In this document: one piece after another, positions 1 through 64,000 of the stretch | Layout of the letters: each line of letters opens with the position of its first letter | Position numbering within the stretch: the stretch's first letter is position 1 | From: Vibrio marisflavi CECT 7928 | GTDB lineage: Bacteria > Pseudomonadota > Gammaproteobacteria > Enterobacterales > Vibrionaceae | DNA: 64,000 nt | Direction: 5' to 3' | Assembly: GCF_921294215.1 (NCBI RefSeq) | Contig: NZ_CAKLDM010000001.1 | Coordinates: 930,001-994,000, forward strand | Program-made: the position numbers and the translations under genes | The notes under the pieces: model-generated | Database searches by the model: none | Told to the model about the DNA's origin: nothing | The model's input: only the letters and a program-made list of their open reading frames with translations

Positions 1-198
1 TTAACGGAAGATGCATGGGGAGTATTACCGGAGCCACTAATACGCCATCATCTGCGTCAACAAAACTTAGCAGTTATTCGCCATACCTATGGGCTAACAC
101 AAGAGGACTACTGCATGTTTACTGCATCGGGTATGCAGGAGCACCCCGGAATGACTTGGCTTGCAGATAAACTCAATGAATTTTTATTTGATTTTTAG
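1..198 (+). CDS. LysR-type transcriptional regulator, C-terminal fragment
   Basis: The frame is open from the first base of the window and stops at TAG 196-198, giving 65 residues of a protein whose start lies outside. The segment WGVLPEPLIRHHL followed by a short strand and a final helix resembles the end of a LysR effector-binding domain, where a gly-x-leu-pro turn leads into the last helices. The DNA-binding part is not visible, so the family call rests on this short stretch alone. No terminator of clear quality follows. The next gene starts about 200 bases downstream and need not belong to the same transcript. Confidence 0.55.
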   Translation, partial: LTEDAWGVLPEPLIRHHLRQQNLAVIRHTYGLTQEDYCMFTASGMQEHPGMTWLADKLNEFLFDF

Positions 199-396
199 AA
201 GCATTTAGGCAAGTTTTCCCTCTTAATATAAGACCGTTCAAAAAACACTCACAGTCAATTTATTTGACACCCGTAATATTTTTATCCCTTTGTTTTTAAA
301 GAGATTAATCAATCTTAGCAACATACCCACATTAAAAGACCAAGATGTCATTTGTATATTTCTACATATACGTAACAATAACAGTGTGTTCCTAAT

Positions 397-1302
397 ATGG
401 TTGATTATATGTGTGCTAAAACAAGCTTAAACGAAAAAAGACTCCTTACTTTTTCAGCACTTGGCGCAGCTGGCTTTGCATTCGGAGGACTCGTTTTAGG
501 TTTACTCGCTAGCTCGATAGTTATCATGTTTGACGGTGTTTACTCATTGGTCAGCCTACTGTTAACATTATTGTCACTAGCGGCTGCTCGATATATTCAA
601 TCTCCAGCGAAAAACCATTTCCCATTTGGTAAAGCAATGCTTGAACCTGTGGTGATTGCCATCAAAGGCGCCGTTATTCTCGTGGTTGTTGGCACTTCAA
701 TATACTCTGCAGTTATCGCAATGTTTAGCGGTGGTCGCCCCGTTGATACATCTTTAGCCACTCTTTTTGGCTTTGTGAGCACATTGGCATGCGGCTACGT
801 ATGGTGGTCAATTAAGCAGAAAAGTAAGCTCTATTCATCAGGACTAATTGAAGCTGAAGTGAAACAATGGAAAATGGATACGTTACTTAGCTTCGTTGTA
901 ATGACAGGGTTTGTGGCAGCATGGCTAATTTCGAAATCTCCTTGGGCTCACCTTTCAGTCTATGCTGACCCAGCAATGATGTTATTGATGGCAGGTTACT
1001 TCATTAAAGTCCCTTTCGACATGCTCAAAGAAGCGTTCAGAGAACTACTAATGATGTCACCGAGCAAAGACTTAGTCCGCACTGTCAACAAAGGTTTAGC
1101 TGATGCCAACAAAGAAACAGAACAACACATTGAACTAGCTGGTGTTACGAAGGTAGGACGCGAACTAAGAGTCAATGTCGATATTCATTCATCAAGCAAG
1201 AACTTAGCTGTCTCTGAGGTAGAAAAAACACGTTCCGCAATCAAACGAAAGTTATCAAAAATTAAGCTAGATCTTCAGCTAACCATGAATATTGCAAGCT
1301 AA
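397..1302 (+). CDS. cation diffusion facilitator (CDF) family transporter, atypical metal site
   Basis: This 301-residue inner-membrane protein has about six hydrophobic segments in residues 15-210 and a soluble C-terminal domain of about 85 residues, the normal CDF plan of metal/proton antiporters. The loop motif HFPFGKAMLEP after the second helix matches the family's HxFGHGKxE region. Compared with E. coli YiiP (site A: Asp, Asp, His, Asp), the second-helix motif here is FDGVYS, keeping the first Asp but with Ser for the second. The fifth-helix motif is QWKMD, with Gln for His. Metal choice may therefore differ or transport may be altered. ATG 397 has no clear ribosome site; ATG 409 in the same frame is an equal candidate. 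A strong terminator follows, so this looks like a single-gene unit. Confidence 0.8.
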   Translation: MVDYMCAKTSLNEKRLLTFSALGAAGFAFGGLVLGLLASSIVIMFDGVYSLVSLLLTLLSLAAARYIQSPAKNHFPFGKAMLEPVVIAIKGAVILVVVGTSIYSAVIAMFSGGRPVDTSLATLFGFVSTLACGYVWWSIKQKSKLYSSGLIEAEVKQWKMDTLLSFVVMTGFVAAWLISKSPWAHLSVYADPAMMLLMAGYFIKVPFDMLKEAFRELLMMSPSKDLVRTVNKGLADANKETEQHIELAGVTKVGRELRVNVDIHSSSKNLAVSEVEKTRSAIKRKLSKIKLDLQLTMNIAS

Positions 1303-1314
1303 TCCCTAAAATGT

Positions 1315-1341
1315 AAAAGCGCTTCACTTGAAGCGCTTTTT
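1315..1341 (+). terminator. rho-independent terminator after the CDF gene
   Basis: AAAAGCGCTTCA and TGAAGCGCTTTT form a 12-bp perfect stem with a 2-base loop, with a T-run on the + strand. It sits 13 bases after the CDF stop codon. A-T symmetry means it could also work on the minus strand. Confidence 0.88.
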
Positions 1342-1688
1342 ACTTGCCCTCCATCTAAGACAATCTCACCAAAAAACAGCCAAACGTAGTGACAGATTTG
1401 TTGCGTTTTTCGATTGTAGTAATTGGCAATATGCGCAACTATACTCTATTAAAACTTCTACACAGATTACATCACACTCTTCATCATCACTTTGTTTTCG
1501 CTCTCTAATAGTTAGAGGCTATAGTAGATATGCAACCCTTCTATATACTTCAAGTTTTATATAACTACAGCATTCACATAACAACACCATATGTGTTGAT
1601 TTTCATAACAAATAAAATCAAGCTAAATCGACTTTTTCGCCAGTAAGACGCCATATCCCGGCAAGGCATTATTTTAAAGGATTGATTG
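1342..1688. other. intergenic region, nothing clear
   Basis: About 350 AT-rich bases lie between the CDF terminator and a small secreted-protein gene. An open frame at 1328-1564 starts inside the terminator hairpin and has no ribosome site or protein-like composition, so I do not call it. The end of the region must hold the promoter of the following gene, but no convincing -35/-10 pair stands out. Confidence 0.6.
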
Positions 1689-2252
1689 ATGAAAAAACTT
1701 GGAACCATTCTAGCTACATTCTTTTTATCTTCCACTGTACACGCAACTGAATATCTAGGGCTTGATTTGGGTGTACAGTCTTTATCAAACACAGAGAAAA
1801 CAATTAAGGACTCTGGAGGGGGGTACAATGATAATTACGGTTATAAAGGATATACAAACCTGCCTATGTTGAAGGTGGTTAGCTTTGATAAGTTCGCTAA
1901 ATATGGAACGGTCAAAGAAGCTTGGCTAAGTTTCACTCCTGAGAAAAAGCTGTACAAAATAGCAGTCACTTGGTCCGACTCCGGAAGTGCGTTTAAGGTG
2001 TTTAAAGATGCATTGGATACAAAATATGGAAACGCAAAACACAGTGGAAGTGGGTTTAATCAAAGTTACCAATACCATGATGGAAAAGTGGATATCGTAC
2101 TAAACCGAAATACCTTTGGCTTTGGTTCCGATCAGTCAACATCACTGTACTACACTTATACTCCAGCTTTATCTGATGTAGAAAAGATGAAAGGGTTGAT
2201 CGACGATCACATTCGCAAGGAGAATGCGAAAAAAGCAAGCGCAGACCTATAG
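1689..2252 (+). CDS. small secreted protein of unknown function
   Basis: This 187-residue protein starts at ATG 1689, preceded by AAAGGA at a good distance; the TTG three bases upstream is less likely. The first 20 residues (MKKLGTILATFFLSSTVHA) form a classical Sec signal peptide with an AxA-type cleavage site, so the product should be periplasmic or secreted. The mature part is rich in Tyr, Lys, Gly and Ser and contains the phrase FKVFKDALDTKYG, suggesting a compact fold of strands plus a C-terminal charged helix. There are no cysteines for disulfides. I do not recognise the family. It appears to be monocistronic. Confidence 0.72.
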   Translation: MKKLGTILATFFLSSTVHATEYLGLDLGVQSLSNTEKTIKDSGGGYNDNYGYKGYTNLPMLKVVSFDKFAKYGTVKEAWLSFTPEKKLYKIAVTWSDSGSAFKVFKDALDTKYGNAKHSGSGFNQSYQYHDGKVDIVLNRNTFGFGSDQSTSLYYTYTPALSDVEKMKGLIDDHIRKENAKKASADL

Positions 2253-2530
2253 CAATAGCCTCGCACACAACGACGATAGTTTATATACTTTAGATGTAGA
2301 GGCGCTAATTTTTCGATACAGAAATTAGTGCTTCTCCTCTTTTATAAATTAGTTCACCCGAGGCTAAACGGCTTAGAAAACATATCACGATATAAAAACT
2401 TCTGATAATAAGCACTATTCAATATGCATATGATGGCTTTACTAAGGCTTTAATAACGATCATTTGAAAGTACTAAAGTTTAATGAACTGCTAATAAGCC
2501 ACTTCAAAACTGATGGATATCAGTTCAAGT

Positions 2531-3639
2531 ATGAAAGGAATTTGCAATGATGTAACTGGCGATAGCTTTAGCTGCCTTTTAGAAAAAGTGAAACTGATTC
2601 TTAGATGAACGTAATAAATTAGACAACGAAACGGAACTTCTCATACTCACACTCTTTCTCCTAGTTTTTATAGGGCTCATTGTTTTCTTAACCATTGGCT
2701 CTTTGTTTGCAAAATTGAATAAGTGTTCCTTTTCGGAGGTTTTTTTGCTCGATCCCGAGTTCGGTTTACACAAACAAGCGTTGTTTTGGATTTCAGTACT
2801 CATTCCTGTTTATCTATTCGTATTTACTGGTCTATGTGTTTGGCGTGATTACTATCTTACTTTTTCTGAACAAGGGTTTGCAGTGTTCTTAAGTATCAGC
2901 AAACTTCCCTTAGGCTTACTTGCTTTGTCCTTACCGCTAGGCGTTTTGGTTACTCGTATACACTCGACTAAACAAACCGCTGAACAAATCAATCAAGCTA
3001 AGACTAACGAAAATAATAGACTTGAAGAGAAAAAAAAAAAGCGAAGAGGACTCCTATAAGGAAAAGCATATATCCCGATCTTTAGATGCTCTTGAGAAAA
3101 TAAAAGCTATAGCTGATCAGGAGCTAGATGCTGTAATTCGAAGCATATCTGGAGGGAAAACCAATATGGGAATCGCTCAAATACAGCTTATAAATACGCT
3201 AGACACTGTATTCATGGCTAACACAGTTGCAAACAAAGAAGTATTTCTGCCTAAGCCATTACCCAACAACTCAATTTCTGTAAAAAGTTGGCCTGTAAAA
3301 GATCTTATTCGTATAGCTAAACTAATTCAAGCAGCAGCTGGAGTTTGTGATAACATTTACATTTACTTAAGTAAAGACAAAGAGATAGGGAACCACCTTC
3401 TAAATGAGCACCTATACCTTATCAATGCATCTTGGTTAAGTTTCAATAAATCTATCGAAGTAATTAACTACTTGCTCCAAAGAGTAATAGCAAATTCATC
3501 AGCTACTTTCGATAATCAATCGAATCACATCTATATTTCCAAACAAGACCATAAAGAAATAGTAACGTTCACAGCAGCTTACGAACAGTGGCAGAAAGAA
3601 GATTGGCGAACATACTTTGGCTTTGATGTTAGACATTGA
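2531..3639 (+). pseudogene. membrane protein gene interrupted by two frame changes
   Basis: Three consecutive frames join into one sensible protein. ATG 2531 opens MKGICNDVTGDSFSCLLEKV and stops at TGA 2606-2608. The frame starting at 2598 continues FLDERNKLDNETELL into a membrane helix and stops at TAA 3057-3059. A third frame carries on from the A-run at 3030-3040 (eleven A) to 3639. Each step needs the reader to skip one base (+1). The joined product of about 368 residues would have three hydrophobic segments (around 2640-2710, 2780-2850 and 2875-2960) and a soluble helical C-terminal part of about 200 residues. The phrase LPLGLLALSLPLGVLVTRIHS recalls a hypothetical membrane family seen across proteobacteria, function unknown to me. 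A true pseudogene, polymerase slippage at the A-run, or sequence error are all possible. Confidence 0.65.
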
Positions 3640-3718
3640 GTTGGCTATTTAATCGAAGGCGACAAAGTGGCGGCGTTCGTCGGATTTAGCCAGCCAAGAC
3701 TCATTTTTTATATACAAT

Positions 3719-3748
3719 AACGCCCCTATCAAAGGGGCGTATTTTTTG
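3719..3748. terminator. terminator between the broken membrane gene and tdh
   Basis: AACGCCCCT and AGGGGCGTT-like arms (ACGCCCCT/AGGGGCGT) form a GC-rich stem with a short loop, followed by ATTTTTT on the + strand. It best fits the + gene ending at 3639 but also lies directly behind tdh on the minus strand, so it is probably shared. Confidence 0.8.
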
Positions 3749-4780
3749 TTATTCCCAGTCTAGGATAACTTTGCCGGAAGCTCCGCTACGCATGACGTCA
3801 AAGCCTTTTTGGAAGTCGTCAATTTTGTAGTGGTGAGTGATGATTGGCGTGAGATCTAAGCCAGATTGGATCAAACTTGCCATCTTGTACCAAGTTTCGA
3901 ACATTTCGCGGCCATAGATACCTTTGATAACTAGGCCTTTGAAAATCACTTGGTTCCAGTCTATGCCCATGTCTGATGGTGGAATACCTAGCAGTGCGAT
4001 TCGACCACCGTGGTTCATCGCTTTTAGCATTGAGCCGAATGCTGACTGGTTACCAGACATTTCTAGACCTACATCGAAGCCTTCCGTCATGCCAAGCTCG
4101 GTCATCACTTCTTCGATATTTTCCTTGGCCACATTGACTGCGCGAGTCACTCCCATTTCTCTAGCAAGGTCTAGTCGGTATTCGTTGACATCTGTAATGA
4201 CCACATGGCGAGCACCAACATGCTTAGCAACAGCCGCGGCCATAATACCAATAGGGCCAGCACCAGTGATTAGAACGTCTTCACCAACAAGGTCAAAAGA
4301 CAATGCTGTGTGAACCGCATTACCAAATGGGTCGAAGATAGATGCAAGATCATCAGAAATCTCTTCTGGGATCTTGAATGCGTTGAATGCTGGAATCACT
4401 AAGTATTCAGAAAAAGCACCAGTGCGGTTTACACCAACACCAATTGTGTTGCGGCATAGGTGTGTACGACCACCGCGACAGTTACGACAGTGCCCACAAG
4501 TGATATGGCCTTCACCAGAAACGCGATCACCAATTTCGAAACCACGTACTTCTTGACCAATCCCAACCACTTCACCTACATATTCATGCCCTACTACCAT
4601 AGGAACAGGAATTGTGTTTTGCGACCATTCATCCCAGTTGTAGATGTGAACATCTGTACCGCAGATTGCTGTCTTCTTAATCTTAATTAGCAGATCATTG
4701 TGGCCAAGCTCAGGCTTGTCCACTTCTGTCATCCAAATGCCTTCTTCAGGCTTTAACTTCGCTAGTGCTTTGATCTTCAT
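3749..4780 (-). CDS. tdh: L-threonine 3-dehydrogenase
   Basis: Zinc-dependent medium-chain dehydrogenase that oxidises L-threonine to 2-amino-3-ketobutyrate with NAD, in the cytoplasm. At 343 residues it is close to the E. coli enzyme (341). The catalytic zinc residues are in view: Cys40 in [10 protein letters not shown] and His65-Glu66 in GHEYVG. Four structural-zinc cysteines lie in [15 protein letters not shown] (about 97-111), and the nucleotide-binding turn is [10 protein letters not shown]. The gene follows kbl with stop and start sharing one base (TAATG), so the two are translationally coupled. The unstable intermediate is passed to Kbl. Identification is secure from the whole sequence. 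Confidence 0.97.
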
Positions 4781-5976
4781 TAGTCGATAATCCCCATGTC
4801 ACGACCAACTTCAATAAACGCATCAATCGCTTTGTCTAGTTGCTCGCGGCTGTGAGCTGCTGACATTTGAGTACGGATACGAGCTTGACCTTTTGGCACT
4901 ACTGGAAAAGAGAAGCCGATAACGTAAATGCCTTTTTCAAGTGCACGTTCAGCGAACTCTGCAGCAACTTTTGCATCTCCTAACATGATAGGAATAATCG
5001 CATGATCTGCACCCGCCATTGTGAAGCCAGCGTTTGTCATACGGGTACGGAAGTGGTTCGCGTTTTCCCATAAGTGCTTACGCAGGTCGCCACTTTCTTG
5101 TAGCAAGTCAAGTACACGAATTGACGCATTCACAATTGCTGGAGCAACTGAGTTAGAGAATAGGTATGGACGAGAGCGTTGACGTAGCCAGTCGATCACT
5201 TCTTTCTTACCAGAAGTGTAACCGCCTGAAGCACCACCCATTGCTTTGCCTAACGTACCTGTAATGATGTCGATACGGTCAACAACATTGTGGAACTCAT
5301 GCGTACCAGCACCGGTTTCACCCATGAAGCCAACAGCGTGTGAATCGTCAACCATCACAAGCGCACCATATTTGTCAGCCAAATCACAAATCGCAGGCAG
5401 GTTAGCGACAACACCATCCATTGAGAATACGCCGTCAGTTACGATTAGCGTATTGCGTGCGCCAGCTTCTTTTGCAGCAATAAGTTGCTGCTCTAGCTCT
5501 TCCATGTTGTTGTTCGAGTAGCGGAAACGCATTGCTTTACAAAGGCGAACGCCATCAATAATAGAAGCATGGTTCAATGCATCAGAGATTATTGCATCTT
5601 CTTTGCCTAGGATGGTTTCAAATAGGCCAGTGTTAGCGTCAAAGCAAGAAGTGTAAAGAATCGTATCTTCTTTACCTAAGAACTTAGAAAGCTTTTGCTC
5701 AAGCTCTTTATGAATATCTTGAGTACCACAGATAAAACGTACTGAAGCCATGCCAAATCCATGCTCTTCCATCCCTTTCTTACCAGCTTCGATAAGTTCT
5801 GGGTGGTTTGCCAAACCTAAGTAGTTATTTGCGCAAAAGTTCAGTACTTCTTGGCCTGTAGAGATAGATACGCTCGCTTGCTGCTGAGAGGTAATCACAC
5901 GCTCAGATTTGTACAAACCTTCTGCTTTCACTTCTTCGATTTGATTTTGAATTTGCTCATAGAATGAAGATGACAT
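4780..5976 (-). CDS. kbl: glycine C-acetyltransferase (2-amino-3-ketobutyrate CoA ligase)
   Basis: PLP enzyme of the alpha-oxoamine synthase family; it cleaves 2-amino-3-ketobutyrate with CoA to glycine and acetyl-CoA. At 398 residues it matches the usual length. The cofactor lysine is seen in [15 protein letters not shown], and [10 protein letters not shown] and VDDSHAVG are typical cofactor-pocket motifs. I place the start at ATG 5976 because AAGGA stands seven bases upstream; the TTG six bases earlier overlaps that site. It is the first gene of the kbl-tdh operon, a two-step threonine degradation pathway. The divergent LysR gene at 6299 is a plausible regulator, but that is inferred from position only. 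Confidence 0.97.
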
Positions 5977-6298
5977 ACTCAATTCCTTGCTTATTGTAAT
6001 CTGTGGACATCAGGCTCTGCCAAAGGTCACAGGTAGGGTTTATTTGGACCTAGTGTAATCGAATCTAGTTTGTGGCATTATCCCTTAAGATGGAAAAACA
6101 TTAATGAATGCTAGGCACAAATGAATCGGTTTTACATAATGGCATTTATATCCATAAATTACAGAAACTTAAGCTCAAAAAATAAAACCCCACACTTGTA
6201 CGACTGAATGGATTTACGTCACATTTTTAAATATTGATGGTTCTAGCCGTCAATACAGAGATAATCATAACCTTACTTTATAGCTTCAGGTGACATTT
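5977..6298. other. divergent promoter region between kbl and a LysR gene
   Basis: About 320 bases hold the promoters of kbl (minus) and of the LysR gene (plus). LysR regulators often act from such shared regions on T-N11-A sites, but I see no single convincing site. A weak repeat AGGTC/GACCT spans about 6026-6053. No open frame of note. Confidence 0.55.
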
Positions 6299-7237
6299 AT
6301 GCCCAATACTAAATTGGTTTCGCTGCTACCCGATTTGGCAAGCTTTATCTTAGTTGTCAATGAAGGTAGCTTTACCGCAGCTGCAAAAAAGTTGGACGTC
6401 ACGCCATCTGCTTTAAGCAAACTGATCACCCGATTAGAAAATGCCCTCTCAGTAAAGTTACTCGAACGTACTACTCGCAAGCTGAACATCACTCAAGCCG
6501 GACAAAGAGTGTATGACCAGGCAAATATCATGCTCAACGCTGCGCAGCAAGCTATCGAAGTATCCAAACAGGATCATACCGAGCCATCGGGCACCATTTC
6601 TATCGCCGCACCGGAGGCCTTTCTTCATTCGGTTTTGCAGCCTCTAATCACCCCTTTCTTACGCCTTTACCCAGAAATATCGTTAAAAGTAAGAGCTGTT
6701 GACGGCGATATTCATGTACTCAAAGAAGATATCGATATAGCTTTTAAGCTGACAGATAAACCAGATGAAAACTTGGTATTGAAAGAAATTGGCAAAACAG
6801 ATTTAGTATTATGTGCGAGCCCAGACTATCTAAAACTGCGTGGAACTCCTTCTCGCCCTATTGATCTTGTCGAACATGATTGCCTATACCTTGGCGAAAC
6901 ATCTAACGACAATACGTGGGACTTTCTGAAAGACGATGAGTTTCATACTGTGGTCGTATCCGGATGCTTTGCAGTTAACCAATCACAAATGCGTTTACAA
7001 GGTGTAAAAGAAGGTCTTGGGATCGGTATTTTTCATGATTTTGTTGTGACTGAGTCACTGAAGGATAAGACGGTAGTTAGAGTCTTGCCCGATTGGACCA
7101 TCAAGAGCAACTACCATGGTGGCGTTGCTATGCAATACGCTCAAACCAAGTACATGCCAGCCAGATTAAGGGTTTTTATCGATTACATGCACCAGCAGTT
7201 AACCAATCAATTCACTACTCTAACTACGCAAGGATAA
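6299..7237 (+). CDS. LysR family transcriptional regulator
   Basis: 312-residue regulator with an N-terminal winged helix-turn-helix (about residues 8-67: FTAAAKKLDVTPSALSKLIT is the recognition region) and a periplasmic-binding-like effector domain from about residue 90. The phrase SGTISIAAPEAFLHSVLQP begins the effector domain, as in the CrgA/DmlR-type branch of LysR proteins. The start is ATG 6299 with AGG eight bases upstream; GTG 6290 overlaps that site. It is divergent from kbl-tdh and is followed after two bases by the VOC gene, with which it probably forms an operon. Its effector is unknown. Confidence 0.88.
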   Translation: MPNTKLVSLLPDLASFILVVNEGSFTAAAKKLDVTPSALSKLITRLENALSVKLLERTTRKLNITQAGQRVYDQANIMLNAAQQAIEVSKQDHTEPSGTISIAAPEAFLHSVLQPLITPFLRLYPEISLKVRAVDGDIHVLKEDIDIAFKLTDKPDENLVLKEIGKTDLVLCASPDYLKLRGTPSRPIDLVEHDCLYLGETSNDNTWDFLKDDEFHTVVVSGCFAVNQSQMRLQGVKEGLGIGIFHDFVVTESLKDKTVVRVLPDWTIKSNYHGGVAMQYAQTKYMPARLRVFIDYMHQQLTNQFTTLTTQG

Positions 7238-7239
7238 TC

Positions 7240-7623
7240 ATGTTTGAACGTATCCACCATGTCGCGATCATTTGTTCTGACTACCAAAAGTCTAAGCATT
7301 TCTACACCCAAGTATTAGGTTTCAAAATAATTGCGGAAAACTTTCGAGCCGAGCGCAATTCTTACAAACTTGACCTCGCCCTACCCGATGGCTCGCAAAT
7401 CGAGCTATTTAGCTTCCCAAACCCACCTGCTCGCCCTAGTTCTCCCGAAGCTCAAGGATTGAGGCACTTAGCTCTACAAGTTAAAGATGTAGAGAAAACA
7501 AAAACTGAACTAGAGGATAAAGGCTTAGAAGTGGAGCCAATTCGTATCGATGAGTTTACTGGTAAATCTTTTACTTTTTTTAAAGACCCTGATGGGCTGC
7601 CATTGGAAATCTATGGTCAATAA
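7240..7623 (+). CDS. yaeR: VOC family protein, YaeR/GloA2-like
   Basis: 127-residue protein of the vicinal oxygen chelate fold, very like E. coli YaeR: HHVAIICSDY at the start, RAERNSYKLDLAL and IELFSFPNPPARPS in the middle, GLRHLALQV opening the second beta-alpha-beta repeat, and FFKDPDGLPLEIY at the end. His and Glu residues in these motifs are the expected metal ligands. Family members include glyoxalase I and dioxygenases; the reaction of YaeR-type proteins is not established, so a role in detoxifying small carbonyl compounds is only a guess. ATG 7240 lies two bases after the LysR stop codon with AAGGA just upstream, so the genes are co-transcribed. Confidence 0.9.
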   Translation: MFERIHHVAIICSDYQKSKHFYTQVLGFKIIAENFRAERNSYKLDLALPDGSQIELFSFPNPPARPSSPEAQGLRHLALQVKDVEKTKTELEDKGLEVEPIRIDEFTGKSFTFFKDPDGLPLEIYGQ

Positions 7624-7648
7624 CAAAGCATTGGTATCAGCTAAAACT

Positions 7649-7678
7649 TGTGCCCACTCTAAATGGGCACATTCTTTT
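7649..7678. terminator. terminator between yaeR-like gene and cybC
   Basis: TGTGCCCA and TGGGCACA form an 8-bp perfect stem with a 7-base loop, followed by TTCTTTT on the + strand. It lies between two convergent genes and may end both transcripts. Confidence 0.82.
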
Positions 7679-7685
7679 ACCTAGT

Positions 7686-8072
7686 TTAGCCAAAAATCTT
7701 CTGCCAAATACTCGGGTTGCGACGTTTATGGTAATCCACTCGAAGCTCGTCCACTTGCCTAAGTGCCGACTGTGCACCAGCAAAATCATTGTCATCAATG
7801 TTTGACTGCACTTTATCTAACGCTAAGCTAAGCTTTGCAAAACCTTCTAAGTAAAGTGCTTGTTTTTCTTTCGGATAGTTTCCAGATTCGCTTACCACAA
7901 TTAGCTCACGCAAATTCTCAACGGGTAGTTTCATTTCACCAATGCTCTTTGCTTGAGCTGCTTGCTTAAACTCAAACTTCATTTTTTTCATAGTCGCAGA
8001 AAGGTCAACCTCTTGTGCTTGAACAGCAAACGACATGATCAGCGTAAATAGCAAAAAAGTGAATTTTTTCAT
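7686..8072 (-). CDS. cybC: soluble cytochrome b562
   Basis: 128 residues: a Sec signal peptide (about 1-19, ending AVQA) and a mature four-helix bundle of about 108 residues. Cytochrome b562 binds one heme through an N-terminal Met and a C-terminal His. Both are present, as Met28 in DLSATMKK (Met7 of the E. coli mature protein) and His115 in VDYHKRR (His102). The C-terminus WQKIFG extends slightly beyond E. coli CybC. It would act as a periplasmic electron carrier; its partner is not known in general. It is divergent from a membrane cytochrome b561 gene, which suggests the two could exchange electrons, although this is inference. Confidence 0.85.
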   Translation of the reverse strand: MKKFTFLLFTLIMSFAVQAQEVDLSATMKKMKFEFKQAAQAKSIGEMKLPVENLRELIVVSESGNYPKEKQALYLEGFAKLSLALDKVQSNIDDNDFAGAQSALRQVDELRVDYHKRRNPSIWQKIFG

Positions 8073-8173
8073 CTTCGGTACAGTCCATGTTAATTGACAG
8101 AAGCGGCTAGTCTAACTTCAAATCATTTGGCAGAGAGACTAAAAAACTGTTACTAGTTATATTCGAACCCACT

Positions 8174-8190
8174 CTTAAGTCTTCCTTAAG
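8174..8190 (+). promoter_or_regulatory. PmrA-type direct repeat in the cybC/b561 promoter region
   Basis: CTTAAG, five bases, CTTAAG. This is the spacing and sequence of the PmrA/BasR box (YTTAAK-N5-YTTAAK) bound by OmpR-family response regulators. It ends 50 bases before the cytochrome b561 start codon, where it could overlap the -35 position. Response regulators related to PmrA (QseB, CarR/VprA in vibrios) are candidates. Confidence 0.5.
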
Positions 8191-8239
8191 TTTTCTCATT
8201 TACCTTGTACAGAACAATACAAGTAAGGAGAGGCAACCA

Positions 8240-8776
8240 ATGGCTCAAGTACACAAATGGGATATTCTCGTCAAACTAACACACTGGACAGTAGCAGTAC
8301 TTTTCTTAAGCAACTATTTTTTGACGGAGGAAGGCAGCCTGATCCACCAATGGGTAGGTTATGGCGTCGCGGCTGCAGTGGTTGTACGGCTGATGTGGGG
8401 CCTAATCGCACGTTCACCTTCTAGGCTAAGTGCTTTCAAACCCTCTATTCCTTCAGCTATATCTCACGTCAAAGAAGTCTTTTCCACCAAAAAAGATGAC
8501 CATGTCGGCCACAACCCTGCTGGGGCAATAATGATCTGGCTAATGTGGACTTTATTACTCGGCACTGCCTTCACTGGATGGTCAATTGAACAAAACTTGT
8601 TTGGTGCCAAAGACATATTCGAAAGCGTTCACGAAGTGTTGGCAAATTTGACTATGATCGCAGTAGGAATCCACGTAAGTGCAATAATCCTGATGACAAA
8701 ATTAACCAAAAAGCCATACCTATCAGGCATGACACTGTGGCAAAGAAAAACTGACAAATCGCTGAATAAAGTTTAA
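8240..8776 (+). CDS. membrane cytochrome b561 family protein
   Basis: 178-residue inner-membrane protein with four hydrophobic segments (about 12-27, 36-54, 92-112 and 135-155), the size and plan of the bacterial cytochrome b561 / hydrogenase-type b subunits. Histidines suited to bind two hemes occur in VKLTHWTV, SLIHQWVG, ESVHEVLA and VGIHVSAI. The signature VRLMWGLI after the second helix is typical. Such proteins move electrons between quinol and periplasmic or membrane partners. The start has an excellent ribosome site (AAGGAGAGG). It is divergent from cybC and is followed by a short 50-residue gene. Confidence 0.85.
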   Translation: MAQVHKWDILVKLTHWTVAVLFLSNYFLTEEGSLIHQWVGYGVAAAVVVRLMWGLIARSPSRLSAFKPSIPSAISHVKEVFSTKKDDHVGHNPAGAIMIWLMWTLLLGTAFTGWSIEQNLFGAKDIFESVHEVLANLTMIAVGIHVSAIILMTKLTKKPYLSGMTLWQRKTDKSLNKV

Positions 8777-8840
8777 CCAAACTGTAACCGTAACGGATTT
8801 AAATTAGCTCGTGAAACGTTGAAATTTGTGGAGGCCCATC

Positions 8841-8993
8841 ATGCATATTGACGCTCTAATCACTGACGCTCTGGTTCAAACATACACTACTGGAAGATAT
8901 GGAAAAGCTCGATATATGAAGCCAATACAAACTTCCAGTAAAAGTGATAAACAGCAAACAAACTCAAGTTCTCTTTCCTCAAAAAGAAGATAA
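8841..8993 (+). CDS. short basic protein of 50 residues, unknown
   Basis: An open frame begins at ATG 8841, preceded by TGGAGG at six bases, one of the better ribosome sites in the window, and ends at TAA 8991-8993. A good terminator begins 12 bases later. The product starts MHIDALITDALVQTYTTGRY and ends in a Ser/Lys/Arg-rich tail, with no membrane segment or cysteine. Ribosome site plus terminator argue for a real gene, possibly co-transcribed with the cytochrome b561 gene 64 bases upstream. I do not recognise a family. Confidence 0.6.
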   Translation: MHIDALITDALVQTYTTGRYGKARYMKPIQTSSKSDKQQTNSSSLSSKRR

Positions 8994-9004
8994 CTGAAAC
9001 TTAG

Positions 9005-9039
9005 AATGCCGCTCGTTGACCGCAAGCGGCATTTTCTTT
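9005..9039 (+). terminator. terminator after the 50-residue ORF
   Basis: AATGCCGCT and AGCGGCATT form a 9-bp stem around an 11-base loop, followed by TTCTTT. Confidence 0.82.
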
Positions 9040-9439
9040 AAAACTCCTCCCAACCAATCATAAGCTAGAGCCATTGCTCCATCACATCCCTGAAAACAAG
9101 TGACAAAACACCTTCTTTAACATCATGTTCTTGTTTCTATAAACGTTTACTGTGCTTCGCTTTACACGAATTTATTTGATAAGAAGCACCTTGAATCAAG
9201 CGGTATTCGATTGTCGTAGCGAGTTTGCGTGAGATCTCAGATCTAAAAAGCTCTATAGCTAACACCTTTACGACACGTATGTTATCGGTAACATGTTACT
9301 GGTAACCATTAGAATGCAAAGAAAAGAATACGAAAAAATTAGTAGTGTAATTAATCGTTGTACCTCAACGGTTTAATACTGAGAACCTTTCGCTCTATTT
9401 CACCATATGTTACTGACACAATTTCTTTAGGAGATAAAA
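9040..9439 (+). other. regulatory region of the beta-glucoside PTS operon
   Basis: The 400 bases before the PTS gene contain no credible coding frame. They hold the palindrome TAAACGTTTA at 9140-9149 and, closer to the gene, the tandem inverted repeats described separately at 9279-9308. No BglG-type antiterminator gene is adjacent, so repressor control is more likely than antitermination. Confidence 0.6.
9279..9308. promoter_or_regulatory. tandem LacI/GntR-type operators
   Basis: ATGTTATCGGTAACAT (9279-9294) and ATGTTACTGGTAACCA (9293-9308) overlap by two bases, with centres 14 bases apart. Both match the ATGTTA...TAACAT form known for GntR-type LacI-family repressors of E. coli. They lie about 130 bases before the PTS start codon. 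No regulator gene is next to this operon. Confidence 0.6.
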
Positions 9440-10918
9440 ATGGTCAAGGATTACCAAACGCTGGCCCAATCTGTAGTGAAGCTTGTTGGCGGGAAAGAAA
9501 ATATTTCAGCCTTAACACATTGCATGACAAGATTAAGATTTGTATTGCACAGCCAAGACAGAGTTGACGTCAGGAGGCTTAAGTCAGTACAAGGTGTCAT
9601 GGGTGTTGTCGATAACGGCGATAAAATACAAGTTATTGTTGGCAATGAAGTGTCATACGCATACAAAGAAATCATGGCAATATGCGACCTTTCTTGTTCG
9701 ACTACTACTCACACACCAACAAAAAAAGAAAAGCTCACGGTAAAGGCTATCGGGGCAAAAATGCTTGATGCACTTGTCGGGACGATGTCTCCACTGATCC
9801 CCGCTATTATCGGGGGGTCGATGGTCAAGCTGCTTGCTATGGTACTGCAGATGACTGGCTGGGTTGAACCTAACGATCCAACGCTGATTATTTTGAAAGC
9901 AATTGGGGACGGCGCATTCTTCTTCCTACCTGTCATGGTTGCAGCGTCAGCATCGATCAAATTTAAAACCAATATGTCACTTTCGATAGCTATAGCAGGT
10001 GTTTTAATTCATCCTAACTTTATGGAATTGATGAAACTCGCCGCCCAAGGGCAACATGTTGACTTCTTTGGAATTCCTATCACTTCAGTTAAATATACCT
10101 ACACAGTTATTCCCGCTCTGGTGATGACTTGGGTGCTGTCATACATCGAAAACTGGGTAGACAAAATCACTCCAGCGGTAACAAAAAACTTCCTCAAGCC
10201 AATGCTTATCGTCTTATTCGCCGCACCGATCGCCATTGTTATCATCGGTCCATTTGGAATTTGGGTTGGAACTGCCATCTCTTCACTCGTTTACACCATT
10301 CATGGCACACTCGGTTGGTTATCAGTAGCAATCATGGGGGCACTATGGCCGCTACTTGTTTTAACAGGTATGCATCGCGTATTTACACCAACGATCATTC
10401 AAACGATCGCTGAAACTGGCCGTGAAGGCATGGTGATGCCTTCAGAAATTGGCGCAAACCTTGGTATGGGTGGTGCTTGCTTAGCTGTTGCCTATAAAAC
10501 AAAAAACAGCGCTTTGAAGCAAACCTCACTGGCTGCTGGTGCATCGGCTATTTTTGCTGGAATTTCAGAACCTGCACTATACGGTGTATTAGTTCGACTA
10601 AAGCGACCACTCATTGCCACTATGATTACAGGTTTTGTGGTCGGCGCTTTAGCTGGTATGGGTGGCTTAGCGAGTCATTCTATGGCGGCGCCCAGCCTAT
10701 TTACCAGTGTGCAATTCTTCGATGTAAATGACCCAATGAGTATTGTTTGGGTGTTCGGCCTAATCGCTCTTGCTATCGTACTATCATTTGTTTTGACGCT
10801 CATTTTAGGCTTCGAGGACATACCAGAAGACCAAACTGGTGAAGCCTCAACGGCAAACGACGAGAAGAAACCTGTACTCTCCAAAGGTGAAATTGCAACT
10901 GCACCTGCTACAACGTGA
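9440..10918 (+). CDS. PTS permease IIBC for beta-glucosides
   Basis: 492-residue phosphotransferase permease of the glucose/sucrose/beta-glucoside superfamily. The IIB domain (1-85) carries the phosphorylated cysteine, Cys28 in LTHCMTRLRF. The membrane IIC domain (about 110-460) has about ten hydrophobic segments, with the family motifs ALWPLLVLTGMH and GISEPALYGV. It ends in a short Ala/Thr/Lys tail with no IIA domain, unlike BglF of about 625 residues, so a separate IIA (probably Crr) must donate phosphate. The start has AGGAGA upstream. The GH1 hydrolase 140 bases downstream points to a beta-glucoside such as cellobiose, salicin or arbutin; the exact sugar cannot be read from sequence. Confidence 0.9.
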   Translation: MVKDYQTLAQSVVKLVGGKENISALTHCMTRLRFVLHSQDRVDVRRLKSVQGVMGVVDNGDKIQVIVGNEVSYAYKEIMAICDLSCSTTTHTPTKKEKLTVKAIGAKMLDALVGTMSPLIPAIIGGSMVKLLAMVLQMTGWVEPNDPTLIILKAIGDGAFFFLPVMVAASASIKFKTNMSLSIAIAGVLIHPNFMELMKLAAQGQHVDFFGIPITSVKYTYTVIPALVMTWVLSYIENWVDKITPAVTKNFLKPMLIVLFAAPIAIVIIGPFGIWVGTAISSLVYTIHGTLGWLSVAIMGALWPLLVLTGMHRVFTPTIIQTIAETGREGMVMPSEIGANLGMGGACLAVAYKTKNSALKQTSLAAGASAIFAGISEPALYGVLVRLKRPLIATMITGFVVGALAGMGGLASHSMAAPSLFTSVQFFDVNDPMSIVWVFGLIALAIVLSFVLTLILGFEDIPEDQTGEASTANDEKKPVLSKGEIATAPATT

Positions 10919-10992
10919 TGTATTGATAAACCATTTTTGAAACTAAGTTAACCATCTTTCAACCTAGCTGAGAACTTAGCTAGGTTGAGTAA

Positions 10993-12489
<1,497 letters not shown>

Positions 12490-12981
12490 ATAGAGTTATA
12501 ACCAATCAATTCCTCTGTTATGTTGGAGTTTTAAACTAACCCCTAGGTTGTCAACAGTCTCGAAGAATTCCAGCGACCTCCATTCGAATGGTTTGACAAC
12601 CACCTTATCCCACCAACAAAAACACCACAAACCAGTAAGGGCACCGATCCCATTATTTAATTACTTCTATTTTTCAGCAAGTTAATACAAAACCAGGCGT
12701 TCTATAATGACTGGCCATATTCGTTATTATTTACAAGATTAAGATCTCTATCATTATCTTTATTTATTATTCAATAATTAGATACTGGTAATATTTCTCA
12801 TCAATAAATTATATAGAAACAAGTGCAACTTCTCATTTGCATACCTAGATCGTAACAATCACTTTTACCCTATGATAGCTTTTATATCGCAAATGGGAAC
12901 AGTCCCATACATAAGAATTATACCCAGTTACTGGGAAAAAAGTGAAGGATGCGGTTCGATACAAGCTTTGGAGTGTACAAA
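12490..12981 (+). other. intergenic region before the LamB-type porin
   Basis: About 490 AT-rich bases without a credible gene. A long-range inverted repeat GGTTGTCAA (12546-12554) / TTGACAACC (12593-12601) encloses 38 bases that include the palindrome CATTCGAATG (12581-12590). Two more short palindromes close to the porin are listed separately. The region probably carries the porin's own promoter. Confidence 0.55.
12893..12935. promoter_or_regulatory. two palindromes upstream of the porin gene
   Basis: ATGGGAACAGTCCCAT (12893-12908) is a six-base inverted repeat around a 4-base centre. CCCAGTTACTGGG (12923-12935) is a five-base repeat around TTA. They lie 47-89 bases before the porin start codon. 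The first shares the GGGAAC half-site with the scr operators at 23540 and 23716. They may be operators or leader hairpins. Confidence 0.42.
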
Positions 12982-14211
12982 ATGAAAAAATTAAGCCTTT
13001 TGGCAGCAGCGGTAGCAACAACTTTAGCAGCAGGTTCGGCATTTGCTGTTGATTTTACGGGTTATTTTAGAGCAGGAACAGGTGTCAGTGGATCAGGTAA
13101 CAGCGATATTGCCTATGACAAAAACGGGGTTGGTCGTTTAGGGAACGAAAGCGATAACTACTATGAATTTGGTTTCAATCAGGCGTTAGAAAAGAACGAT
13201 CAAAAATGGGAACTCATTTCAATGATTGCCGCTGGCGACGATGGCAACAACGCTGATGATGAAACCAATTGGACTAAAGTCTCTCAGTTTGCAATCAAAA
13301 CAAAAGGCTTAATTGGCAGCGATCCTGAGGCTGAAGTTTGGGCTGGCAAAATGTACTACCAACGCCATGATATCCACATCACCGATTTTTACTTTCTAAA
13401 TACTTCTGGCACAGGTGGCGGAATTCAAAACCTTTCTGTTGGAGATCAAAAGCTTTCCGTTGCCCTTGTACAAGATGCTGATACTGATAACTCGAGTAGC
13501 AGTTATATTTTCGATACTCGAGTAGCAGATATTAACTTATGGGAAGACGGCTCTTTGGAGCTCGGTATCGCTTACAACTTTGCGACCAATAAGTCTGGTT
13601 ATTCAGAAGCAGCCGACGATGGTGTATTCGCTACCGCCATATTTAACCAAAATATCGAAAGCGGATTTAACCAAACCGTACTCCAGTTCGGTAATAACGG
13701 ATATGGCCAACAAGCCGCCGACTGGGGCGCAGGTAAAGGTTACACACGTGGCACAAGTGCATACAACGGCAGCACTGGATACAGAGTATTAAACTGGGGT
13801 GTGGTTAGCCTGAGCAAAAAATGGGAATTTGGCCACCAGCTTGCCTATCTAGCCGGTAGCGATATTGGTGGATTAAACTCTAGCAATACCTACACTGGTC
13901 AAGATTTCGACATTCATCAATATTCTGCTGTAGTTCGTCCAATGTATCAATGGACCAACAATATGCGCACCATTGTTGAAGCTGGCTATAACGCAGGTAA
14001 AGAAATCAATACTGCTGGTACAGCCACACAAGACTTTGGCTTGGCCAAGTTCACTCTTGCTCAAGCTTGGGCTCTAGGTGAAGGCTTCTGGGCAAGGCCA
14101 GAGATAAGAGTTTATGGCTCTTACTTAGCTGATACTGAAAATAACAACACATTTGGCACCAATGACAACTCTGAATATGTATTTGGTATTCAAGCAGAAG
14201 CTTGGTGGTAA
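12982..14211 (+). CDS. LamB-type carbohydrate porin
   Basis: 409 residues with a signal peptide ending GSAFA and a mature start VDFTGYFRAG, which matches maltoporin (VDFHGYARSG). The C-terminus VFGIQAEAWW closely matches the LamB ending. The length fits an 18-stranded trimeric barrel for passive uptake of sugars across the outer membrane. The start is ATG 12982, with GGAG eight bases upstream; the longer frame lacks a ribosome site. Its place after the beta-glucoside PTS genes suggests it imports beta-glucosides or oligosaccharides, and the MalM-like gene behind it repeats the lamB-malM order of the maltose operon. Confidence 0.88.
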   Translation: MKKLSLLAAAVATTLAAGSAFAVDFTGYFRAGTGVSGSGNSDIAYDKNGVGRLGNESDNYYEFGFNQALEKNDQKWELISMIAAGDDGNNADDETNWTKVSQFAIKTKGLIGSDPEAEVWAGKMYYQRHDIHITDFYFLNTSGTGGGIQNLSVGDQKLSVALVQDADTDNSSSSYIFDTRVADINLWEDGSLELGIAYNFATNKSGYSEAADDGVFATAIFNQNIESGFNQTVLQFGNNGYGQQAADWGAGKGYTRGTSAYNGSTGYRVLNWGVVSLSKKWEFGHQLAYLAGSDIGGLNSSNTYTGQDFDIHQYSAVVRPMYQWTNNMRTIVEAGYNAGKEINTAGTATQDFGLAKFTLAQAWALGEGFWARPEIRVYGSYLADTENNNTFGTNDNSEYVFGIQAEAWW

Positions 14212-14253
14212 CCACAAATTCCACTGTCAAACGCCCACTGCTGGGCAATATTC

Positions 14254-14277
14254 AAGCCGGTGTTTGCCGGCTTTCTT
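14254..14277 (+). terminator. possible attenuating terminator between porin and MalM-like genes
   Basis: AAGCCGG and CCGGCTT form a 7-bp stem with loop TGTTTG, followed by TCTT. The weak T-tract suggests partial termination, which would lower expression of the lipoprotein relative to the porin, as often seen after abundant porin genes. Confidence 0.6.
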
Positions 14278-14315
14278 GCTCAACCAATAACGAGTAATTA
14301 AACCAAGGAATCACT

Positions 14316-15140
14316 ATGTATATACGCACTTTTTTCACCATGATTTGCCTTGTTTTAACTGGCTGCCAATCAGCGAAAGTAATAGAACAAAACTCGGCAC
14401 CGAATACGCAAGTTGTTCATTCAATCTCTGAATTACAAAGCGTTAAAATGACACTACCTAGCACCAAGTCAGTAAAGATTACTCCTCAATCGCAAATACT
14501 AGACAACAGCACAATAAATAGCCCTGTTGCCGTTTTTGAATTTCCTTCAAATAGAGGAGAGCTCAATATAACGATCACAAGCCAAATAGAAGATTCTGTA
14601 TTTTACCCCTCAGCAATTATCGTTGACAAGTCAGGCAAAGTAATTGAGCGCTACCAAGGTGATAACTTTAAGTATCTAAAACCGAGACTAGCGAAAGGCA
14701 ATCGAATATCAGCCAATATTAACTTCTTCCCACCAATGAATGAAGACACCCTTTATTTAGTCGTATATACCAACGAAGATGAGCAGAATAAAACCACCAC
14801 AGTCATAAACCCAGCCCGGTTGTTTGCTGAAGCCCATGGTAACTACTTACCACAGGTAAAAGACATCCCTGTTCCTCACGCAAAGGTTGGGGTTATTTCG
14901 GTCGAAATTGATGGCGCTCGTGCTAACCTACTCCAATCAACAAATACAATGACTTCTTCAGCTCCAGCAGCTTCACAAAAAGCATCTACAGAAAGAGCCA
15001 AGCAATATTACTACGCTCAAATCAAACAAGCGGTGAACAGTGATGATATACCCAGAGCTTTACAACTACTAGATGAGGCGAAAGCCAAGAATATATCAGG
15101 TGCTCAAGACGTATTTGTTAATGCTATAAACAATAAGTAA
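14316..15140 (+). CDS. MalM-like periplasmic lipoprotein
   Basis: 274 residues. The N-terminus ends with the lipobox LTGC (Cys17), so the product should be lipid-anchored. The core resembles MalM of the maltose operon: SPVAVFEFPSNRGELNITIT, then LYLVVYTNEDEQ, then NPARLFAEAHGNYLP, corresponding to MalM's PVAAYSVPANIGELTLTLTS and later segments. The C-terminus (about 215-274) is a helical extension resembling a single TPR-like unit (IPRALQLLDEAKAK). The role of MalM proteins is unclear; association with porins is supported by gene order. The ribosome site is AAGGA. Confidence 0.8.
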   Translation: MYIRTFFTMICLVLTGCQSAKVIEQNSAPNTQVVHSISELQSVKMTLPSTKSVKITPQSQILDNSTINSPVAVFEFPSNRGELNITITSQIEDSVFYPSAIIVDKSGKVIERYQGDNFKYLKPRLAKGNRISANINFFPPMNEDTLYLVVYTNEDEQNKTTTVINPARLFAEAHGNYLPQVKDIPVPHAKVGVISVEIDGARANLLQSTNTMTSSAPAASQKASTERAKQYYYAQIKQAVNSDDIPRALQLLDEAKAKNISGAQDVFVNAINNK

Positions 15141-15146
15141 AATAAT

Positions 15147-15180
15147 ATTGGTCAGTTATAAAAATGGCTGGCCAATTTCT
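15147..15180 (+). terminator. terminator after the MalM-like gene
   Basis: ATTGGTCAG and CTGGCCAAT pair over nine positions with one G-U, around a 12-base loop, followed by TTCT. It ends the beta-glucoside/porin cluster. Confidence 0.65.
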
Positions 15181-15473
15181 AATGCTATAATTTATCAACC
15201 CTTATTATTGTTTAAACCAATACCATAATAATCGCTTACCATCCTCCAAATTAATCATATATAGATCACAGCTATTATTGTTATTGATATTAATAACAGT
15301 CAATTAGGTATGACTTCTCATCAAAACATATTCTCAATCTCCTTCACATTTTAAGCACCCAATCACTTGATTAATTACATTGGGCATAAATAAAATGCAC
15401 TCGCTCTCAATCAAGGAGCAACAAATAACAATCCAAGAACTAATAAACAACATCAATTAAAAAGAATCTTCTT
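15181..15473 (+). other. AT-rich upstream region of the 1501-residue protein
   Basis: About 290 bases, strongly AT-rich, with no open frame of note. AAGGAG at about 15413 looks like a ribosome site but is about 55 bases from the ATG at 15474 and is followed by no start codon in a useful frame. The true start at 15474 has only a weak site. Confidence 0.45.
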
Positions 15474-18400
15474 ATGAAAAACAACGAAAGTATTGAAATA
15501 GGTACAATAAGAAAAACCGTTCAAAAACTGATAAGCAAGGTTATCAAAAACGAAGATTTACAGAAAAAAGAAATAAATTGCTTTGAATCACTGGTTTCAA
15601 GAAGACAGTTTATATCTGGCAGTGCTAAGTTCGCTGGTTTAGGTGCCCTCGCCTGCAGCGGTGTCGTACCAAGTGCTTGGGGAAGACTCAACTCAGATTA
15701 TTCAAGTAACCCAGCAGATTTTGGTATCACGCAAGCGGAAATGGCTGAGGAAGTGGCTGCCTATCAATTCAAATTTGGTACGGAACTCTTTACTCAAGTA
15801 GTACAGGACAAACCTTATAGTGCTTCACATAGCACCCAAGGAAAACATGTCGCACTGGAAAGCTTTAATGGTGGTCAATTAAAAATCCAAGCTATTGTTG
15901 ATCAAACAGATCCTACAGAATATGGATTTAATGATTACGACTCGAATTTCGGCACTACAGAAATGGCTCATCTAGCTGAAATGGAAAGTGGATGGGGAAT
16001 TGAAATACTTGAAAAGACGCAGGCTAGTATAGACTCTGATGAGCCTTCAGGAGGATATGATACAACTTTTATCACGCCCACTAAGTTTTCGAAAAAGTTA
16101 ACAGGTAAAGAAACTCTATATCGCCTGCATCATCCACTCCACAACACACTAGATTCCAGTGGTACTAAGATGCTGGGCGTTCAAGCTTTCCTAATAATAG
16201 GGACGTCATGCAACACTTCATATATGTGTATTCGCTGGCTTGAGGCAGAAGCTTCTGCGAAGTCTTCGTGTGATATGGACACAGTCGTCTCAACTGGCTG
16301 GGACATAGTTCCTCTTGAGCAAATCCTGCCTGTGAACCCTACTTTCCATTTTGTGAGAACTTATACCGATGTAACCGGTAAAGACTATATAACTTTTACT
16401 TCAAGTGACGATGGAAGCTCCAGCTTTTGGTATAACCATATATTGTGTATTGGCGGGTGGAAAGACATTCGTAGTTATCAAATGACTACTCAATTTTCAA
16501 AAAATGTGCCTATCAGTCAATCAACAGACGTTAATATCGGAAATATAGTCCAAATTAATGTTGGTGAAGACCCTTCAAACGATACCTTCTGGGTTAGCTT
16601 AAGAGGCATACCCGCCTATAAAACTATCCACTTTCCACCAAGCTCTACAATTAATACAGCTTCAAAAAATATCAAAGGAATCGAAGTTTATAGCGAAGTT
16701 CGGAGGCAAATTAATAAACCTTTTACAACTACTGAGCTGTACAAAGCCTTCCTACAAGAACAAAATCAGTTTTCGTTCACTGATTGCTATGAAATTCAAC
16801 GAACAAAAGCAACTTACCCTAACGGAAGAACTTCAGACGCATGCATTAAAATAGCGTTAATGAATCGAAAGCAAACGACTTCCTCTCCTGCTAAGTCCGA
16901 TATTATGCTTATCGCACATGACATGAATGATGGTACATTTATAGGCTACCAACGCTTTCACGTCCCAGAGAACTCTTTTGTTGCCGATCCCATTCTGCTC
17001 ACTGGCGGCATAAGCAAATATGGTGGGTTTACCTTCTTCGCAAAAGATACAAATAATTGTGTTTTAATGTATCGCCAATCAAATGGAACCGATAGCAACA
17101 CCCCATACTCCACACCGCTTGTCGATGGCCGCCTTACTCCACCCGGAACGAATGCAAGTAACGTAATACTTGGTGAATGCCCTGATTTTGCGAGCACAAA
17201 CCCAGATACCGGAGCCAAAAGCTACCGTGGTATCTTTATTGGCAACAAAGCCAACGCAATTTATTGCAACCCTAGATTCAACAACTCTTGTGACATGTTA
17301 ACGATAGAAGAAGAACTGCACTCTGGTTCAGTTACTAGTCGCGCTTATCTAAGCTCGAAAAAGCAGGTCGAAACCACATGGTATAAACAACCCATTAGCC
17401 AAAGCATCACATTGGAAGAAGCAGAAACCGAGAATACTGAATATCAAGAATGTTACCGAGCGACTATCTCTCCACTCAACTCCTATGGATATAGCGCTAT
17501 TGGTAAAGAAGGCCAGTATGTCGAGATTCGAAGCCCCTCTCCGCAACAAATTTTATTTAACAGCACTCAAGCCTTTGATGTCGACAGATCACAGGGTGCT
17601 CTTATACCTATCAGTGACAAAGGGGAGCCGATATCGATCATGGTCAAGGCCAACGATATTGCTTGTCGGCTTATGGTTCGAGTCGTTGATATCAGCACTT
17701 TAGAAAGAAGCAATGATAGCGCTTTGCTACGAGACGCTAATTCAGAAGGTGCTACCACAAAATGGTACAACCTGAATTTGGCCGAGCAAGCTAACCTGCG
17801 AATGGCCAGTAGCGAATACAATAGCAAGTCCAAGTTACAAGATGCTGGCAACAAGTGCGGTGTGACCTTTGTCGAAGCTAACGAGAACTCTCCTTCAGAG
17901 TCATACGACAGCCTAAGCGATCTCTATAAGCAGAGTGCAGACTCTATGAATGCTCTGAATACAGCAACTAATGATTCAGATAGCAATCTAAAAGGAACAT
18001 ATTACCAAGACGAACAGGCCAATAACCCACTGTATACCTTACATGTTTCTTCACTTGAGTCCCTATTGCAGTCAAGTGATAATTCCAAACTCGTCGTCGG
18101 CTTTCAAAAAGGAAAGTTTGTTCGTACTTCTGAAAGTAATCATGAAAGCATGCAGCTGCAAGGAATATTTGGTGATTTTATTCACTGGGTATCTGATGTA
18201 GTACATGCCATTGCAAATGTTATATCTCATCCAGCTGAAGCCATAAAAGATGGCTTCAAACTGGTGTTAGATGGCGCCAAAGTCGTCATTGAAATGTCGA
18301 AAAATCTACTCGAGCTTATCGGTCAAGCTGTCGACTCAGCAGTAAACTGGGTTGTAGAAACTTGTGAACAAGTAGCCGATATTGTTGCTTCTATTGTTAC

Positions 18401-19979
18401 TGCCGTAGTTAAAGTAGTGATGTGCATTGTACGCGCCATCATTATGATTGTGATGCTGTTTGTCCACATCAAAGACATCATTAGTACCATAAAAAGTGCT
18501 GAGCGGTTACATGACGATGTATTCGATATAGTAGAAGAGCAAACAATGCTTGCAAAACAAGAAGTCCATAACTACCGAGAAACAGTTGATTCTGCATTTG
18601 ACTCTCTAAAAGGCCTTGCCACTTATCAAAGTCACAATACAGGTGTAGGCAATACTGTTGCGACAGCTTTTTCTGAAACAATTAAAGTTGGTCAAGGTAT
18701 TATCGATGCATGCATTAATAACCCACTAGTAAACGACGTTATTATGCCCGCGATAAGCAAATTGACAGAAGCACTTTTAACTGTCGTTGATGGTGTATGG
18801 GATACCATCAGCCCAATTCTATTTAAAGATATCCAATTTAACGAATTCGGCAGTGTTGTAAACGTGATGATGACTCCTAAAACCTTTGAACCATCCTCTT
18901 CAAAGATGGAAGAATTTATTGCTTGGTTCATCGAAATCATTATCAAATTCGCATCTGATCCAACCGCCCTATGCGATATCGTATCGGAAGTCATGAACAA
19001 AGCAATCGAATGCTTTCAAGGCGCGGTAGACTGGACTTTTGACTTACTGGAATCAGCAATTGAATTAGCGGCGAATGCTTACCGTACAATTTGGACCCAA
19101 GCATCAATTACTTTTCAAATCCCCATAGTAACCAAATTCTTGAAGCTTTTTGATATCGATCTTTCTACTAATATCAGCTTCAAGCAATTAAACAGCGTAC
19201 TTCTTGGAACCGTTGCATGGTGCACAATGTATATTAAAGATGGTAAGAGCATCAAATCCTTACCTTCACTTAAAGATCCTGTTCAGTCGGGACTGCTACT
19301 TGGGGATGCCAGTGGCTGGAATGGATACACACTTGCCTTTGATATTTATGATGCGTTACTGAAAGTAATTGGCAACATAATGTGGCTAAACAGCCAACAA
19401 ATTAAAATCTTTGAAAAAACGACTGGGACCGAGTACAAAACACCACCATCACTTTTAAAACATTTTGATAGCGGCTACGAGTTTTTCTTGAGTTGTAACG
19501 TTGTAGTTAGCATTGTTCGGTGGGCCATTAGTGATGCTAAAAAAGTTAATAAACATAAAAAAGACGCAGCAACCAGCATCACCTTTGATATCCTAAAGTC
19601 AGTGATGGATATAACGAAGTTAACAGTCAAATATAAAGACTCGTATAAAGATATCAAGGACCCTGTATCTGATGTATTAGGAGCAGCAGGAATCGGCCTC
19701 TCAAATATGAAAGCCCTAGTGAAGACGACTTATTTTGTTCAAGACATTGCAGATTCTAATGTCACTCCACTAAGTTTCTTCAAATACTCTTCGAGTATTA
19801 TTCAGACCATCAATGGCGATCTAATATACGGAATCGACTTGTCTAACAAGAGTAACACTACGACTCCAGCAGATATTCAAAGCAGAATGCAGACTGGGTT
19901 TTACTCACAGAACATAGCACTCATGTTCGACATAACCTCAAAAGCCCTTAGCAACGACGACAACATAAACGGCGACTAA
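15474..19979 (+). CDS. giant protein with twin-arginine signal, function unknown
   Basis: 1501 residues. After a charged N-terminal extension of about 40 residues comes VSRRQFISGSAKFAGLGALA, a Tat-type signal (Ser-Arg-Arg-x-Phe-Ile, Arg43-Arg44), then a hydrophobic core and PSAWG. It therefore looks exported folded across the inner membrane. Residues about 60-880 are rich in strand-like, aromatic and cysteine-containing segments. From about 895 (GIFGDFIHWVSDVVHAIANV) the sequence turns into long amphipathic helices, with a strongly hydrophobic stretch near 970-1000 (VVKVVMCIVRAIIMIVMLFV). The remainder is helical. The gene stands alone between terminators, has AT-rich flanks, and I do not recognise a named family. 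A membrane-active or structural surface role is possible but unproven. Confidence 0.85.
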   Translation: MKNNESIEIGTIRKTVQKLISKVIKNEDLQKKEINCFESLVSRRQFISGSAKFAGLGALACSGVVPSAWGRLNSDYSSNPADFGITQAEMAEEVAAYQFKFGTELFTQVVQDKPYSASHSTQGKHVALESFNGGQLKIQAIVDQTDPTEYGFNDYDSNFGTTEMAHLAEMESGWGIEILEKTQASIDSDEPSGGYDTTFITPTKFSKKLTGKETLYRLHHPLHNTLDSSGTKMLGVQAFLIIGTSCNTSYMCIRWLEAEASAKSSCDMDTVVSTGWDIVPLEQILPVNPTFHFVRTYTDVTGKDYITFTSSDDGSSSFWYNHILCIGGWKDIRSYQMTTQFSKNVPISQSTDVNIGNIVQINVGEDPSNDTFWVSLRGIPAYKTIHFPPSSTINTASKNIKGIEVYSEVRRQINKPFTTTELYKAFLQEQNQFSFTDCYEIQRTKATYPNGRTSDACIKIALMNRKQTTSSPAKSDIMLIAHDMNDGTFIGYQRFHVPENSFVADPILLTGGISKYGGFTFFAKDTNNCVLMYRQSNGTDSNTPYSTPLVDGRLTPPGTNASNVILGECPDFASTNPDTGAKSYRGIFIGNKANAIYCNPRFNNSCDMLTIEEELHSGSVTSRAYLSSKKQVETTWYKQPISQSITLEEAETENTEYQECYRATISPLNSYGYSAIGKEGQYVEIRSPSPQQILFNSTQAFDVDRSQGALIPISDKGEPISIMVKANDIACRLMVRVVDISTLERSNDSALLRDANSEGATTKWYNLNLAEQANLRMASSEYNSKSKLQDAGNKCGVTFVEANENSPSESYDSLSDLYKQSADSMNALNTATNDSDSNLKGTYYQDEQANNPLYTLHVSSLESLLQSSDNSKLVVGFQKGKFVRTSESNHESMQLQGIFGDFIHWVSDVVHAIANVISHPAEAIKDGFKLVLDGAKVVIEMSKNLLELIGQAVDSAVNWVVETCEQVADIVASIVTAVVKVVMCIVRAIIMIVMLFVHIKDIISTIKSAERLHDDVFDIVEEQTMLAKQEVHNYRETVDSAFDSLKGLATYQSHNTGVGNTVATAFSETIKVGQGIIDACINNPLVNDVIMPAISKLTEALLTVVDGVWDTISPILFKDIQFNEFGSVVNVMMTPKTFEPSSSKMEEFIAWFIEIIIKFASDPTALCDIVSEVMNKAIECFQGAVDWTFDLLESAIELAANAYRTIWTQASITFQIPIVTKFLKLFDIDLSTNISFKQLNSVLLGTVAWCTMYIKDGKSIKSLPSLKDPVQSGLLLGDASGWNGYTLAFDIYDALLKVIGNIMWLNSQQIKIFEKTTGTEYKTPPSLLKHFDSGYEFFLSCNVVVSIVRWAISDAKKVNKHKKDAATSITFDILKSVMDITKLTVKYKDSYKDIKDPVSDVLGAAGIGLSNMKALVKTTYFVQDIADSNVTPLSFFKYSSSIIQTINGDLIYGIDLSNKSNTTTPADIQSRMQTGFYSQNIALMFDITSKALSNDDNINGD

Positions 19980-19986
19980 AACAATA

Positions 19987-20020
19987 AAAAAAGGATCAGC
20001 GCAATGCTGATCCTTTCCAC
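19987..20020. terminator. terminator shared by the giant gene and maeA
   Basis: AAGGATCAGC and GCTGATCCTT form a perfect 10-bp stem with a 5-base loop. On the minus strand it is followed by a run of T, which suits maeA. On the plus strand it lies just after the giant gene's stop codon. Confidence 0.88.
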
Positions 20021-20042
20021 TTTAAAAGAGCTTAACGTTATC

Positions 20043-21758
20043 TTAAACCCTGCGATAAGGCAGATATACAGGCTCCCACATATGCGAAGCAAGTTCTTGG
20101 TGAATGTCTTTATCACGCAAACTGCTATCAGCATCTGTTTCTCGTAAGCGCTCTAAAATTTCTGTCGCCACTTTTAGCGTCACTTCTTTTAGCTCGCTGA
20201 TTCTTGGGAACACGCACCCCATAGCTAAGTCTTCTTCACTAACATGCTCAGCCAAAGCGAAAGATGCCGTAGTAAACATATCCATGGTGATCTTTTTCAC
20301 TTCACCCGCAATCGCAGCTAAACCAACGCCCGGGAAGATAAATACATTGTTACCTTGGCCGATTCGGTAAGTATTGCCCTCAAATTCGATGTCATCGAAA
20401 GGGCTACCAGTAGCAACAATCGCTTTACCATTAGTCCAACGGTAGAGATCTTCAGGCAAGGCTTCACAATTTGATGTTGGGTTAGAAAGCGGGAAGATAA
20501 TTGGCCTTTCTGTGTGCGTATGCATTTTCTCTACATGAGCTTGAGTAAATGCACCGCCAACACCACTACAACCTAGTAATACAGTAACAGGAACATTGTT
20601 TATAAGATCTTGGAGGCTCGCTTTGCCCTCTTCCTCTAATTGCCAATCTTGCGTCATTTCCCAAGACTTAGCATAGCGTTTCTTATACTCATCCAATCCT
20701 TCTCGGTTATCAAAAACAACGCCACGAGAATCTAATGTGAATATGCGTGCACGCGCTTCTTCATGAGAAAGGCCTTCTTTGAGTAGACCAGCAAAGATTT
20801 GGTCCGCAACACCTACACCACCAGCGCCAGCACCATATACCGCGTATACTTGGTCAGCTAGATTTTCGTGCTTGATCTTAGTTGCATTGATGATGCCCGC
20901 GAGAACAACAGAACCAGTACCTTGAATGTCATCATTGAAAGAAGGAATGACATCTTCGTATTCTGTTAGGTTGTCAAAGGCATTCGATTTACTGAAGTCT
21001 TCCCACTGCAGTACTGCTTTCGGGAAGTGACGCTTAGTTTGCTCAACAAACTTAGCAATAAATGCACGATATTCTTCACCGCGAATACGTTTTTTCGGTA
21101 CACCCAAATACATAGGGTCAGAAAGTAAATCAGCGTTGTCTGTACCAATATCTAGTGCAACTGGCAAACATTGAGTAGGGTGAATACCAGCCCCTAACGT
21201 GTAAAGTGACAACTTACCGATTGGGATACCCATGCCGCCAACACCTTGGTCACCAAGCCCTAGAATACCTTGACTATCAGTTACAACGATAATCTTGATA
21301 TCTTGGTTTGGAAAGTGGCGTGCCATTTCACCCATGTTGTCTACGTTTTCTTCAGTTACGTAAAGGCCACGAGCTTTTTGATAACGGTGGCTAAATTCCT
21401 GACAAGCTTTACCCACTGTTGGGGTATAAATAATCGGCGTCATTTCCTCAACATAACGATTAATCAATGCATAGAACAATGTTTCGTTTCTATCTTGCAG
21501 GGATCTTAAGAATAGGTATTTTTCGATGTCCGTTGACGCATTTTTAAAGCCTTGATAAACACGCTTAATTTGATCTTCAAACGTTTGAACTCTAGGAGGA
21601 AGTAGACCGTTTAAATTGAACAGCTCTCTTTCTTCGTAACTAAATGCTGTACTTTTATTAAGGTTTCGATCATTTAGTAGATCGGTTCCTGAAAGTGATA
21701 CCGGACGAAACTCTTTGCCTTCCGCATCCTTCCAACGTAAGTATTTTCCTACAGTCAT
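20043..21758 (-). CDS. maeA: NAD-dependent malic enzyme
   Basis: 571-residue cytoplasmic enzyme that oxidatively decarboxylates malate to pyruvate with NAD. Motifs typical of the large malic enzymes are present: MTPIIYTPTVGKACQ, VVTDSQGILGLGDQGVGGMG (substrate and metal region), FNDDIQGTGSVVLAG, and the nucleotide-binding VYGAGAGGVGVADQ. The length is close to E. coli MaeA (565). I start at ATG 21758 (MTVGKYLRWKD) because GGAG stands five bases upstream; the longer open frame adds a 27-residue tail without a site. It is monocistronic and feeds pyruvate and NADH to the respiratory chain. Confidence 0.95.
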   Translation of the reverse strand: MTVGKYLRWKDAEGKEFRPVSLSGTDLLNDRNLNKSTAFSYEERELFNLNGLLPPRVQTFEDQIKRVYQGFKNASTDIEKYLFLRSLQDRNETLFYALINRYVEEMTPIIYTPTVGKACQEFSHRYQKARGLYVTEENVDNMGEMARHFPNQDIKIIVVTDSQGILGLGDQGVGGMGIPIGKLSLYTLGAGIHPTQCLPVALDIGTDNADLLSDPMYLGVPKKRIRGEEYRAFIAKFVEQTKRHFPKAVLQWEDFSKSNAFDNLTEYEDVIPSFNDDIQGTGSVVLAGIINATKIKHENLADQVYAVYGAGAGGVGVADQIFAGLLKEGLSHEEARARIFTLDSRGVVFDNREGLDEYKKRYAKSWEMTQDWQLEEEGKASLQDLINNVPVTVLLGCSGVGGAFTQAHVEKMHTHTERPIIFPLSNPTSNCEALPEDLYRWTNGKAIVATGSPFDDIEFEGNTYRIGQGNNVFIFPGVGLAAIAGEVKKITMDMFTTASFALAEHVSEEDLAMGCVFPRISELKEVTLKVATEILERLRETDADSSLRDKDIHQELASHMWEPVYLPYRRV

Positions 21759-22070
21759 AACATCTCCACAGACCTTTTTAATCACTCTTTTTGTGAGCGA
21801 ATTGAAATTCGCATGTAGTCTAAAGAGGAATAAAAACAAATGTTGTGATCAAAAGCAGTGATTAAGGAATTTTTCAATGGCTACAATGAGCTAATTTGAT
21901 GATATTCATCAATAAAACTTATAATTGCTCAGTTATTCAACTAGCGTCATTTCCATGTCAAATAGTAAGCAAAAATTAACAGCGCGACATTTAACAAAGC
22001 CTCCCACTAGAGGCTAGTAGGAGGCTTTATTAAGACAGTTAAATACTATTTTTTAATCATACTGTTGAAG
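21759..22070. other. intergenic region between scrA and maeA
   Basis: About 310 bases: the maeA promoter region (near 21759-21990) and the scrA terminator, listed separately. Nothing else is recognised. Confidence 0.55.
21996..22028. terminator. terminator after scrA
   Basis: AAAGCCTCC and GGAGGCTTT form a 9-bp stem around a 15-base loop that can itself pair partly (CTAG/CTAG). It lies 43 bases beyond the scrA stop codon on the minus strand. Confidence 0.75.
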
Positions 22071-23510
22071 CTATACGTTTACACTCTTTGCTTCTTTGTA
22101 GCTCTTTCTTTGCGCCAGCATGATAGTCGCTACAAATGTCACTACAAATGAAATACCCATGCCAATGACGTAATACACTATCTTTTCTGGGTTGATTGAA
22201 ATAATTCCTGGGATTCCCGCAGCTCCCAATGCTTGGGCTTTTACTTGGAAGAAGGTAATGAACGCACTTGAAGTAGCAGCACCAATCATAGCGGCAATAA
22301 ACGGATAACGCAGTTTTAAGTTCACCCCAAACATTGCAGGTTCCGTTATACCCAATAAACCCGTTACCCCAGAAGGAATAGCGATACCTTTCAACTTCAT
22401 ATCCTTAGTCATCATACCCACAGCCAATGAAGCAGCGCCTTGAGCAACATTCGACATCGCAGCGATTGGGAAAATAAAGCTTCCTCCAGTCACAGCGATA
22501 TTGGCGAGTAACTGAGTCTCTATCGCGATAAAACTGTGGTGCATACCCGTAATTACGAAAGGCGCGTAAATCATGCCAAACACTGCACCACCGAGCACGC
22601 CCGCCGACTCGTATAACCAGTTAAGGCCATCACCTAACATAAAGCCCAAGTCTCGAGTAAATGGACCAACAAAGGCGAAAGTCACAATGCCAGCTATGAA
22701 TATAGCAAGAAGAGGGGTGAGTAAGTTGTCTAACACTGAAGGAATTATCTTTCTTAACCCTAACTCCAACTTAGCCAAAATATAGGTAGAAACAAGAACT
22801 GGCAACACCGAACCCTGATAACCAACCTTTTGAATATCAAATCCTAGAATATTCCATGTTGGAACAGTGCCCGAAATTGAAGCACTACCGAATCCCCAGC
22901 CATTAAGTAAATCTGGGTGAACCATGATCATACCCAATGCGGCACCAAGAAATGGGTTCCCTCCAAACTTCTTCGCAGCAGAAAAACCGAGCAATACAGG
23001 CAAGAAAACAAACGGGGCGTTGGCAAAGGTATTTATCATGCTTGCTAAATCGGCGAGCCCAGGGTTGGCGTCAATCACAGATTTACCGTCGATGAAAAGC
23101 CCAGGAGCGGTCAGTACGTTGAATATCCCCATCAGCAAACCACCAGCTACAATAGCTGGGATTATTGGAACGAAGATGTCCGACAAGCCTTTAACTAGCT
23201 GTTGTAGCAAATTCTGTTTTTGAGCTCCAGCACTTGCAACATCCTTAGTCGACATATCGCTCAACCCAGTCAACTTTGCAAGCTCTGCATAAACTTGGTT
23301 CACTGTTCCAGAGCCAAAGATGATTTGATATTGGCCCGCGACTTTAAACTGGCCTTTTACTCCCTGAAGCTCGCTCACGGCTGCTTCATCCACAATGCTT
23401 TCATCAACGAGAGCAAGCCTAAGCCTTGTCGCGCAATGCGCCAAAGCCTGAATGTTTCCTTTACCTCCCAAGCTATCGAGAAGCTGTGTTGCGATATGCT
23501 GGTAATCCAT
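22071..23510 (-). CDS. scrA: PTS sucrose permease IIBC
   Basis: 479 residues. The IIB domain (1-85) carries Cys26 in ALAHCATRLRL, the phosphorylation site. The IIC domain (about 105-460) has motifs IIPAIVAGGLLMGIFNVL and FVITGMHHSF and the closing GITEPAMFGV. It imports sucrose as sucrose-6-phosphate through the inner membrane. There is no IIA domain, as usual for ScrA, so a separate IIA is needed. ATG 23510 is chosen because AAGGTGG precedes it; the longer frame has an extra 19-residue head with no site. It is divergent from scrB, with a conserved operator-like sequence near each start. No fructokinase gene (scrK) is present in this cluster. Confidence 0.93.
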   Translation of the reverse strand: MDYQHIATQLLDSLGGKGNIQALAHCATRLRLALVDESIVDEAAVSELQGVKGQFKVAGQYQIIFGSGTVNQVYAELAKLTGLSDMSTKDVASAGAQKQNLLQQLVKGLSDIFVPIIPAIVAGGLLMGIFNVLTAPGLFIDGKSVIDANPGLADLASMINTFANAPFVFLPVLLGFSAAKKFGGNPFLGAALGMIMVHPDLLNGWGFGSASISGTVPTWNILGFDIQKVGYQGSVLPVLVSTYILAKLELGLRKIIPSVLDNLLTPLLAIFIAGIVTFAFVGPFTRDLGFMLGDGLNWLYESAGVLGGAVFGMIYAPFVITGMHHSFIAIETQLLANIAVTGGSFIFPIAAMSNVAQGAASLAVGMMTKDMKLKGIAIPSGVTGLLGITEPAMFGVNLKLRYPFIAAMIGAATSSAFITFFQVKAQALGAAGIPGIISINPEKIVYYVIGMGISFVVTFVATIMLAQRKSYKEAKSVNV

Positions 23511-23539
23511 GAGCCACCTTTCCAGTATTTTTATATTTA

Positions 23540-23551
23540 GGGAACGTTTGC
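23540..23551. promoter_or_regulatory. candidate ScrR operator near scrA
   Basis: GGGAACGTTTGC lies 30 bases upstream of the scrA start codon. It shares GGGAACGTT with the reverse complement of the site at 23716-23727. LacI-family repressors bind such CG-centred palindromes. Confidence 0.6.
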
Positions 23552-23715
23552 AGAAATATACGATCATTATGCCAATAGAAAAACATCAACATGATAATAA
23601 TGTGATATCAGTCTAGCTTGATTCGCTTAAAACCCAATATACACCCTATAATTTGTCCAAAACCCGCCCAATTCGACCCTATCGATTGCATATTAAGGTG
23701 AGTTACATTAAATTA

Positions 23716-23727
23716 GACAACGTTCCC
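23716..23727. promoter_or_regulatory. candidate ScrR operator near scrB
   Basis: GACAACGTTCCC lies 17 bases before the scrB start codon, in mirror orientation to the site near scrA. Repression from this position would block both initiation and early elongation. Confidence 0.6.
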
Positions 23728-23743
23728 ACAATTAGGAAGTATC

Positions 23744-25375
23744 ATGTCGTTATCACATCTGATTGAGCTAGCTGGAGGAATTGACAATATCCAGCGAATA
23801 TTAGTCGACGATGAAAACTATTTAACGGTTTCACTTGTAGATGAAATAAAGCCAACCTCTGCGCCTTCTAATGTTTCACTAGACAACGTCAATCAAGAAT
23901 GGCAGCTAACAACACCGTTGCAAGGTGATCTCGATAGTCATCTCATCGATGATATTAGTAATGCGCTATCTCAAAGGTTCTCTGAGCAGATCAAATACAT
24001 AGAAGTTAAGAAATGCCCTTTTAGACCAACATGGCATATTTCTCCGCCGCAGGGTCTACTCAACGACCCGAACGGGTTTGTATTTCATCAAGGTCAGTAT
24101 CATCTGTTCTATCAATGGAATCCTTTTGCATGCGAACATAGAGACAAGTGCTGGGCCCACCTGACAAGTGAAGATTTGATCAATTGGAAATGGCTTAATC
24201 CCGCCCTAGCGCCTACCGACTGGTATGACAGTCACGGCGTATTCTCCGGACATGCGGTAAGTAAAGGAGAAGAACTTTACCTTTTTTATACAGGTAACAG
24301 CCGAATAGGTCACAATAGAAAACGACAAACCACACAGTGCCTTGCAACTTCATCTGATGGCGCTCATTTCAAGAAACACGGCCCCGTTATTAAACAGCTA
24401 CCAGAAGGGGTCACTGCACATATACGCGACCCAAAAATCTATTTTCGCAATGGCGTTTGGAACATGCTTCTCGGAGCCCAAACTGACGATCTAAAAGGTC
24501 GGTTAGCTCTGTATCAATCAGAAGATATGCTTAACTGGGAGTACCAAGGGCTACTTGGTGACGAGCTCGGTGATTTTGGCTACATGTGGGAATGCCCTGA
24601 CTTTTTCGAGCTATCGGGTCAGCATTTTGTTGTGCTTGGTCCACAAGGGGTGAAGTCAAATAGCCAATTTGATACCAACCCACACAGAAATCGAATTTTT
24701 TCAATTTCCGAGCAAAACGATAGCAAGTTTAGCTTTGAGCAAGAGTGGACACTCGACTACGGGTTTGACTTTTACGCACCGCAAACAACACTAACAGAAG
24801 ATGGTCGCCGAGTGATGGTCGGCTGGATGGGATTACCTGATGACATCAACCAGCCTACAATAGAAAACGGCTGGATACACCAGCTCACCATGCAGCGTGA
24901 ACTTATCTATCAAGATGGCAAGTTAACCCAAAAGCCAATTGTCGAGCTAGAGCAATTAATGTCGGAAGCGCAAGCAGTAACGCTTGGTAGCGATCCAATA
25001 GATATAGAGACAAAAAGCTTTGAGCTTACGGTTACGCTTGATAGTCACTGTACGCTATCACTCATGGAAAACCAGCAATATAGGATCACATTAGCATTTG
25101 ACCCTGATAGGCAGGCCATTCGCGTTGACCGAAGCCAAACTATATCTTGTAGTGGAGATACCGTAAGAGAAGTCACTCAAGTTGGTAGAAAAGTTAAGCT
25201 AGCGGTTTACGCTGATAACTCGTCACTAGAAATATTTATCAATGATGGAGAGAAAGTAATGAGTGGGCGAGCTTTTACTCCTGAAGACGCAACATGTATT
25301 TCACTAACTGGCGAAAAAGCTGAGGCTGTTCTGCGTAATATCTACCCGTCAATACCGCCATTTTCTGGTGAGTAG
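23744..25375 (+). CDS. scrB: sucrose-6-phosphate hydrolase, GH32
   Basis: 543-residue cytoplasmic hydrolase that splits sucrose-6-phosphate into glucose-6-phosphate and fructose. The three GH32 acidic residues are visible: nucleophile in LLNDPNGF (about 107), transition-state aspartate in HIRDPKIYF (about 228) and acid/base in WECPDFFEL (about 282). About 90 residues precede the five-bladed propeller, longer than in many ScrB proteins, and a beta-sandwich follows from about 420. The start ATG 23744 has AGGAAG upstream. It is divergent from scrA and convergent with scrR, completing a sucrose locus. Confidence 0.95.
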   Translation: MSLSHLIELAGGIDNIQRILVDDENYLTVSLVDEIKPTSAPSNVSLDNVNQEWQLTTPLQGDLDSHLIDDISNALSQRFSEQIKYIEVKKCPFRPTWHISPPQGLLNDPNGFVFHQGQYHLFYQWNPFACEHRDKCWAHLTSEDLINWKWLNPALAPTDWYDSHGVFSGHAVSKGEELYLFYTGNSRIGHNRKRQTTQCLATSSDGAHFKKHGPVIKQLPEGVTAHIRDPKIYFRNGVWNMLLGAQTDDLKGRLALYQSEDMLNWEYQGLLGDELGDFGYMWECPDFFELSGQHFVVLGPQGVKSNSQFDTNPHRNRIFSISEQNDSKFSFEQEWTLDYGFDFYAPQTTLTEDGRRVMVGWMGLPDDINQPTIENGWIHQLTMQRELIYQDGKLTQKPIVELEQLMSEAQAVTLGSDPIDIETKSFELTVTLDSHCTLSLMENQQYRITLAFDPDRQAIRVDRSQTISCSGDTVREVTQVGRKVKLAVYADNSSLEIFINDGEKVMSGRAFTPEDATCISLTGEKAEAVLRNIYPSIPPFSGE

Positions 25376-25396
25376 TTACCTACTCCATACAATAGT

Positions 25397-25430
25397 AGTG
25401 ACCTGTCTGGACAAACAGGTCACTTTATAA
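25397..25430. terminator. bidirectional terminator between scrB and scrR
   Basis: AGTGACCTGT and ACAGGTCACT form a perfect 10-bp stem with an 8-base loop, followed by TTATAATTT. The flanking genes converge. Confidence 0.85.
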
Positions 25431-25442
25431 TTTAGGGCACTT

Positions 25443-26429
25443 TCAGCAAGTTTCTCTATCAATACTATCGAAACTAAGTACAACTTTACTCATTTCTCGC
25501 CCTTTACCTTCAATTCTATCCAAGAGCATTTTAGCTGCGTTCTCACCTGCCTTATCAAAGGCATAGTTAAATGTAGATAAGCTAGGGCTACTGATATAAG
25601 CAAGTTCGTCATTTCCAAGCCCTAATACTTTTACTTGCTTACCTACATCGACACCAGCTTCTCGAAGAGCTTTCACTGCACCTACGGCAATACGGTCTGT
25701 TGCGCAAAATATACCATCAAGGTCGGGAGTAAGCTCAATTTGCTGTTTTGCCAATTTGTACCCCGATTCCATAGAAAAATCCCCATGAACATGAAAGTAC
25801 AGCGACAAGTCATTTAGTTTCAATGCTTTCTCTAACCCATTGCAACGCTCTACATCTACCGCAATATCATCACTTTGAACGCCAATAAATCCAATTTTTT
25901 TGCAGCCAACATTCGTCAAGCGGTTACCCGCTTCGAAACCAACTCTCGTATCATCATGTACAACACTTGGAATATCAAACAACGAGCCATCCTGTCCCAC
26001 TAGAATTACTGGAGCCGAAGATTGCTTGATCGCTTTAACTAAAGAGTCATCAAGGTGCGTAGCAAAAAGAACGATCCCTTCAACTCTCTTCTGATTAAAA
26101 ATCTTTATGTATTCTAGCTCTTTGTCGTGCTTTTGATGCGTGTTCGCAAGCAATACATGTTTGCCTGCTTCATCAAAAATTCCACTAAGACCGTCGATAC
26201 CCTGCGATGTAGCATTAGATGAAACTCGTGGAACGATAACACCAACCAAGTTGGTTTTTCGGCTCTTGAGATCCTTTGCGACTTGATTTACGACATAACC
26301 GCACTCTTCTATCGCTTTGCGAACAATGACCTTCGTCGACTCTTTCACACCATATTCATCATTGACGACGCGTGAAACCGTAGATTTAGATACCCCTGCC
26401 AAACGAGCTACATCATGTAAGCTAGCCAT
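25443..26429 (-). CDS. scrR: LacI family repressor of the sucrose genes
   Basis: 328 residues: a LacI-type helix-turn-helix with hinge (SLHDVARLAGVSKSTVSRVV, residues 3-22, hinge to about 60), then a two-lobe sugar-binding domain. Typical LacI signatures include VGVIVPRVSS, PDLDGIFCATDRIAVGAVKA and VKVLGLGNDELAYI. Position beside scrB and the matching operators near scrA and scrB make ScrR the natural reading; the inducer would be fructose or a sucrose-derived sugar. The start ATG 26429 is preceded by AGGAAAAAAT. Confidence 0.88.
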   Translation of the reverse strand: MASLHDVARLAGVSKSTVSRVVNDEYGVKESTKVIVRKAIEECGYVVNQVAKDLKSRKTNLVGVIVPRVSSNATSQGIDGLSGIFDEAGKHVLLANTHQKHDKELEYIKIFNQKRVEGIVLFATHLDDSLVKAIKQSSAPVILVGQDGSLFDIPSVVHDDTRVGFEAGNRLTNVGCKKIGFIGVQSDDIAVDVERCNGLEKALKLNDLSLYFHVHGDFSMESGYKLAKQQIELTPDLDGIFCATDRIAVGAVKALREAGVDVGKQVKVLGLGNDELAYISSPSLSTFNYAFDKAGENAAKMLLDRIEGKGREMSKVVLSFDSIDRETC

Positions 26430-27256
26430 ATTTTTTCCTAAACTTTATCAACTTAACCCAACTCAACAATATGCTATTTCAATATGAGCATTAGGTAAAC
26501 CATACAACTGTTACCATTTGCTCACAAAGCGTCCTTCATTGAAATAGCGCTACTCATTCTACCCGCCCCAAATTGATCACTACTTAAATACCAGCATATG
26601 CGCACTTGAGTTGCTCAATTAACCCCCACAACATGTTCAACAATCAACCTAATCAAGAACTATCTATAAACACGAAAATTCGTTTGTTTTGTTCTTTAAT
26701 TGTACAAAACACTTAGAGTCAAGCAATTAGTACATGTGCTCCCATTTAATTACAGACCTAGAGTTCGCGACTTAAAGTCCAAGCTATCTCATTGAAATCA
26801 GCTTATGTTACTTTTTCATAGTTAAATCTCAACCAGCTATATATTCCCATTTTGCATGAATATATAACCAGAGCAATTATTGATCAAAATAAAATATACC
26901 AATAGAATCCGCCCTGTCTTAAACATAGACGGTGTATAAAAACATAAGCACCATTCTCTTTGTGATAGATAAAATGAATTAGTTATTAAAAATAAACTTT
27001 ACTGGGCAATATTTGTTCATAAAGCAGTGTGACAAAAAACAAAGCGGTATATCTATCCTATAATGGATAGATGAATGAATAGGCATTTCACGTGCATTTT
27101 TATTTAACCACTTCAGAACATGGATTTTCTATTAATTTAATAGAGCAGCTATAAGGAAATTTTGGCCTGAGTGATCAGGCTAACTTCACATACAACTTAT
27201 TCATACTCAACATTTATTAATAGTAAATACATCATAGTCAATTAAGGTAATAAAAA
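26430..27256. other. long intergenic region between scrR and the tad locus
   Basis: About 830 AT-rich bases without a credible gene on either strand. The scrR promoter lies at its left end and the flp promoter at its right. A perfect hairpin GCCTGA-GTGA-TCAGGC at 27165-27180, about 77 bases before flp, may sit in the flp leader. The length suggests several regulator sites, but none is identified with confidence. Confidence 0.55.
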
Positions 27257-27487
27257 ATGCTAACTAAATTATTCGTTAACGCTCAACTAGCTCTAGACTC
27301 AATCAAAAAATCTGCTTCAAACTTCGTTGGTGACGAACGCGGTGTAACAGCAATCGAATACTCAATCATTGCTGCTGTTATGGGCATCGGTATTTACGTA
27401 GGCTTAACTAAAAGTAGTCTAGTAACTAACATCGGGTCTGCACTTAAAACAGTTGCGAGCGACATTAACTCAGCAGCAGGTAAGTAA
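27257..27487 (+). CDS. flp: Flp-type major pilin
   Basis: 76-residue type IVb prepilin. The leader ends DERG (Gly29) and the mature pilin begins VTAIEYSIIAAVMGIG, with Glu at position 5 and the Flp-motif tyrosine beside it. Cleavage by the prepilin peptidase encoded next door would give a mature pilin of 47 residues, which the Tad system assembles into adhesive Flp pili used for surface attachment and biofilm. It is first in a 13-gene cluster and the likely target of regulation in the long region upstream. Confidence 0.95.
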   Translation: MLTKLFVNAQLALDSIKKSASNFVGDERGVTAIEYSIIAAVMGIGIYVGLTKSSLVTNIGSALKTVASDINSAAGK

Positions 27488-27492
27488 AATCA

Positions 27493-27933
27493 TTGAACAA
27501 GTGGTTAGTGCTATGGTGGCTGCTGTTAGCCACCATTTCTATTTATATCAGTTATCAAGATATCACAAAAAGAACAATCCCAAATAAGTCCTGTCTTTTA
27601 GTAGCCATTGTAAGCATTTTTATCTCTTTAGAAATACAAAATAGCTTCGATATTAGCTATGTGTTAGGCATATTCTTAATTGGATTATTTTTATTTTCAT
27701 TAAAGATAATTGCAGCAGGTGACATAAAGCTACTAGCTTCATTTTTTATAGCGATTAAACCTCAATATGCTCCTATGACCCTATTTATAATAAGTCTATT
27801 AGGCGGCTTTCTTGGTTTTTCATACTATTTAAAACTAAAGCTATTTGGAAGAAATTGTTTAATAAACCACGGGGTACCATATGGCATTCCAATTTGTATT
27901 GGTTGTTTATTCGGTATCGCTGCGTCTATTTAA
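27493..27933 (+). CDS. tadV: TadV/CpaA prepilin peptidase
   Basis: 146-residue membrane aspartyl protease that removes the leader of Flp and the pseudopilins. The two catalytic aspartates are in SYQDITKR (Asp23) and AAGDIKLL (Asp77, the GxHyD-type motif). About five membrane segments. The start appears to be TTG 27493, six bases after the flp stop, with no ATG near and only a weak ribosome site, suggesting low expression relative to the pilin. Confidence 0.9.
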   Translation: MNKWLVLWWLLLATISIYISYQDITKRTIPNKSCLLVAIVSIFISLEIQNSFDISYVLGIFLIGLFLFSLKIIAAGDIKLLASFFIAIKPQYAPMTLFIISLLGGFLGFSYYLKLKLFGRNCLINHGVPYGIPICIGCLFGIAASI

Positions 27934-27948
27934 ATTAAGGTTTTGATC

Positions 27949-28743
27949 GTGAAATCAAAAATATTTTTAGCAATTGCTATTGTAGCCGTATTAGTCGGCC
28001 TTTATGGCGTAGCAGGGTCATTAGTAAACAAACCGCATGCCAAAACTCAAGAAAATACTCTTATTCAAGTATGGCAGTTAAAAGAAAACGCTCACTCCGG
28101 TGAAATAATCAACCGACGTATGCTAAGCGTTAAACAGTTACCAAAGGCTAAAGCGAACCAATTGGGTTTTACTGAAAACGTCAACTTGAAATGGACTCAA
28201 GGCACAGTTTTTCGTCAGAACCTTACCCAAGGCAGCTATATCTCCAATGCTGATATTGTTCAGCCCGAAGATGCTGGATATATAGACTACGTCATTAAAA
28301 AGAATCGCGTCGCCTTCCCAGTGGAAATAGGCCCGAACACTGTCATTGGTGGAGTTCTGACTAACGGAAGCAAAGTCGACGTTCTGTCAGTAATAGGTAC
28401 CCAAAAGAGTTCGAGTGGCTTCTCAGGTTCGAGCAGCAAGCCAAACAACTCTGTTTATGTAAAACCGATCTTCTCCGGAATCAAGGTTCTACAAGTTAAG
28501 AAACAGACCAAGAAAAGCAATATAGAAGGCTCTAAGAAGTCCAAAAATCACGTCGTTGTTGTGCTAGAGCTAACAAGAAAACAAGCGGTAACACTAACTG
28601 TCGCAGAGCAAGTCTCCCAAATAAAACTCGATAAATCTGTGGGTGAATACAGCAAAGCTGATCTACAAGCAGATTCTGGAGATATATTGCCGCACTTTCA
28701 AGGTGTTGCCGAATACCGCGCTGACAAGATGCAAATTAACTAG
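27949..28743 (+). CDS. rcpC: RcpC/CpaB pilus assembly protein
   Basis: 264-residue protein with an N-terminal membrane anchor (4-24), a SAF-like domain (about 40-110) and a C-terminal part with VEIGPNTVIGGVLTNGSKVD. CpaB proteins link the inner-membrane platform with the outer-membrane secretin in Tad pilus assembly. The start is GTG 27949, preceded by AGGTTTTGATC, the same 11-base string that precedes rcpA. Ser/Lys-rich low-complexity segments lie near 165-200. Confidence 0.88.
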   Translation: MKSKIFLAIAIVAVLVGLYGVAGSLVNKPHAKTQENTLIQVWQLKENAHSGEIINRRMLSVKQLPKAKANQLGFTENVNLKWTQGTVFRQNLTQGSYISNADIVQPEDAGYIDYVIKKNRVAFPVEIGPNTVIGGVLTNGSKVDVLSVIGTQKSSSGFSGSSSKPNNSVYVKPIFSGIKVLQVKKQTKKSNIEGSKKSKNHVVVVLELTRKQAVTLTVAEQVSQIKLDKSVGEYSKADLQADSGDILPHFQGVAEYRADKMQIN

Positions 28744-28752
28744 GTTTTGATC

Positions 28753-30096
28753 ATGAATATTAAAACAAAACAAATTTTAATTGCGCTAGCTCTAACATCC
28801 GTGTCTTTTGTTTCGGCTGCTAGAGGAGTGCTCAATCTTGCGCAAGGATACGCAAGTACGATTAACTTGAAAGAAGATGTCTCTTCTGTCTTTATCGCTT
28901 CCCCAAAAGTTGCTGATTACCAAGTTATCGATAAACGCAAAGTCGTTGTCTATGGAAAAAAAGTGGGACACACAACGATATTAGTTTTTGGCAAATCTGG
29001 CAACACACTCGCTAGTGACAATATCATCGTCAATAAAAGCTTAACTAAGATACAGCAATATTTGGCACTTAAGTTTCCAAACGACAATGTGAATGTCTTC
29101 AATGTTGATGGCCAAGTCGTACTAAGCGGTACTGTTTCAACTGAAACTGAAAAGAACAAGATTGAAAATGTTGTTGGCACACTGCTAAAACGAAATGCAA
29201 AAGAACACACATTTACGTTCTCCGACGGGAAAAGTAAAACAAGTGAACAACTTGATTATATGACTCGTAAAAGCTTCGAAGGTATTGTAAACAACCTCGA
29301 AGTCGCCGCAACAAAGCAAGTTAACGTAAAGCTATCCATAGCTGAAGTCTCTCAATCCTTTATGGAAGAGATCGGATTCAAGTACGGAAGTAGTTCTGAC
29401 AGCCCCGGGCAGTTTATTAGCTCAATAAACGGTTTCAATGCATCCAATTTGCTTTCAATCATTAACGCAAGCCACGATGACACTGTAGGTAAAGTTCTGG
29501 CTGAGCCAAACCTGTCGGTGATTTCTGGAGAAAGTGCCAACTTCTTGGTTGGTGGTCAGCTACCTGTTGTTACTGTCATTAACAATATGACTGACGTTCA
29601 GTACAAAGACTATGGTATTCAGCTAAACCTGACGGCAAAAGTACAAAAAGACAGCAAAATCAGGCTAACTCTGGCACCTGAAGTGAGCTCGCTAGATACC
29701 ACTTACGAAAACCAAACCTATAACCTACCGGCACTTAAAACACGCCGTGAGAAAACAACAGTAGAACTCGGTGACGGGCAAAGCTTTGTCCTTGGTGGCT
29801 TGTTAAGTACAGAAGAAATTGAAAGCTTAAGTAAAGTACCTCTATTAGGAGACATCCCAATTCTAGGTACGTTATTCCGTGATGCCGCAACCCAGAAAAA
29901 GAAAACAGAGCTTGTCATTGTTGCAACAGTAAACCTAGTGAAGCCAATTAAACCTTCGCAGGTACAGCTTCCTACAATGCAGAGAACAACGACATTAAGC
30001 CGATTTTTTGGGCTTAGTAACAAAAGCAGCAGCTATCCAAAAGCGAGTGAGAAGTGGGCGAATGAGCTGCTTGCAACCGGAGGCTTCAAGAAATGA
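28753..30096 (+). CDS. rcpA: RcpA/CpaC outer-membrane secretin
   Basis: 447 residues with a signal peptide (about 1-24), an N-terminal domain of the pilus-secretin type with a BON-like segment (VDGQVVLSGTVSTETEKN), and a C-terminal secretin domain with VGGQLPVVTVIN, GIQLNLTAKV, GQSFVLGGLLSTEE and the final VIVATVNLVKP. It should form the outer-membrane ring through which the Flp pilus passes. ATG 28753 follows AGGTTTTGATC. It overlaps rcpB by four bases. Confidence 0.93.
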   Translation: MNIKTKQILIALALTSVSFVSAARGVLNLAQGYASTINLKEDVSSVFIASPKVADYQVIDKRKVVVYGKKVGHTTILVFGKSGNTLASDNIIVNKSLTKIQQYLALKFPNDNVNVFNVDGQVVLSGTVSTETEKNKIENVVGTLLKRNAKEHTFTFSDGKSKTSEQLDYMTRKSFEGIVNNLEVAATKQVNVKLSIAEVSQSFMEEIGFKYGSSSDSPGQFISSINGFNASNLLSIINASHDDTVGKVLAEPNLSVISGESANFLVGGQLPVVTVINNMTDVQYKDYGIQLNLTAKVQKDSKIRLTLAPEVSSLDTTYENQTYNLPALKTRREKTTVELGDGQSFVLGGLLSTEEIESLSKVPLLGDIPILGTLFRDAATQKKKTELVIVATVNLVKPIKPSQVQLPTMQRTTTLSRFFGLSNKSSSYPKASEKWANELLATGGFKK

Positions 30097-30584
30097 TCAA
30101 CTGGAAATTGCTTGCACTTATTCCTGTCATCGCTGTGACAGGCTGTGCTGAACATGTCAATGAACGTTCTGGTAGCAACGTAGATGTCTACCCAGTTACA
30201 TACTCTTTAGCATTGACTAAGCCATCACCATTTTTAAACAAGTTTATCGACTCTCACTTCAGTGTAATCCTTGAGCACGGCGTTAGTATCAAATGGTATT
30301 CGTACACGGGTAAAGCCTGGGCCAAACAGATTCGCAAAGAGCTAACCAAGAAAGGCGTAGATTCTAGCTCTATTCATCTAGAAGCTGGAATGAACAAAGA
30401 TGACGATCGTTTCGACATCTCTATTTCAACCACTAATTACACGACTCAAGTAACTCAATGTGGTTATTACGGAGTTGGGGACGTAGAAGATACCCCTTCT
30501 GGGTGCTATGTAGAGAATAGTCGTTGGGCTTCAATGGTTAACCCGCAGAAAATGTTGACCAAGACGTCTCCTGACGCCAAGTAA
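30093..30584 (+). CDS. rcpB: RcpB/CpaD-like pilus lipoprotein
   Basis: 163 residues beginning with a lipoprotein signal (AVTGC, Cys18). The mature part has charged helices and a Cys pair (TQCGYYG and SGCYVEN) that could form a disulfide. Its position between the secretin and TadZ, and its size, match RcpB/CpaD proteins, which stabilise or gate the secretin. The start overlaps the rcpA stop (ATGA), so translation is coupled. Confidence 0.82.
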   Translation: MINWKLLALIPVIAVTGCAEHVNERSGSNVDVYPVTYSLALTKPSPFLNKFIDSHFSVILEHGVSIKWYSYTGKAWAKQIRKELTKKGVDSSSIHLEAGMNKDDDRFDISISTTNYTTQVTQCGYYGVGDVEDTPSGCYVENSRWASMVNPQKMLTKTSPDAK

Positions 30585-30595
30585 GAGTAATTATT

Positions 30596-31825
30596 ATGTT
30601 TGATTTAGTTGATGTTATAAAAAGTCACTCCGACAAGCCCGATAGTGAAAACTTGCATACGATGGTGTTATTTCATCAGAGTGAAGAGTGCAAAAGCTTT
30701 GTCGAAGAAGCATGTCGATTCGAAGGTTTAGAGCTACCGAAGACTCTAGTGAATAACGATAAGAATATTCATGAACACGCTCGAGAAAACAGCTCTTGCA
30801 CAATTATTATTGAGCTAACCCGAAGCCAAAACGTTAGCGAAGACATGCAGCGTATCTCTCATCTACTGCCAAACAACACTTCCGTTATTGTTGTAGGCAC
30901 TGAAGGGACAATATGCACAATACGTAACTTAAAAACCTTAGGTTTTCACTACCTATTTTGGCCAGCATGCCAGGAGGAGTTTGTAGAGTTACTGCATAAC
31001 TTACGCCCAACACAGGCTAACAACGTAAAGCTAAGCCCTACTCGTAAGGCAAAAAATATCGCTATATTGGGAGCGAAAGGTGGCGTTGGCACTTCGTTCT
31101 TCGCCTCTCAATTGGCACAAAACCTAGCAGGCAAACACAATAGCTCATGCGTTGTAGCCGACTATAACTTTACTGGCGGCAATCTAGACATACTGCTGAA
31201 TGTCGAAAACTTTAGCAAAAGAAATGTGAGTTCTGCTGAGGTTTCTACAACGCTAGATACAACATACGCTATGAGCATGACGCAAGATGTCAACAAGCTG
31301 CTTTCGTTGCTAAGTATTGAGTCCGACACATTAAATGAGCCGGAAATGCGAGATATTTTGCGCACGGTGATTAATGCTTTGTCCACTCAGTTCAACTTCA
31401 TTGTAGAAGATTTTTCAAGCACGTCATCTTGCAAAGAACAGCTAGAGTACATTGCAAAAAATGCCGATATTGTCTTGCTAGTCATGGATAAAACCGTTTC
31501 TAGTCTGCGAGAAGCAAAACGTCTATTAGACGCTTTGCAGAGCCACAACTCTGTCGCAAGGCACATTACTATTCTCAACAATACTCGCCCAGAGAAGGCC
31601 GCGACGGTTTCAGATCAAGAAGTAAAATCCTTCTTGGAAGAAAGTCCTGATATTACGTGTGCTTACGAATCGGGGTTAAGCCAGGCCATTCTAAATGCTA
31701 AAGCGCTTAACACTCAAAGATTACAGGTCAATAACACTGTTGAGCAACTTACGTCACTGGTATTGGGTAAGCCATATACAAAACGTTCTGCAATCAAATT
31801 AAAGCAATGGTTGAAGAAGGCGTAA
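30596..31825 (+). CDS. tadZ: TadZ/CpaE localisation ATPase
   Basis: 409 residues: a receiver-like N-terminal half (about 20-140) without clear phosphorylation residues, and a MinD/ParA-like ATPase from about 150 with the deviant Walker A GAKGGVGTSFF (about 158-168) and VVADYNFTGGNLD as the switch region. TadZ marks the polar assembly site of the Tad machinery. It lies 11 bases after rcpB and 3 before tadA. Confidence 0.92.
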   Translation: MFDLVDVIKSHSDKPDSENLHTMVLFHQSEECKSFVEEACRFEGLELPKTLVNNDKNIHEHARENSSCTIIIELTRSQNVSEDMQRISHLLPNNTSVIVVGTEGTICTIRNLKTLGFHYLFWPACQEEFVELLHNLRPTQANNVKLSPTRKAKNIAILGAKGGVGTSFFASQLAQNLAGKHNSSCVVADYNFTGGNLDILLNVENFSKRNVSSAEVSTTLDTTYAMSMTQDVNKLLSLLSIESDTLNEPEMRDILRTVINALSTQFNFIVEDFSSTSSCKEQLEYIAKNADIVLLVMDKTVSSLREAKRLLDALQSHNSVARHITILNNTRPEKAATVSDQEVKSFLEESPDITCAYESGLSQAILNAKALNTQRLQVNNTVEQLTSLVLGKPYTKRSAIKLKQWLKKA

Positions 31826-31828
31826 CGT

Positions 31829-33109
31829 ATGTACAGCAATAAGACTATATATATCCACATTCGTGAGAAGATATTTGAAGCTCTTGAACCTGAGTCCATT
31901 AATTCTCTTTCGAAAGATCAACTAACTAGCCAGCTCGCGAAAGCTGTCGATCTGCTTATCGAAAGGGAAGACTATTCCGTAGCCTCGGTGATCCGCTCTG
32001 AGTTTGTAAAGAATTTGGTCGACGAATTACATGGACTTGGCCCACTGCAAGTATTGCTCGATGATGAGTCTATTAACGACATCATGATCAATGGCCATGA
32101 CAATGTGTTTGTTGAGCGCAACGGTATTGTTGAAGAGTCAGCGGTTAAGTTTATCGACGAAAGTCAGCTACAAAATATAGCCAAACGTATCGTTACCCAA
32201 GTAGGACGTCGTGTTGACGACGCTTCTCCCACATGTGATGCGCGCCTTGCAGACGGCAGCCGTGTCAATGTAGTGATACCACCTATAGCCATTGATGGCA
32301 CTTGTATCTCTATTCGTAAATTCAAAAAACACGCCATGGGCTTAGATCAAATGGCTGAGTTTGGTTCCATGAGCAGCCAAGTCGCGCAAGTGCTAAAAAT
32401 TGCTGCTCGATGTCGCTTGAATATCATTATTTCTGGCGGTACCGGCTCGGGTAAAACGACCTTGTTGAATGCCCTATCGCAGTACGTGTCTGAAAAAGAA
32501 AGAATTATTACTATTGAAGATGCAGCCGAACTCAAACTACAACAACCTCATGTCGCACGACTAGAGACGCGAACTGAAGGTATCGAAGGCAATGGCGCGG
32601 TAAATCAACGAGACCTAGTCATCAATGCTCTACGTATGCGTCCTGACCGTATAATTGTCGGTGAGTGTCGTGGCGCTGAAGCATTCGAGATGTTGCAAGC
32701 GATGAACACCGGCCACGATGGTTCAATGTCTACTCTGCACGCAAATACTCCACGTGATGCCCTTGCTCGTGTTGAGTCTATGGTGATGATGGCAACTTCT
32801 AACCTTCCGTTAGAAGCAATACGCCGCTCAGTAGTCAGCGCAGTCGATCTGATCGTGCAGATAAGCCGACTTCACGATGGAACTCGTAAAGTAATGAGTG
32901 TCTCTGAAGTTGTTGGACTTGAAGGCTATGCGATTGTTTTAGAAGAAATTTTCAAGTTCCATCACAGCGGTCAGGTGCAAAACGGTAAAGTAGTGGGCAA
33001 CTTTACTACGGCAGGTTTGCCGCGACGTTCAGTAATCGCCGAGAAAGCAAGTTTTTACGGGCTTCAGGCGCAATTGAACGGCTTATTTGGTGCGATGGAG
33101 ACGATGTGA
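31829..33109 (+). CDS. tadA: TadA/CpaF secretion ATPase
   Basis: 426-residue hexameric ATPase of the GspE superfamily that powers pilus extension, and in some systems retraction. Walker A is [12 protein letters not shown] (about 201), the Asp box is [15 protein letters not shown], Walker B is [15 protein letters not shown], and the His box is [12 protein letters not shown]. An N-terminal domain with [19 protein letters not shown] is typical for TadA/VirB11. The ribosome site GAAGAAGG precedes ATG 31829. Confidence 0.96.
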
Positions 33110-34026
33110 TGTACTGGTTCATCTTAATGATAGGTGGGCTTTCGGTGATATTTCTCCTAAAAGGAAACAAGCCCAAGCACACGTATCTCGACAAAACACG
33201 CTTCAATGATATCGATCCTTCAGCGGTTAACGAATCACAAGTAGTCGATTTAAACGCCCTCTCGACAAAATCGCTTTCAGACAAACTATTAAGCGAATTG
33301 AAAACAGCGTATTTGCAGTTAGGGAAATTCGCATCATTAAAACTCATGGCAGTAATAGTGATCTGTTTCGCGGCCGCTATGTACATTAATCGAACTTTTG
33401 TTTTAGGTGGTCCTAAACAGTTAGTTGCAATCTTCTGTGCGATAACTGTGCTAAGTGTATTGTATGGTATTTCATGGCTTAAAAAGCGCGCATATAAGCA
33501 ATTTAGCGAATCGTTTCCTGAAGCACTCAACATCTTAGGTAGTGCTATTAGCACTGGTGAAAGTATTGTCCACGCTATCAGCTATGTTGGGAAAAACCTT
33601 GATGGTGATGTCGGAAAAGAGTTCAAGCTGATGGGTGAAAGGCTACTGATTGGAGAAAAACCTGAAAGCGTATTTCGTAAATCTTGCGCTCGTTTTCCCT
33701 ACTCCGCATTTTTGTTCTTTGCCATTGTGCTCAATGCCAATATACAAAGAGGCGGCCAGTTGAAAGAAGTAATTAGCCGACTAAACCGAATGATTTTCAA
33801 TGAACGAGCGATGGAGAAAAAGAAAATGTCTCTGACATCCGAAGCTCGTATGTCTGTGAAAATTGTAGCTTCGGTGCCATTCATCTTCTTGTTTTTATAC
33901 CAGTTTATTAGTCCACCAAACTTTAACTATGTACTACACAACCCTAAAGGGCACTACTTATTGTATTACCTCATTGGTAGTAATTTAATCGGCTTCTCCA
34001 TTGCAGCATGGCTAATGAGGGACTAA
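33109..34026 (+). CDS. tadB: TadB inner-membrane platform protein
   Basis: 305 residues with two N-terminal membrane segments after a first anchor, a cytoplasmic GspF-like domain (FPEALNILGSAISTGESIVH) and two C-terminal membrane helices. TadB and TadC form the platform rotated or gated by TadA. ATG 33109 overlaps the tadA stop codon; a GTG three bases before is less likely. Confidence 0.93.
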   Translation: MYWFILMIGGLSVIFLLKGNKPKHTYLDKTRFNDIDPSAVNESQVVDLNALSTKSLSDKLLSELKTAYLQLGKFASLKLMAVIVICFAAAMYINRTFVLGGPKQLVAIFCAITVLSVLYGISWLKKRAYKQFSESFPEALNILGSAISTGESIVHAISYVGKNLDGDVGKEFKLMGERLLIGEKPESVFRKSCARFPYSAFLFFAIVLNANIQRGGQLKEVISRLNRMIFNERAMEKKKMSLTSEARMSVKIVASVPFIFLFLYQFISPPNFNYVLHNPKGHYLLYYLIGSNLIGFSIAAWLMRD

Positions 34027-34030
34027 CAAG

Positions 34031-34909
34031 ATGATGAACAATCAAATCACACTATTTTTAGCCTTAGCCGTTTTATTCTTTGGTATCGTTGCAATTTTTG
34101 TTGTTATTTCTAGCCGTTTCAAACGCAAGAAAGCGCTAAGAAAATATGCCAGTAAAGAACTCGGAGACTCTACAGCCAGTAGTGATGGCGTTGAAAAATT
34201 CGAGCAGTATATCCCGAAAGTACTGTCGGCAAACACAGCAGATATTGACGATATGTTTAAGTCCGCTGGGTACTACGAGTTCAAATTTGCCTCTCTTTAT
34301 ATGCCTGCAAAATATATTGCTGCAGCTATTGGGGCAGGATTGATTTTTTTCCTCTCTCCAGCAGATTGGACAAGAATAGTGGTACTTCTATTCTGCGGCA
34401 TTTGGTTGTGTGTTTGTATTTCTGTACCAGACATGGTGCTTGCTGAGAAAAAGAGAAAGCTAAAGAAAAGAGTATCAGCACAACTGCCCTATTTGCTTGA
34501 TTTACTAGCAATGTGTGTCAAAACAGGCATGACGATTGAGTCATCACTTTTCTATTTGTCGGAAGAAATGAAAGGGTTCGACAAGCACATCGCACATACT
34601 CTGAATCAGACAAATGCGCGTTCTCGAATCGTCGGGTTAGACGTAGCGTTAGATGAGCTTTACCAACGTGTTCCGACGAATGCAATGCGTAGCTTCGTTA
34701 TGACATTGAAACAAAGCTTACACTACGGAAGCTCAATATATGAAGTATTAACAACACTTGCTGCTGATATAAGAGAAATCACTCTACTGGAAACTGAAGA
34801 AAGAATGGGCAAATTGGCCTCAAAGATATCCGTTCCTATGATTTTATTTCATATGTTCCCGATAGTTCCTTTGGTTATAGGTCCGCCTATTATGAGATAT
34901 TTTTCGTAG
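34031..34909 (+). CDS. tadC: TadC inner-membrane platform protein
   Basis: 292 residues with the TadB/TadC plan: an N-terminal membrane segment, a pair near 95-135, a GspF-like cytoplasmic domain (LPYLLDLLAMCVKTGMTIES) and a last hydrophobic helix (PMILFHMFPIVPLVIGPPIM). It pairs with TadB. The gene has two adjacent ATG codons (34031 and 34034) and either may be used. Confidence 0.93.
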   Translation: MMNNQITLFLALAVLFFGIVAIFVVISSRFKRKKALRKYASKELGDSTASSDGVEKFEQYIPKVLSANTADIDDMFKSAGYYEFKFASLYMPAKYIAAAIGAGLIFFLSPADWTRIVVLLFCGIWLCVCISVPDMVLAEKKRKLKKRVSAQLPYLLDLLAMCVKTGMTIESSLFYLSEEMKGFDKHIAHTLNQTNARSRIVGLDVALDELYQRVPTNAMRSFVMTLKQSLHYGSSIYEVLTTLAADIREITLLETEERMGKLASKISVPMILFHMFPIVPLVIGPPIMRYFS

Positions 34910-34931
34910 ATAAGATTTAAAGAATATACAC

Positions 34932-35747
34932 ATGAAATTATTTAGCAAAATAGCAGTATGCCTAGCCATACTGCTAGCGGCCGGCTGCGCTTCAAATCCA
35001 GCCCAAAATACTGATTCATCGGTTGAATCTGCCTTAATCGTTACAAAAAACTATCAAGGCCTTATTAAACTATATAGAAAGCAGCTAAAACAAAAAGACT
35101 CTGCCGACACGCGAATTAAATTGGCTCAAGCCTATCTAAATTATGGCGATCCAAATTCAGCCATATTCACGATTAAGCCTGTAAATAAGACTGAGCCAAG
35201 TGTCGCGTCACTAGTTGTGCAAGCAAATGCTCAGCTAGACGTAAACAAAACAATGTCAGCACTTAGCTCAGCTATCTCTGCCGACCATATCGACCCAAAT
35301 AATGGTGAAGTTGAAAACTTGCTCGGCGTTATTTACGCAACAGACAGCAATTACGCCAAGGCTCGACACTATTTCAACCTAGCAAGAGAGCATTTTTACG
35401 ATGACGTGAAAGTCACCAACAATCTAGTTGTATTAGATATTTTGCAAAGCAAATATCAGCAAGCCGTTGATCGCATCATGCCAATGTACAAAAACAATCA
35501 AGCCGACAAACAGATGATGGCGAACCTAGTTATTGCAGTAGCAAAATCTAAAAATTTACAGTTGCTGGAAAGTATTTTGGAGCCTAAATATAGCGATCGC
35601 GCTATCGCTCAGTTGTACCTAACATTGCAAACAACAGAAGCAGTTACAGCTTTACCCTTACACCACAGCAAGCCAGCTTCCGCTAGCCAAGTTAATAAAA
35701 AGCCAAGCAAGTTAGCCAAGAGCCATCACAAGAAAGGCAAAAAATGA
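34932..35747 (+). CDS. tadD: TadD TPR lipoprotein
   Basis: 271 residues: lipoprotein signal ending LLAAGC (Cys19), then TPR-like helices including ADTRIKLAQAYLNYGDPNSA and VENLLGVIYATDSNYAKARH, then a basic Lys/His/Ser tail. TadD is thought to act as pilotin for the secretin in Tad systems. The tail overlaps the start of tadE (ATGA). Confidence 0.88.
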   Translation: MKLFSKIAVCLAILLAAGCASNPAQNTDSSVESALIVTKNYQGLIKLYRKQLKQKDSADTRIKLAQAYLNYGDPNSAIFTIKPVNKTEPSVASLVVQANAQLDVNKTMSALSSAISADHIDPNNGEVENLLGVIYATDSNYAKARHYFNLAREHFYDDVKVTNNLVVLDILQSKYQQAVDRIMPMYKNNQADKQMMANLVIAVAKSKNLQLLESILEPKYSDRAIAQLYLTLQTTEAVTALPLHHSKPASASQVNKKPSKLAKSHHKKGKK

Positions 35748-36244
35748 TTCAGCGTAAAAGAAAAATGCTGGGCACTGTTTCGATCGAGTTTTCAATAGGG
35801 TTCTTAGCATTGTGGCTCTTTATGATGCTTTGGGTCGAAGTGAGTTACATGTCTTACGTGTCGTCGATTTGCGATCTAATCGTTACGCAAGCGGTTCGTG
35901 AAGCAAAAGTCGATGATGGCAATACCGACTTCATGAAAGATTTCCAAGGAGTTATCGACAAAAGCAGCTCTTATTGGAAAGGTGTGATTGATCCAAACAA
36001 CTTTAGCATGTCAATTCAATACCTAACCAGTGTTGACAGCTTAGAGAAGGTTCAAGACGGTTGTAAAGTCCCACAAGGACAAACGACTGCGACATGTGGA
36101 GATCCTACGGACAGCGCTATAGCCATCTATCATGTCTCTTATTTGTTCCACACGATCACCGGAGACTTTACTTTTACTTCTGGCTTATTTAGCCGAGAAG
36201 AAATGGCAATACAGGAATATCAACGTGATAAAGTCCAAGTTTAA
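35744..36244 (+). CDS. tadE: TadE-like pseudopilin
   Basis: 166 residues with a short basic N-terminus (MIQRKRKMLG), then TVSIEFSIGFLALWLFMMLW, the glycine/TadE-type processing region with Glu at mature position 5, followed by a periplasmic part with a Cys pair. TadE and TadF are cleaved by TadV and seed the pilus. Translation is coupled to tadD by a four-base overlap. Confidence 0.88.
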   Translation: MIQRKRKMLGTVSIEFSIGFLALWLFMMLWVEVSYMSYVSSICDLIVTQAVREAKVDDGNTDFMKDFQGVIDKSSSYWKGVIDPNNFSMSIQYLTSVDSLEKVQDGCKVPQGQTTATCGDPTDSAIAIYHVSYLFHTITGDFTFTSGLFSREEMAIQEYQRDKVQV

Positions 36245-36770
36245 TAAACCTCAACGAGGCGTATACGCCATTGAGTTTGCCATATTTATCGGCTTTTTTT
36301 GCGCTTTGCTGCTTTTTAGCGAACAAATCGTGGCTCAAATATCGATAAAAGGTCAGCTAGATCGACTCTCTTTTTCATTGGTTAGCATACTGAGAGAGCG
36401 CACGCAGCTGTATAACAGCGATTACACCGTAAGTAGAGATGATGCTACTGCTCTATATACCATTGCCAAAAATTCACTTACTAGAACACTGTCGAGCTAT
36501 GACAGCAATAATCTAGGGGCGACTATTGAAGGCTTGACCTTTGACGAAAATGGCAAATCTCAAATTACCCGATATAACCTAGGTAGCCACCAATGCAATT
36601 TGTCTAAAACAATTGCTAGCTACTCGAATTTGTCGGTAGAAACTTCGTGGGGACGGCGAGATCCTTTGTATAGAGTCACCCTTTGTTACAAAGGTGCCAA
36701 CTTCTATGGTGCCGCATATGGTGGTGACTACAGCGAAGTCAGCACTTCATCAATTTCGTTGGGAAGATAG
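36225..36770 (+). CDS. tadF: TadF-like pseudopilin
   Basis: 181 residues. I place the start at GTG 36225, because AGGA stands eight bases upstream and the protein then begins VIKSKFNKPQRGVYAIEFAI, with the expected prepilin cleavage after Gly and Glu at mature position 5. The gene overlaps tadE by 20 bases. The remainder is periplasmic with two cysteines (HQCNLS and TLCYKG). The longer frame starting at 36132 adds a head that would destroy the prepilin leader. Confidence 0.87.
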   Translation: MIKSKFNKPQRGVYAIEFAIFIGFFCALLLFSEQIVAQISIKGQLDRLSFSLVSILRERTQLYNSDYTVSRDDATALYTIAKNSLTRTLSSYDSNNLGATIEGLTFDENGKSQITRYNLGSHQCNLSKTIASYSNLSVETSWGRRDPLYRVTLCYKGANFYGAAYGGDYSEVSTSSISLGR

Positions 36771-36774
36771 TGCC

Positions 36775-38031
36775 ATGAGAAACATGAAACGAAAGCAGCA
36801 AGGAGTTGCTGGCATTATATTCGTCCTTCTATTACTTGGAATGATCGGTTTCTTAGCGTTGGCAACTGATGGTGCCCGCGCATTGCAGACGAGAGCCCGT
36901 TTAGACAACGCATCTGAAGTAGCCTCAATAGCGGTTGCAGCACTCAATGATGACAATGAGAGTACAGACGGATCTGGCAGTGCAGTTAACCAGACGTTAG
37001 TAAGCAACTATGCGAAAGCGTACGTGCCAGATATTAACAATATAAACTCACTCAAGATCAGCAAAGTAGATTGTAGCCTAGATAATTCAAAGTGCTTAGA
37101 CGACTTTGTTGATGGCTACCAGTACCAAATAAATATATCAACCGACCAGCTATCTTGGTTCCCTGGGGGCGATAACCAACAAGGTTTTGGTAAAACTTTT
37201 ACCACTGCAAGTCAGGCTATTTCGCAAAAAGTAGAATCGCCAGTGGATACGGTCATTGTGGCAGATTTCTCAGGTTCTATGAATAACAGGCCTTCATCAG
37301 GCGGCAAAGCAAAATACAAACAATTACAAGATGTTGTACAAGAAGTTACCGATCAATTAGCCACACAAAATGCTAACCTCGCTGATGAGTACAAAAACAA
37401 AATTGGGCTTGCTGTATATAACACTGCGACGCACTCTGTACCATCGGACGGTCAAAGCTATCACAGTATCGTTCAGACTATAAATAATAATGGTCATCCG
37501 ACTAGCAGTCATTCAAATGTTGATGCGACCAACACAATTCAACACATATTTGATGTCAAAAACAGTTCGTACGAAGTGTCTAATTCTGGAGGAAATTTCC
37601 ATGACCTTCAGCTAACTACGGACTTTAACAGTTTCAACAGCTCGTTAGATAGTTTTTATCCAAGCAATGGCACCGCTTCTTATCAAGGTATCATTCGTGG
37701 AGCTCAGCTATTAAATACTGGAACACTCTCCAGAAGGTTGATGATTATTATATCTGATGGTGAGGATAACTATCCCAGCACAACTCAGAATTTAGTCGAC
37801 AACGGAATGTGCGACACCATTCGAGACACGCTCGATAGTCAAACGGCAACAGTAAACGGCCAACCAGTCGAGACAACACTAGCTTTTATCGGATTTGACT
37901 ACGACACCTCAACTAACCCTGCTCTTACTCAGTGCGTGGGTAAGAACAACGTTTATGAAGCGAAAGATGGTCAGCAAATGGTTAATCAGATTCTAGGAAT
38001 AATCAACGAAGAAACAGGTCATTTGCGATGA
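36775..38031 (+). CDS. tadG: TadG-like protein with von Willebrand A domain
   Basis: 418 residues from ATG 36775 (GGAAG upstream). A TadE-like N-terminus (KRKQQGVAGIIFVLLLLGMI) anchors it and a VWA domain follows at about 158-415, with the MIDAS motif VADFSGSMNN. VWA domains bind metal and protein ligands, and TadG proteins may work as minor pilin or adhesin. Four cysteines (about 98-104 and 343-382) may stabilise the domain. Confidence 0.9.
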   Translation: MRNMKRKQQGVAGIIFVLLLLGMIGFLALATDGARALQTRARLDNASEVASIAVAALNDDNESTDGSGSAVNQTLVSNYAKAYVPDINNINSLKISKVDCSLDNSKCLDDFVDGYQYQINISTDQLSWFPGGDNQQGFGKTFTTASQAISQKVESPVDTVIVADFSGSMNNRPSSGGKAKYKQLQDVVQEVTDQLATQNANLADEYKNKIGLAVYNTATHSVPSDGQSYHSIVQTINNNGHPTSSHSNVDATNTIQHIFDVKNSSYEVSNSGGNFHDLQLTTDFNSFNSSLDSFYPSNGTASYQGIIRGAQLLNTGTLSRRLMIIISDGEDNYPSTTQNLVDNGMCDTIRDTLDSQTATVNGQPVETTLAFIGFDYDTSTNPALTQCVGKNNVYEAKDGQQMVNQILGIINEETGHLR

Positions 38032-38069
38032 TCTGCAATTTAAACTAATACATTACTAAAGTGACAACT

Positions 38070-38741
38070 ATGAAAAAACATTATTTTTTAATGTTGACGG
38101 CATTCTTATTGCCGTTGACAGCACAAGCACAATATACCCCTGATCTAAATAAAGTATTTAGCCTTTATTGCGGTTCAAAACATGGTGAATTTAAAGAACA
38201 AATTATTGTTGGTGACGGCACTGATTTAGCATTAAATCAAGGCCCATATTACCAAGTGCAAATGCTGAAAAAAACCAGCCCTGATAAATACCTTATTGAA
38301 AGTGTGTTAAACGAAGACTCTTTTAGCCAACAAAATATTGATAAAACATGCGAAGAATACTTACTAAAAGATATTATATCTCAGCATCAAAGTGTCAACG
38401 TCACACAGAAAGGAAAATTACTTGCTCGCGTTTATTTCAACTTTGATAAATCTGAGCTAACTAGCCGATCAAAGTACGTTTTGAATCAATTGATCAAGTC
38501 AATTAAGAATGGCAAAGACCCACTAACAGTTGCCGGCAACACTGACTCAATAGGCAGCATCGCGTACAACGTTAAACTTGGTAAGCAACGTTCAGATAGT
38601 GTCGTAAAGTACCTCAGTGCTCACGGTATTGACGCTAGTCTACTAACAGCAAAAAGTAACGGTGAATCTCATCCTATAGCAAGCAACAAAACAGCTAAAG
38701 GAAGACAAAAAAACCGCCGTACTGATGTCGTTGTTGACTAG
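38070..38741 (+). CDS. OmpA-family peptidoglycan-associated protein
   Basis: 223 residues with a signal peptide ending QAQ and a C-terminal OmpA domain (about 105-223): RVYFNFDKSELTSRSKYVLN, VAGNTDSIGSIAYNVKLGKQ and GRQKNRRTDVVV, with the peptidoglycan-binding Asp and Arg present. It is likely periplasmic, joined to the outer membrane or to the Tad machine. OmpA-like genes commonly end tad loci in vibrios. The start is ATG 38070; GTG 38061 is possible. Confidence 0.88.
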   Translation: MKKHYFLMLTAFLLPLTAQAQYTPDLNKVFSLYCGSKHGEFKEQIIVGDGTDLALNQGPYYQVQMLKKTSPDKYLIESVLNEDSFSQQNIDKTCEEYLLKDIISQHQSVNVTQKGKLLARVYFNFDKSELTSRSKYVLNQLIKSIKNGKDPLTVAGNTDSIGSIAYNVKLGKQRSDSVVKYLSAHGIDASLLTAKSNGESHPIASNKTAKGRQKNRRTDVVVD

Positions 38742-38862
38742 TTATTTTTTGCTATTCAAAAGTTATAACAATTAGTCCTAAACCGACTTGTATAACACAA
38801 TCTATGAGCGGAGCATGATGAAGGTTAGATCGTACTCTGCTAGTCATTGAGATACACAATTT

Positions 38863-39888
38863 ATGAACACTTCAAATATCGATGTTATCACTTCATCGAA
38901 ACCTGAATTGAACCGTAATTTTAGAATTGAGCGTATCAAAGCTCCCCATATATCTAAGATTATTAGAATCATTCTAAATTTAAACTATACAAACAAGGTA
39001 ACGTTATTCTGTTACCTACTAACTTTAGCGTTATCCGTGTTTTCGGTGTGTGTGAACAGCATGCTTACACATTATTCTTCAGGAGAAACCTATTACACTA
39101 AGTATTTATTTCTAACAATGTTACTCTGCACCCTGATGTTATTAGTGCGCATATACCGAAAGCACCTACCTGCTATAAAGCTGTTTGTGCCACTACTCTG
39201 TGCTTTTTTTTCGCTTGTAATAGTATTAACTTTTTCAAATGTATTAAGGTTTACGCCGATCCATACGATTGATCTTACGCTATATAAATTAGACCTTATG
39301 TTGGGAATAGATCAGAACCAGATTATGAATTGGGTCTTCAGTCACAAGTACTTGGTATTAGTGCTAAGGCTTGCATACGCTTCATTAGGCTTTCAAGTCA
39401 TATTCTTGACCTTGCCAATCTTTATTTTCTTTAGCCAAAAAAGCAGTGAATCTTTTTTGGCTAAGCTCGCTCTTGTTAACCTATTGGGTTTGACTATCTA
39501 CTATTTTTTTCCGACAGCTTCTCCAGCCAGTGTCTTGAGCCATCAACACTTAGTCAGTGGCCAAATAAACCTTGCTCTAGCATTTAAGCAAATTCACCAA
39601 GGAATTATACCGAGCGACCTTGGAGATGGTCTGATTAGTTTTCCTTCTTTTCATATCATCTGGTCAACTCTCTATACCTATACTTTCAGGACTAAACGCT
39701 GGGTTTTCTACCCATTGCTCGTGCTTAACGCAATATTAGCTTGCTCGACTTTTTTACTTGGTTGGCATTATTTTGTAGATATTGTCGGTGGCTGGTTTGT
39801 CATGGCTGTCGCTATCTTTGTTGTTGATGTGTACCCAAAACTTTCTTATAAAAACAACAAACAGAAGACTCAAACATGTAATGCATAG
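38863..39888 (+). CDS. PAP2-family membrane phosphatase-like protein
   Basis: 341 residues with about six membrane helices and the PAP2 signature in two parts: SFPSFHIIWSTLYTY (His acceptor) and GWHYFVDIVGGWFV. The Lys/Arg phosphate loop usual before the SFPS motif is weakly visible, as in the inositolphosphotransferase-like branch. It may dephosphorylate or exchange head groups of membrane lipids or polyprenyl pyrophosphates. It follows the OmpA-like gene by about 120 bases with no strong terminator, so it may share the tad transcript, but functional connection is unproven. Confidence 0.78.
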   Translation: MNTSNIDVITSSKPELNRNFRIERIKAPHISKIIRIILNLNYTNKVTLFCYLLTLALSVFSVCVNSMLTHYSSGETYYTKYLFLTMLLCTLMLLVRIYRKHLPAIKLFVPLLCAFFSLVIVLTFSNVLRFTPIHTIDLTLYKLDLMLGIDQNQIMNWVFSHKYLVLVLRLAYASLGFQVIFLTLPIFIFFSQKSSESFLAKLALVNLLGLTIYYFFPTASPASVLSHQHLVSGQINLALAFKQIHQGIIPSDLGDGLISFPSFHIIWSTLYTYTFRTKRWVFYPLLVLNAILACSTFLLGWHYFVDIVGGWFVMAVAIFVVDVYPKLSYKNNKQKTQTCNA

Positions 39889-39924
39889 AGAAAACCGCAT
39901 TTGTAAAAACCGAAGGAAAAGCTC

Positions 39925-39955
39925 AAGTGCGTTACAAAAAGTGACGCACTTTATA
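39925..39955. terminator. terminator between PAP2 and SDR genes
   Basis: AAGTGCGTTAC and GTGACGCACTT pair over 11 positions with one G-U, around AAAAA, followed by TATAT. The flanking genes converge. Confidence 0.82.
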
Positions 39956-39958
39956 TCG

Positions 39959-40711
39959 TCAATAACCTTTAAAAAATCCACCATCCAGCAAAATATTCTG
40001 CCCCGTCATATGATTTGCTAGCGGCCCAAGCAGCGATAATACTGCGTCAGCGACTTCCTCAACTGAAGCATACTTTTTAAGTGGAATATTAGACACTTCA
40101 TCTTGCATGAGCTCTTCAAAAGGCACGCCAGCTTGTTCCGCTTTACCTTTAAGCTTGTCAGTGTATGCTTTTGTCATCACTCCTCCTAAAGAAAGAGTGT
40201 TCACTGAAATTCCCTTTTCACCTAACGCTAGAGCCATTGTCTTGGCCTGACCTAACCATGCGTTTCTCAAACAATTATTCATTGCATAATGACTCATCGC
40301 AGATTTAGTACTCAAACCCGAGATCAACACGACCTTCGCGCCATTGTTCAACGCCTCACGCTCCACTAGCCCTTTCAATAAACTCAGCGGCTTAACAAAA
40401 TAATTGTTGAACAACTTGAGCCAATCTTGCTCAGACGGAAACACTTTATTTGATGGTGCTACACGTGGAAGAATCAATACCAGATTATCGACTTTACCTT
40501 GTTGAATAATTTGGCTAGTGCACTGTTCAACACTTGCCGAGTCAAAAAAGTCCAATTGATAAAGCTCAGATGAAGCTTCAAGGTTAGCAGCCAATTTTGC
40601 TAGTTTATTTAGATCTCTTGACGCCAAAAGCAACTTGTCATTGCCCGATACTCGCCTAGCAATTTCGGCGCCTATCCCACTATTGGCGCATGTAATCAAT
40701 GTTCTTTTCAT
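39959..40711 (-). CDS. SDR-fold protein with altered catalytic lysine
   Basis: 250-residue short-chain dehydrogenase-like protein. The nucleotide motif at the start (TCANSGIG, 7-14) and the LASRD turn suggest NAD(P) binding. The catalytic tetrad position reads YAMNN (Tyr142, Asn146), where Lys is expected, while a Ser lies at 131 in LISGLS. Loss of Lys usually weakens or changes redox activity, so the substrate is not predictable. The start is ATG 40711 because AAGG stands six bases upstream; ATG 40717 is too close to that site. No partner gene is evident. Confidence 0.8.
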   Translation of the reverse strand: MKRTLITCANSGIGAEIARRVSGNDKLLLASRDLNKLAKLAANLEASSELYQLDFFDSASVEQCTSQIIQQGKVDNLVLILPRVAPSNKVFPSEQDWLKLFNNYFVKPLSLLKGLVEREALNNGAKVVLISGLSTKSAMSHYAMNNCLRNAWLGQAKTMALALGEKGISVNTLSLGGVMTKAYTDKLKGKAEQAGVPFEELMQDEVSNIPLKKYASVEEVADAVLSLLGPLANHMTGQNILLDGGFFKGY

Positions 40712-40814
40712 TGTCATCCTTTTGTTATCAATGACGGCTTAAGATTGAAACGAGGTGAGAAGCAAGTGTACTATTTGCCCGGAGTCAATTCATAGCAAAA
40801 AAGGCTTAACCTTA

Positions 40815-41336
40815 ATGCAAATCGGTCAACAAAATCCTACAGAAACCCAAGAAGAGATTGAACTAAACCACGGATTTTGGTTATCGACTTATGTGTGGCT
40901 TTCTATACTCGGTTCGCTGGTTGTTATAGGGCTATGCATTGAATCAACGCCTATTTTGCATTGGGTTCATGGTCAGGTTGTTATTGCTACATCAATTATC
41001 GAGCAAATGATGAGTAACTTATTACCGACTCTAAGCTTGTATGGGGTTCAACCCGCTGAATTTACTCGACAGCTTCAAACCATCGCAAATACTCCGTACA
41101 CCATTTCTGATAGTTTATTGATCTCCTATAGCGTGATCGCAACTGTGAACATTGTCGGTTGTATAGGAATTTGGTATTGGCAGAAATGGGGGGTGTACAT
41201 TACCTATTTTGGTATGCTGGTCACTTTCGCTGTAAATTGCTACACCGGATTCAGCACAATCGCATTTGTATCCAACCTCGCCAACGCGTACGCACTATAC
41301 GTACTTATCCGACACAAATGGATGCAATACAACTAG
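40815..41336 (+). CDS. small inner-membrane protein, unknown
   Basis: 173 residues with about four hydrophobic segments (28-45, 90-115, 120-140 and 148-170) and a Glu/Gln-rich N-terminus (QQNPTETQEEIELNHG). Start at ATG 40815, AAGG upstream. I do not recognise the family. It is convergent with the next gene. Confidence 0.62.
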   Translation: MQIGQQNPTETQEEIELNHGFWLSTYVWLSILGSLVVIGLCIESTPILHWVHGQVVIATSIIEQMMSNLLPTLSLYGVQPAEFTRQLQTIANTPYTISDSLLISYSVIATVNIVGCIGIWYWQKWGVYITYFGMLVTFAVNCYTGFSTIAFVSNLANAYALYVLIRHKWMQYN

Positions 41337-41343
41337 CTTACCG

Positions 41344-41652
41344 TTAGTGCTTTACTTTAAAAGCAGTGGGCGTGGAAAACGAAGAATTTTTAGAACAATT
41401 ACTATCATCTGTTGATTTCGCGTTGTCACTTTCGAATTGTAACTCAGCAATCAAACTCGCAAGATCCCCTTGGTGCTCAACGAGGCGACGAATGTTCTTA
41501 AAGTTAGAGTCTGTTCCTGTAACATTGTTGTCAAAGTGGACAAGCTTACCATCGATTGATAGCGAACCAGCAACAGCAACGTCTAACGAACTTGTTAGCT
41601 GCAAAAACTGCTCTAATGCTAACTCCAAAGCAAATTTATCTTTGGTTCTCAT
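41344..41652 (-). CDS. 102-residue hypothetical protein
   Basis: A soluble, acidic protein with an N-terminal helix (KDKFALELALEQFLQLTSSL), a strand-rich middle (GSLSIDGKLVHFDNN) and a Ser/Asn-rich tail. ATG 41652 has a good ribosome site (TTAGGAG) that also carries the tail of a possible tiny upstream frame ending at 41662. An opposing open frame on the + strand is less protein-like. No family recognised. Confidence 0.55.
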   Translation of the reverse strand: MRTKDKFALELALEQFLQLTSSLDVAVAGSLSIDGKLVHFDNNVTGTDSNFKNIRRLVEHQGDLASLIAELQFESDNAKSTDDSNCSKNSSFSTPTAFKVKH

Positions 41653-42145
41653 ACCTAACTCCTAAATCAGCTCAATGAAATCTTCATCCCAGCTAGACGA
41701 TTTACTATTGGTATAAATCAAATTACCTTCAATTACAGCACATTACAACGAGAATAATTGTGCAAATTAGCGCTATGGTAACAATTAAATTTTTTATATT
41801 ATTATTTTTATCAATAGTGATAATGGTACAATTTACTATAGGAGTCACGTAAACGCCGTTCCTCTGACATAGTCCTGACATTATTACCTCAGTGTGTCTA
41901 ACTAAGTTGCTAACGGATACAACTCAAGATACTATTGCGCCTCACTTCTAAACGAGATTACGTCAAATGAACAACTAATTCTGTCATCCTTTTATTTTTT
42001 CCATTGGATTTTCAGGGTTAGTCGGCGTATTCAATCGTCAAATTATTTGTGCATTCGATTCTGCAACTTTTTAGCATGCAACGTTGTTGGGCAGTTCTTT
42101 GAAAGCACATTCGCGCCCCTAACCCTCCAGAACAGGAGGCATATT
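41653..42145. other. intergenic region before the methyltransferase
   Basis: About 490 AT-rich bases. On the minus strand, just upstream of the 41652 gene, a short frame (about 19-26 residues, ending SSWDEDFIELI) reads like a protein end but lacks an ATG, so I do not call it. The right part, about 41780-42145, carries promoter-like AT-rich stretches and no gene. Confidence 0.5.
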
Positions 42146-42958
42146 ATGTCCAACCCAAAAACAGATGTTATAAGACACAATAGCCAAGCTTGGGATAAGT
42201 TTGCTAAAGCCGAATGTGATTGGTCAAAGCCAGTATCACAAGAAATCATCTCAAATGCGAAGCAGGGGTCTTGGTCTGTACACATTACCAAAACCGCTTT
42301 AACAGAAGATTGGCTTCCCAAAAATTTGCAGGGCAAGAGAGTACTTTGCCTAGCTTCAGCTGGCGGCCAACAGGCACCAGTTCTAGCCGCTGCTGGCGCA
42401 ATTGTAACTGTCTACGACATATCTCAAGAACAACTTAACAAGGACCGATTTGTTGCCGATAGAGACAATTTAGAGCTCGTTACTAAGCAAGGCGATATGA
42501 GAGATTTGTCTGTCTTCGAGAGTGAGAGTTTCGACTACATAATTTCACCAATCTCAAACTTATATATTCCAGAGTTAAAAAGACTTTGGCATGAATGTTA
42601 TCGAGTACTTAAGACAAACGGTGTACTTCTAGCAAGTTTCTACAATCCTATTTTGTTTGTGTTTGAACGAAATAAGGAGTTGGAAGAACAAGGAATTTTA
42701 AAACCTAAGTACACTTTACCTTACTCGGATGCGACAAGCTTACAAGCTCACGAGTATCAGGCGAAACTCGCTTCGGGTGATGCCATTGTTTTTGGCCACA
42801 CATTAACAGAACAAATCGGGGAGCAAATAAATGCTGGGTTTTCGATCACTGGTTTTTACGAAGATGAACACCCTACCCCTAGGTTCCTTATCGAGAACTA
42901 CATGTCGACGATGATTGCAACGAAAGCAATAAAACGTGCAACAGGCAACACTTGGTAA
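42146..42958 (+). CDS. SAM-dependent class I methyltransferase
   Basis: 270 residues with the Rossmann-type SAM-binding motif I (VLCLASAGGQQAPVLAAAGA, about 64-83), the acidic residue after strand 2 (YDISQEQLN), and post-motif GDMRDLSVFESESFDYI. A typical cytoplasmic small-molecule methyltransferase; the substrate is unknown. ATG 42146 has an ideal AGGAGG upstream, in contrast to the longer frame from 42047. Monocistronic. Confidence 0.85.
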   Translation: MSNPKTDVIRHNSQAWDKFAKAECDWSKPVSQEIISNAKQGSWSVHITKTALTEDWLPKNLQGKRVLCLASAGGQQAPVLAAAGAIVTVYDISQEQLNKDRFVADRDNLELVTKQGDMRDLSVFESESFDYIISPISNLYIPELKRLWHECYRVLKTNGVLLASFYNPILFVFERNKELEEQGILKPKYTLPYSDATSLQAHEYQAKLASGDAIVFGHTLTEQIGEQINAGFSITGFYEDEHPTPRFLIENYMSTMIATKAIKRATGNTW

Positions 42959-43076
42959 CTATCTAGCCATCAACAAGTTAGAACACAGGTGTTGGCTCCC
43001 AGATCGTCAAAATTGTGGGGGTGTCGATGTAATACAATCTGATATGAGCACCAAACTAGAACTCTAAAATAATCAA

Positions 43077-43109
43077 AATCCCCTATAGTGAACGGTACTT
43101 TAGGGGATT
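43077..43109 (-). terminator. terminator for the small membrane protein gene
   Basis: AATCCCCTA and TAGGGGATT form a 9-bp stem with a 15-base loop. On the minus strand it is followed by a T-rich stretch, so it ends the gene at 43148-43387; the plus side has no T-tract. Confidence 0.68.
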
Positions 43110-43147
43110 AATGAAATATTGAACTTGAATCAAAACACTCTAATGAA

Positions 43148-43387
43148 TTATCCAACCCTAGTGCTATGCTGGGCGGCTTCTTTTAGTGGCTCATAACAAA
43201 GGCTTTGATATTCAGGCAAATAAGCGATATTGGATTTACAGCTGACGTAATCAAGTCTCTCGCTACTCATATTTGCTGCTATTGAATGAAGTAACGCTTG
43301 GTGATTGAGAGTGTACCGATATCCTAAAAAACCCAAAACCCCAACCACACCAACAACTAGACCAACTAACACTATTTTTCTTCTCAT
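43148..43387 (-). CDS. 79-residue membrane-anchored hypothetical protein
   Basis: A basic start (MRRKIVLVGLVVGVVGVLGF) gives a single membrane helix, and the rest is periplasmic with two cysteines (SCKS and LCYE) that could pair. ATG has AAGGG six bases upstream. Unknown family. Confidence 0.6.
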   Translation of the reverse strand: MRRKIVLVGLVVGVVGVLGFLGYRYTLNHQALLHSIAANMSSERLDYVSCKSNIAYLPEYQSLCYEPLKEAAQHSTRVG

Positions 43388-43656
43388 CCTTTTCCCTTAA
43401 AGTAAAGTATCGCTAATAAGCACAACATTTCATATCGTATAGTGCCAAAACTCACTTTTCCATCCTTTAACGGGTTCTCGTGTGGTATCTAATTTTTCGT
43501 GAATAGTATTATTTAGGTAACAAATAATTAAGTTTTAAGTTACATAAATATCAGCACAATTAACAATTGGCGCCAGTTCTAATTTGTGATAATTGCAGCG
43601 GAACTGATCACTTAACTCCCCTATATTGTGTTTTTCCATGCCGTAAGTGAATATCT

Positions 43657-44373
43657 ATGTTCGAATATAGCAACAAACTCATCCAAGCATTAGAGCAGCT
43701 TTTTCTCAATAACGAACAAACTATCCAGCAAGCGTCGCAAATGTTTGCCGATGCAATCATTCATGACAACATGATTCAAATATTAGGAACCGGTCATTCC
43801 CATATGATTGGGCTAGAGGGTTTTATCCGGGCCGGAGGTTTAGGCAATATCAATGCAATATTAGACTCTACCGTTCTAACTTCAGATGGAGCGCTACGCG
43901 GCTCAAAGCTAGAGAAACTAAGTGGACTAGCCGAAATTTTGTGGCAGGAGCAAAATATCAACGAACATGATGTCATTGTCGTGGTATCCAACTCTGGCAG
44001 GAATGCCCTCCCGGTTGAGTTTGCTCAACTTGCTAAACAGAAAGGCCACAAAGTTATCGCCATCACTTCAGTGGAGCAATCAAGCAAGTATCCAAGTCGT
44101 CACCAAAGTGGACAAAAACTTATGGACATCGCAGATATCATCTTAGATAACCGCGTTCCTAGTGGTGATGGACTGTGTGAAATTAATGGCCGCGTAACCG
44201 GCGCGTTTTCCAGCCTTTCAGGTATGGCACTTATCAATACGATTTGCACGGAAGCGCAAAAAATCGCCTTAGAGCAAGGAGTGACACCGCTGATCTTTGG
44301 TAGCCAAAATGTCGATGGCTTCAACAATGATGATGTGTATGAGCATTTCAAAGGCCGATTAAAGGCGATGTGA
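43657..44373 (+). CDS. SIS-domain sugar isomerase-like protein (UPF0309 type)
   Basis: 238 residues, one SIS domain: GTGHSHMIGLEGFIRAGG (about 45-62), VVVSNSGRNALPVE (about 110-123) and the C-terminal GAFSSLSGMALINTICTEA. SIS domains bind phosphorylated sugars, acting as isomerases or regulators. Members of this branch occur beside amino-sugar genes, but no such gene is here, so the substrate is open. The ribosome site is weak. A good terminator follows. Confidence 0.85.
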   Translation: MFEYSNKLIQALEQLFLNNEQTIQQASQMFADAIIHDNMIQILGTGHSHMIGLEGFIRAGGLGNINAILDSTVLTSDGALRGSKLEKLSGLAEILWQEQNINEHDVIVVVSNSGRNALPVEFAQLAKQKGHKVIAITSVEQSSKYPSRHQSGQKLMDIADIILDNRVPSGDGLCEINGRVTGAFSSLSGMALINTICTEAQKIALEQGVTPLIFGSQNVDGFNNDDVYEHFKGRLKAM

Positions 44374-44397
44374 TTTCCACTTAAAATTGGCGTTGTA

Positions 44398-44432
44398 TGA
44401 AGTTATCGCATCCACATGCGATAACTTTCATC
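44398..44432. terminator. terminator after the SIS gene
   Basis: AAGTTATCGCAT and ATGCGATAACTT form a perfect 12-bp stem with a 4-base loop. The T-tract is modest; it may serve both flanking convergent genes. Confidence 0.78.
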
Positions 44433-44456
44433 TATATAGTGGGCGATTTTTGCGAC

Positions 44457-44903
44457 TTAAACGTGCTTAACGTAGTTAAAAAATTCCGTATCTCGCTGAT
44501 AATCATTTTTTTCATATAGCTGCTGAGCTTTCAAATTATCTACTGCCGTGCTCAACATCAAAAACGATGCGTTCGTTTCTTTTGCAAGAGCGTCAGCCTG
44601 ATCTAGTAGCATTTGAGCAACGCCTTGGCAGCGGGCTGACTCCGCAACAAATAGATCGTAGAGCAGCCATGTATTTTGCATCTCTAACGAGCAAAAAAGC
44701 GGATATAGCTGCATAAAACCAACATATCGCCCTTCTTCGTCTGCAACGTAGTAAATTGTAGATTCATTTTTCTTAAGTCGATCCTGCAAAAACTGCTCTG
44801 GATTCTTGTCGGTATAATCAACTTGATAAAACGTTAAATATTCTTTAAATAATCCTGAAACTTTATCTAGGTCATCCGTGGCAGCTTTGTAAACTTCGAA
44901 CAT
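44457..44903 (-). CDS. GNAT-family N-acetyltransferase
   Basis: 148 residues with the GNAT motifs: FVAESARCQGVAQMLLDQAD (acetyl-CoA loop, Arg/Gln-x-x-Gly type) and FLMLSTAVDNLKAQQLYEKN near the end. It would transfer acetyl from acetyl-CoA to an amine; substrate not predictable. The start is ATG 44903, with GGAG six bases upstream. The gene lies behind the nuo operon terminator, in the same direction but separate. Confidence 0.85.
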   Translation of the reverse strand: MFEVYKAATDDLDKVSGLFKEYLTFYQVDYTDKNPEQFLQDRLKKNESTIYYVADEEGRYVGFMQLYPLFCSLEMQNTWLLYDLFVAESARCQGVAQMLLDQADALAKETNASFLMLSTAVDNLKAQQLYEKNDYQRDTEFFNYVKHV

Positions 44904-45008
44904 TATGTTCTCCAGACCTCTATCTTTTATCAACGTTCTGTATAGTACTCCTTAGAGCGCGATTGTGTATGACCTATCTCAACAATCCAAGCTATCAAGA
45001 TCACCCCT

Positions 45009-45041
45009 ACAAAAAAGCCCCGCTAGAAAAGCGGGGCTTAT
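45009..45041 (-). terminator. terminator of the nuo operon
   Basis: AAGCCCCGCT and AGCGGGGCTT form a 10-bp GC-rich stem with a 5-base loop. On the minus strand it is followed by a run of T, placed 30 bases past the nuoN stop codon. Confidence 0.92.
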
Positions 45042-45068
45042 AAGGACGTTACTGCTTAAGCAATACAA

Positions 45069-46541
45069 TTAAAACATAAAGTTAAATACTGCTTGAGCAA
45101 AGATACCGAAGGCTAATGTGCCAATTGCACAAATCGCGATAACTAAAGCTGGACCAAACGCTGTAGGCTCTGCTGCTACAGTTCCGTCAGTGTTTACTAC
45201 TACATTTACTGATTCATCTGCTTCGCTAGACTCTTGCTTAGCAAATAGTGCTAGCAATATTCTTAGGTAGTAGAAGATCGACACAGCTGAACCAAGTACT
45301 GCGAGTAGTACAAAGCCTAGGTGGCCATTTGCAAGTACATCTGAGAACAAGAAGAACTTAGCAAAGAAACCTGCTGTTGGCGGAATACCTGCTAGGGACA
45401 ATACTGAGATTGCCATAGCAACACCTGCTAGAGGGAAACGACGGCCTAAGCCACGGTATCCATCCAATTCACCCGTTGGGTTGTATTTACCAAGCATAGT
45501 AATCACAGCAAACGCGACCATATTCATAATGGCATAGCTAAAGCCGTAATACGCCGCTGCGCGAACAGAATGTGCCATTGATAGTGAATCATTTGGAATC
45601 ACACTAGCCAGCGCCATCATTACGTAACCAAACTGCGCAACAGATGAATAAGCAAGGATACGCTTAGCGTTTGTTTGACGTAGTGCCAACAAGTTACCAA
45701 AGATAATGCTTAGGAACACAAGAGCCCAAAGAACACTTTCTAGGTGATACCAAAGCGGCTCAATCTGTAGCGCAAAGCTGATAAGGAATGTCAGCATAGC
45801 AATTTTAGCGATACTACCGATGAACGCCATCACAGGCGCAGGAGATGCTTGGAATACGTCAGCTAACCAAGTGTGGAACGGAGCAAGTGCCAACTCAAAA
45901 GCAATACCAACCAGCAAGAAAATGATACCCATGATCGCTAGTAGTGGAATCGCGTGAGCATTTCCAAGTGCTTCTGGGATCTGGTCAATCACTAGAGTGC
46001 CTGTACCGAAGTAAATCAGTGCAATACCAAACATAAAGAACGCAGCTGCAACCGTTGCTGTGATTGCATACTTAATCGCACCTTCAACAGCACCTTTGCG
46101 GCGTGGGTTCCACGCAACAAGAGCGAACATAGGGATCGCCACTGTTTCCATACCAATGAATGCTGCAAGCAAATTCACTGATGAAACAAGTAGGAAAGTA
46201 CCCAATACTGCAATCAAGACGAGCCCATAGAACTCTTCATCAACGTGCTTGTTCAGTGCTGGATAGTTTTGAGCCAATAAAATTGTCGCTAAACCACCTG
46301 CTGCAAACAGCTCGAAAGCAACCAAAACAAAGTGGTTAATTTCGACGAAGTTTTCGATTCGGTGATCACTACCAAACAGTGTACCTACTTGGAACATCGT
46401 TGCCAGTAAGACAACGATAGAGCCAATGTAAGGGATTTGATTGTTCTTTTTGCCCGGCAATACGCCGAGCAATAAAACGATTAACGCACCAATACCAACA
46501 AAAGCATAAGGCAATACATAAGTTAAATCATGGAGTGACAT
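45069..46541 (-). CDS. nuoN: NADH-quinone oxidoreductase subunit N
   Basis: 490 residues, 14 predicted membrane helices, antiporter-like subunit of the complex I membrane arm that carries protons. The central region LAPFHTWLADVFQASPAPVM has the invariant HxWxPD-type motif, and FVSLAGIP-type text (SVLSLAGIPPTAGFFAKFF) is typical of NuoN. Last gene of the operon, overlapping nuoM by 14 bases. Confidence 0.96.
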   Translation of the reverse strand: MSLHDLTYVLPYAFVGIGALIVLLLGVLPGKKNNQIPYIGSIVVLLATMFQVGTLFGSDHRIENFVEINHFVLVAFELFAAGGLATILLAQNYPALNKHVDEEFYGLVLIAVLGTFLLVSSVNLLAAFIGMETVAIPMFALVAWNPRRKGAVEGAIKYAITATVAAAFFMFGIALIYFGTGTLVIDQIPEALGNAHAIPLLAIMGIIFLLVGIAFELALAPFHTWLADVFQASPAPVMAFIGSIAKIAMLTFLISFALQIEPLWYHLESVLWALVFLSIIFGNLLALRQTNAKRILAYSSVAQFGYVMMALASVIPNDSLSMAHSVRAAAYYGFSYAIMNMVAFAVITMLGKYNPTGELDGYRGLGRRFPLAGVAMAISVLSLAGIPPTAGFFAKFFLFSDVLANGHLGFVLLAVLGSAVSIFYYLRILLALFAKQESSEADESVNVVVNTDGTVAAEPTAFGPALVIAICAIGTLAFGIFAQAVFNFMF

Positions 46542-48036
46542 ACATTACCCCTTTAATAATTGCGTGAGTCAGTTCTACAGGTTTAGCATTAACCAAATCT
46601 GCTGTTGAGTGCGCCATAAGCTGCAATAGATAGTTAGGATCTAGACCTACCCAGAAAATGCCAATAACCAATACTGCTGCAATCATTTTCTCACGAGCAG
46701 TTAAGTCAAGAATGTCACGTGATTGGTTCTCTTCAGAGATAGGACCAAGCATTGAACGACCGTAAGCTTTTAGGAAGTAAACCACACCCAGTAGAATTGA
46801 GAATGCAGCCACACTTGCCCACAATGGTGAAGTACTAAAGCTACCCACTAGAAGTAGGATTTCACCAGCAAAGTTAGCTAGGCCAGGAACGCCAACACTT
46901 GCAACCATCAAGAATACAAGGAAAACACCGATACCTGGGATAACTTTGTATAGGCCACCCATTTTCTTCATGTCACCTTCGTAACCACGAGATTGAAGCA
47001 TACCAACAACCGCGAACAGACCAGCAACTGATAGACCGTGAGCAACTAGCTGAAGTACCGCACCGTTTAGAGCTTGTAGCTGCCAAGCAAAGATTGCTAG
47101 AACAACAAGGTTCATGTGACTAACACTTGAATAAGCAATCACGTTACGAATATCGCTTTGTCTAAATGCTAGGAATGCGCCGTAAAGTGTACCAATTGCA
47201 CCTAATGCCATGCCGATGTCAGCGAACTGATGCATCGCATCAGGGAAGATAGCTAGACAGAAACGTAAAATACCGTAAGCACCCACGTTCGCCATTACAC
47301 CAGAAAGCAACATTGTTACTGCTGGGTTACCTTCACGATAAGTATCAGGAGCCCAGAAGTGGAATGGGAAACCCGGTACTTTGATTAGGAACGCAATCAA
47401 GAAGCCCGCTAAAACAAACTTCGACATAGTGCCTGTTAGTGGGTGACTTGCTAGGTAGAAGTAATCGAACGTCATGTGACCTGTTACGTGTACGTTTACT
47501 AGGTAAAGTACGATAAGAGACACTAGCATCAGCAAAGAGCCAGTGATGGTCACAATCATGAACTTAAGCGCTGCTTTCTTCGTACCCGCCGAACCCCAGA
47601 AGCTCAACATAAAGTAGATCGGGATTAGCATTAGTTCCCAGAACACGTAGAACAACAGTAGGTCTAGTGCCAAGAACGCACCGATAATGCCACTTAGCGT
47701 TACAAGCATCAGTGGACCAAAAGCATTCCAGCGGTCAACTTGTTTCCAAGCCGTCATGATAGAGACAAGGAACAGTGCACAACTTAGGCCAATCAGGCTT
47801 AAACTGATGCCATCGATGCTGAGCAAGTATTGGACCCCAAAGTCAGGGATCCAGTTAAGACGCTCGGTCATAGAGAAGCCATGTACATGGCCAGAGGTAA
47901 AGATCCACGCCACCATCAAGCACTCGATGACGACCGCAGAAAGCGTCAGTGAGCGAGCTAGCTCAGGTTGTTTGCGACAACCTAGCCATATCAGCACTGC
48001 TGCGATAAGCGGGAAGAAAATCAATAAACTAAGCAT
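46528..48036 (-). CDS. nuoM: NADH-quinone oxidoreductase subunit M
   Basis: 502 residues, antiporter-like membrane subunit of complex I. FHFWAPDTYREGNPAVTMLL (the lysine/histidine channel region) and FVFWELMLIPIYFML-type segments (LFYVFWELMLIPIYF, with the essential Glu) are typical. It starts 16 bases after nuoL. Confidence 0.97.
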   Translation of the reverse strand: MLSLLIFFPLIAAVLIWLGCRKQPELARSLTLSAVVIECLMVAWIFTSGHVHGFSMTERLNWIPDFGVQYLLSIDGISLSLIGLSCALFLVSIMTAWKQVDRWNAFGPLMLVTLSGIIGAFLALDLLLFYVFWELMLIPIYFMLSFWGSAGTKKAALKFMIVTITGSLLMLVSLIVLYLVNVHVTGHMTFDYFYLASHPLTGTMSKFVLAGFLIAFLIKVPGFPFHFWAPDTYREGNPAVTMLLSGVMANVGAYGILRFCLAIFPDAMHQFADIGMALGAIGTLYGAFLAFRQSDIRNVIAYSSVSHMNLVVLAIFAWQLQALNGAVLQLVAHGLSVAGLFAVVGMLQSRGYEGDMKKMGGLYKVIPGIGVFLVFLMVASVGVPGLANFAGEILLLVGSFSTSPLWASVAAFSILLGVVYFLKAYGRSMLGPISEENQSRDILDLTAREKMIAAVLVIGIFWVGLDPNYLLQLMAHSTADLVNAKPVELTHAIIKGVMYVTP

Positions 48037-48052
48037 AAATAAACCTTATTGA

Positions 48053-49933
48053 TTAAACCATGTAAAACAGCAATATAACGGCACCAACGATCATCCATAG
48101 GACGTAACGTGATACTTGATTGCCTTGCCCTTCGCTAATTATCTCACCACTGCTTGATACTGCAGAAGAGACACCACCGACGACACCTTTATTAAGAATC
48201 CAACGCTCGATTACTGTTTCTAGTAATCCAGTTAGCGCTTTAAAGCTACGGATAAAGATAAGCTTTGAAAGATCATCGATATACCAAGCTGCATTTAGGA
48301 ACTTGTTGTCACCAATGCCCTTGCCTGTAGCAAGCTCTTTCTTAACCATTACATGGGCAATCCATACGCCAGCGATTGCAATCACAGCGCCTAGAACTTC
48401 AAGCAACAACCCAGTAGTCGGATCAAGTTCTGGCACAGCACCTAACACTTGGCTCAACCAAGGAACAAACAAGTGAGGACCGAAAGACCAATCTGATGGG
48501 AACTGAATCCAACCAATCGCGATAGAGCCAACAGCCAAGATGCCTGTTGAAACCTTCATCTGCCAAGGCAGACCTTTCTCGCTGATGTAAGATGGTTTAG
48601 TAAACTCAGTACGGTTCTTACCGTTGAATACCATGAAGTACATACGGAAAGCGTAGATGCTAGTAAATAGTGCACCCACTAGACCTAGCCCAGCGAGTAA
48701 CCAACCTAAATGGCCAGTATCTGTTGCTGCGATGATCGCATCTTTCGAGTAGAAGCTTGACGTGATAACTGGCAGTGCAGCTAAGCTCGCAGAACCTGCT
48801 AGGTAAGTCCACTTCATCCACGGTAGACGTTTGCCAAGACCACCCATCTTACGGATATCGTGATCATGGCTATACATGTCGATGATGACACCAGAACCGA
48901 TGAACAGCAGTGCTTTAAAGCAAGCGTGAACAATCACGTGGAAAATAGCTAAGTCGTACGCGCCTACACCAAGAGCTGCAAACATGTAACCGATTTGGCT
49001 GATTGTAGAGTAAGCAAGGATACGTTTGATATCGTTTTGCGCTACCGCACAAGTCGCTGCGTAGAATGCAGTGAATGCACCCACTAGTGATACCCACCAA
49101 GCTACATCAGGAACTAGGTTGTAAAGAACGTGAGTACGCGCGATTAGGTAAACGCCAGCCGTAACCATGGTTGCTGCGTGAATCAATGCCGAAACCGTTG
49201 ATGGACCTGCCATTGATTCAGGTAGCCACACGTGCATTGGGAACTGTGCGGACTTCGCCATACCACCTGCTAGGAACAGTAGGCAGATTACAGCAATGAT
49301 GCCAAGATCAACCGGTTGTGTTGTTGCTAGGTGGAAAATCTCTTGCAGGTTAACTGTCTTGAAAGAAACAAACGCAAGCAAGATACCGATAGCAAGTAGC
49401 GTATCACCAATACGGGTAACAACGAATGCCTTACGACCAGAGTAAACGTTCTTCTCTTTGTTGTAGTAGTGAGAAATCAAGCCGTATGAACATAGGCCCA
49501 TGATTTCCCAACCTGTGTACAACAAGATTAGGTTATCGGCCATAACAAAGAACAGCATGCCCGCTACGAACAAATTCAAGTAGCAGAAGTAACGACGCTC
49601 ACCAAAGTCTTTGCGCATGAACGGTACAGAGAACAAGTGGATTAGGAAGCCAACCCAAGTTGTTACTGTGATCATTACAAGCGTTAGTCTATCGACTGTT
49701 AGGCCAATGTTGACCTTCCATGCACCGACAGACATCCACGTCCACAACTGTTGATGGTAATCAGGATTAAAATCACTGTTAATCCAAAGTGCACCAACCA
49801 AAATCGCCGAAATGAACACCGAGCTTGCCGCCATAATACCGCTTGCACGAAGTGGCATTCTGCCACCTAGCAATACGATAATTGCAGCGCTAAGTAGAGG
49901 TAAGGTAGGGATTAACCATAAAACGTTATTCAT
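48053..49933 (-). CDS. nuoL: NADH-quinone oxidoreductase subunit L
   Basis: 626 residues, the largest antiporter-like subunit, with the long amphipathic lateral helix near its C-terminus. The signature LYTGWEIMGLCSYGLISHYY carries the conserved Glu, and HVWLPESMAGPSTVSALIHA the channel residues. The start overlaps the nuoK stop by one base. Confidence 0.97.
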   Translation of the reverse strand: MNNVLWLIPTLPLLSAAIIVLLGGRMPLRASGIMAASSVFISAILVGALWINSDFNPDYHQQLWTWMSVGAWKVNIGLTVDRLTLVMITVTTWVGFLIHLFSVPFMRKDFGERRYFCYLNLFVAGMLFFVMADNLILLYTGWEIMGLCSYGLISHYYNKEKNVYSGRKAFVVTRIGDTLLAIGILLAFVSFKTVNLQEIFHLATTQPVDLGIIAVICLLFLAGGMAKSAQFPMHVWLPESMAGPSTVSALIHAATMVTAGVYLIARTHVLYNLVPDVAWWVSLVGAFTAFYAATCAVAQNDIKRILAYSTISQIGYMFAALGVGAYDLAIFHVIVHACFKALLFIGSGVIIDMYSHDHDIRKMGGLGKRLPWMKWTYLAGSASLAALPVITSSFYSKDAIIAATDTGHLGWLLAGLGLVGALFTSIYAFRMYFMVFNGKNRTEFTKPSYISEKGLPWQMKVSTGILAVGSIAIGWIQFPSDWSFGPHLFVPWLSQVLGAVPELDPTTGLLLEVLGAVIAIAGVWIAHVMVKKELATGKGIGDNKFLNAAWYIDDLSKLIFIRSFKALTGLLETVIERWILNKGVVGGVSSAVSSSGEIISEGQGNQVSRYVLWMIVGAVILLFYMV

Positions 49934-50259
49934 TATAGCTCTCCCCCTTTCGCTACTAGACGATCGCTAAGCTGGTTAAGCTTGTCAACGCGAGTTGTTT
50001 TAAGGTGACGGTAAGATAGCATCGCTAGCATAAGTACCACTGAAAGTTCACAACCTGCAGCAATCATCAAAAATAGCGTCACTACTTGCCCTGTTGGGTC
50101 ATTCCAGTATTGCCCTGCACCAACAAGTGCAAGAGCAACACCGTTAAGCATCACTTCAATGCCCATAAGAACGAACAGTAGTTGACGACGAACTAAAACA
50201 ATTAAAAGACCAATCACAAACATCAGCAGTGACAAAGTCAGAACAGTAAACACACTCAT
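49933..50259 (-). CDS. nuoK: NADH-quinone oxidoreductase subunit K
   Basis: 108 residues, three membrane helices, small membrane subunit of complex I homologous to MrpC. Conserved glutamates lie in MGIEVMLNGVALAL and AAGCELSVVLMLAML. Translation is coupled to nuoJ by a four-base overlap. Confidence 0.96.
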   Translation of the reverse strand: MSVFTVLTLSLLMFVIGLLIVLVRRQLLFVLMGIEVMLNGVALALVGAGQYWNDPTGQVVTLFLMIAAGCELSVVLMLAMLSYRHLKTTRVDKLNQLSDRLVAKGGEL

Positions 50260-50795
50260 GCTTGCTCCTCCAATGCCGTTTCTGAAGCATCTGCTTCAGC
50301 TTGCGGTTTAACATGTGCAGCTAGATAAATCACAGCAACAAGAGCACCTAGTAGAAGAGTTGAAATCGCTTCGATGGCAAGTTTGTAATGCTCGAATAAG
50401 TCGTAACCGACGCTTTTCGCACTGATCATGTGAACAGTTTGCGCAGACTCAACCGTTAAAGAGCTAGTCAACACAAGGAAGCCTTCAACCAACATCACAA
50501 CCAATAGGATGACTGGTAAAATGATGCTTTTATTGGCTGTCATAGGAAAGCTTTCACTTGCCGGACTGAGCATAATGAAAAAGACAAACAACACCATAAT
50601 CGCGCCAACGTACAAAATAATTTGTAGTGCAGCGACAAATGGCGAGCCAAGAAGATAGAAGATCACTGCCAGTGCCAATAGAGAGGTAGTGAGGTACACT
50701 GCCCCATGCATCGGCTCTTTGACGAACAGCAAACTTATTGCAGCAAGCAGCATAATCACACTGCTTGCGTAGAATATAATATTCCAAGTTAACAT
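50256..50795 (-). CDS. nuoJ: NADH-quinone oxidoreductase subunit J
   Basis: 179 residues, five membrane helices, with the conserved ILYVGAIMVLFVFFIMLS (a pi-bulge helix important in coupling). The C-terminus is Ala/Glu-rich. It starts 16 bases after the nuoI stop. Confidence 0.95.
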   Translation of the reverse strand: MLTWNIIFYASSVIMLLAAISLLFVKEPMHGAVYLTTSLLALAVIFYLLGSPFVAALQIILYVGAIMVLFVFFIMLSPASESFPMTANKSIILPVILLVVMLVEGFLVLTSSLTVESAQTVHMISAKSVGYDLFEHYKLAIEAISTLLLGALVAVIYLAAHVKPQAEADASETALEEQA

Positions 50796-50811
50796 TATTT
50801 ACCTCGCCAAA

Positions 50812-51345
50812 TTACGGCAGCAAAGTGTAAACATCGATAGGCGGTTTCTCGTCCGCACCATCACCTATAGCCTTCCCTTTAATTGCTACGCCAGCATGCT
50901 CGTAGTAATTAAAATCAGGGTGCTTACCAGGACCATCAATCAGAAGATCTTCTTTCTGGTACACCAACTTCTCATGAGTGTATTTACCCATTTCAAAATC
51001 AGTCGTACATTGAATCGATAGCGTTGGACAGGCTTCTTCACACATGCCGCAGAAAATGCAGCGACTGAAGTCCAATTGGAACTTCTTCGCATAGCGGCGC
51101 TCGTCTTCACGCTCAGAACCTTGAATGGTGATCGCGTTCGAAGGACAAACTGAAGAGCACAAGTAACAAGCAACACAGCGCTCGTCACCTGATGGATCTT
51201 TTGTCAAAACAATACGGCCACGCCAACGCTCTGGTAGATCTGGCTTAACTTCCGGGTAGCAGACAGTATCTCTGGGAGCCCAAGCATGTTTAAGGGTCGT
51301 TCCGAAGGCCCCTGTGACTTCACTGAGTATTTTTAATATTTTCAT
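50812..51345 (-). CDS. nuoI: NADH-quinone oxidoreductase subunit I, 2 x [4Fe-4S]
   Basis: 177 residues with two ferredoxin motifs, CVACYLCSSVCPSNAI and CIFCGMCEEACPTLSI, holding clusters N6a and N6b that pass electrons toward N2. I place the start at ATG 51345 (MKILKILSEVTGA) with GAGAAG upstream; the longer frame lacks a site. It lies 57 bases after nuoH. Confidence 0.96.
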   Translation of the reverse strand: MKILKILSEVTGAFGTTLKHAWAPRDTVCYPEVKPDLPERWRGRIVLTKDPSGDERCVACYLCSSVCPSNAITIQGSEREDERRYAKKFQLDFSRCIFCGMCEEACPTLSIQCTTDFEMGKYTHEKLVYQKEDLLIDGPGKHPDFNYYEHAGVAIKGKAIGDGADEKPPIDVYTLLP

Positions 51346-51402
51346 AATTCTTCTCGATAAAAGAGCTTTCTCGATCAATTCCGCATATTGAATACAGAAT
51401 GG

Positions 51403-52380
51403 CTACATCCAGAATGCACCGATGATCGCTGTCGCAAGGATATTCAACAAACCAAGAGGTAGTAGGAATTTCCAACCGAACGCCATCAATTGGTCGTAAC
51501 GGGTTCTTGGCAAACTTGCACGCATCCAAACAAAGAAGAATACGAGTAAGAATGTTTTCAAACAGAACCAGAATACGCCCATTAGTGGGAAAGCTTCTGC
51601 CCAAGGACCATGCCAGCCACCAAGGTACAAAGTAGTAGTCATCGCGCCGACTAGAATCACGCCTAGATATTCACCTAGGAAGAACATCGCGAATGGCATA
51701 CCACCGTACTCAGTGTTAAAACCTGCGTTCAATTCGTTTTCTGCTTCTGGCATATCGAATGGAAGACGGTGAGTCTCAGCGATACCCGCAATTAGGAAAA
51801 CAATGAAGCCAACTGGTTGTAGCACAATGTATGGAATCGTTTGAGCATCAACGATTTTGCTTAAGCTAAAGCTGCCCGCTAGCATAACCACACCAAGAAC
51901 AGCGACACCCATAGCTAACTCATAGCTAATTAGCTGTGCGATAGTACGGATTGCACCAAGCATTGTGTATTTCGAGCTTGACGCCCAACCACCCAAGAAC
52001 ACACCGTAAGCATGAATCGAGCTTAGGCCCATCAAGAACAGCAAACCAACATTCAAATCGCCAGCCCAAGAAATGTTCTGACCGACAGGCAGCAATGCAA
52101 AACTCACTAGAATTGCAACTACCACCAATATTGGCGCTAAGATATACAGCTTTCTGTCTACGAAGCCGGGTAAAAAGTGCTCTTTTGTTAACAGTTTTGC
52201 TGCATCACATAATGCTTGGAAAATACCAAATGGACCTGCACGGTTAGGGCCGTAACGGTCTTGTAGAAGTGCCAAAGCACGACGTTCAAATAGGACTGTG
52301 TAACCAGCAACAAGGATCAAACCAAAAATGGTGACCACCATGCCAATCAGAACATAAATCCAATAGTGCAAAGGATCCAT
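51403..52380 (-). CDS. nuoH: NADH-quinone oxidoreductase subunit H
   Basis: 325 residues, eight membrane helices, forming much of the quinone-binding chamber. Typical text: ERRALALLQDRYGPNRAGPF and AETHRLPFDMPEAENELNAG (acidic loop essential for quinone reaction). The start shares one base with the nuoG stop. Confidence 0.97.
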   Translation of the reverse strand: MDPLHYWIYVLIGMVVTIFGLILVAGYTVLFERRALALLQDRYGPNRAGPFGIFQALCDAAKLLTKEHFLPGFVDRKLYILAPILVVVAILVSFALLPVGQNISWAGDLNVGLLFLMGLSSIHAYGVFLGGWASSSKYTMLGAIRTIAQLISYELAMGVAVLGVVMLAGSFSLSKIVDAQTIPYIVLQPVGFIVFLIAGIAETHRLPFDMPEAENELNAGFNTEYGGMPFAMFFLGEYLGVILVGAMTTTLYLGGWHGPWAEAFPLMGVFWFCLKTFLLVFFFVWMRASLPRTRYDQLMAFGWKFLLPLGLLNILATAIIGAFWM

Positions 52381-54749
52381 TAAGCTTCTCCTACCGTTGC
52401 TGTTTTCGCTTTGGCTTTGCCATTCGCGTCAACATTGGTTGCATCAATAAAGAGATCCGCTGCTTTCTCTAGCTGAACTGGAGCAGCAATCTCAGTACCC
52501 AGTTTGTTCACATCTACGCGAGACAAGGCTACTGCGTTGTCAGCAACATGAGAATCAATCACAACTGTGCGTGTTACTTGCTTCTTCGCTACTTTCACTG
52601 TCAGGCGATCACCCGTTTTAACCGAAATCGCGTTCGCTAATTCAGCATTGACATAAATAGCTGCGTTCGGCTTTAGAGAAGCAAGCTCGTCAGCGCAATC
52701 TGCAATGTAGCCTTCACCATGCCAGCGTGATAGAGCAACTTGAGTCTGCCCTGCTTTCGCTGGTTTGAATGATGCATCTTGCTCTTTAGCTGAAAGCTCA
52801 ATTGCAAACTTACTTGCATCAAGGCGAACACCTTGTGAGCCAGCTTGCGGGTGCGTTTCTGTTAACCCAGCAAGGAAGTTATTGATCGCTTCTTGGTCAA
52901 CATCCACCATTTGCTCGATTAACACTTCAGCACTAAATAGAGACTCTTGACGTTTAAACGACTGAGCAAAGCTTTGTAGGCGACCTTCATAGTTGATAGT
53001 CATACCATTGCGCTCTGGCCATGCCGCTAGAGGAATCACAAGGTCTGCTGCTTTCACTGAAGCAGTATTGATCTTATCAGCAACGATTAAGCGCTTAACT
53101 TGGCCACGTAGATCTGACCAACCTGTCGCTTTCTCGCCGAACGGATCAGAGCCAACAACCAATAGTGTGTCGATTTCGCCTTTCGCCAATTTCTGCTTCA
53201 GCTTGTCACAAGAATCAGCTTCAGCAACCAACGCTGCACCTGTCGAACCAGCTGCCGATTGAGCAATCGCTAGTTTTGCTTTTTCGCCTAGAGTAGCAGT
53301 TACTTTCTCTAACGCCTTGATACCAGACACGTTAAGTAGTTCAGCCACACCTAGAATCACAACTTTGTTAGCTTCTTTCGTAGCTGCTGCGAACTTGTTT
53401 ACCCACTCGCTGTTAACAGACTCACCAGCACAAGCTTTTTCGACTTGCTCTAGCGTCTCTAACCACTGTGAAGGAGCAACAGTTTGGCTTAGGCCTTTTT
53501 GGAATTTACGTGACGCTGTCACTAAGTGAGAGCCAGTAGCGTGAAGAATATGAACTGGACGCTTCTCTTTCATCACTTGGCGAACTGCCATGTCTAACAT
53601 AGGAGCATGTTCAGTTAGTTCACCAACAACAAGAACTACATCCGCTTGTTCGATCTCTTTTACGCTTGGCGCATTTGAGTTCGCAGCTACTGCTGCTTTG
53701 GTAAATGCTTCTTCTGTCTCAGACACAAATGGTGAGAAAGGCGCATTCAGTTGAGCGGCTAGCTGGCGAAGTGCTGTATTAGTTAGCAAGTCTTCTTCAG
53801 CAGAACCTAAGATACCCACGCGACCTTGCGCTTCACCAAGCTCTTTTGCTAGGCGCTGAGCTGGCTCTGCATCAGCAAGTGGTTTGCCATCAAGTAGAAC
53901 TTGCAGTGGACGATCTTTTGCTTCAGTACCATGCGCGCCATAACGGCCACGGTCACAAATGAAGTAAGGGTTTACTGCAGACTTGCCTTCTTCCGCCGGG
54001 TGAACGCGACGTAGAGTACCTTCACGGCCACCCACTTCAACATTACAACCTACGCTACAACCAGAACAGATAGAATCTGCTTTATCTAGCATCCAAGTGC
54101 GGCTGTACTTACGACGGTAAACTTTATCCGTGAATACACCAGTTGGACATACTGTCACTAGGTTGCCAGAAAACGGGCTGTCAAAAGCGCCATCTTCAGT
54201 GCGACGGAACAACACGTGGTTGCTTGAACCCATTGCTCCAAAATCATCGCCTAGAGCGTAGTTTTGGTAGTAACGAACACAGCGGTAACAAGTTACACAG
54301 CGGTTCATGGTTTGATAAACCAGTGGACCAAGGTATTGATCAGGCATTGTACGCTTCATGCCATCGTAACGACGGTACGCGTGACCTACGCTGATTGTAG
54401 TATCTTGTAGGTGGCAATCACCACCTTCATCACATACTGGGCAGTCATTCGGGTGGTTAGTCATGTAGAACTCAACCACACCTTTTTGAATTTGCTGAGC
54501 TTTATCGCTCTTGAATTTGTAACGCTGACCGTCTTGCGCAGGAATAGTACAAGTCATCACAGTACGTGGACGCTCACCTTCTTTTTGTGGCACTGTTTCC
54601 ATTGCACAAATACGACAAGAGCCCGCAGCACCTAGCGCAGGATGATAACAGAAGTAAGGCGCTTCGATGCCTGCACGGCGAGCTGCGTCTAGGACGTTCT
54701 CACCCGCTTCGAATTCAACCGCTTTATCATCAATATAAATAGTACCCAT
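52380..54749 (-). CDS. nuoG: NADH-quinone oxidoreductase subunit G
   Basis: 789 residues. N-terminal [2Fe-2S] domain (FCYHPALGAAGSCRICAME), His-ligated cluster (TNHPNDCPVCDEGGDC) and [4Fe-4S] motif CVTCYRCVRYYQ with CPTGVFTDK further on. The additional N7 motif CSGCSVGCNVEV...FICDRGRYG is retained. The C-terminal molybdopterin-oxidoreductase-like part is long but catalytically inactive in complex I; here it is about 120 residues shorter than in E. coli NuoG (908). Confidence 0.95.
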   Translation of the reverse strand: MGTIYIDDKAVEFEAGENVLDAARRAGIEAPYFCYHPALGAAGSCRICAMETVPQKEGERPRTVMTCTIPAQDGQRYKFKSDKAQQIQKGVVEFYMTNHPNDCPVCDEGGDCHLQDTTISVGHAYRRYDGMKRTMPDQYLGPLVYQTMNRCVTCYRCVRYYQNYALGDDFGAMGSSNHVLFRRTEDGAFDSPFSGNLVTVCPTGVFTDKVYRRKYSRTWMLDKADSICSGCSVGCNVEVGGREGTLRRVHPAEEGKSAVNPYFICDRGRYGAHGTEAKDRPLQVLLDGKPLADAEPAQRLAKELGEAQGRVGILGSAEEDLLTNTALRQLAAQLNAPFSPFVSETEEAFTKAAVAANSNAPSVKEIEQADVVLVVGELTEHAPMLDMAVRQVMKEKRPVHILHATGSHLVTASRKFQKGLSQTVAPSQWLETLEQVEKACAGESVNSEWVNKFAAATKEANKVVILGVAELLNVSGIKALEKVTATLGEKAKLAIAQSAAGSTGAALVAEADSCDKLKQKLAKGEIDTLLVVGSDPFGEKATGWSDLRGQVKRLIVADKINTASVKAADLVIPLAAWPERNGMTINYEGRLQSFAQSFKRQESLFSAEVLIEQMVDVDQEAINNFLAGLTETHPQAGSQGVRLDASKFAIELSAKEQDASFKPAKAGQTQVALSRWHGEGYIADCADELASLKPNAAIYVNAELANAISVKTGDRLTVKVAKKQVTRTVVIDSHVADNAVALSRVDVNKLGTEIAAPVQLEKAADLFIDATNVDANGKAKAKTATVGEA

Positions 54750-54751
54750 GA

Positions 54752-56041
54752 TTAAGCTTCCTCCGCTTCTACACTTGCTGCCATTTCATGCGTGCAAGCT
54801 TTCGCTTCGATGTGTGCTTCAAAAACATGTCTAAAGTGCTTAAGACCTGCCATGATCGGCATTAGCGCACCCGGTGCTAGCGCACAGAATGTGTTCGGAT
54901 AAATCGTGTCACAAAGCTCATGCAGTAGATCAAGGTCTGCAGCTGTTGCTACGCCCTTCTCAAACTTCTCAAGAACATGTACAACATATGGAAGACCGTC
55001 ACGACAAGGCGTACAGTAACCACAAGACTCACGAGCGAAGAACTCAGTCAGGTTGATCATGAAGTCGATTGGACAGATAGAATCGTCCATTACGATGATA
55101 CCGCCTGTACCTAGACGAGAGCCAACACTTGCTGGACCATCCCAATCAAGAGGTACATCTAAGTGCTCTGGAAGCATGAATTGAGTAGACGCACCACCTG
55201 GTAGGAAACCAACCAACTCTCTGCCGTCTAATAGGCCGCCTGCGTGCTCAAAAATAAGCTCGCGTGCTGTTGTACCCATTGGTAGTTCGAAGAAGCCAGG
55301 CTTCTTAACTGGGCCAGATACTTGATAGATATGGCTACCCGCAGCGTTGCCTTTACCTTGAGATTTGAACCACTCAGCACCTTTGTGAGCAATCCAAGGG
55401 ATATGACAAACCGTTTCGACATTGTTAATGATGGTTGGTTGTCCCCAAAGACCTTTTACGATCGGGAACGGCGGCTTAGCACGAGGGTTACCACGGTAGC
55501 CTTCTAATGCGTTTAATAGTGCAGTTTCTTCACCACAGATGTAACGACCAGCACTTAAGTGCACGTCAACATCTAGATCCCAGCCAGATCCTTTAATGTT
55601 TTTACCAACTAGACCTGCTGCTTTTGCATCTTCCACTGCTTTTTCTAGCAGTTTTGCACCTTCACGGTATTCGCCACGAATGAAAACGAACGCTTTATCA
55701 GCACCCAATAGATAACTACTGGCAATAACACCTTCAAGGATGGTGTGCGGGTCACGGTATAATACTTGGCGGTCTTTGAATGAACCCGGTTCAGATTCAT
55801 CTAAGTTAACCACTAGATAAACAGGGTGAGACGCGTCTTTTGCAAGGAAGCCCCATTTAACACCTGTAGGGAAACCACCACCACCACAGCCACGTAGGCC
55901 TGATGCTTTGATTTCTTCTAGAAGTGGCTCTCTGTCTTTACCAATAATAGTTTCAAGACTTTCGTAGCCACCTGCCGCTTGGTAGCCAGCTAAATCTAGA
56001 GGTTTTTCGTTGTGAAAGTTACGACTTAGTACCAGATCCAT
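54752..56041 (-). CDS. nuoF: NADH-quinone oxidoreductase subunit F, FMN/NADH site
   Basis: 429 residues; the NADH dehydrogenase core of complex I. The glycine-rich loop LRGCGGGGFPTGVKW binds NADH/FMN, VNLDESEPGSFKDRQ is FMN-binding, and ESCGYCTPCRDG with a later Cys in NTFCALAPGA holds cluster N3. Start and nuoE stop share one base (TAATG). Confidence 0.97.
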   Translation of the reverse strand: MDLVLSRNFHNEKPLDLAGYQAAGGYESLETIIGKDREPLLEEIKASGLRGCGGGGFPTGVKWGFLAKDASHPVYLVVNLDESEPGSFKDRQVLYRDPHTILEGVIASSYLLGADKAFVFIRGEYREGAKLLEKAVEDAKAAGLVGKNIKGSGWDLDVDVHLSAGRYICGEETALLNALEGYRGNPRAKPPFPIVKGLWGQPTIINNVETVCHIPWIAHKGAEWFKSQGKGNAAGSHIYQVSGPVKKPGFFELPMGTTARELIFEHAGGLLDGRELVGFLPGGASTQFMLPEHLDVPLDWDGPASVGSRLGTGGIIVMDDSICPIDFMINLTEFFARESCGYCTPCRDGLPYVVHVLEKFEKGVATAADLDLLHELCDTIYPNTFCALAPGALMPIMAGLKHFRHVFEAHIEAKACTHEMAASVEAEEA

Positions 56042-56607
56042 TATGCTTTCTCCTCGTTTGGCTTACTTGGCTCATCTTGAGGAGTCAACATAGCGATCAT
56101 GCTACGGTAATCAGGTTTCTCAGCAAGCTTCATCTCTTCCTCAGCCATCTGAGTAATGATGTCGCGTACCTTCTCTTCAGTCAGCTCACCTTCTACACGA
56201 TCATCGTTAATCAACGCTGCAGGCGCGCGATCACACAGACCTAAACAGATGCTCGGTAGGACAGTAACGCTGCCGTCGTTTGCAATTTCACCCAACTGTT
56301 TACCAGTGGCTTTCTTTGCCGCTTCCAATACCTTCTTAGAACCACGCGTATGACATGAAATGCTGTCGCAAACACGCATGATATTTCGGCCAACCGGACG
56401 GCGGCGCAATAAGGTGTAGAAAGTAATAATTTCATCTAATTGAGTTGTTGAAAGTTCAGTCAGTTCACTAACCGCTTCCAAGCCCTCTTTGGTGATATAT
56501 CCATATTTATCCTGCACAAAGTACAGACAGTAGATAGCTCCTGCCCGCTTCTCAGGATAGTGAGCAATATGCTCTTCCAAATGTGCGATTTCTTGTTCAG
56601 TTAACAT
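56041..56607 (-). CDS. nuoE: NADH-quinone oxidoreductase subunit E, [2Fe-2S]
   Basis: 188 residues with a thioredoxin-like [2Fe-2S] fold: VCDSISCHTRG and CLGLCDRAPAALIND hold cluster N1a. The C-terminal tail is Glu/Pro/Lys-rich and longer than in E. coli. GAGGAAAAA precedes the start. Between nuoCD and this gene lie 120 bases without gene, including AACAG-TG-CTGTT at 56706-56717, the only sizeable gap in the operon. Confidence 0.95.
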   Translation of the reverse strand: MLTEQEIAHLEEHIAHYPEKRAGAIYCLYFVQDKYGYITKEGLEAVSELTELSTTQLDEIITFYTLLRRRPVGRNIMRVCDSISCHTRGSKKVLEAAKKATGKQLGEIANDGSVTVLPSICLGLCDRAPAALINDDRVEGELTEEKVRDIITQMAEEEMKLAEKPDYRSMIAMLTPQDEPSKPNEEKA

Positions 56608-56727
56608 TTTTTCCTCACATCGGCCCGACTTTACATCGACCAGTATCTAAGTTGTCGCTTCTTAACCTGCGATAGGCTAAAAAGCGCCTAACTTCAGCAT
56701 CTTATAACAGTGCTGTTTTATTGATAT

Positions 56728-58455
56728 TTAACGGTCAATGTCCGCCAAAACATAATCTATTGAGCCTATCAAGCAGATGATGTTCCCGAGCAAATCGCCT
56801 TTAGAAACTGCTTTAACAGACTGGAAGTGGGTGAAAGACGGAGTGCGAATACGCACACGGTATGGACACCCAGTACCGTTACTTACGGTGTGGTAGCCAG
56901 TAAGACCCTTTGATGTTTCCGTCGCAAAGAATGTCTCTGCTACTGGGAAGTCAAAACCACGTCCAGTATCAACGAAACTGTGAATCAATGTTTCGATGTC
57001 TTTCAGTGCATTTTGCTTACGTGGGAAACCAAATTTCGGAGCATTATCTGCAAGGTGTGGGCCTTCTGGCATGCGATCAGCCGCTTGGCGAATGATCTTC
57101 AAACTTTCTGTCAGTTCTTGAACACGTAGAACAGTACGAGTGTATGCATCACCGTCTTTACCAACTGGCACATCAAAGTCGTAATCTTCGTAGCCCATGT
57201 ATGGCATTTGCTTACGCGCATCGAAGTTAATACCAGTTGCGCGCAAGTTTGGACCTGTGAGGCCATAATCTAATGCTAGTTCTTGGCTGTATACCGCAAC
57301 GCCTTGAGTACGAGCCTTGAAGATCATTGATTTTGTCATCAACTTCTCAAGATCTGGTACTAGTTTTTCTACCGCATCGCAAGCTGCATCTACTGCTGCT
57401 CTCCAGCCATCTGGTAGGTCTTGAGATACACCACCAATACGGAAGAATGCAGGGTGCATACGACCGCCACAGATAAGTTCGATAACGTCAAAGATCTTCT
57501 CACGCTCGGTGAAAGCGTAGAATGCTGGAGCCATACCACCAAGGTTGTGCGTGATACTACCAAACCAAACTAGGTGGCTCGAGATACGGAATAGTTCACA
57601 AAGCATGATACGCATTGTCTTAGCGCGCTCTGGAACTTCAATACCTGTCATCGCTTCTAAGCCAAGAAGGTATGGCAATTCACCTGCAACACCGCCTAGA
57701 TAGTCAATACGGTCAGTGTATGGAATGTAGTTATGGAAAGTATGGCGTTCTGCTAGTTTTTCAGCACCACGGTGGTGGAAACCAATCTCTTGGTCTAGCT
57801 CTTCAATGCGCTCGCCTTTCATTTTAACTTTAAGACGAATAACACCATCTGTACCCGGGTGGTTTGGACCAATATTCAATACCATTGAACCATCTTCTTG
57901 CTTACCCTTGATCTCGTAAGATTCCATCACGTTCTGGAAATCTTCACCTTCAAGATCGAACGGTTCGTCCATTAGTGTGGCGCGAGCCGGGTAAGTTTTA
58001 CGAAGTGGATGACCTTTCCAGAAATCAAACGTCAGGATACGACGAAGATCTGGGTGACCCGCAAACTTGATACCGAACATGTCATAAACTTCACGCTCGT
58101 ACCAGTCTGCGTTAGGCCAAACAACTGTCGCTGTTGGTACTTCAATAGAATCGTTCGCGATGTGAGTGCGAACAGAAATAAACTGGCTAGTAGAAATGCT
58201 CAGTAGATGGTAAAAAACTGTCAGACCACCACCACGCTCTGCTTCATCAATCGCGGATAGGTCAAACAGCATTTCAAATTTCGGTGTCGATTCTTTCTTA
58301 AGGTAGGTCAGCATCTCAATGAGCTGATCACAATCGACTTGATAGCTTTCAGTGCCGATAACAGAACCTGGAAGTGCTTTCGCACCAAAGCGCTCTGTTA
58401 ACGTTTGTTGTAAATCGCTTACTGCGACTTCCTCAATTGTTAGTTCTGTGCTCAT
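56728..58455 (-). CDS. nuoCD: NADH-quinone oxidoreductase fused subunits C and D
   Basis: 575 residues. The first 180 form NuoC ([20 protein letters not shown]), the remainder NuoD ([19 protein letters not shown] and [19 protein letters not shown]), the 49-kDa subunit that lines the quinone site. The fusion is the enterobacterial-type arrangement seen in E. coli. It begins directly after nuoB without spacing. Confidence 0.97.
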
Positions 58456-59007
58456 TTATTCAACCCTCAAGCCAAGAGGCTTACGATTTTTCTTTAGAAC
58501 AGAAACCGGGTTTGCTTTGACGTAGTCTTGAAGCATCAACAAACCTTCTAACAATGCGTCAGGACGAGGAGGACAGCCTGGAACGTATACGTCAACCGGT
58601 AGGATTTTATCAACACCTTGCACAACACTGTAGATATCGTACATACCACCAGAGTTCGAACATGACCCCATAGAGATAACCCACTTAGGCTCAAGCATCT
58701 GATCGTAGATGTGCTTCATAAGAGGAGCCATTTTGACAAAGCAAGTACCTGCCGTGATTAACACGTCACTTTGGCGAGGAGAACCACGTAGTACCTCAGA
58801 TCCAAAACGCGCCATGTCGTAACGTGGCGTCGCTGCTGTCATCATTTCAACGAAGCAGCAAGAAGTACCAAAGTTATATGGCCATAGTGAGTGTTTACGG
58901 CTGTAAGAGATGAGGTCATCTACTTTGCCAACGATATTGGTGATTAAATTATTGCCTTTTTCAGATTGCTCTTTGTCGGCATTAACAACAGGAATGATGT
59001 CGCTCAT
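58456..59007 (-). CDS. nuoB: NADH-quinone oxidoreductase subunit B, cluster N2
   Basis: 183 residues. Ligands of the terminal [4Fe-4S] cluster N2 are visible: tandem cysteines in [10 protein letters not shown], Cys in [11 protein letters not shown] and Cys in [14 protein letters not shown]. It hands electrons to quinone. Its ATG overlaps the nuoA stop by four bases. Confidence 0.97.
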
Positions 59008-59378
59008 GATTCGTATACTCCGATCTTAAAAGCGCCTTTACGCAGCATATACACGAGTCCTAATAGAAGGATTACAATGAAAAGTACCGCAGCGATGACA
59101 CCCGGAATACCAAGTTTCCAGTAATCAACGCCCCAAGCGAGTAAGATGGCTGCTTCTAGTTCAAAAATGAGGAAAGCGACAGCAATGAGATAGTAGCTAA
59201 TTGAAAAGTTGTGTTTTGTTGTGCCAGAGGGAAGAAGGCCACATTCGAAGGGTTGTTCATCTTCATATCGACGACCAAAACCGCCGACCAGTTTGCTTGC
59301 AAATAGAATTGCAGAGATTACCGCTATGACAAGCACAGTAAATATGCCGATCAATAAGGCTGGACTAAAGCCACTCAT
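59004..59378 (-). CDS. nuoA: NADH-quinone oxidoreductase subunit A
   Basis: 124 residues, three membrane helices, small subunit at the quinone site. The loop [17 protein letters not shown] contains the conserved Glu and Cys, and [20 protein letters not shown] the conserved Glu pair. First gene of the operon; GGAG precedes the start. The long upstream region (59379-60220) likely holds its promoter. Confidence 0.96.
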
Positions 59379-59443
59379 TTTGAACTCCTCGTATAAACTC
59401 GTCCATTGAGTGCGCTATCAGCCCGACTACTACTGACTTATCA

Positions 59444-59467
59444 ATACACCACATGAGGAGGGTGTAT
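59444..59467. promoter_or_regulatory. inverted repeat in the nuo leader
   Basis: ATACACC and GGTGTAT form a 7-bp repeat around 10 bases, about 65 bases before the nuoA start codon. Regulator unknown; it may also fold as RNA. Confidence 0.38.
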
Positions 59468-60084
59468 CGAGCGTTCCTTTTTTATTACTAACATTACTTT
59501 TAAATCGGCATTTCGCTCAATTTGTTACTATGAACAACTGCCACATATTTATTATCAAATTGCACAAAAAGCCAACTGCCAGTCCATGTGACTAGCTCGT
59601 TCGCTTCCTACTGTCCTTAACGTGCAATTTTTACTCTAACTGATATGTTTTTTACTTTGAAAACTATATAGCTTTCGAGATAGAGGATATCGATAAATAA
59701 CTACCATCAATCACTTTGGTGGGTTATTTAAAATAATATGCTCAAAACTTGATCTAACTGTTAAAAATCTTATTAGTTTGTCAGACCAATGTACCAGATA
59801 GTGGTCGTCACTCTAACAACTCTTAATAACAAATCAAGAGTTTATTAAAGTCGCTCAGCTGAACTTCCACTTGAAATGAAGAAGAGAAACAAAGCCATTT
59901 GGCGTGCAAGATTTTAGTAAATTAGCTGCTAATTCTTGATTAAACAGGCAAGAAAACGCCCTGTTTTAGAAAAATTGATATAAAAAGCCATCGCATTTGA
60001 CTCTAAACTTTTCAAAAATGCACTTTAATATTGCATTTTGTTCGGTAAATAATTGGTCATTCTCGAACTTACATCGCATGTTTT

Positions 60085-60098
60085 ATGATTTATATCAT
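60085..60098. promoter_or_regulatory. FNR-like site
   Basis: ATGATTTATATCAT contains TGAT-N4-ATCA, the core of the FNR consensus TTGAT-N4-ATCAA, with outer bases changed. It lies about 120 bases before the PanE-like start codon and 700 bases from nuoA. Confidence 0.45.
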
Positions 60099-60220
60099 GG
60101 ATGGTATTTATTATTCACTCAGTAATGTCTTAGTTTGATCTATTTAAACGAAAACAAGTGATAGTCATGCTGCTTTGCAAACGCTATATTGAGCTTTTTA
60201 TTGAACTGGGTGATCTAGCT

Positions 60221-61156
60221 ATGAAAGTCAGCATTATTGGCGTTGGAGCAATAGGTGGGTACGTCTTTGCTAAACTCTCGGAGACGAATCGACATAACCT
60301 GCAGTGTGTCGTTAGTCAACACTCTGCTCTACTAGAGCACAATGAAATTAAGCTAAGCCACTCCACGCAAAGCAGCAGATCGCCAATCGAAAACATTACA
60401 TCGGATTACTCAGCGATAGGCGGTGAGTTGATTTTCATCACACTAAAGAGCACACACAACGCTGAAGTATTCCCACAGCTAGCTCACCTAAGGAACAAAA
60501 CCTTTGTTGTGATTCAAAATGGTATTGGCAACGAAGCACACCTAGCTCAATTCCTCCATGAAAGTAACACCATTATCGGAGCAACAACCAATATCAAAGT
60601 GACTAAGACCTCAGCTGGAAATCAAGTTACGCTTCACAAAGAGTCTAGTTACTTAAACTATGCCCACTATCACGAGGGAACGAACGAGTTAGATTTAGAG
60701 TCGGTTTTCAATCTACTTTTTGGCTCTGTAAGCCCAAAAGACGATATATTTCAAGCGCGCTTTCCCAAGCTGCTAGTCAACGCCTCTTGCAACCTCGCAT
60801 CTATTATTTATGACGCCTGCATGCAAACTCTCTCGACTGCAGCTGAACCTCGCCAGCTTGTCGAAGATATCGGCCAAGAAGTCATACAAGTTGCCCAAGC
60901 TTACGGCGTAAACATCGATCCTTCCACTGTCAGCCAGCTATTTAGTCATTTGGCTGTGCCTGAATTCAAAGGGGTGTACTTCAGCATGAAAGAGGACTTT
61001 GATTCAGGCAGGGATATGGAGATCGAAACCATTTTCCACAACTTGGTCGAACTAGCAAACAAAGCCAACGTACAGATGCCAAAAACTCAGGCTTCTCTAA
61101 ACACATTGCTCTCCATGATTGACCAGAGAAACACACAATCACAGCTGTGTAGCTAA
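60221..61156 (+). CDS. 2-dehydropantoate 2-reductase-like protein
   Basis: 311 residues with the ApbA/PanE plan: N-terminal dinucleotide fold (MKVSIIGVGAIGGYVFAKLS, GxGxxG at 8-13), the strand FVVIQNGIGNEAHLA, and a helical C-terminal domain with the conserved PKLLVNASCNLASIIYDA (Lys of the active site). It would reduce ketopantoate or a similar 2-oxo acid with NADPH. Branch members differ in substrate. I place the start at ATG 60221 at the fold's beginning; ATG 60167 would add 18 residues. Its end overlaps the opposite gene by 18 bases. Confidence 0.8.
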   Translation: MKVSIIGVGAIGGYVFAKLSETNRHNLQCVVSQHSALLEHNEIKLSHSTQSSRSPIENITSDYSAIGGELIFITLKSTHNAEVFPQLAHLRNKTFVVIQNGIGNEAHLAQFLHESNTIIGATTNIKVTKTSAGNQVTLHKESSYLNYAHYHEGTNELDLESVFNLLFGSVSPKDDIFQARFPKLLVNASCNLASIIYDACMQTLSTAAEPRQLVEDIGQEVIQVAQAYGVNIDPSTVSQLFSHLAVPEFKGVYFSMKEDFDSGRDMEIETIFHNLVELANKANVQMPKTQASLNTLLSMIDQRNTQSQLCS

Positions 61157-62452
61157 TTGACGGGTAGCGTAAGCGTATAGGCTGTTCGCTACTTTCATTA
61201 ACGCTTCAGCTTGTTGTTTACTCACATTTAGCTGCTTATAACCAGAGTTTTGGAACTGCTGGATCATACCCTCAAGCACTTTAAGCTCCATGTTAACACC
61301 CAAGGTGGTTCTTCGTGCCTTATCAAACCAGTTAGAATTCATGTGTTTCTGAACACCTTTTAGTATGTCTGCATTGGTAACATTAAACGCGCTACTAGTA
61401 TCTTTAGTTGTTCTCAAGATCTCGTATATAACGTGTTCTTGCTCTTTTGCCTCAGCCATCACTCCAGTGTTCAATTGCAACTCAGCTACAGTGTTAGACT
61501 TAGGTAGCTTTATAAAAAACTTAATGTCTTTGTATCCAGATTTCTGAGCTCCAACATTAAACTTTTTCATCTCTTTACTAGTACCTGAATCATAACGATC
61601 TTTCAGTGCTTTTTGATGGTGCTTAACCGCTTGAAAGGCGTCACTCGCTACCACAGCATTCTTCGCACGGATGAGATCTGCTGTTGTCTTAAAGATAATG
61701 GTTGCGCGAGCGCAGTCTTTTAAGTCTCCAATGTCAGAGCTACGTTCTCGAAGAGTTACTTTCTGCAATGCCCCCTTAAAAGATTTTGTTCCTTGAAAAG
61801 CACCAGGAGGTTGAACAACAGTACCATTACTAGTGTTTGCCACGACGTCTGCAAGCGACAAAAGCTCAACTTGCGCCTCGACAAAGCTTTTGTAAAGGAT
61901 GAATAACTGCTTTGTTTTGAATCGAACATTGTTAAGCTGCTGCCTTGCACCATAACTCAGCTGGCCACTTTTAACTTCTGCTTGATATTGTTTGTCCAAA
62001 TATTGAGTCAGATCCGCATCATTTTTTAAGCAGCCAAGAATTATATCCAAAGTATCGTCTTCGCTTTTATTTAGGGTGATATTATGTCGATACTCTTTAT
62101 AGAATTTTTTTGCGTTATCCATCTTTTCTTTGCTAATTAGATTAAACCCCTGGGATAGTCCTCCTCCAAGAGTTTTTATTTGCTTAAGATAATTTGCTTT
62201 GCCTTGCTTCGCTGTCCGTTGGGCCGCAACCATTACAGGTAGTTGCCTAAGAACCTTAGACATATTTTGTTTTGCTTTTTTTTCAGCCTCGTTCAGATAA
62301 CGCTCCTTCTTAGCTTCAGCTTCCTGCTGCCTATATTGTTGCTTCTGAAGCCTTTTGTCCGTGTTAACTTTAAATGATTCGAACGATGGAATGCCTAAGG
62401 ATTCATAAATACTATTTATAAAAAGAGAAATTCTATCTTGTATAGAGCTCAT
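61139..62452 (-). CDS. large protein with RelA/SpoT-like synthetase region
   Basis: 437 residues from ATG 62452 (GAGAAG upstream). The first 130 residues are Lys/Gln/Glu-rich helices (coiled-coil-like, KRLQKQQYRQQEAEAKKERY). The second part follows the order of the RelA/SpoT nucleotide-transfer domain: DLKDCARATIIF (Asp near 246, as in the DxxGxR region), GYKDIKFFIKL (Gly-Tyr near 307, as in GYRSIH) and VAELQLNTGVM (Glu near 323, as in VEIQIRT), then EQEHVIYEILR. The acidic pair needed for pyrophosphate transfer is kept. It may be an alarmone synthetase, or a toxin of the toxSAS/T6SS-effector kind. There is no hydrolase (HD) domain and no clear immunity partner beside it. It is convergent with the PanE-like gene. 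Confidence 0.68.
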   Translation of the reverse strand: MSSIQDRISLFINSIYESLGIPSFESFKVNTDKRLQKQQYRQQEAEAKKERYLNEAEKKAKQNMSKVLRQLPVMVAAQRTAKQGKANYLKQIKTLGGGLSQGFNLISKEKMDNAKKFYKEYRHNITLNKSEDDTLDIILGCLKNDADLTQYLDKQYQAEVKSGQLSYGARQQLNNVRFKTKQLFILYKSFVEAQVELLSLADVVANTSNGTVVQPPGAFQGTKSFKGALQKVTLRERSSDIGDLKDCARATIIFKTTADLIRAKNAVVASDAFQAVKHHQKALKDRYDSGTSKEMKKFNVGAQKSGYKDIKFFIKLPKSNTVAELQLNTGVMAEAKEQEHVIYEILRTTKDTSSAFNVTNADILKGVQKHMNSNWFDKARRTTLGVNMELKVLEGMIQQFQNSGYKQLNVSKQQAEALMKVANSLYAYATRQLATQL

Positions 62453-62593
62453 AACACTTCTCACTATAATTAACAGAAAATTAATTCAATAAATATCCGT
62501 TATCCCACAATAATATTTGCGTAGGATATATATTAAATCTCAGCTTTACCTAACTAGGAATAACCCGTAAGTTTTGAGACTTACAAACTGGTA

Positions 62594-63556
62594 TTAAATA
62601 TTAGGGAATGAACCAAATTGCCTTTGTAGGTAGATAAAAAACTCATCTCTTAAACGCTGATTGGTGAAGTCAGGGTTCATAGGTTTTTGATCGCATAACT
62701 GCCCCAATGCCTTTGTCTCTGGAGCTCCAATTAGATCGCCTGAGCGCCCTATTTCACCAGCGAGTGCGAGTAAGCATTTTCCTGCTGCTTTTCTTGGAGG
62801 CTGAGCCAACCCAAACGCCGCAGCAATGGGAAATACCAGATATTTTGAAATGTATTTTTGCAAACCGGCCCAGTGATCTAAGCCGTAGGTTCCGCCAGTT
62901 AACCCCGGAGAAAACCATACATATTCTCGGCCCGAGTCTATTGAAGCGAGTTTCAAGGAAATGAGAGCGCTAACCAGTTTGGATACCCCAATAGCATCTA
63001 GTGGATTGTATTTCTGACCGGCTCCTGTCTCAATATAGGCTTTTAAATTCTCAATCGAGTGGAAGCTTTGTTTCTTGATTAACGGCCTAACGCCCCTAGC
63101 CCCTTCACCACCAGCGAATACGATTCTGGCCTTTTTTGATAGAAGCCTGTGCTCCAGTAAATATCTCACCAAAAGATATCCCCCAATAGCGTTTTGAAAC
63201 ACAGTTTGTTCTATCTGACCTTCTCTCGCTTTTATAAAACGAAACTTTTTATCAAAAAAAGCACCGCCAGCTTGAACAAACACGACGTCAAACTTGTGCT
63301 TAGCGTCTAAGCTAGAAACGACTCTTTTAAGTTGACGATCACTGGTCATTTCAAAGCCACCGACCGCATCCAAGGGTGTTTTAGAAAAGTTAAGTGTATT
63401 CAATTTAATTTTGCACTCGTCTGCTTGAAATTGGCTTCTACAAGCTAGAGTTAACTTCCTTGGGGCATGTCGCAATACTTGCCGACAAGTCGCATACCCA
63501 ATGCCACCGTTCGCACCTGTAATTAAAACTGATTTACCTGTCAAAGATGACCGCAT
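62594..63556 (-). CDS. SDR-fold protein with missing catalytic tyrosine
   Basis: 320 residues. TGANGGIG (13-20) is the cofactor loop and CRSQFQADE suggests NADP preference, as in the protochlorophyllide-reductase/retinol-dehydrogenase-like branch. In the active-site segment LDAIGVSKLVSA, the Lys (193) is kept but the position of Tyr is Ile (189). The usual Ser is Gly in FAGGEGARG. Redox activity may be absent or changed. It lies between the RelA-like gene and an AraC regulator in the same direction, and the regulator could control it. Confidence 0.78.
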   Translation of the reverse strand: MRSSLTGKSVLITGANGGIGYATCRQVLRHAPRKLTLACRSQFQADECKIKLNTLNFSKTPLDAVGGFEMTSDRQLKRVVSSLDAKHKFDVVFVQAGGAFFDKKFRFIKAREGQIEQTVFQNAIGGYLLVRYLLEHRLLSKKARIVFAGGEGARGVRPLIKKQSFHSIENLKAYIETGAGQKYNPLDAIGVSKLVSALISLKLASIDSGREYVWFSPGLTGGTYGLDHWAGLQKYISKYLVFPIAAAFGLAQPPRKAAGKCLLALAGEIGRSGDLIGAPETKALGQLCDQKPMNPDFTNQRLRDEFFIYLQRQFGSFPNI

Positions 63557-63646
63557 ATATCTTCTCCCACTCAGATTGAGTATTTAGATTAGATACATTG
63601 CTCAAACATATCTTTCACGATCAGTTCAAATATTAGGACTATTGTG

Positions 63647-64000
63647 TCAACGTTTTTTTCGAAGCTCGGAGGGAGAGAACTGGTAGTACTTTTTAAATAG
63701 CCTAGAAAAGTAGCTTAGGTCTTCAAAACCACAGTCATATGCTATTGAAGTAAGGTTGTCATCAGTGCTCTGGATAAGTTGTTGGGCTTTTTCTAGTCTT
63801 TTGGAGTTGAGATATTGATTTGGGCTTGTGCCGTAAACCTTCTTAAACCTACGGTTAAAAGTGGACAAGCTAAGGCCGCACAAAAACGCCAACTCATTAA
63901 GTTTTATGTTGCTATATAAGTGCTTCTGAACAACATCTTGCAGCTTGTATTCAGAGCCCGAGAACAGATCACCTAACATGTTTGCGATAGAACCATCGCT
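63647..64000 (-). CDS. AraC-family regulator, C-terminal part (runs off the window)
   Basis: 117 residues are visible, the frame being open to the window's last base, so the N-terminus lies outside. The two helix-turn-helix motifs of the AraC domain are present: IKLNELAFLCGLSLSTFNRR and LTSIAYDCGFEDLSYFSRLF, followed by KKYYQFSPSELRKKR. It is a DNA-binding activator or repressor in the cytoplasm; the effector-binding part is not seen. It lies 90 bases upstream of the SDR gene in the same direction. Confidence 0.88.
   Translation of the reverse strand, partial: SDGSIANMLGDLFSGSEYKLQDVVQKHLYSNIKLNELAFLCGLSLSTFNRRFKKVYGTSPNQYLNSKRLEKAQQLIQSTDDNLTSIAYDCGFEDLSYFSRLFKKYYQFSPSELRKKR

Follow-up and report, generated by a model that had tools for sequence, protein, structure and literature searches.

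A family of giant proteins with extended Tat-type leaders in two Vibrio species and its possible link to a second TatABC translocase

Results

Gene and protein at the locus

The window is a stretch of 64,000 nucleotides from Vibrio marisflavi CECT 7928 (contig NZ_CAKLDM010000001.1, positions 930,001 to 994,000). An open reading frame on its forward strand (15474..19979) encodes a giant Tat-leader protein of 1501 amino acids, with a precursor of 166 kDa and a mass of 158 kDa from residue 71. All features of the gene given below lie on the same strand. As the initial annotation had it, an Arg-Arg pair at residues 43 and 44 (S42-R43-R44-Q-F-I, residues 42–47, 15597..15614) lies behind an extension of about 40 residues, many of them charged. 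This n-region (residues 1–41, 15474..15596) carries a conserved LR...K-E-x-x-C-F pattern. The h/c region (residues 48–70, 15615..15683) ends in P-S-A-W-G, and our guess is that the putative cleavage site follows AWG. Residues 71–850 (15684..18023), the first mature half, have a low helical moment and are probably strand-rich. By hydrophobic moment, residues 901–1005 (18174..18488) form a strongly amphipathic helical stretch, in which a hydrophobic segment (residues 981–999, 18414..18470) lies directly ahead of the invariant D1001. Within the mature part, conservation is highest in residues 1201–1280 (19074..19313; 30%), which read T-x-QIP ... LF-x-DLS ... W-x3-Y ... GKS. A suspected kinship of this QIP...DLS block with large fungal and bacterial proteins found no backing in the searches.

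The upstream neighbor on the same strand (14316..15140) belongs to the MalM family (PF07148), and no link between it and the giant was found. The gene had been described as lying between terminators. This did not hold, as the four terminator-like sites in 14500–21000 are all on the reverse strand and fewer than in shuffled sequence (mean 5.8). The strong intrinsic-terminator-like hairpin among them (19988..20018, reverse strand) lies downstream of the convergent gene, to which it would belong. No Rfam matches were found within 14000–21000.

A family of nine giants

Nine full-length members of the family were identified, six in the V. marisflavi genome (G000) and three in a second Vibrio (G028, matched to V. 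sinus S4M6). The frame in the window is thus more than chance, since each of its eight homologues is an open frame of the same length without stops. The family is present in 2/227 genomes of the genus in a scan that scored at most two candidates per genome. Some genus-wide scans scored at most two or three candidates per genome, and another, in 61 genomes, covered almost every candidate. The mature parts measure 156.8–166.9 kDa, and nine regions within them show mean identities of 16–30%. The first, probably strand-rich half does not regularly vary more than the second, which counts against the reading favored below. Invariant columns number 27 and include E104, D1001, Y1253 and S1259. The giant genes stand at dispersed loci, and their flanks share no promoter or terminal repeat, only matches of 12–17 bp. 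Profile self-comparison gave no internal repeats, with probabilities of at most 0.8% for the first half and 7.5% for the helical one.

Leader

All nine members have a leader of about 70 residues in which an n-region of about 40 residues precedes the Arg-Arg motif. The twin arginine is present in 9/9, as S-R-R-x-F-[ILV] in eight and as S-K-R-R-C-L in L021. The leader is the best-conserved part of the protein (mean identity 39% and 54%, versus 16–30% for the mature regions), and the 39% is the mean pairwise identity of n-region residues 11–41 over 36 pairs. The h-region is weakly hydrophobic, with no 19-residue leader window as high as 1.6 in 8/9 members and one at 1.71 in L021. The putative signal-peptidase c-region, sought as an A-x-A-like end, reads A-W-G or A-W-A in 7/9 and S-W-G in L020; it is indistinct in L021. 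The full leader occurs on the six and three family genes across 226 genomes of the genus, with up to 26 candidates scored per genome. Seven further leader matches (E 8.6e-5 to 0.0093) cover only part of the model, four of them within positions 36–68 and the other three at 6–51, 19–60 and 23–52.

Short curated Tat leader models often miss leaders. Here they stayed below cut-off (PF10518, best E 0.049, 1/9 members; TIGR01409, best E 0.16, 2/9). Assignment of the giants to the Tat type is supported by sequence: the universal twin arginine and the conserved leader speak for it, the curated models against it.

Mature part

Helix-rich character of the second half, proposed from the window protein, was confirmed. 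The mean 100-degree hydrophobic moment is 0.48 at residues 901–1005, compared with 0.18 in residues 71–850 and 0.20 in 300 shuffles (z 8.3), and the amphipathic stretch exceeds shuffles in 9/9 members (z 3.4 to 9.2). All nine thus retain the Arg-Arg motif together with a helical second half. Signs of a strand-rich first half are indirect, namely composition, propensities and low helical moment. The hydrophobic stretch placed near residues 970–1000 is real in the window protein, where the peak at 981–999 (Kyte-Doolittle 2.76) is reached by 1% of 200 whole-protein shuffles. As a family feature it failed, since it rises above shuffles (≤3%) in 4/9 members and not in the other five, L021 and L022 being lowest. 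The mature protein is perhaps membrane-active, combining a probably strand-rich half with an amphipathic helical half; the initial annotation had suggested that it could be a membrane-active or surface structure protein.

Database searches

The window protein had no convincing match in Pfam, NCBIfam, PADLOC or PHROGs, nor did the nine members in Pfam, NCBIfam or PHROGs. The best Pfam scores, read as helix composition, were to Baculo_PEP_C (E 3.6e-4; E no worse than 1 in 3/9 members) and Orthopox_F14 (E 0.0013, 1/9). PDB sequences gave no convincing match, mostly designed helix bundles at E 0.13 or worse; this also applies to an alpha-helical pore-forming toxin as a candidate class. The only sequence returned from a set of 5.8 billion proteins was P0002, an 897-amino-acid piece of the window protein whose C-terminus differs. 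Even the alignment containing the other eight members failed to retrieve them, and absence from that set is therefore weak evidence. In scans reaching close relatives only, named genome contigs gave no match to the window protein, the A2 patterns found two V. sinus loci in such contigs, and viral contigs gave no match to A2. Plasmid and phage records did not match the window protein either. The giants are a lineage-restricted orphan family with no recognizable relative in the libraries searched.

A second TatABC beside one giant

The initial annotation saw no maturation partner nearby. That stands for the window as far as it was read and fails for the family: paralogue L020 is followed after 49 bp, on the same strand, by a second tatA-tatB-tatC. 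The six-copy family and the second TatABC both lie outside what the window shows. Such an adjoining tat operon was seen for 1/9 giants, and not for the other five V. marisflavi genes or the three V. sinus genes. The gap between L020 and tatABC2 holds no terminator-like site on the genes' strand; a weak 5-pair one lies just inside the 3' end of the L020 coding region. No promoter-like site was found on the tatABC2 strand in 2300–4500 of the L020 locus. This arrangement hints that TatABC2 is reserved for giants.

In a TatC tree of 31 full-length rows, consisting of the 15 best-scoring fetched and the rows of a second scan rather than all 226 genomes, TatC2 of V. marisflavi and its V. sinus counterpart form their own clade with support 100/100 and a long stem. 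TatC proteins at E ≤1e-120 to TatC2, a cut-off set after an earlier scan whose next best match was 1.4e-116, occur in 2/226 genomes, both of which carry giants. The list of TatC2-specific residues was drawn against a comparison set without four other second copies (G133, G184, G213, G134). The 19.9 kb read around the second tat set of V. sinus (L070) contain no giant gene, and the TatB of this set scores just below the Pfam cut-off (19.8 versus 21 bits). The two carrier species are mutually closest by main TatC (90.9%, 31 rows compared). Co-occurrence of giants and TatC2 may therefore be one ancestral event, and probably is.

Two TatC matches were found in 12 genomes, seven of which have two full copies. 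Three of the 12 are false doubles, with one gene in two frames (G019, G065, G132); the second match of G249 is just 58 residues long, and in G007 one match was located. Surroundings of the second copy were read in 6/7 genomes, namely the two carriers, G184, G213, G134 and G133, the last truncated where its contig stops. The stretch read for G194 (L075) contains the ubiB-side TatC copy, not the other one. Reading recognized no Tat-like cargo beside the second TatC of G134 or G133.

Discussion

The explanation we favor, at not quite even chances, is that the giants, about 160 kDa in size with six here and three in a close relative, are exported folded by Tat, that TatABC2 is specialized for them, and that the n-region is their tag. 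The giants would cross by the twin-arginine route in the folded state, and the conserved n-region of about 40 residues would act as an address tag read by TatABC2. With less confidence, the strand-rich half may bind a partner after export. The amphipathic helical half may stay folded while in the cytoplasm and so encounter a membrane or partner only once it has been exported. Targets would, also with less confidence, differ among the diverged paralogues. Tat cargo size is given as "up to 150 kDa" in the part of the literature cited (PMC6708511). On this best reading, the giants would be Tat cargo at or above that figure, probably with a private translocase of their own to recognize the n-region. 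A stricter version, in which an orthogonal TatABC2 line exports only the 160 kDa family via the tag and beyond the usual size range, is tentative and falls somewhat short of an even chance.

Alternatively, the giants use ordinary housekeeping TatABC, and the second set, shared by common descent, serves another purpose or is a back-up. We regard this as a real but rather doubtful possibility. Housekeeping TatABC is present in V. marisflavi and main TatC in V. sinus, the carriers are close by TatC identity, and the second V. sinus set lies apart from the giants. However, this explanation accounts neither for conservation of the n-region beyond the Arg-Arg motif nor for a giant gene directly ahead of tatABC. 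Conservation of the leader could also come from recognition by a chaperone instead of a private translocase.

A tape-measure-like protein, an envelope-spanning structural or spacer protein with its helical half in long bundles, is improbable. The helical half does score against PHROG tape-measure models (E 3.3e-4 for the window protein, best 1.9e-5 among nine members). These scores are weak and come from several different tape-measure families, as expected from helix composition. Furthermore, 50,697 phage records held no match to the window protein, viral contigs held none to the A2 patterns, and reading recognized no phage genes beside the nine giant genes. Tat leaders are not known from tape-measure proteins.

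Slightly more improbable still is an exported cofactor-dependent or hydrolytic enzyme of new fold that uses Tat because it acquires a cofactor in the cytoplasm. The source as cited (PMC6708511) names the insertion of cofactors as a common ground for Tat use, and the invariant E104, D1001, Y1253 and S1259 could conceivably be catalytic. Against this, the 27 invariant columns contain no Cys or His, the one Cys kept in 8/9 members (Cys36) lies in the leader, a single His (His911) is likewise kept in 8/9, and no maturation gene was recognized by reading beside the nine genes. A cytoplasmic protein with an incidental Arg-Arg, which the long charged n-region and the sub-threshold Tat models would allow, is very improbable given that S-R-R-x-F, the weakly hydrophobic stretch and the short A-W-G/A end are conserved in proteins whose mature regions average 16–30% identity.

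What selects Tat cargo beyond Arg-Arg and how large a folded cargo can be are open questions. With two TatABC sets and six candidates of about 160 kDa that have a conserved, extended leader in common, this genome would lend itself to tests of both.

Among known systems, the tape-measure proteins of phage tails (such as PHROG 305) resemble the giants by weak scores in the helical half, and the giants differ from them in leader, first half and gene context. P0003 is a family of Tat-like orphans of about 1000 amino acids in 4/226 Vibrio genomes, large like the giants and with a leader of the form [KR]R-x-F. A P0003 gene in G184 sits just behind a second tatABC (tatA and tatB named by reading). 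P0003 lacks the long n-region, and profile comparison aligned 28 leader columns with the giants at 0.3% probability; kinship beyond the leader was not supported. Only one of the four P0003 genomes has two TatC matches, an observation that tells against pairing of giants with TatABC2. Redox Tat substrates with TorA/TorD-type chaperones, as described in the part of the source cited (PMC6708511), share with the giants a conserved twin-arginine leader and a possible leader-binding partner. The giants, unlike these, have no recognized chaperone gene, lack invariant Cys or His in their mature regions, and instead show an extra Tat. In Bacillus subtilis, PhoD is the one known cargo of TatAdCd in the passages cited (PMC6708511, PMC3827258). 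There the translocase is not the three-part TatABC seen here, where the candidate cargo is a family of otherwise unknown proteins of about 160 kDa at dispersed loci, just 1/6 V. marisflavi giant genes is linked to the extra translocase, and cargo specificity is putative. Common to PhoD and the giant L020, as far as those passages describe the former, is a Tat substrate gene, a putative one for L020, that adjoins its own extra translocase.

The giant gene and its surroundings

The initial annotation placed a giant Tat-type gene at 15474-19979, with an Arg-Arg pair at residues 43-44 of the product and a strongly hydrophobic stretch near residues 970-1000. The frame, on the plus strand, is indeed uninterrupted and encodes 1501 amino acids, the arginines lie within S-R-R-Q-F-I, and the hydrophobic stretch occupies residues 981-999. 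A terminator scan of 14500-21000 returned four sites, all on the minus strand, the strong one at 20018-19988. The gene upstream encodes a MalM-family protein; the other neighbors (PTS, phospho-glucosidase, maltoporin-like and malic enzyme genes) were named from reading ORFs, not from database search. The MalM-type gene has a match in 11/12 genomes examined, and no giant was found beside it within 1.5 kb flanks at six loci (five other genomes and a second V. marisflavi copy).

Two other clusters in the window were recognized. Secretin, ParA-like and T2SSE ATPase genes at 28747-33106 (+) form a Tad-pilus-like cluster, "Tad" being assigned by reading. Subunits of respiratory complex I (NADH dehydrogenase) are encoded in a minus-strand cluster at 46531-58455 (5/10 scanned proteins); such a cluster is unusual for a Vibrio.

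A nine-member family in two species

Searching the V. marisflavi genome recovered six genes that share one build, among them the window gene. A first search of 61 genomes found one other carrier, G028, with three genes; G028 corresponds to Vibrio sinus S4M6, with which it shares one protein letter for letter. Family matches were found in 2/227 genomes sampled from the genus, 2/247 from the taxonomic family (the same two), 2/369 from the class and 1/160 from the phylum (the V. marisflavi genome), in samples that overlap one another and with the best two or three candidates per genome scored. The class sample matches were the V. marisflavi genome and G458, in which the match is confined to profile positions 32-70, the leader. 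The family rows compared are 1478-1583 amino acids long, identity to the window protein is 17-43% among the eight other members, and flanking genes, by reading, vary between loci. In the family tree the V. marisflavi paralogue L020 pairs with L023 of V. sinus and the window gene with the paralogue L017, while members L021 and L024 sit on long branches and their placement is unsure.

Conservation is highest in the leader. Across all 36 pairs, residues 11-41 average 39% identity and residues 42-70 average 54%, compared with 16-30% in nine regions of the mature part. R13, K32, E33, F37, S42, R44, L59 and G63 are invariant in 9/9 leaders; the weak cases, L021 and L024, are 28-29% and 19-52% identical to the window leader. 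Cys36 (window 15579-15581), inside the n-region motif K-E-x-x-C-F, is kept in 8/9 giants. When the leader model was run against 226 genus genomes, with at most 26 candidates per genome scored, the nine giants all reached E 4e-24 or better, and another seven matches (E 8.6e-5 to 0.0093) cover the model only partially. Together the giants form an orphan family of nine whose extended Tat leader is conserved. Signal peptides generally diverge more quickly than the mature parts they precede. In the giants this order is reversed, a pattern that calls for a putative partner to read the n-region.

The mature part

No match above cut-off was found for the window protein and its family in Pfam and NCBIfam, the window protein had no match in PADLOC, and PDB sequences gave no convincing one. 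PHROG tape-measure models gave weak scores over the helical half, and these were taken as helix composition. An amphipathic signal at 901-1005 exceeds shuffles in 9/9 members (z 3.4-9.2), whereas a hydrophobic segment matched by ≤3% of shuffles is present in 4/9 and absent from 5/9. The family feature is therefore an amphipathic helical region, not a membrane-spanning helix. No Cys or His occurs among the 27 invariant columns. A family-wide "variable head" rule was rejected, as two pairs show opposite patterns: L020 and L023 are 79% identical at the C-end and 51% over residues 71-850, whereas the window protein and L017 are 27% and 45% identical, respectively. With the residue aligned to position 71 taken as the first, the mature proteins have masses of 156.8-166.9 kDa. 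After export, the giants may act through a half that binds and an amphipathic half that could be membrane-active.

A divergent TatABC in both carrier species

Downstream (3') of L020, on the same strand, lie tatA (74 aa), tatB (115 aa) and tatC (242 aa), all three above the Pfam cut-off. The gaps are 49 bp (giant-tatA), 2 bp (tatA-tatB) and 24 bp (tatB-tatC). Between L020 and tatA no terminator-like site was found on this strand; a single weak site of 5 pairs lies just within the 3' end of the L020 coding region. The second V. sinus set (locus L070) consists of tatA, a tatB-like gene and tatC, its TatB scoring 19.8 bits, just below the cut-off of 21. No giant gene was found near this set (19.9 kb read). 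Two large Hsp70-like genes, identified by reading, occupy L070 3906-8774, about 2.5 kb from these tat genes.

PF00902 matches twice in 12/226 genus genomes, both carriers among them, and on inspection seven of the 12 have two full TatC copies. In G019, G065 and G132 tatC lies in two frames, reflecting frameshifts or sequencing errors. The second TatCs of the two carriers share 89% identity and, among 31 TatC rows, group in a 100/100 clade on a long stem. At E≤1e-120, a cut-off picked after seeing the next best match (1.4e-116, 76% identity), TatC2 matches only the two carriers among 226 genomes. Compared with 25 further TatC rows, a set that excludes four other second copies, the pair stands apart at 21 positions, each with at most two letters in that set; at position 64 the pair has Ser where Asp is otherwise invariant. 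Between the two species TatB2 is 56% and TatA2 73% identical, versus 77% and 83% for the housekeeping proteins.

The initial finding is sounder and larger than first described, comprising a nine-member family and a divergent TatABC, both in the same two species. TatABC2 would be a translocase private to the giants, and this is the best-supported mechanism. Its basis is one gene linkage and one co-occurrence, the latter probably a single event. In main TatC the closest match of each species among the 31 rows is the other (90.9%; next 86.3%), and a single ancestral event can therefore account for the co-occurrence.

Comparison with other extra Tat genes

Extra TatC as such is already known, since a 2013 survey reported extra tatC loci in 39 species, about 5% (PMC3827258). 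Its Table 2, as shown, lists marine gammaproteobacteria including Colwellia and Pseudoalteromonas but not Vibrio, and the text of the survey has no word that starts with "Vibrio". Literature on two Tat systems in Vibrio, duplicated TatC or giant Tat substrates, as far as accessible, held nothing further on point.

Within the genus, a second tatABC in G184 precedes the gene of a 997-aa orphan whose leader reads K-R-S-F-L. The family of this orphan (P0003) is present in 4/226 genomes, of which only G184 has two TatC matches; nothing detectable is shared with the giants beyond the leader. P0003 proteins (L071 4313-7306) are Tat-like orphans of about 1000 aa, a family separate from the giants, and G183 has two such genes close together. 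In G213 (L072 4842-8263) an amidohydrolase with a Tat-like leader has a second tatB-tatC downstream. No Tat-like cargo was found beside the extra tat genes at the V. sinus and G134 loci read. The G184 and G213 cases therefore indicate that extra Tat genes beside Tat-like cargo recur in the genus, the cargo differing.
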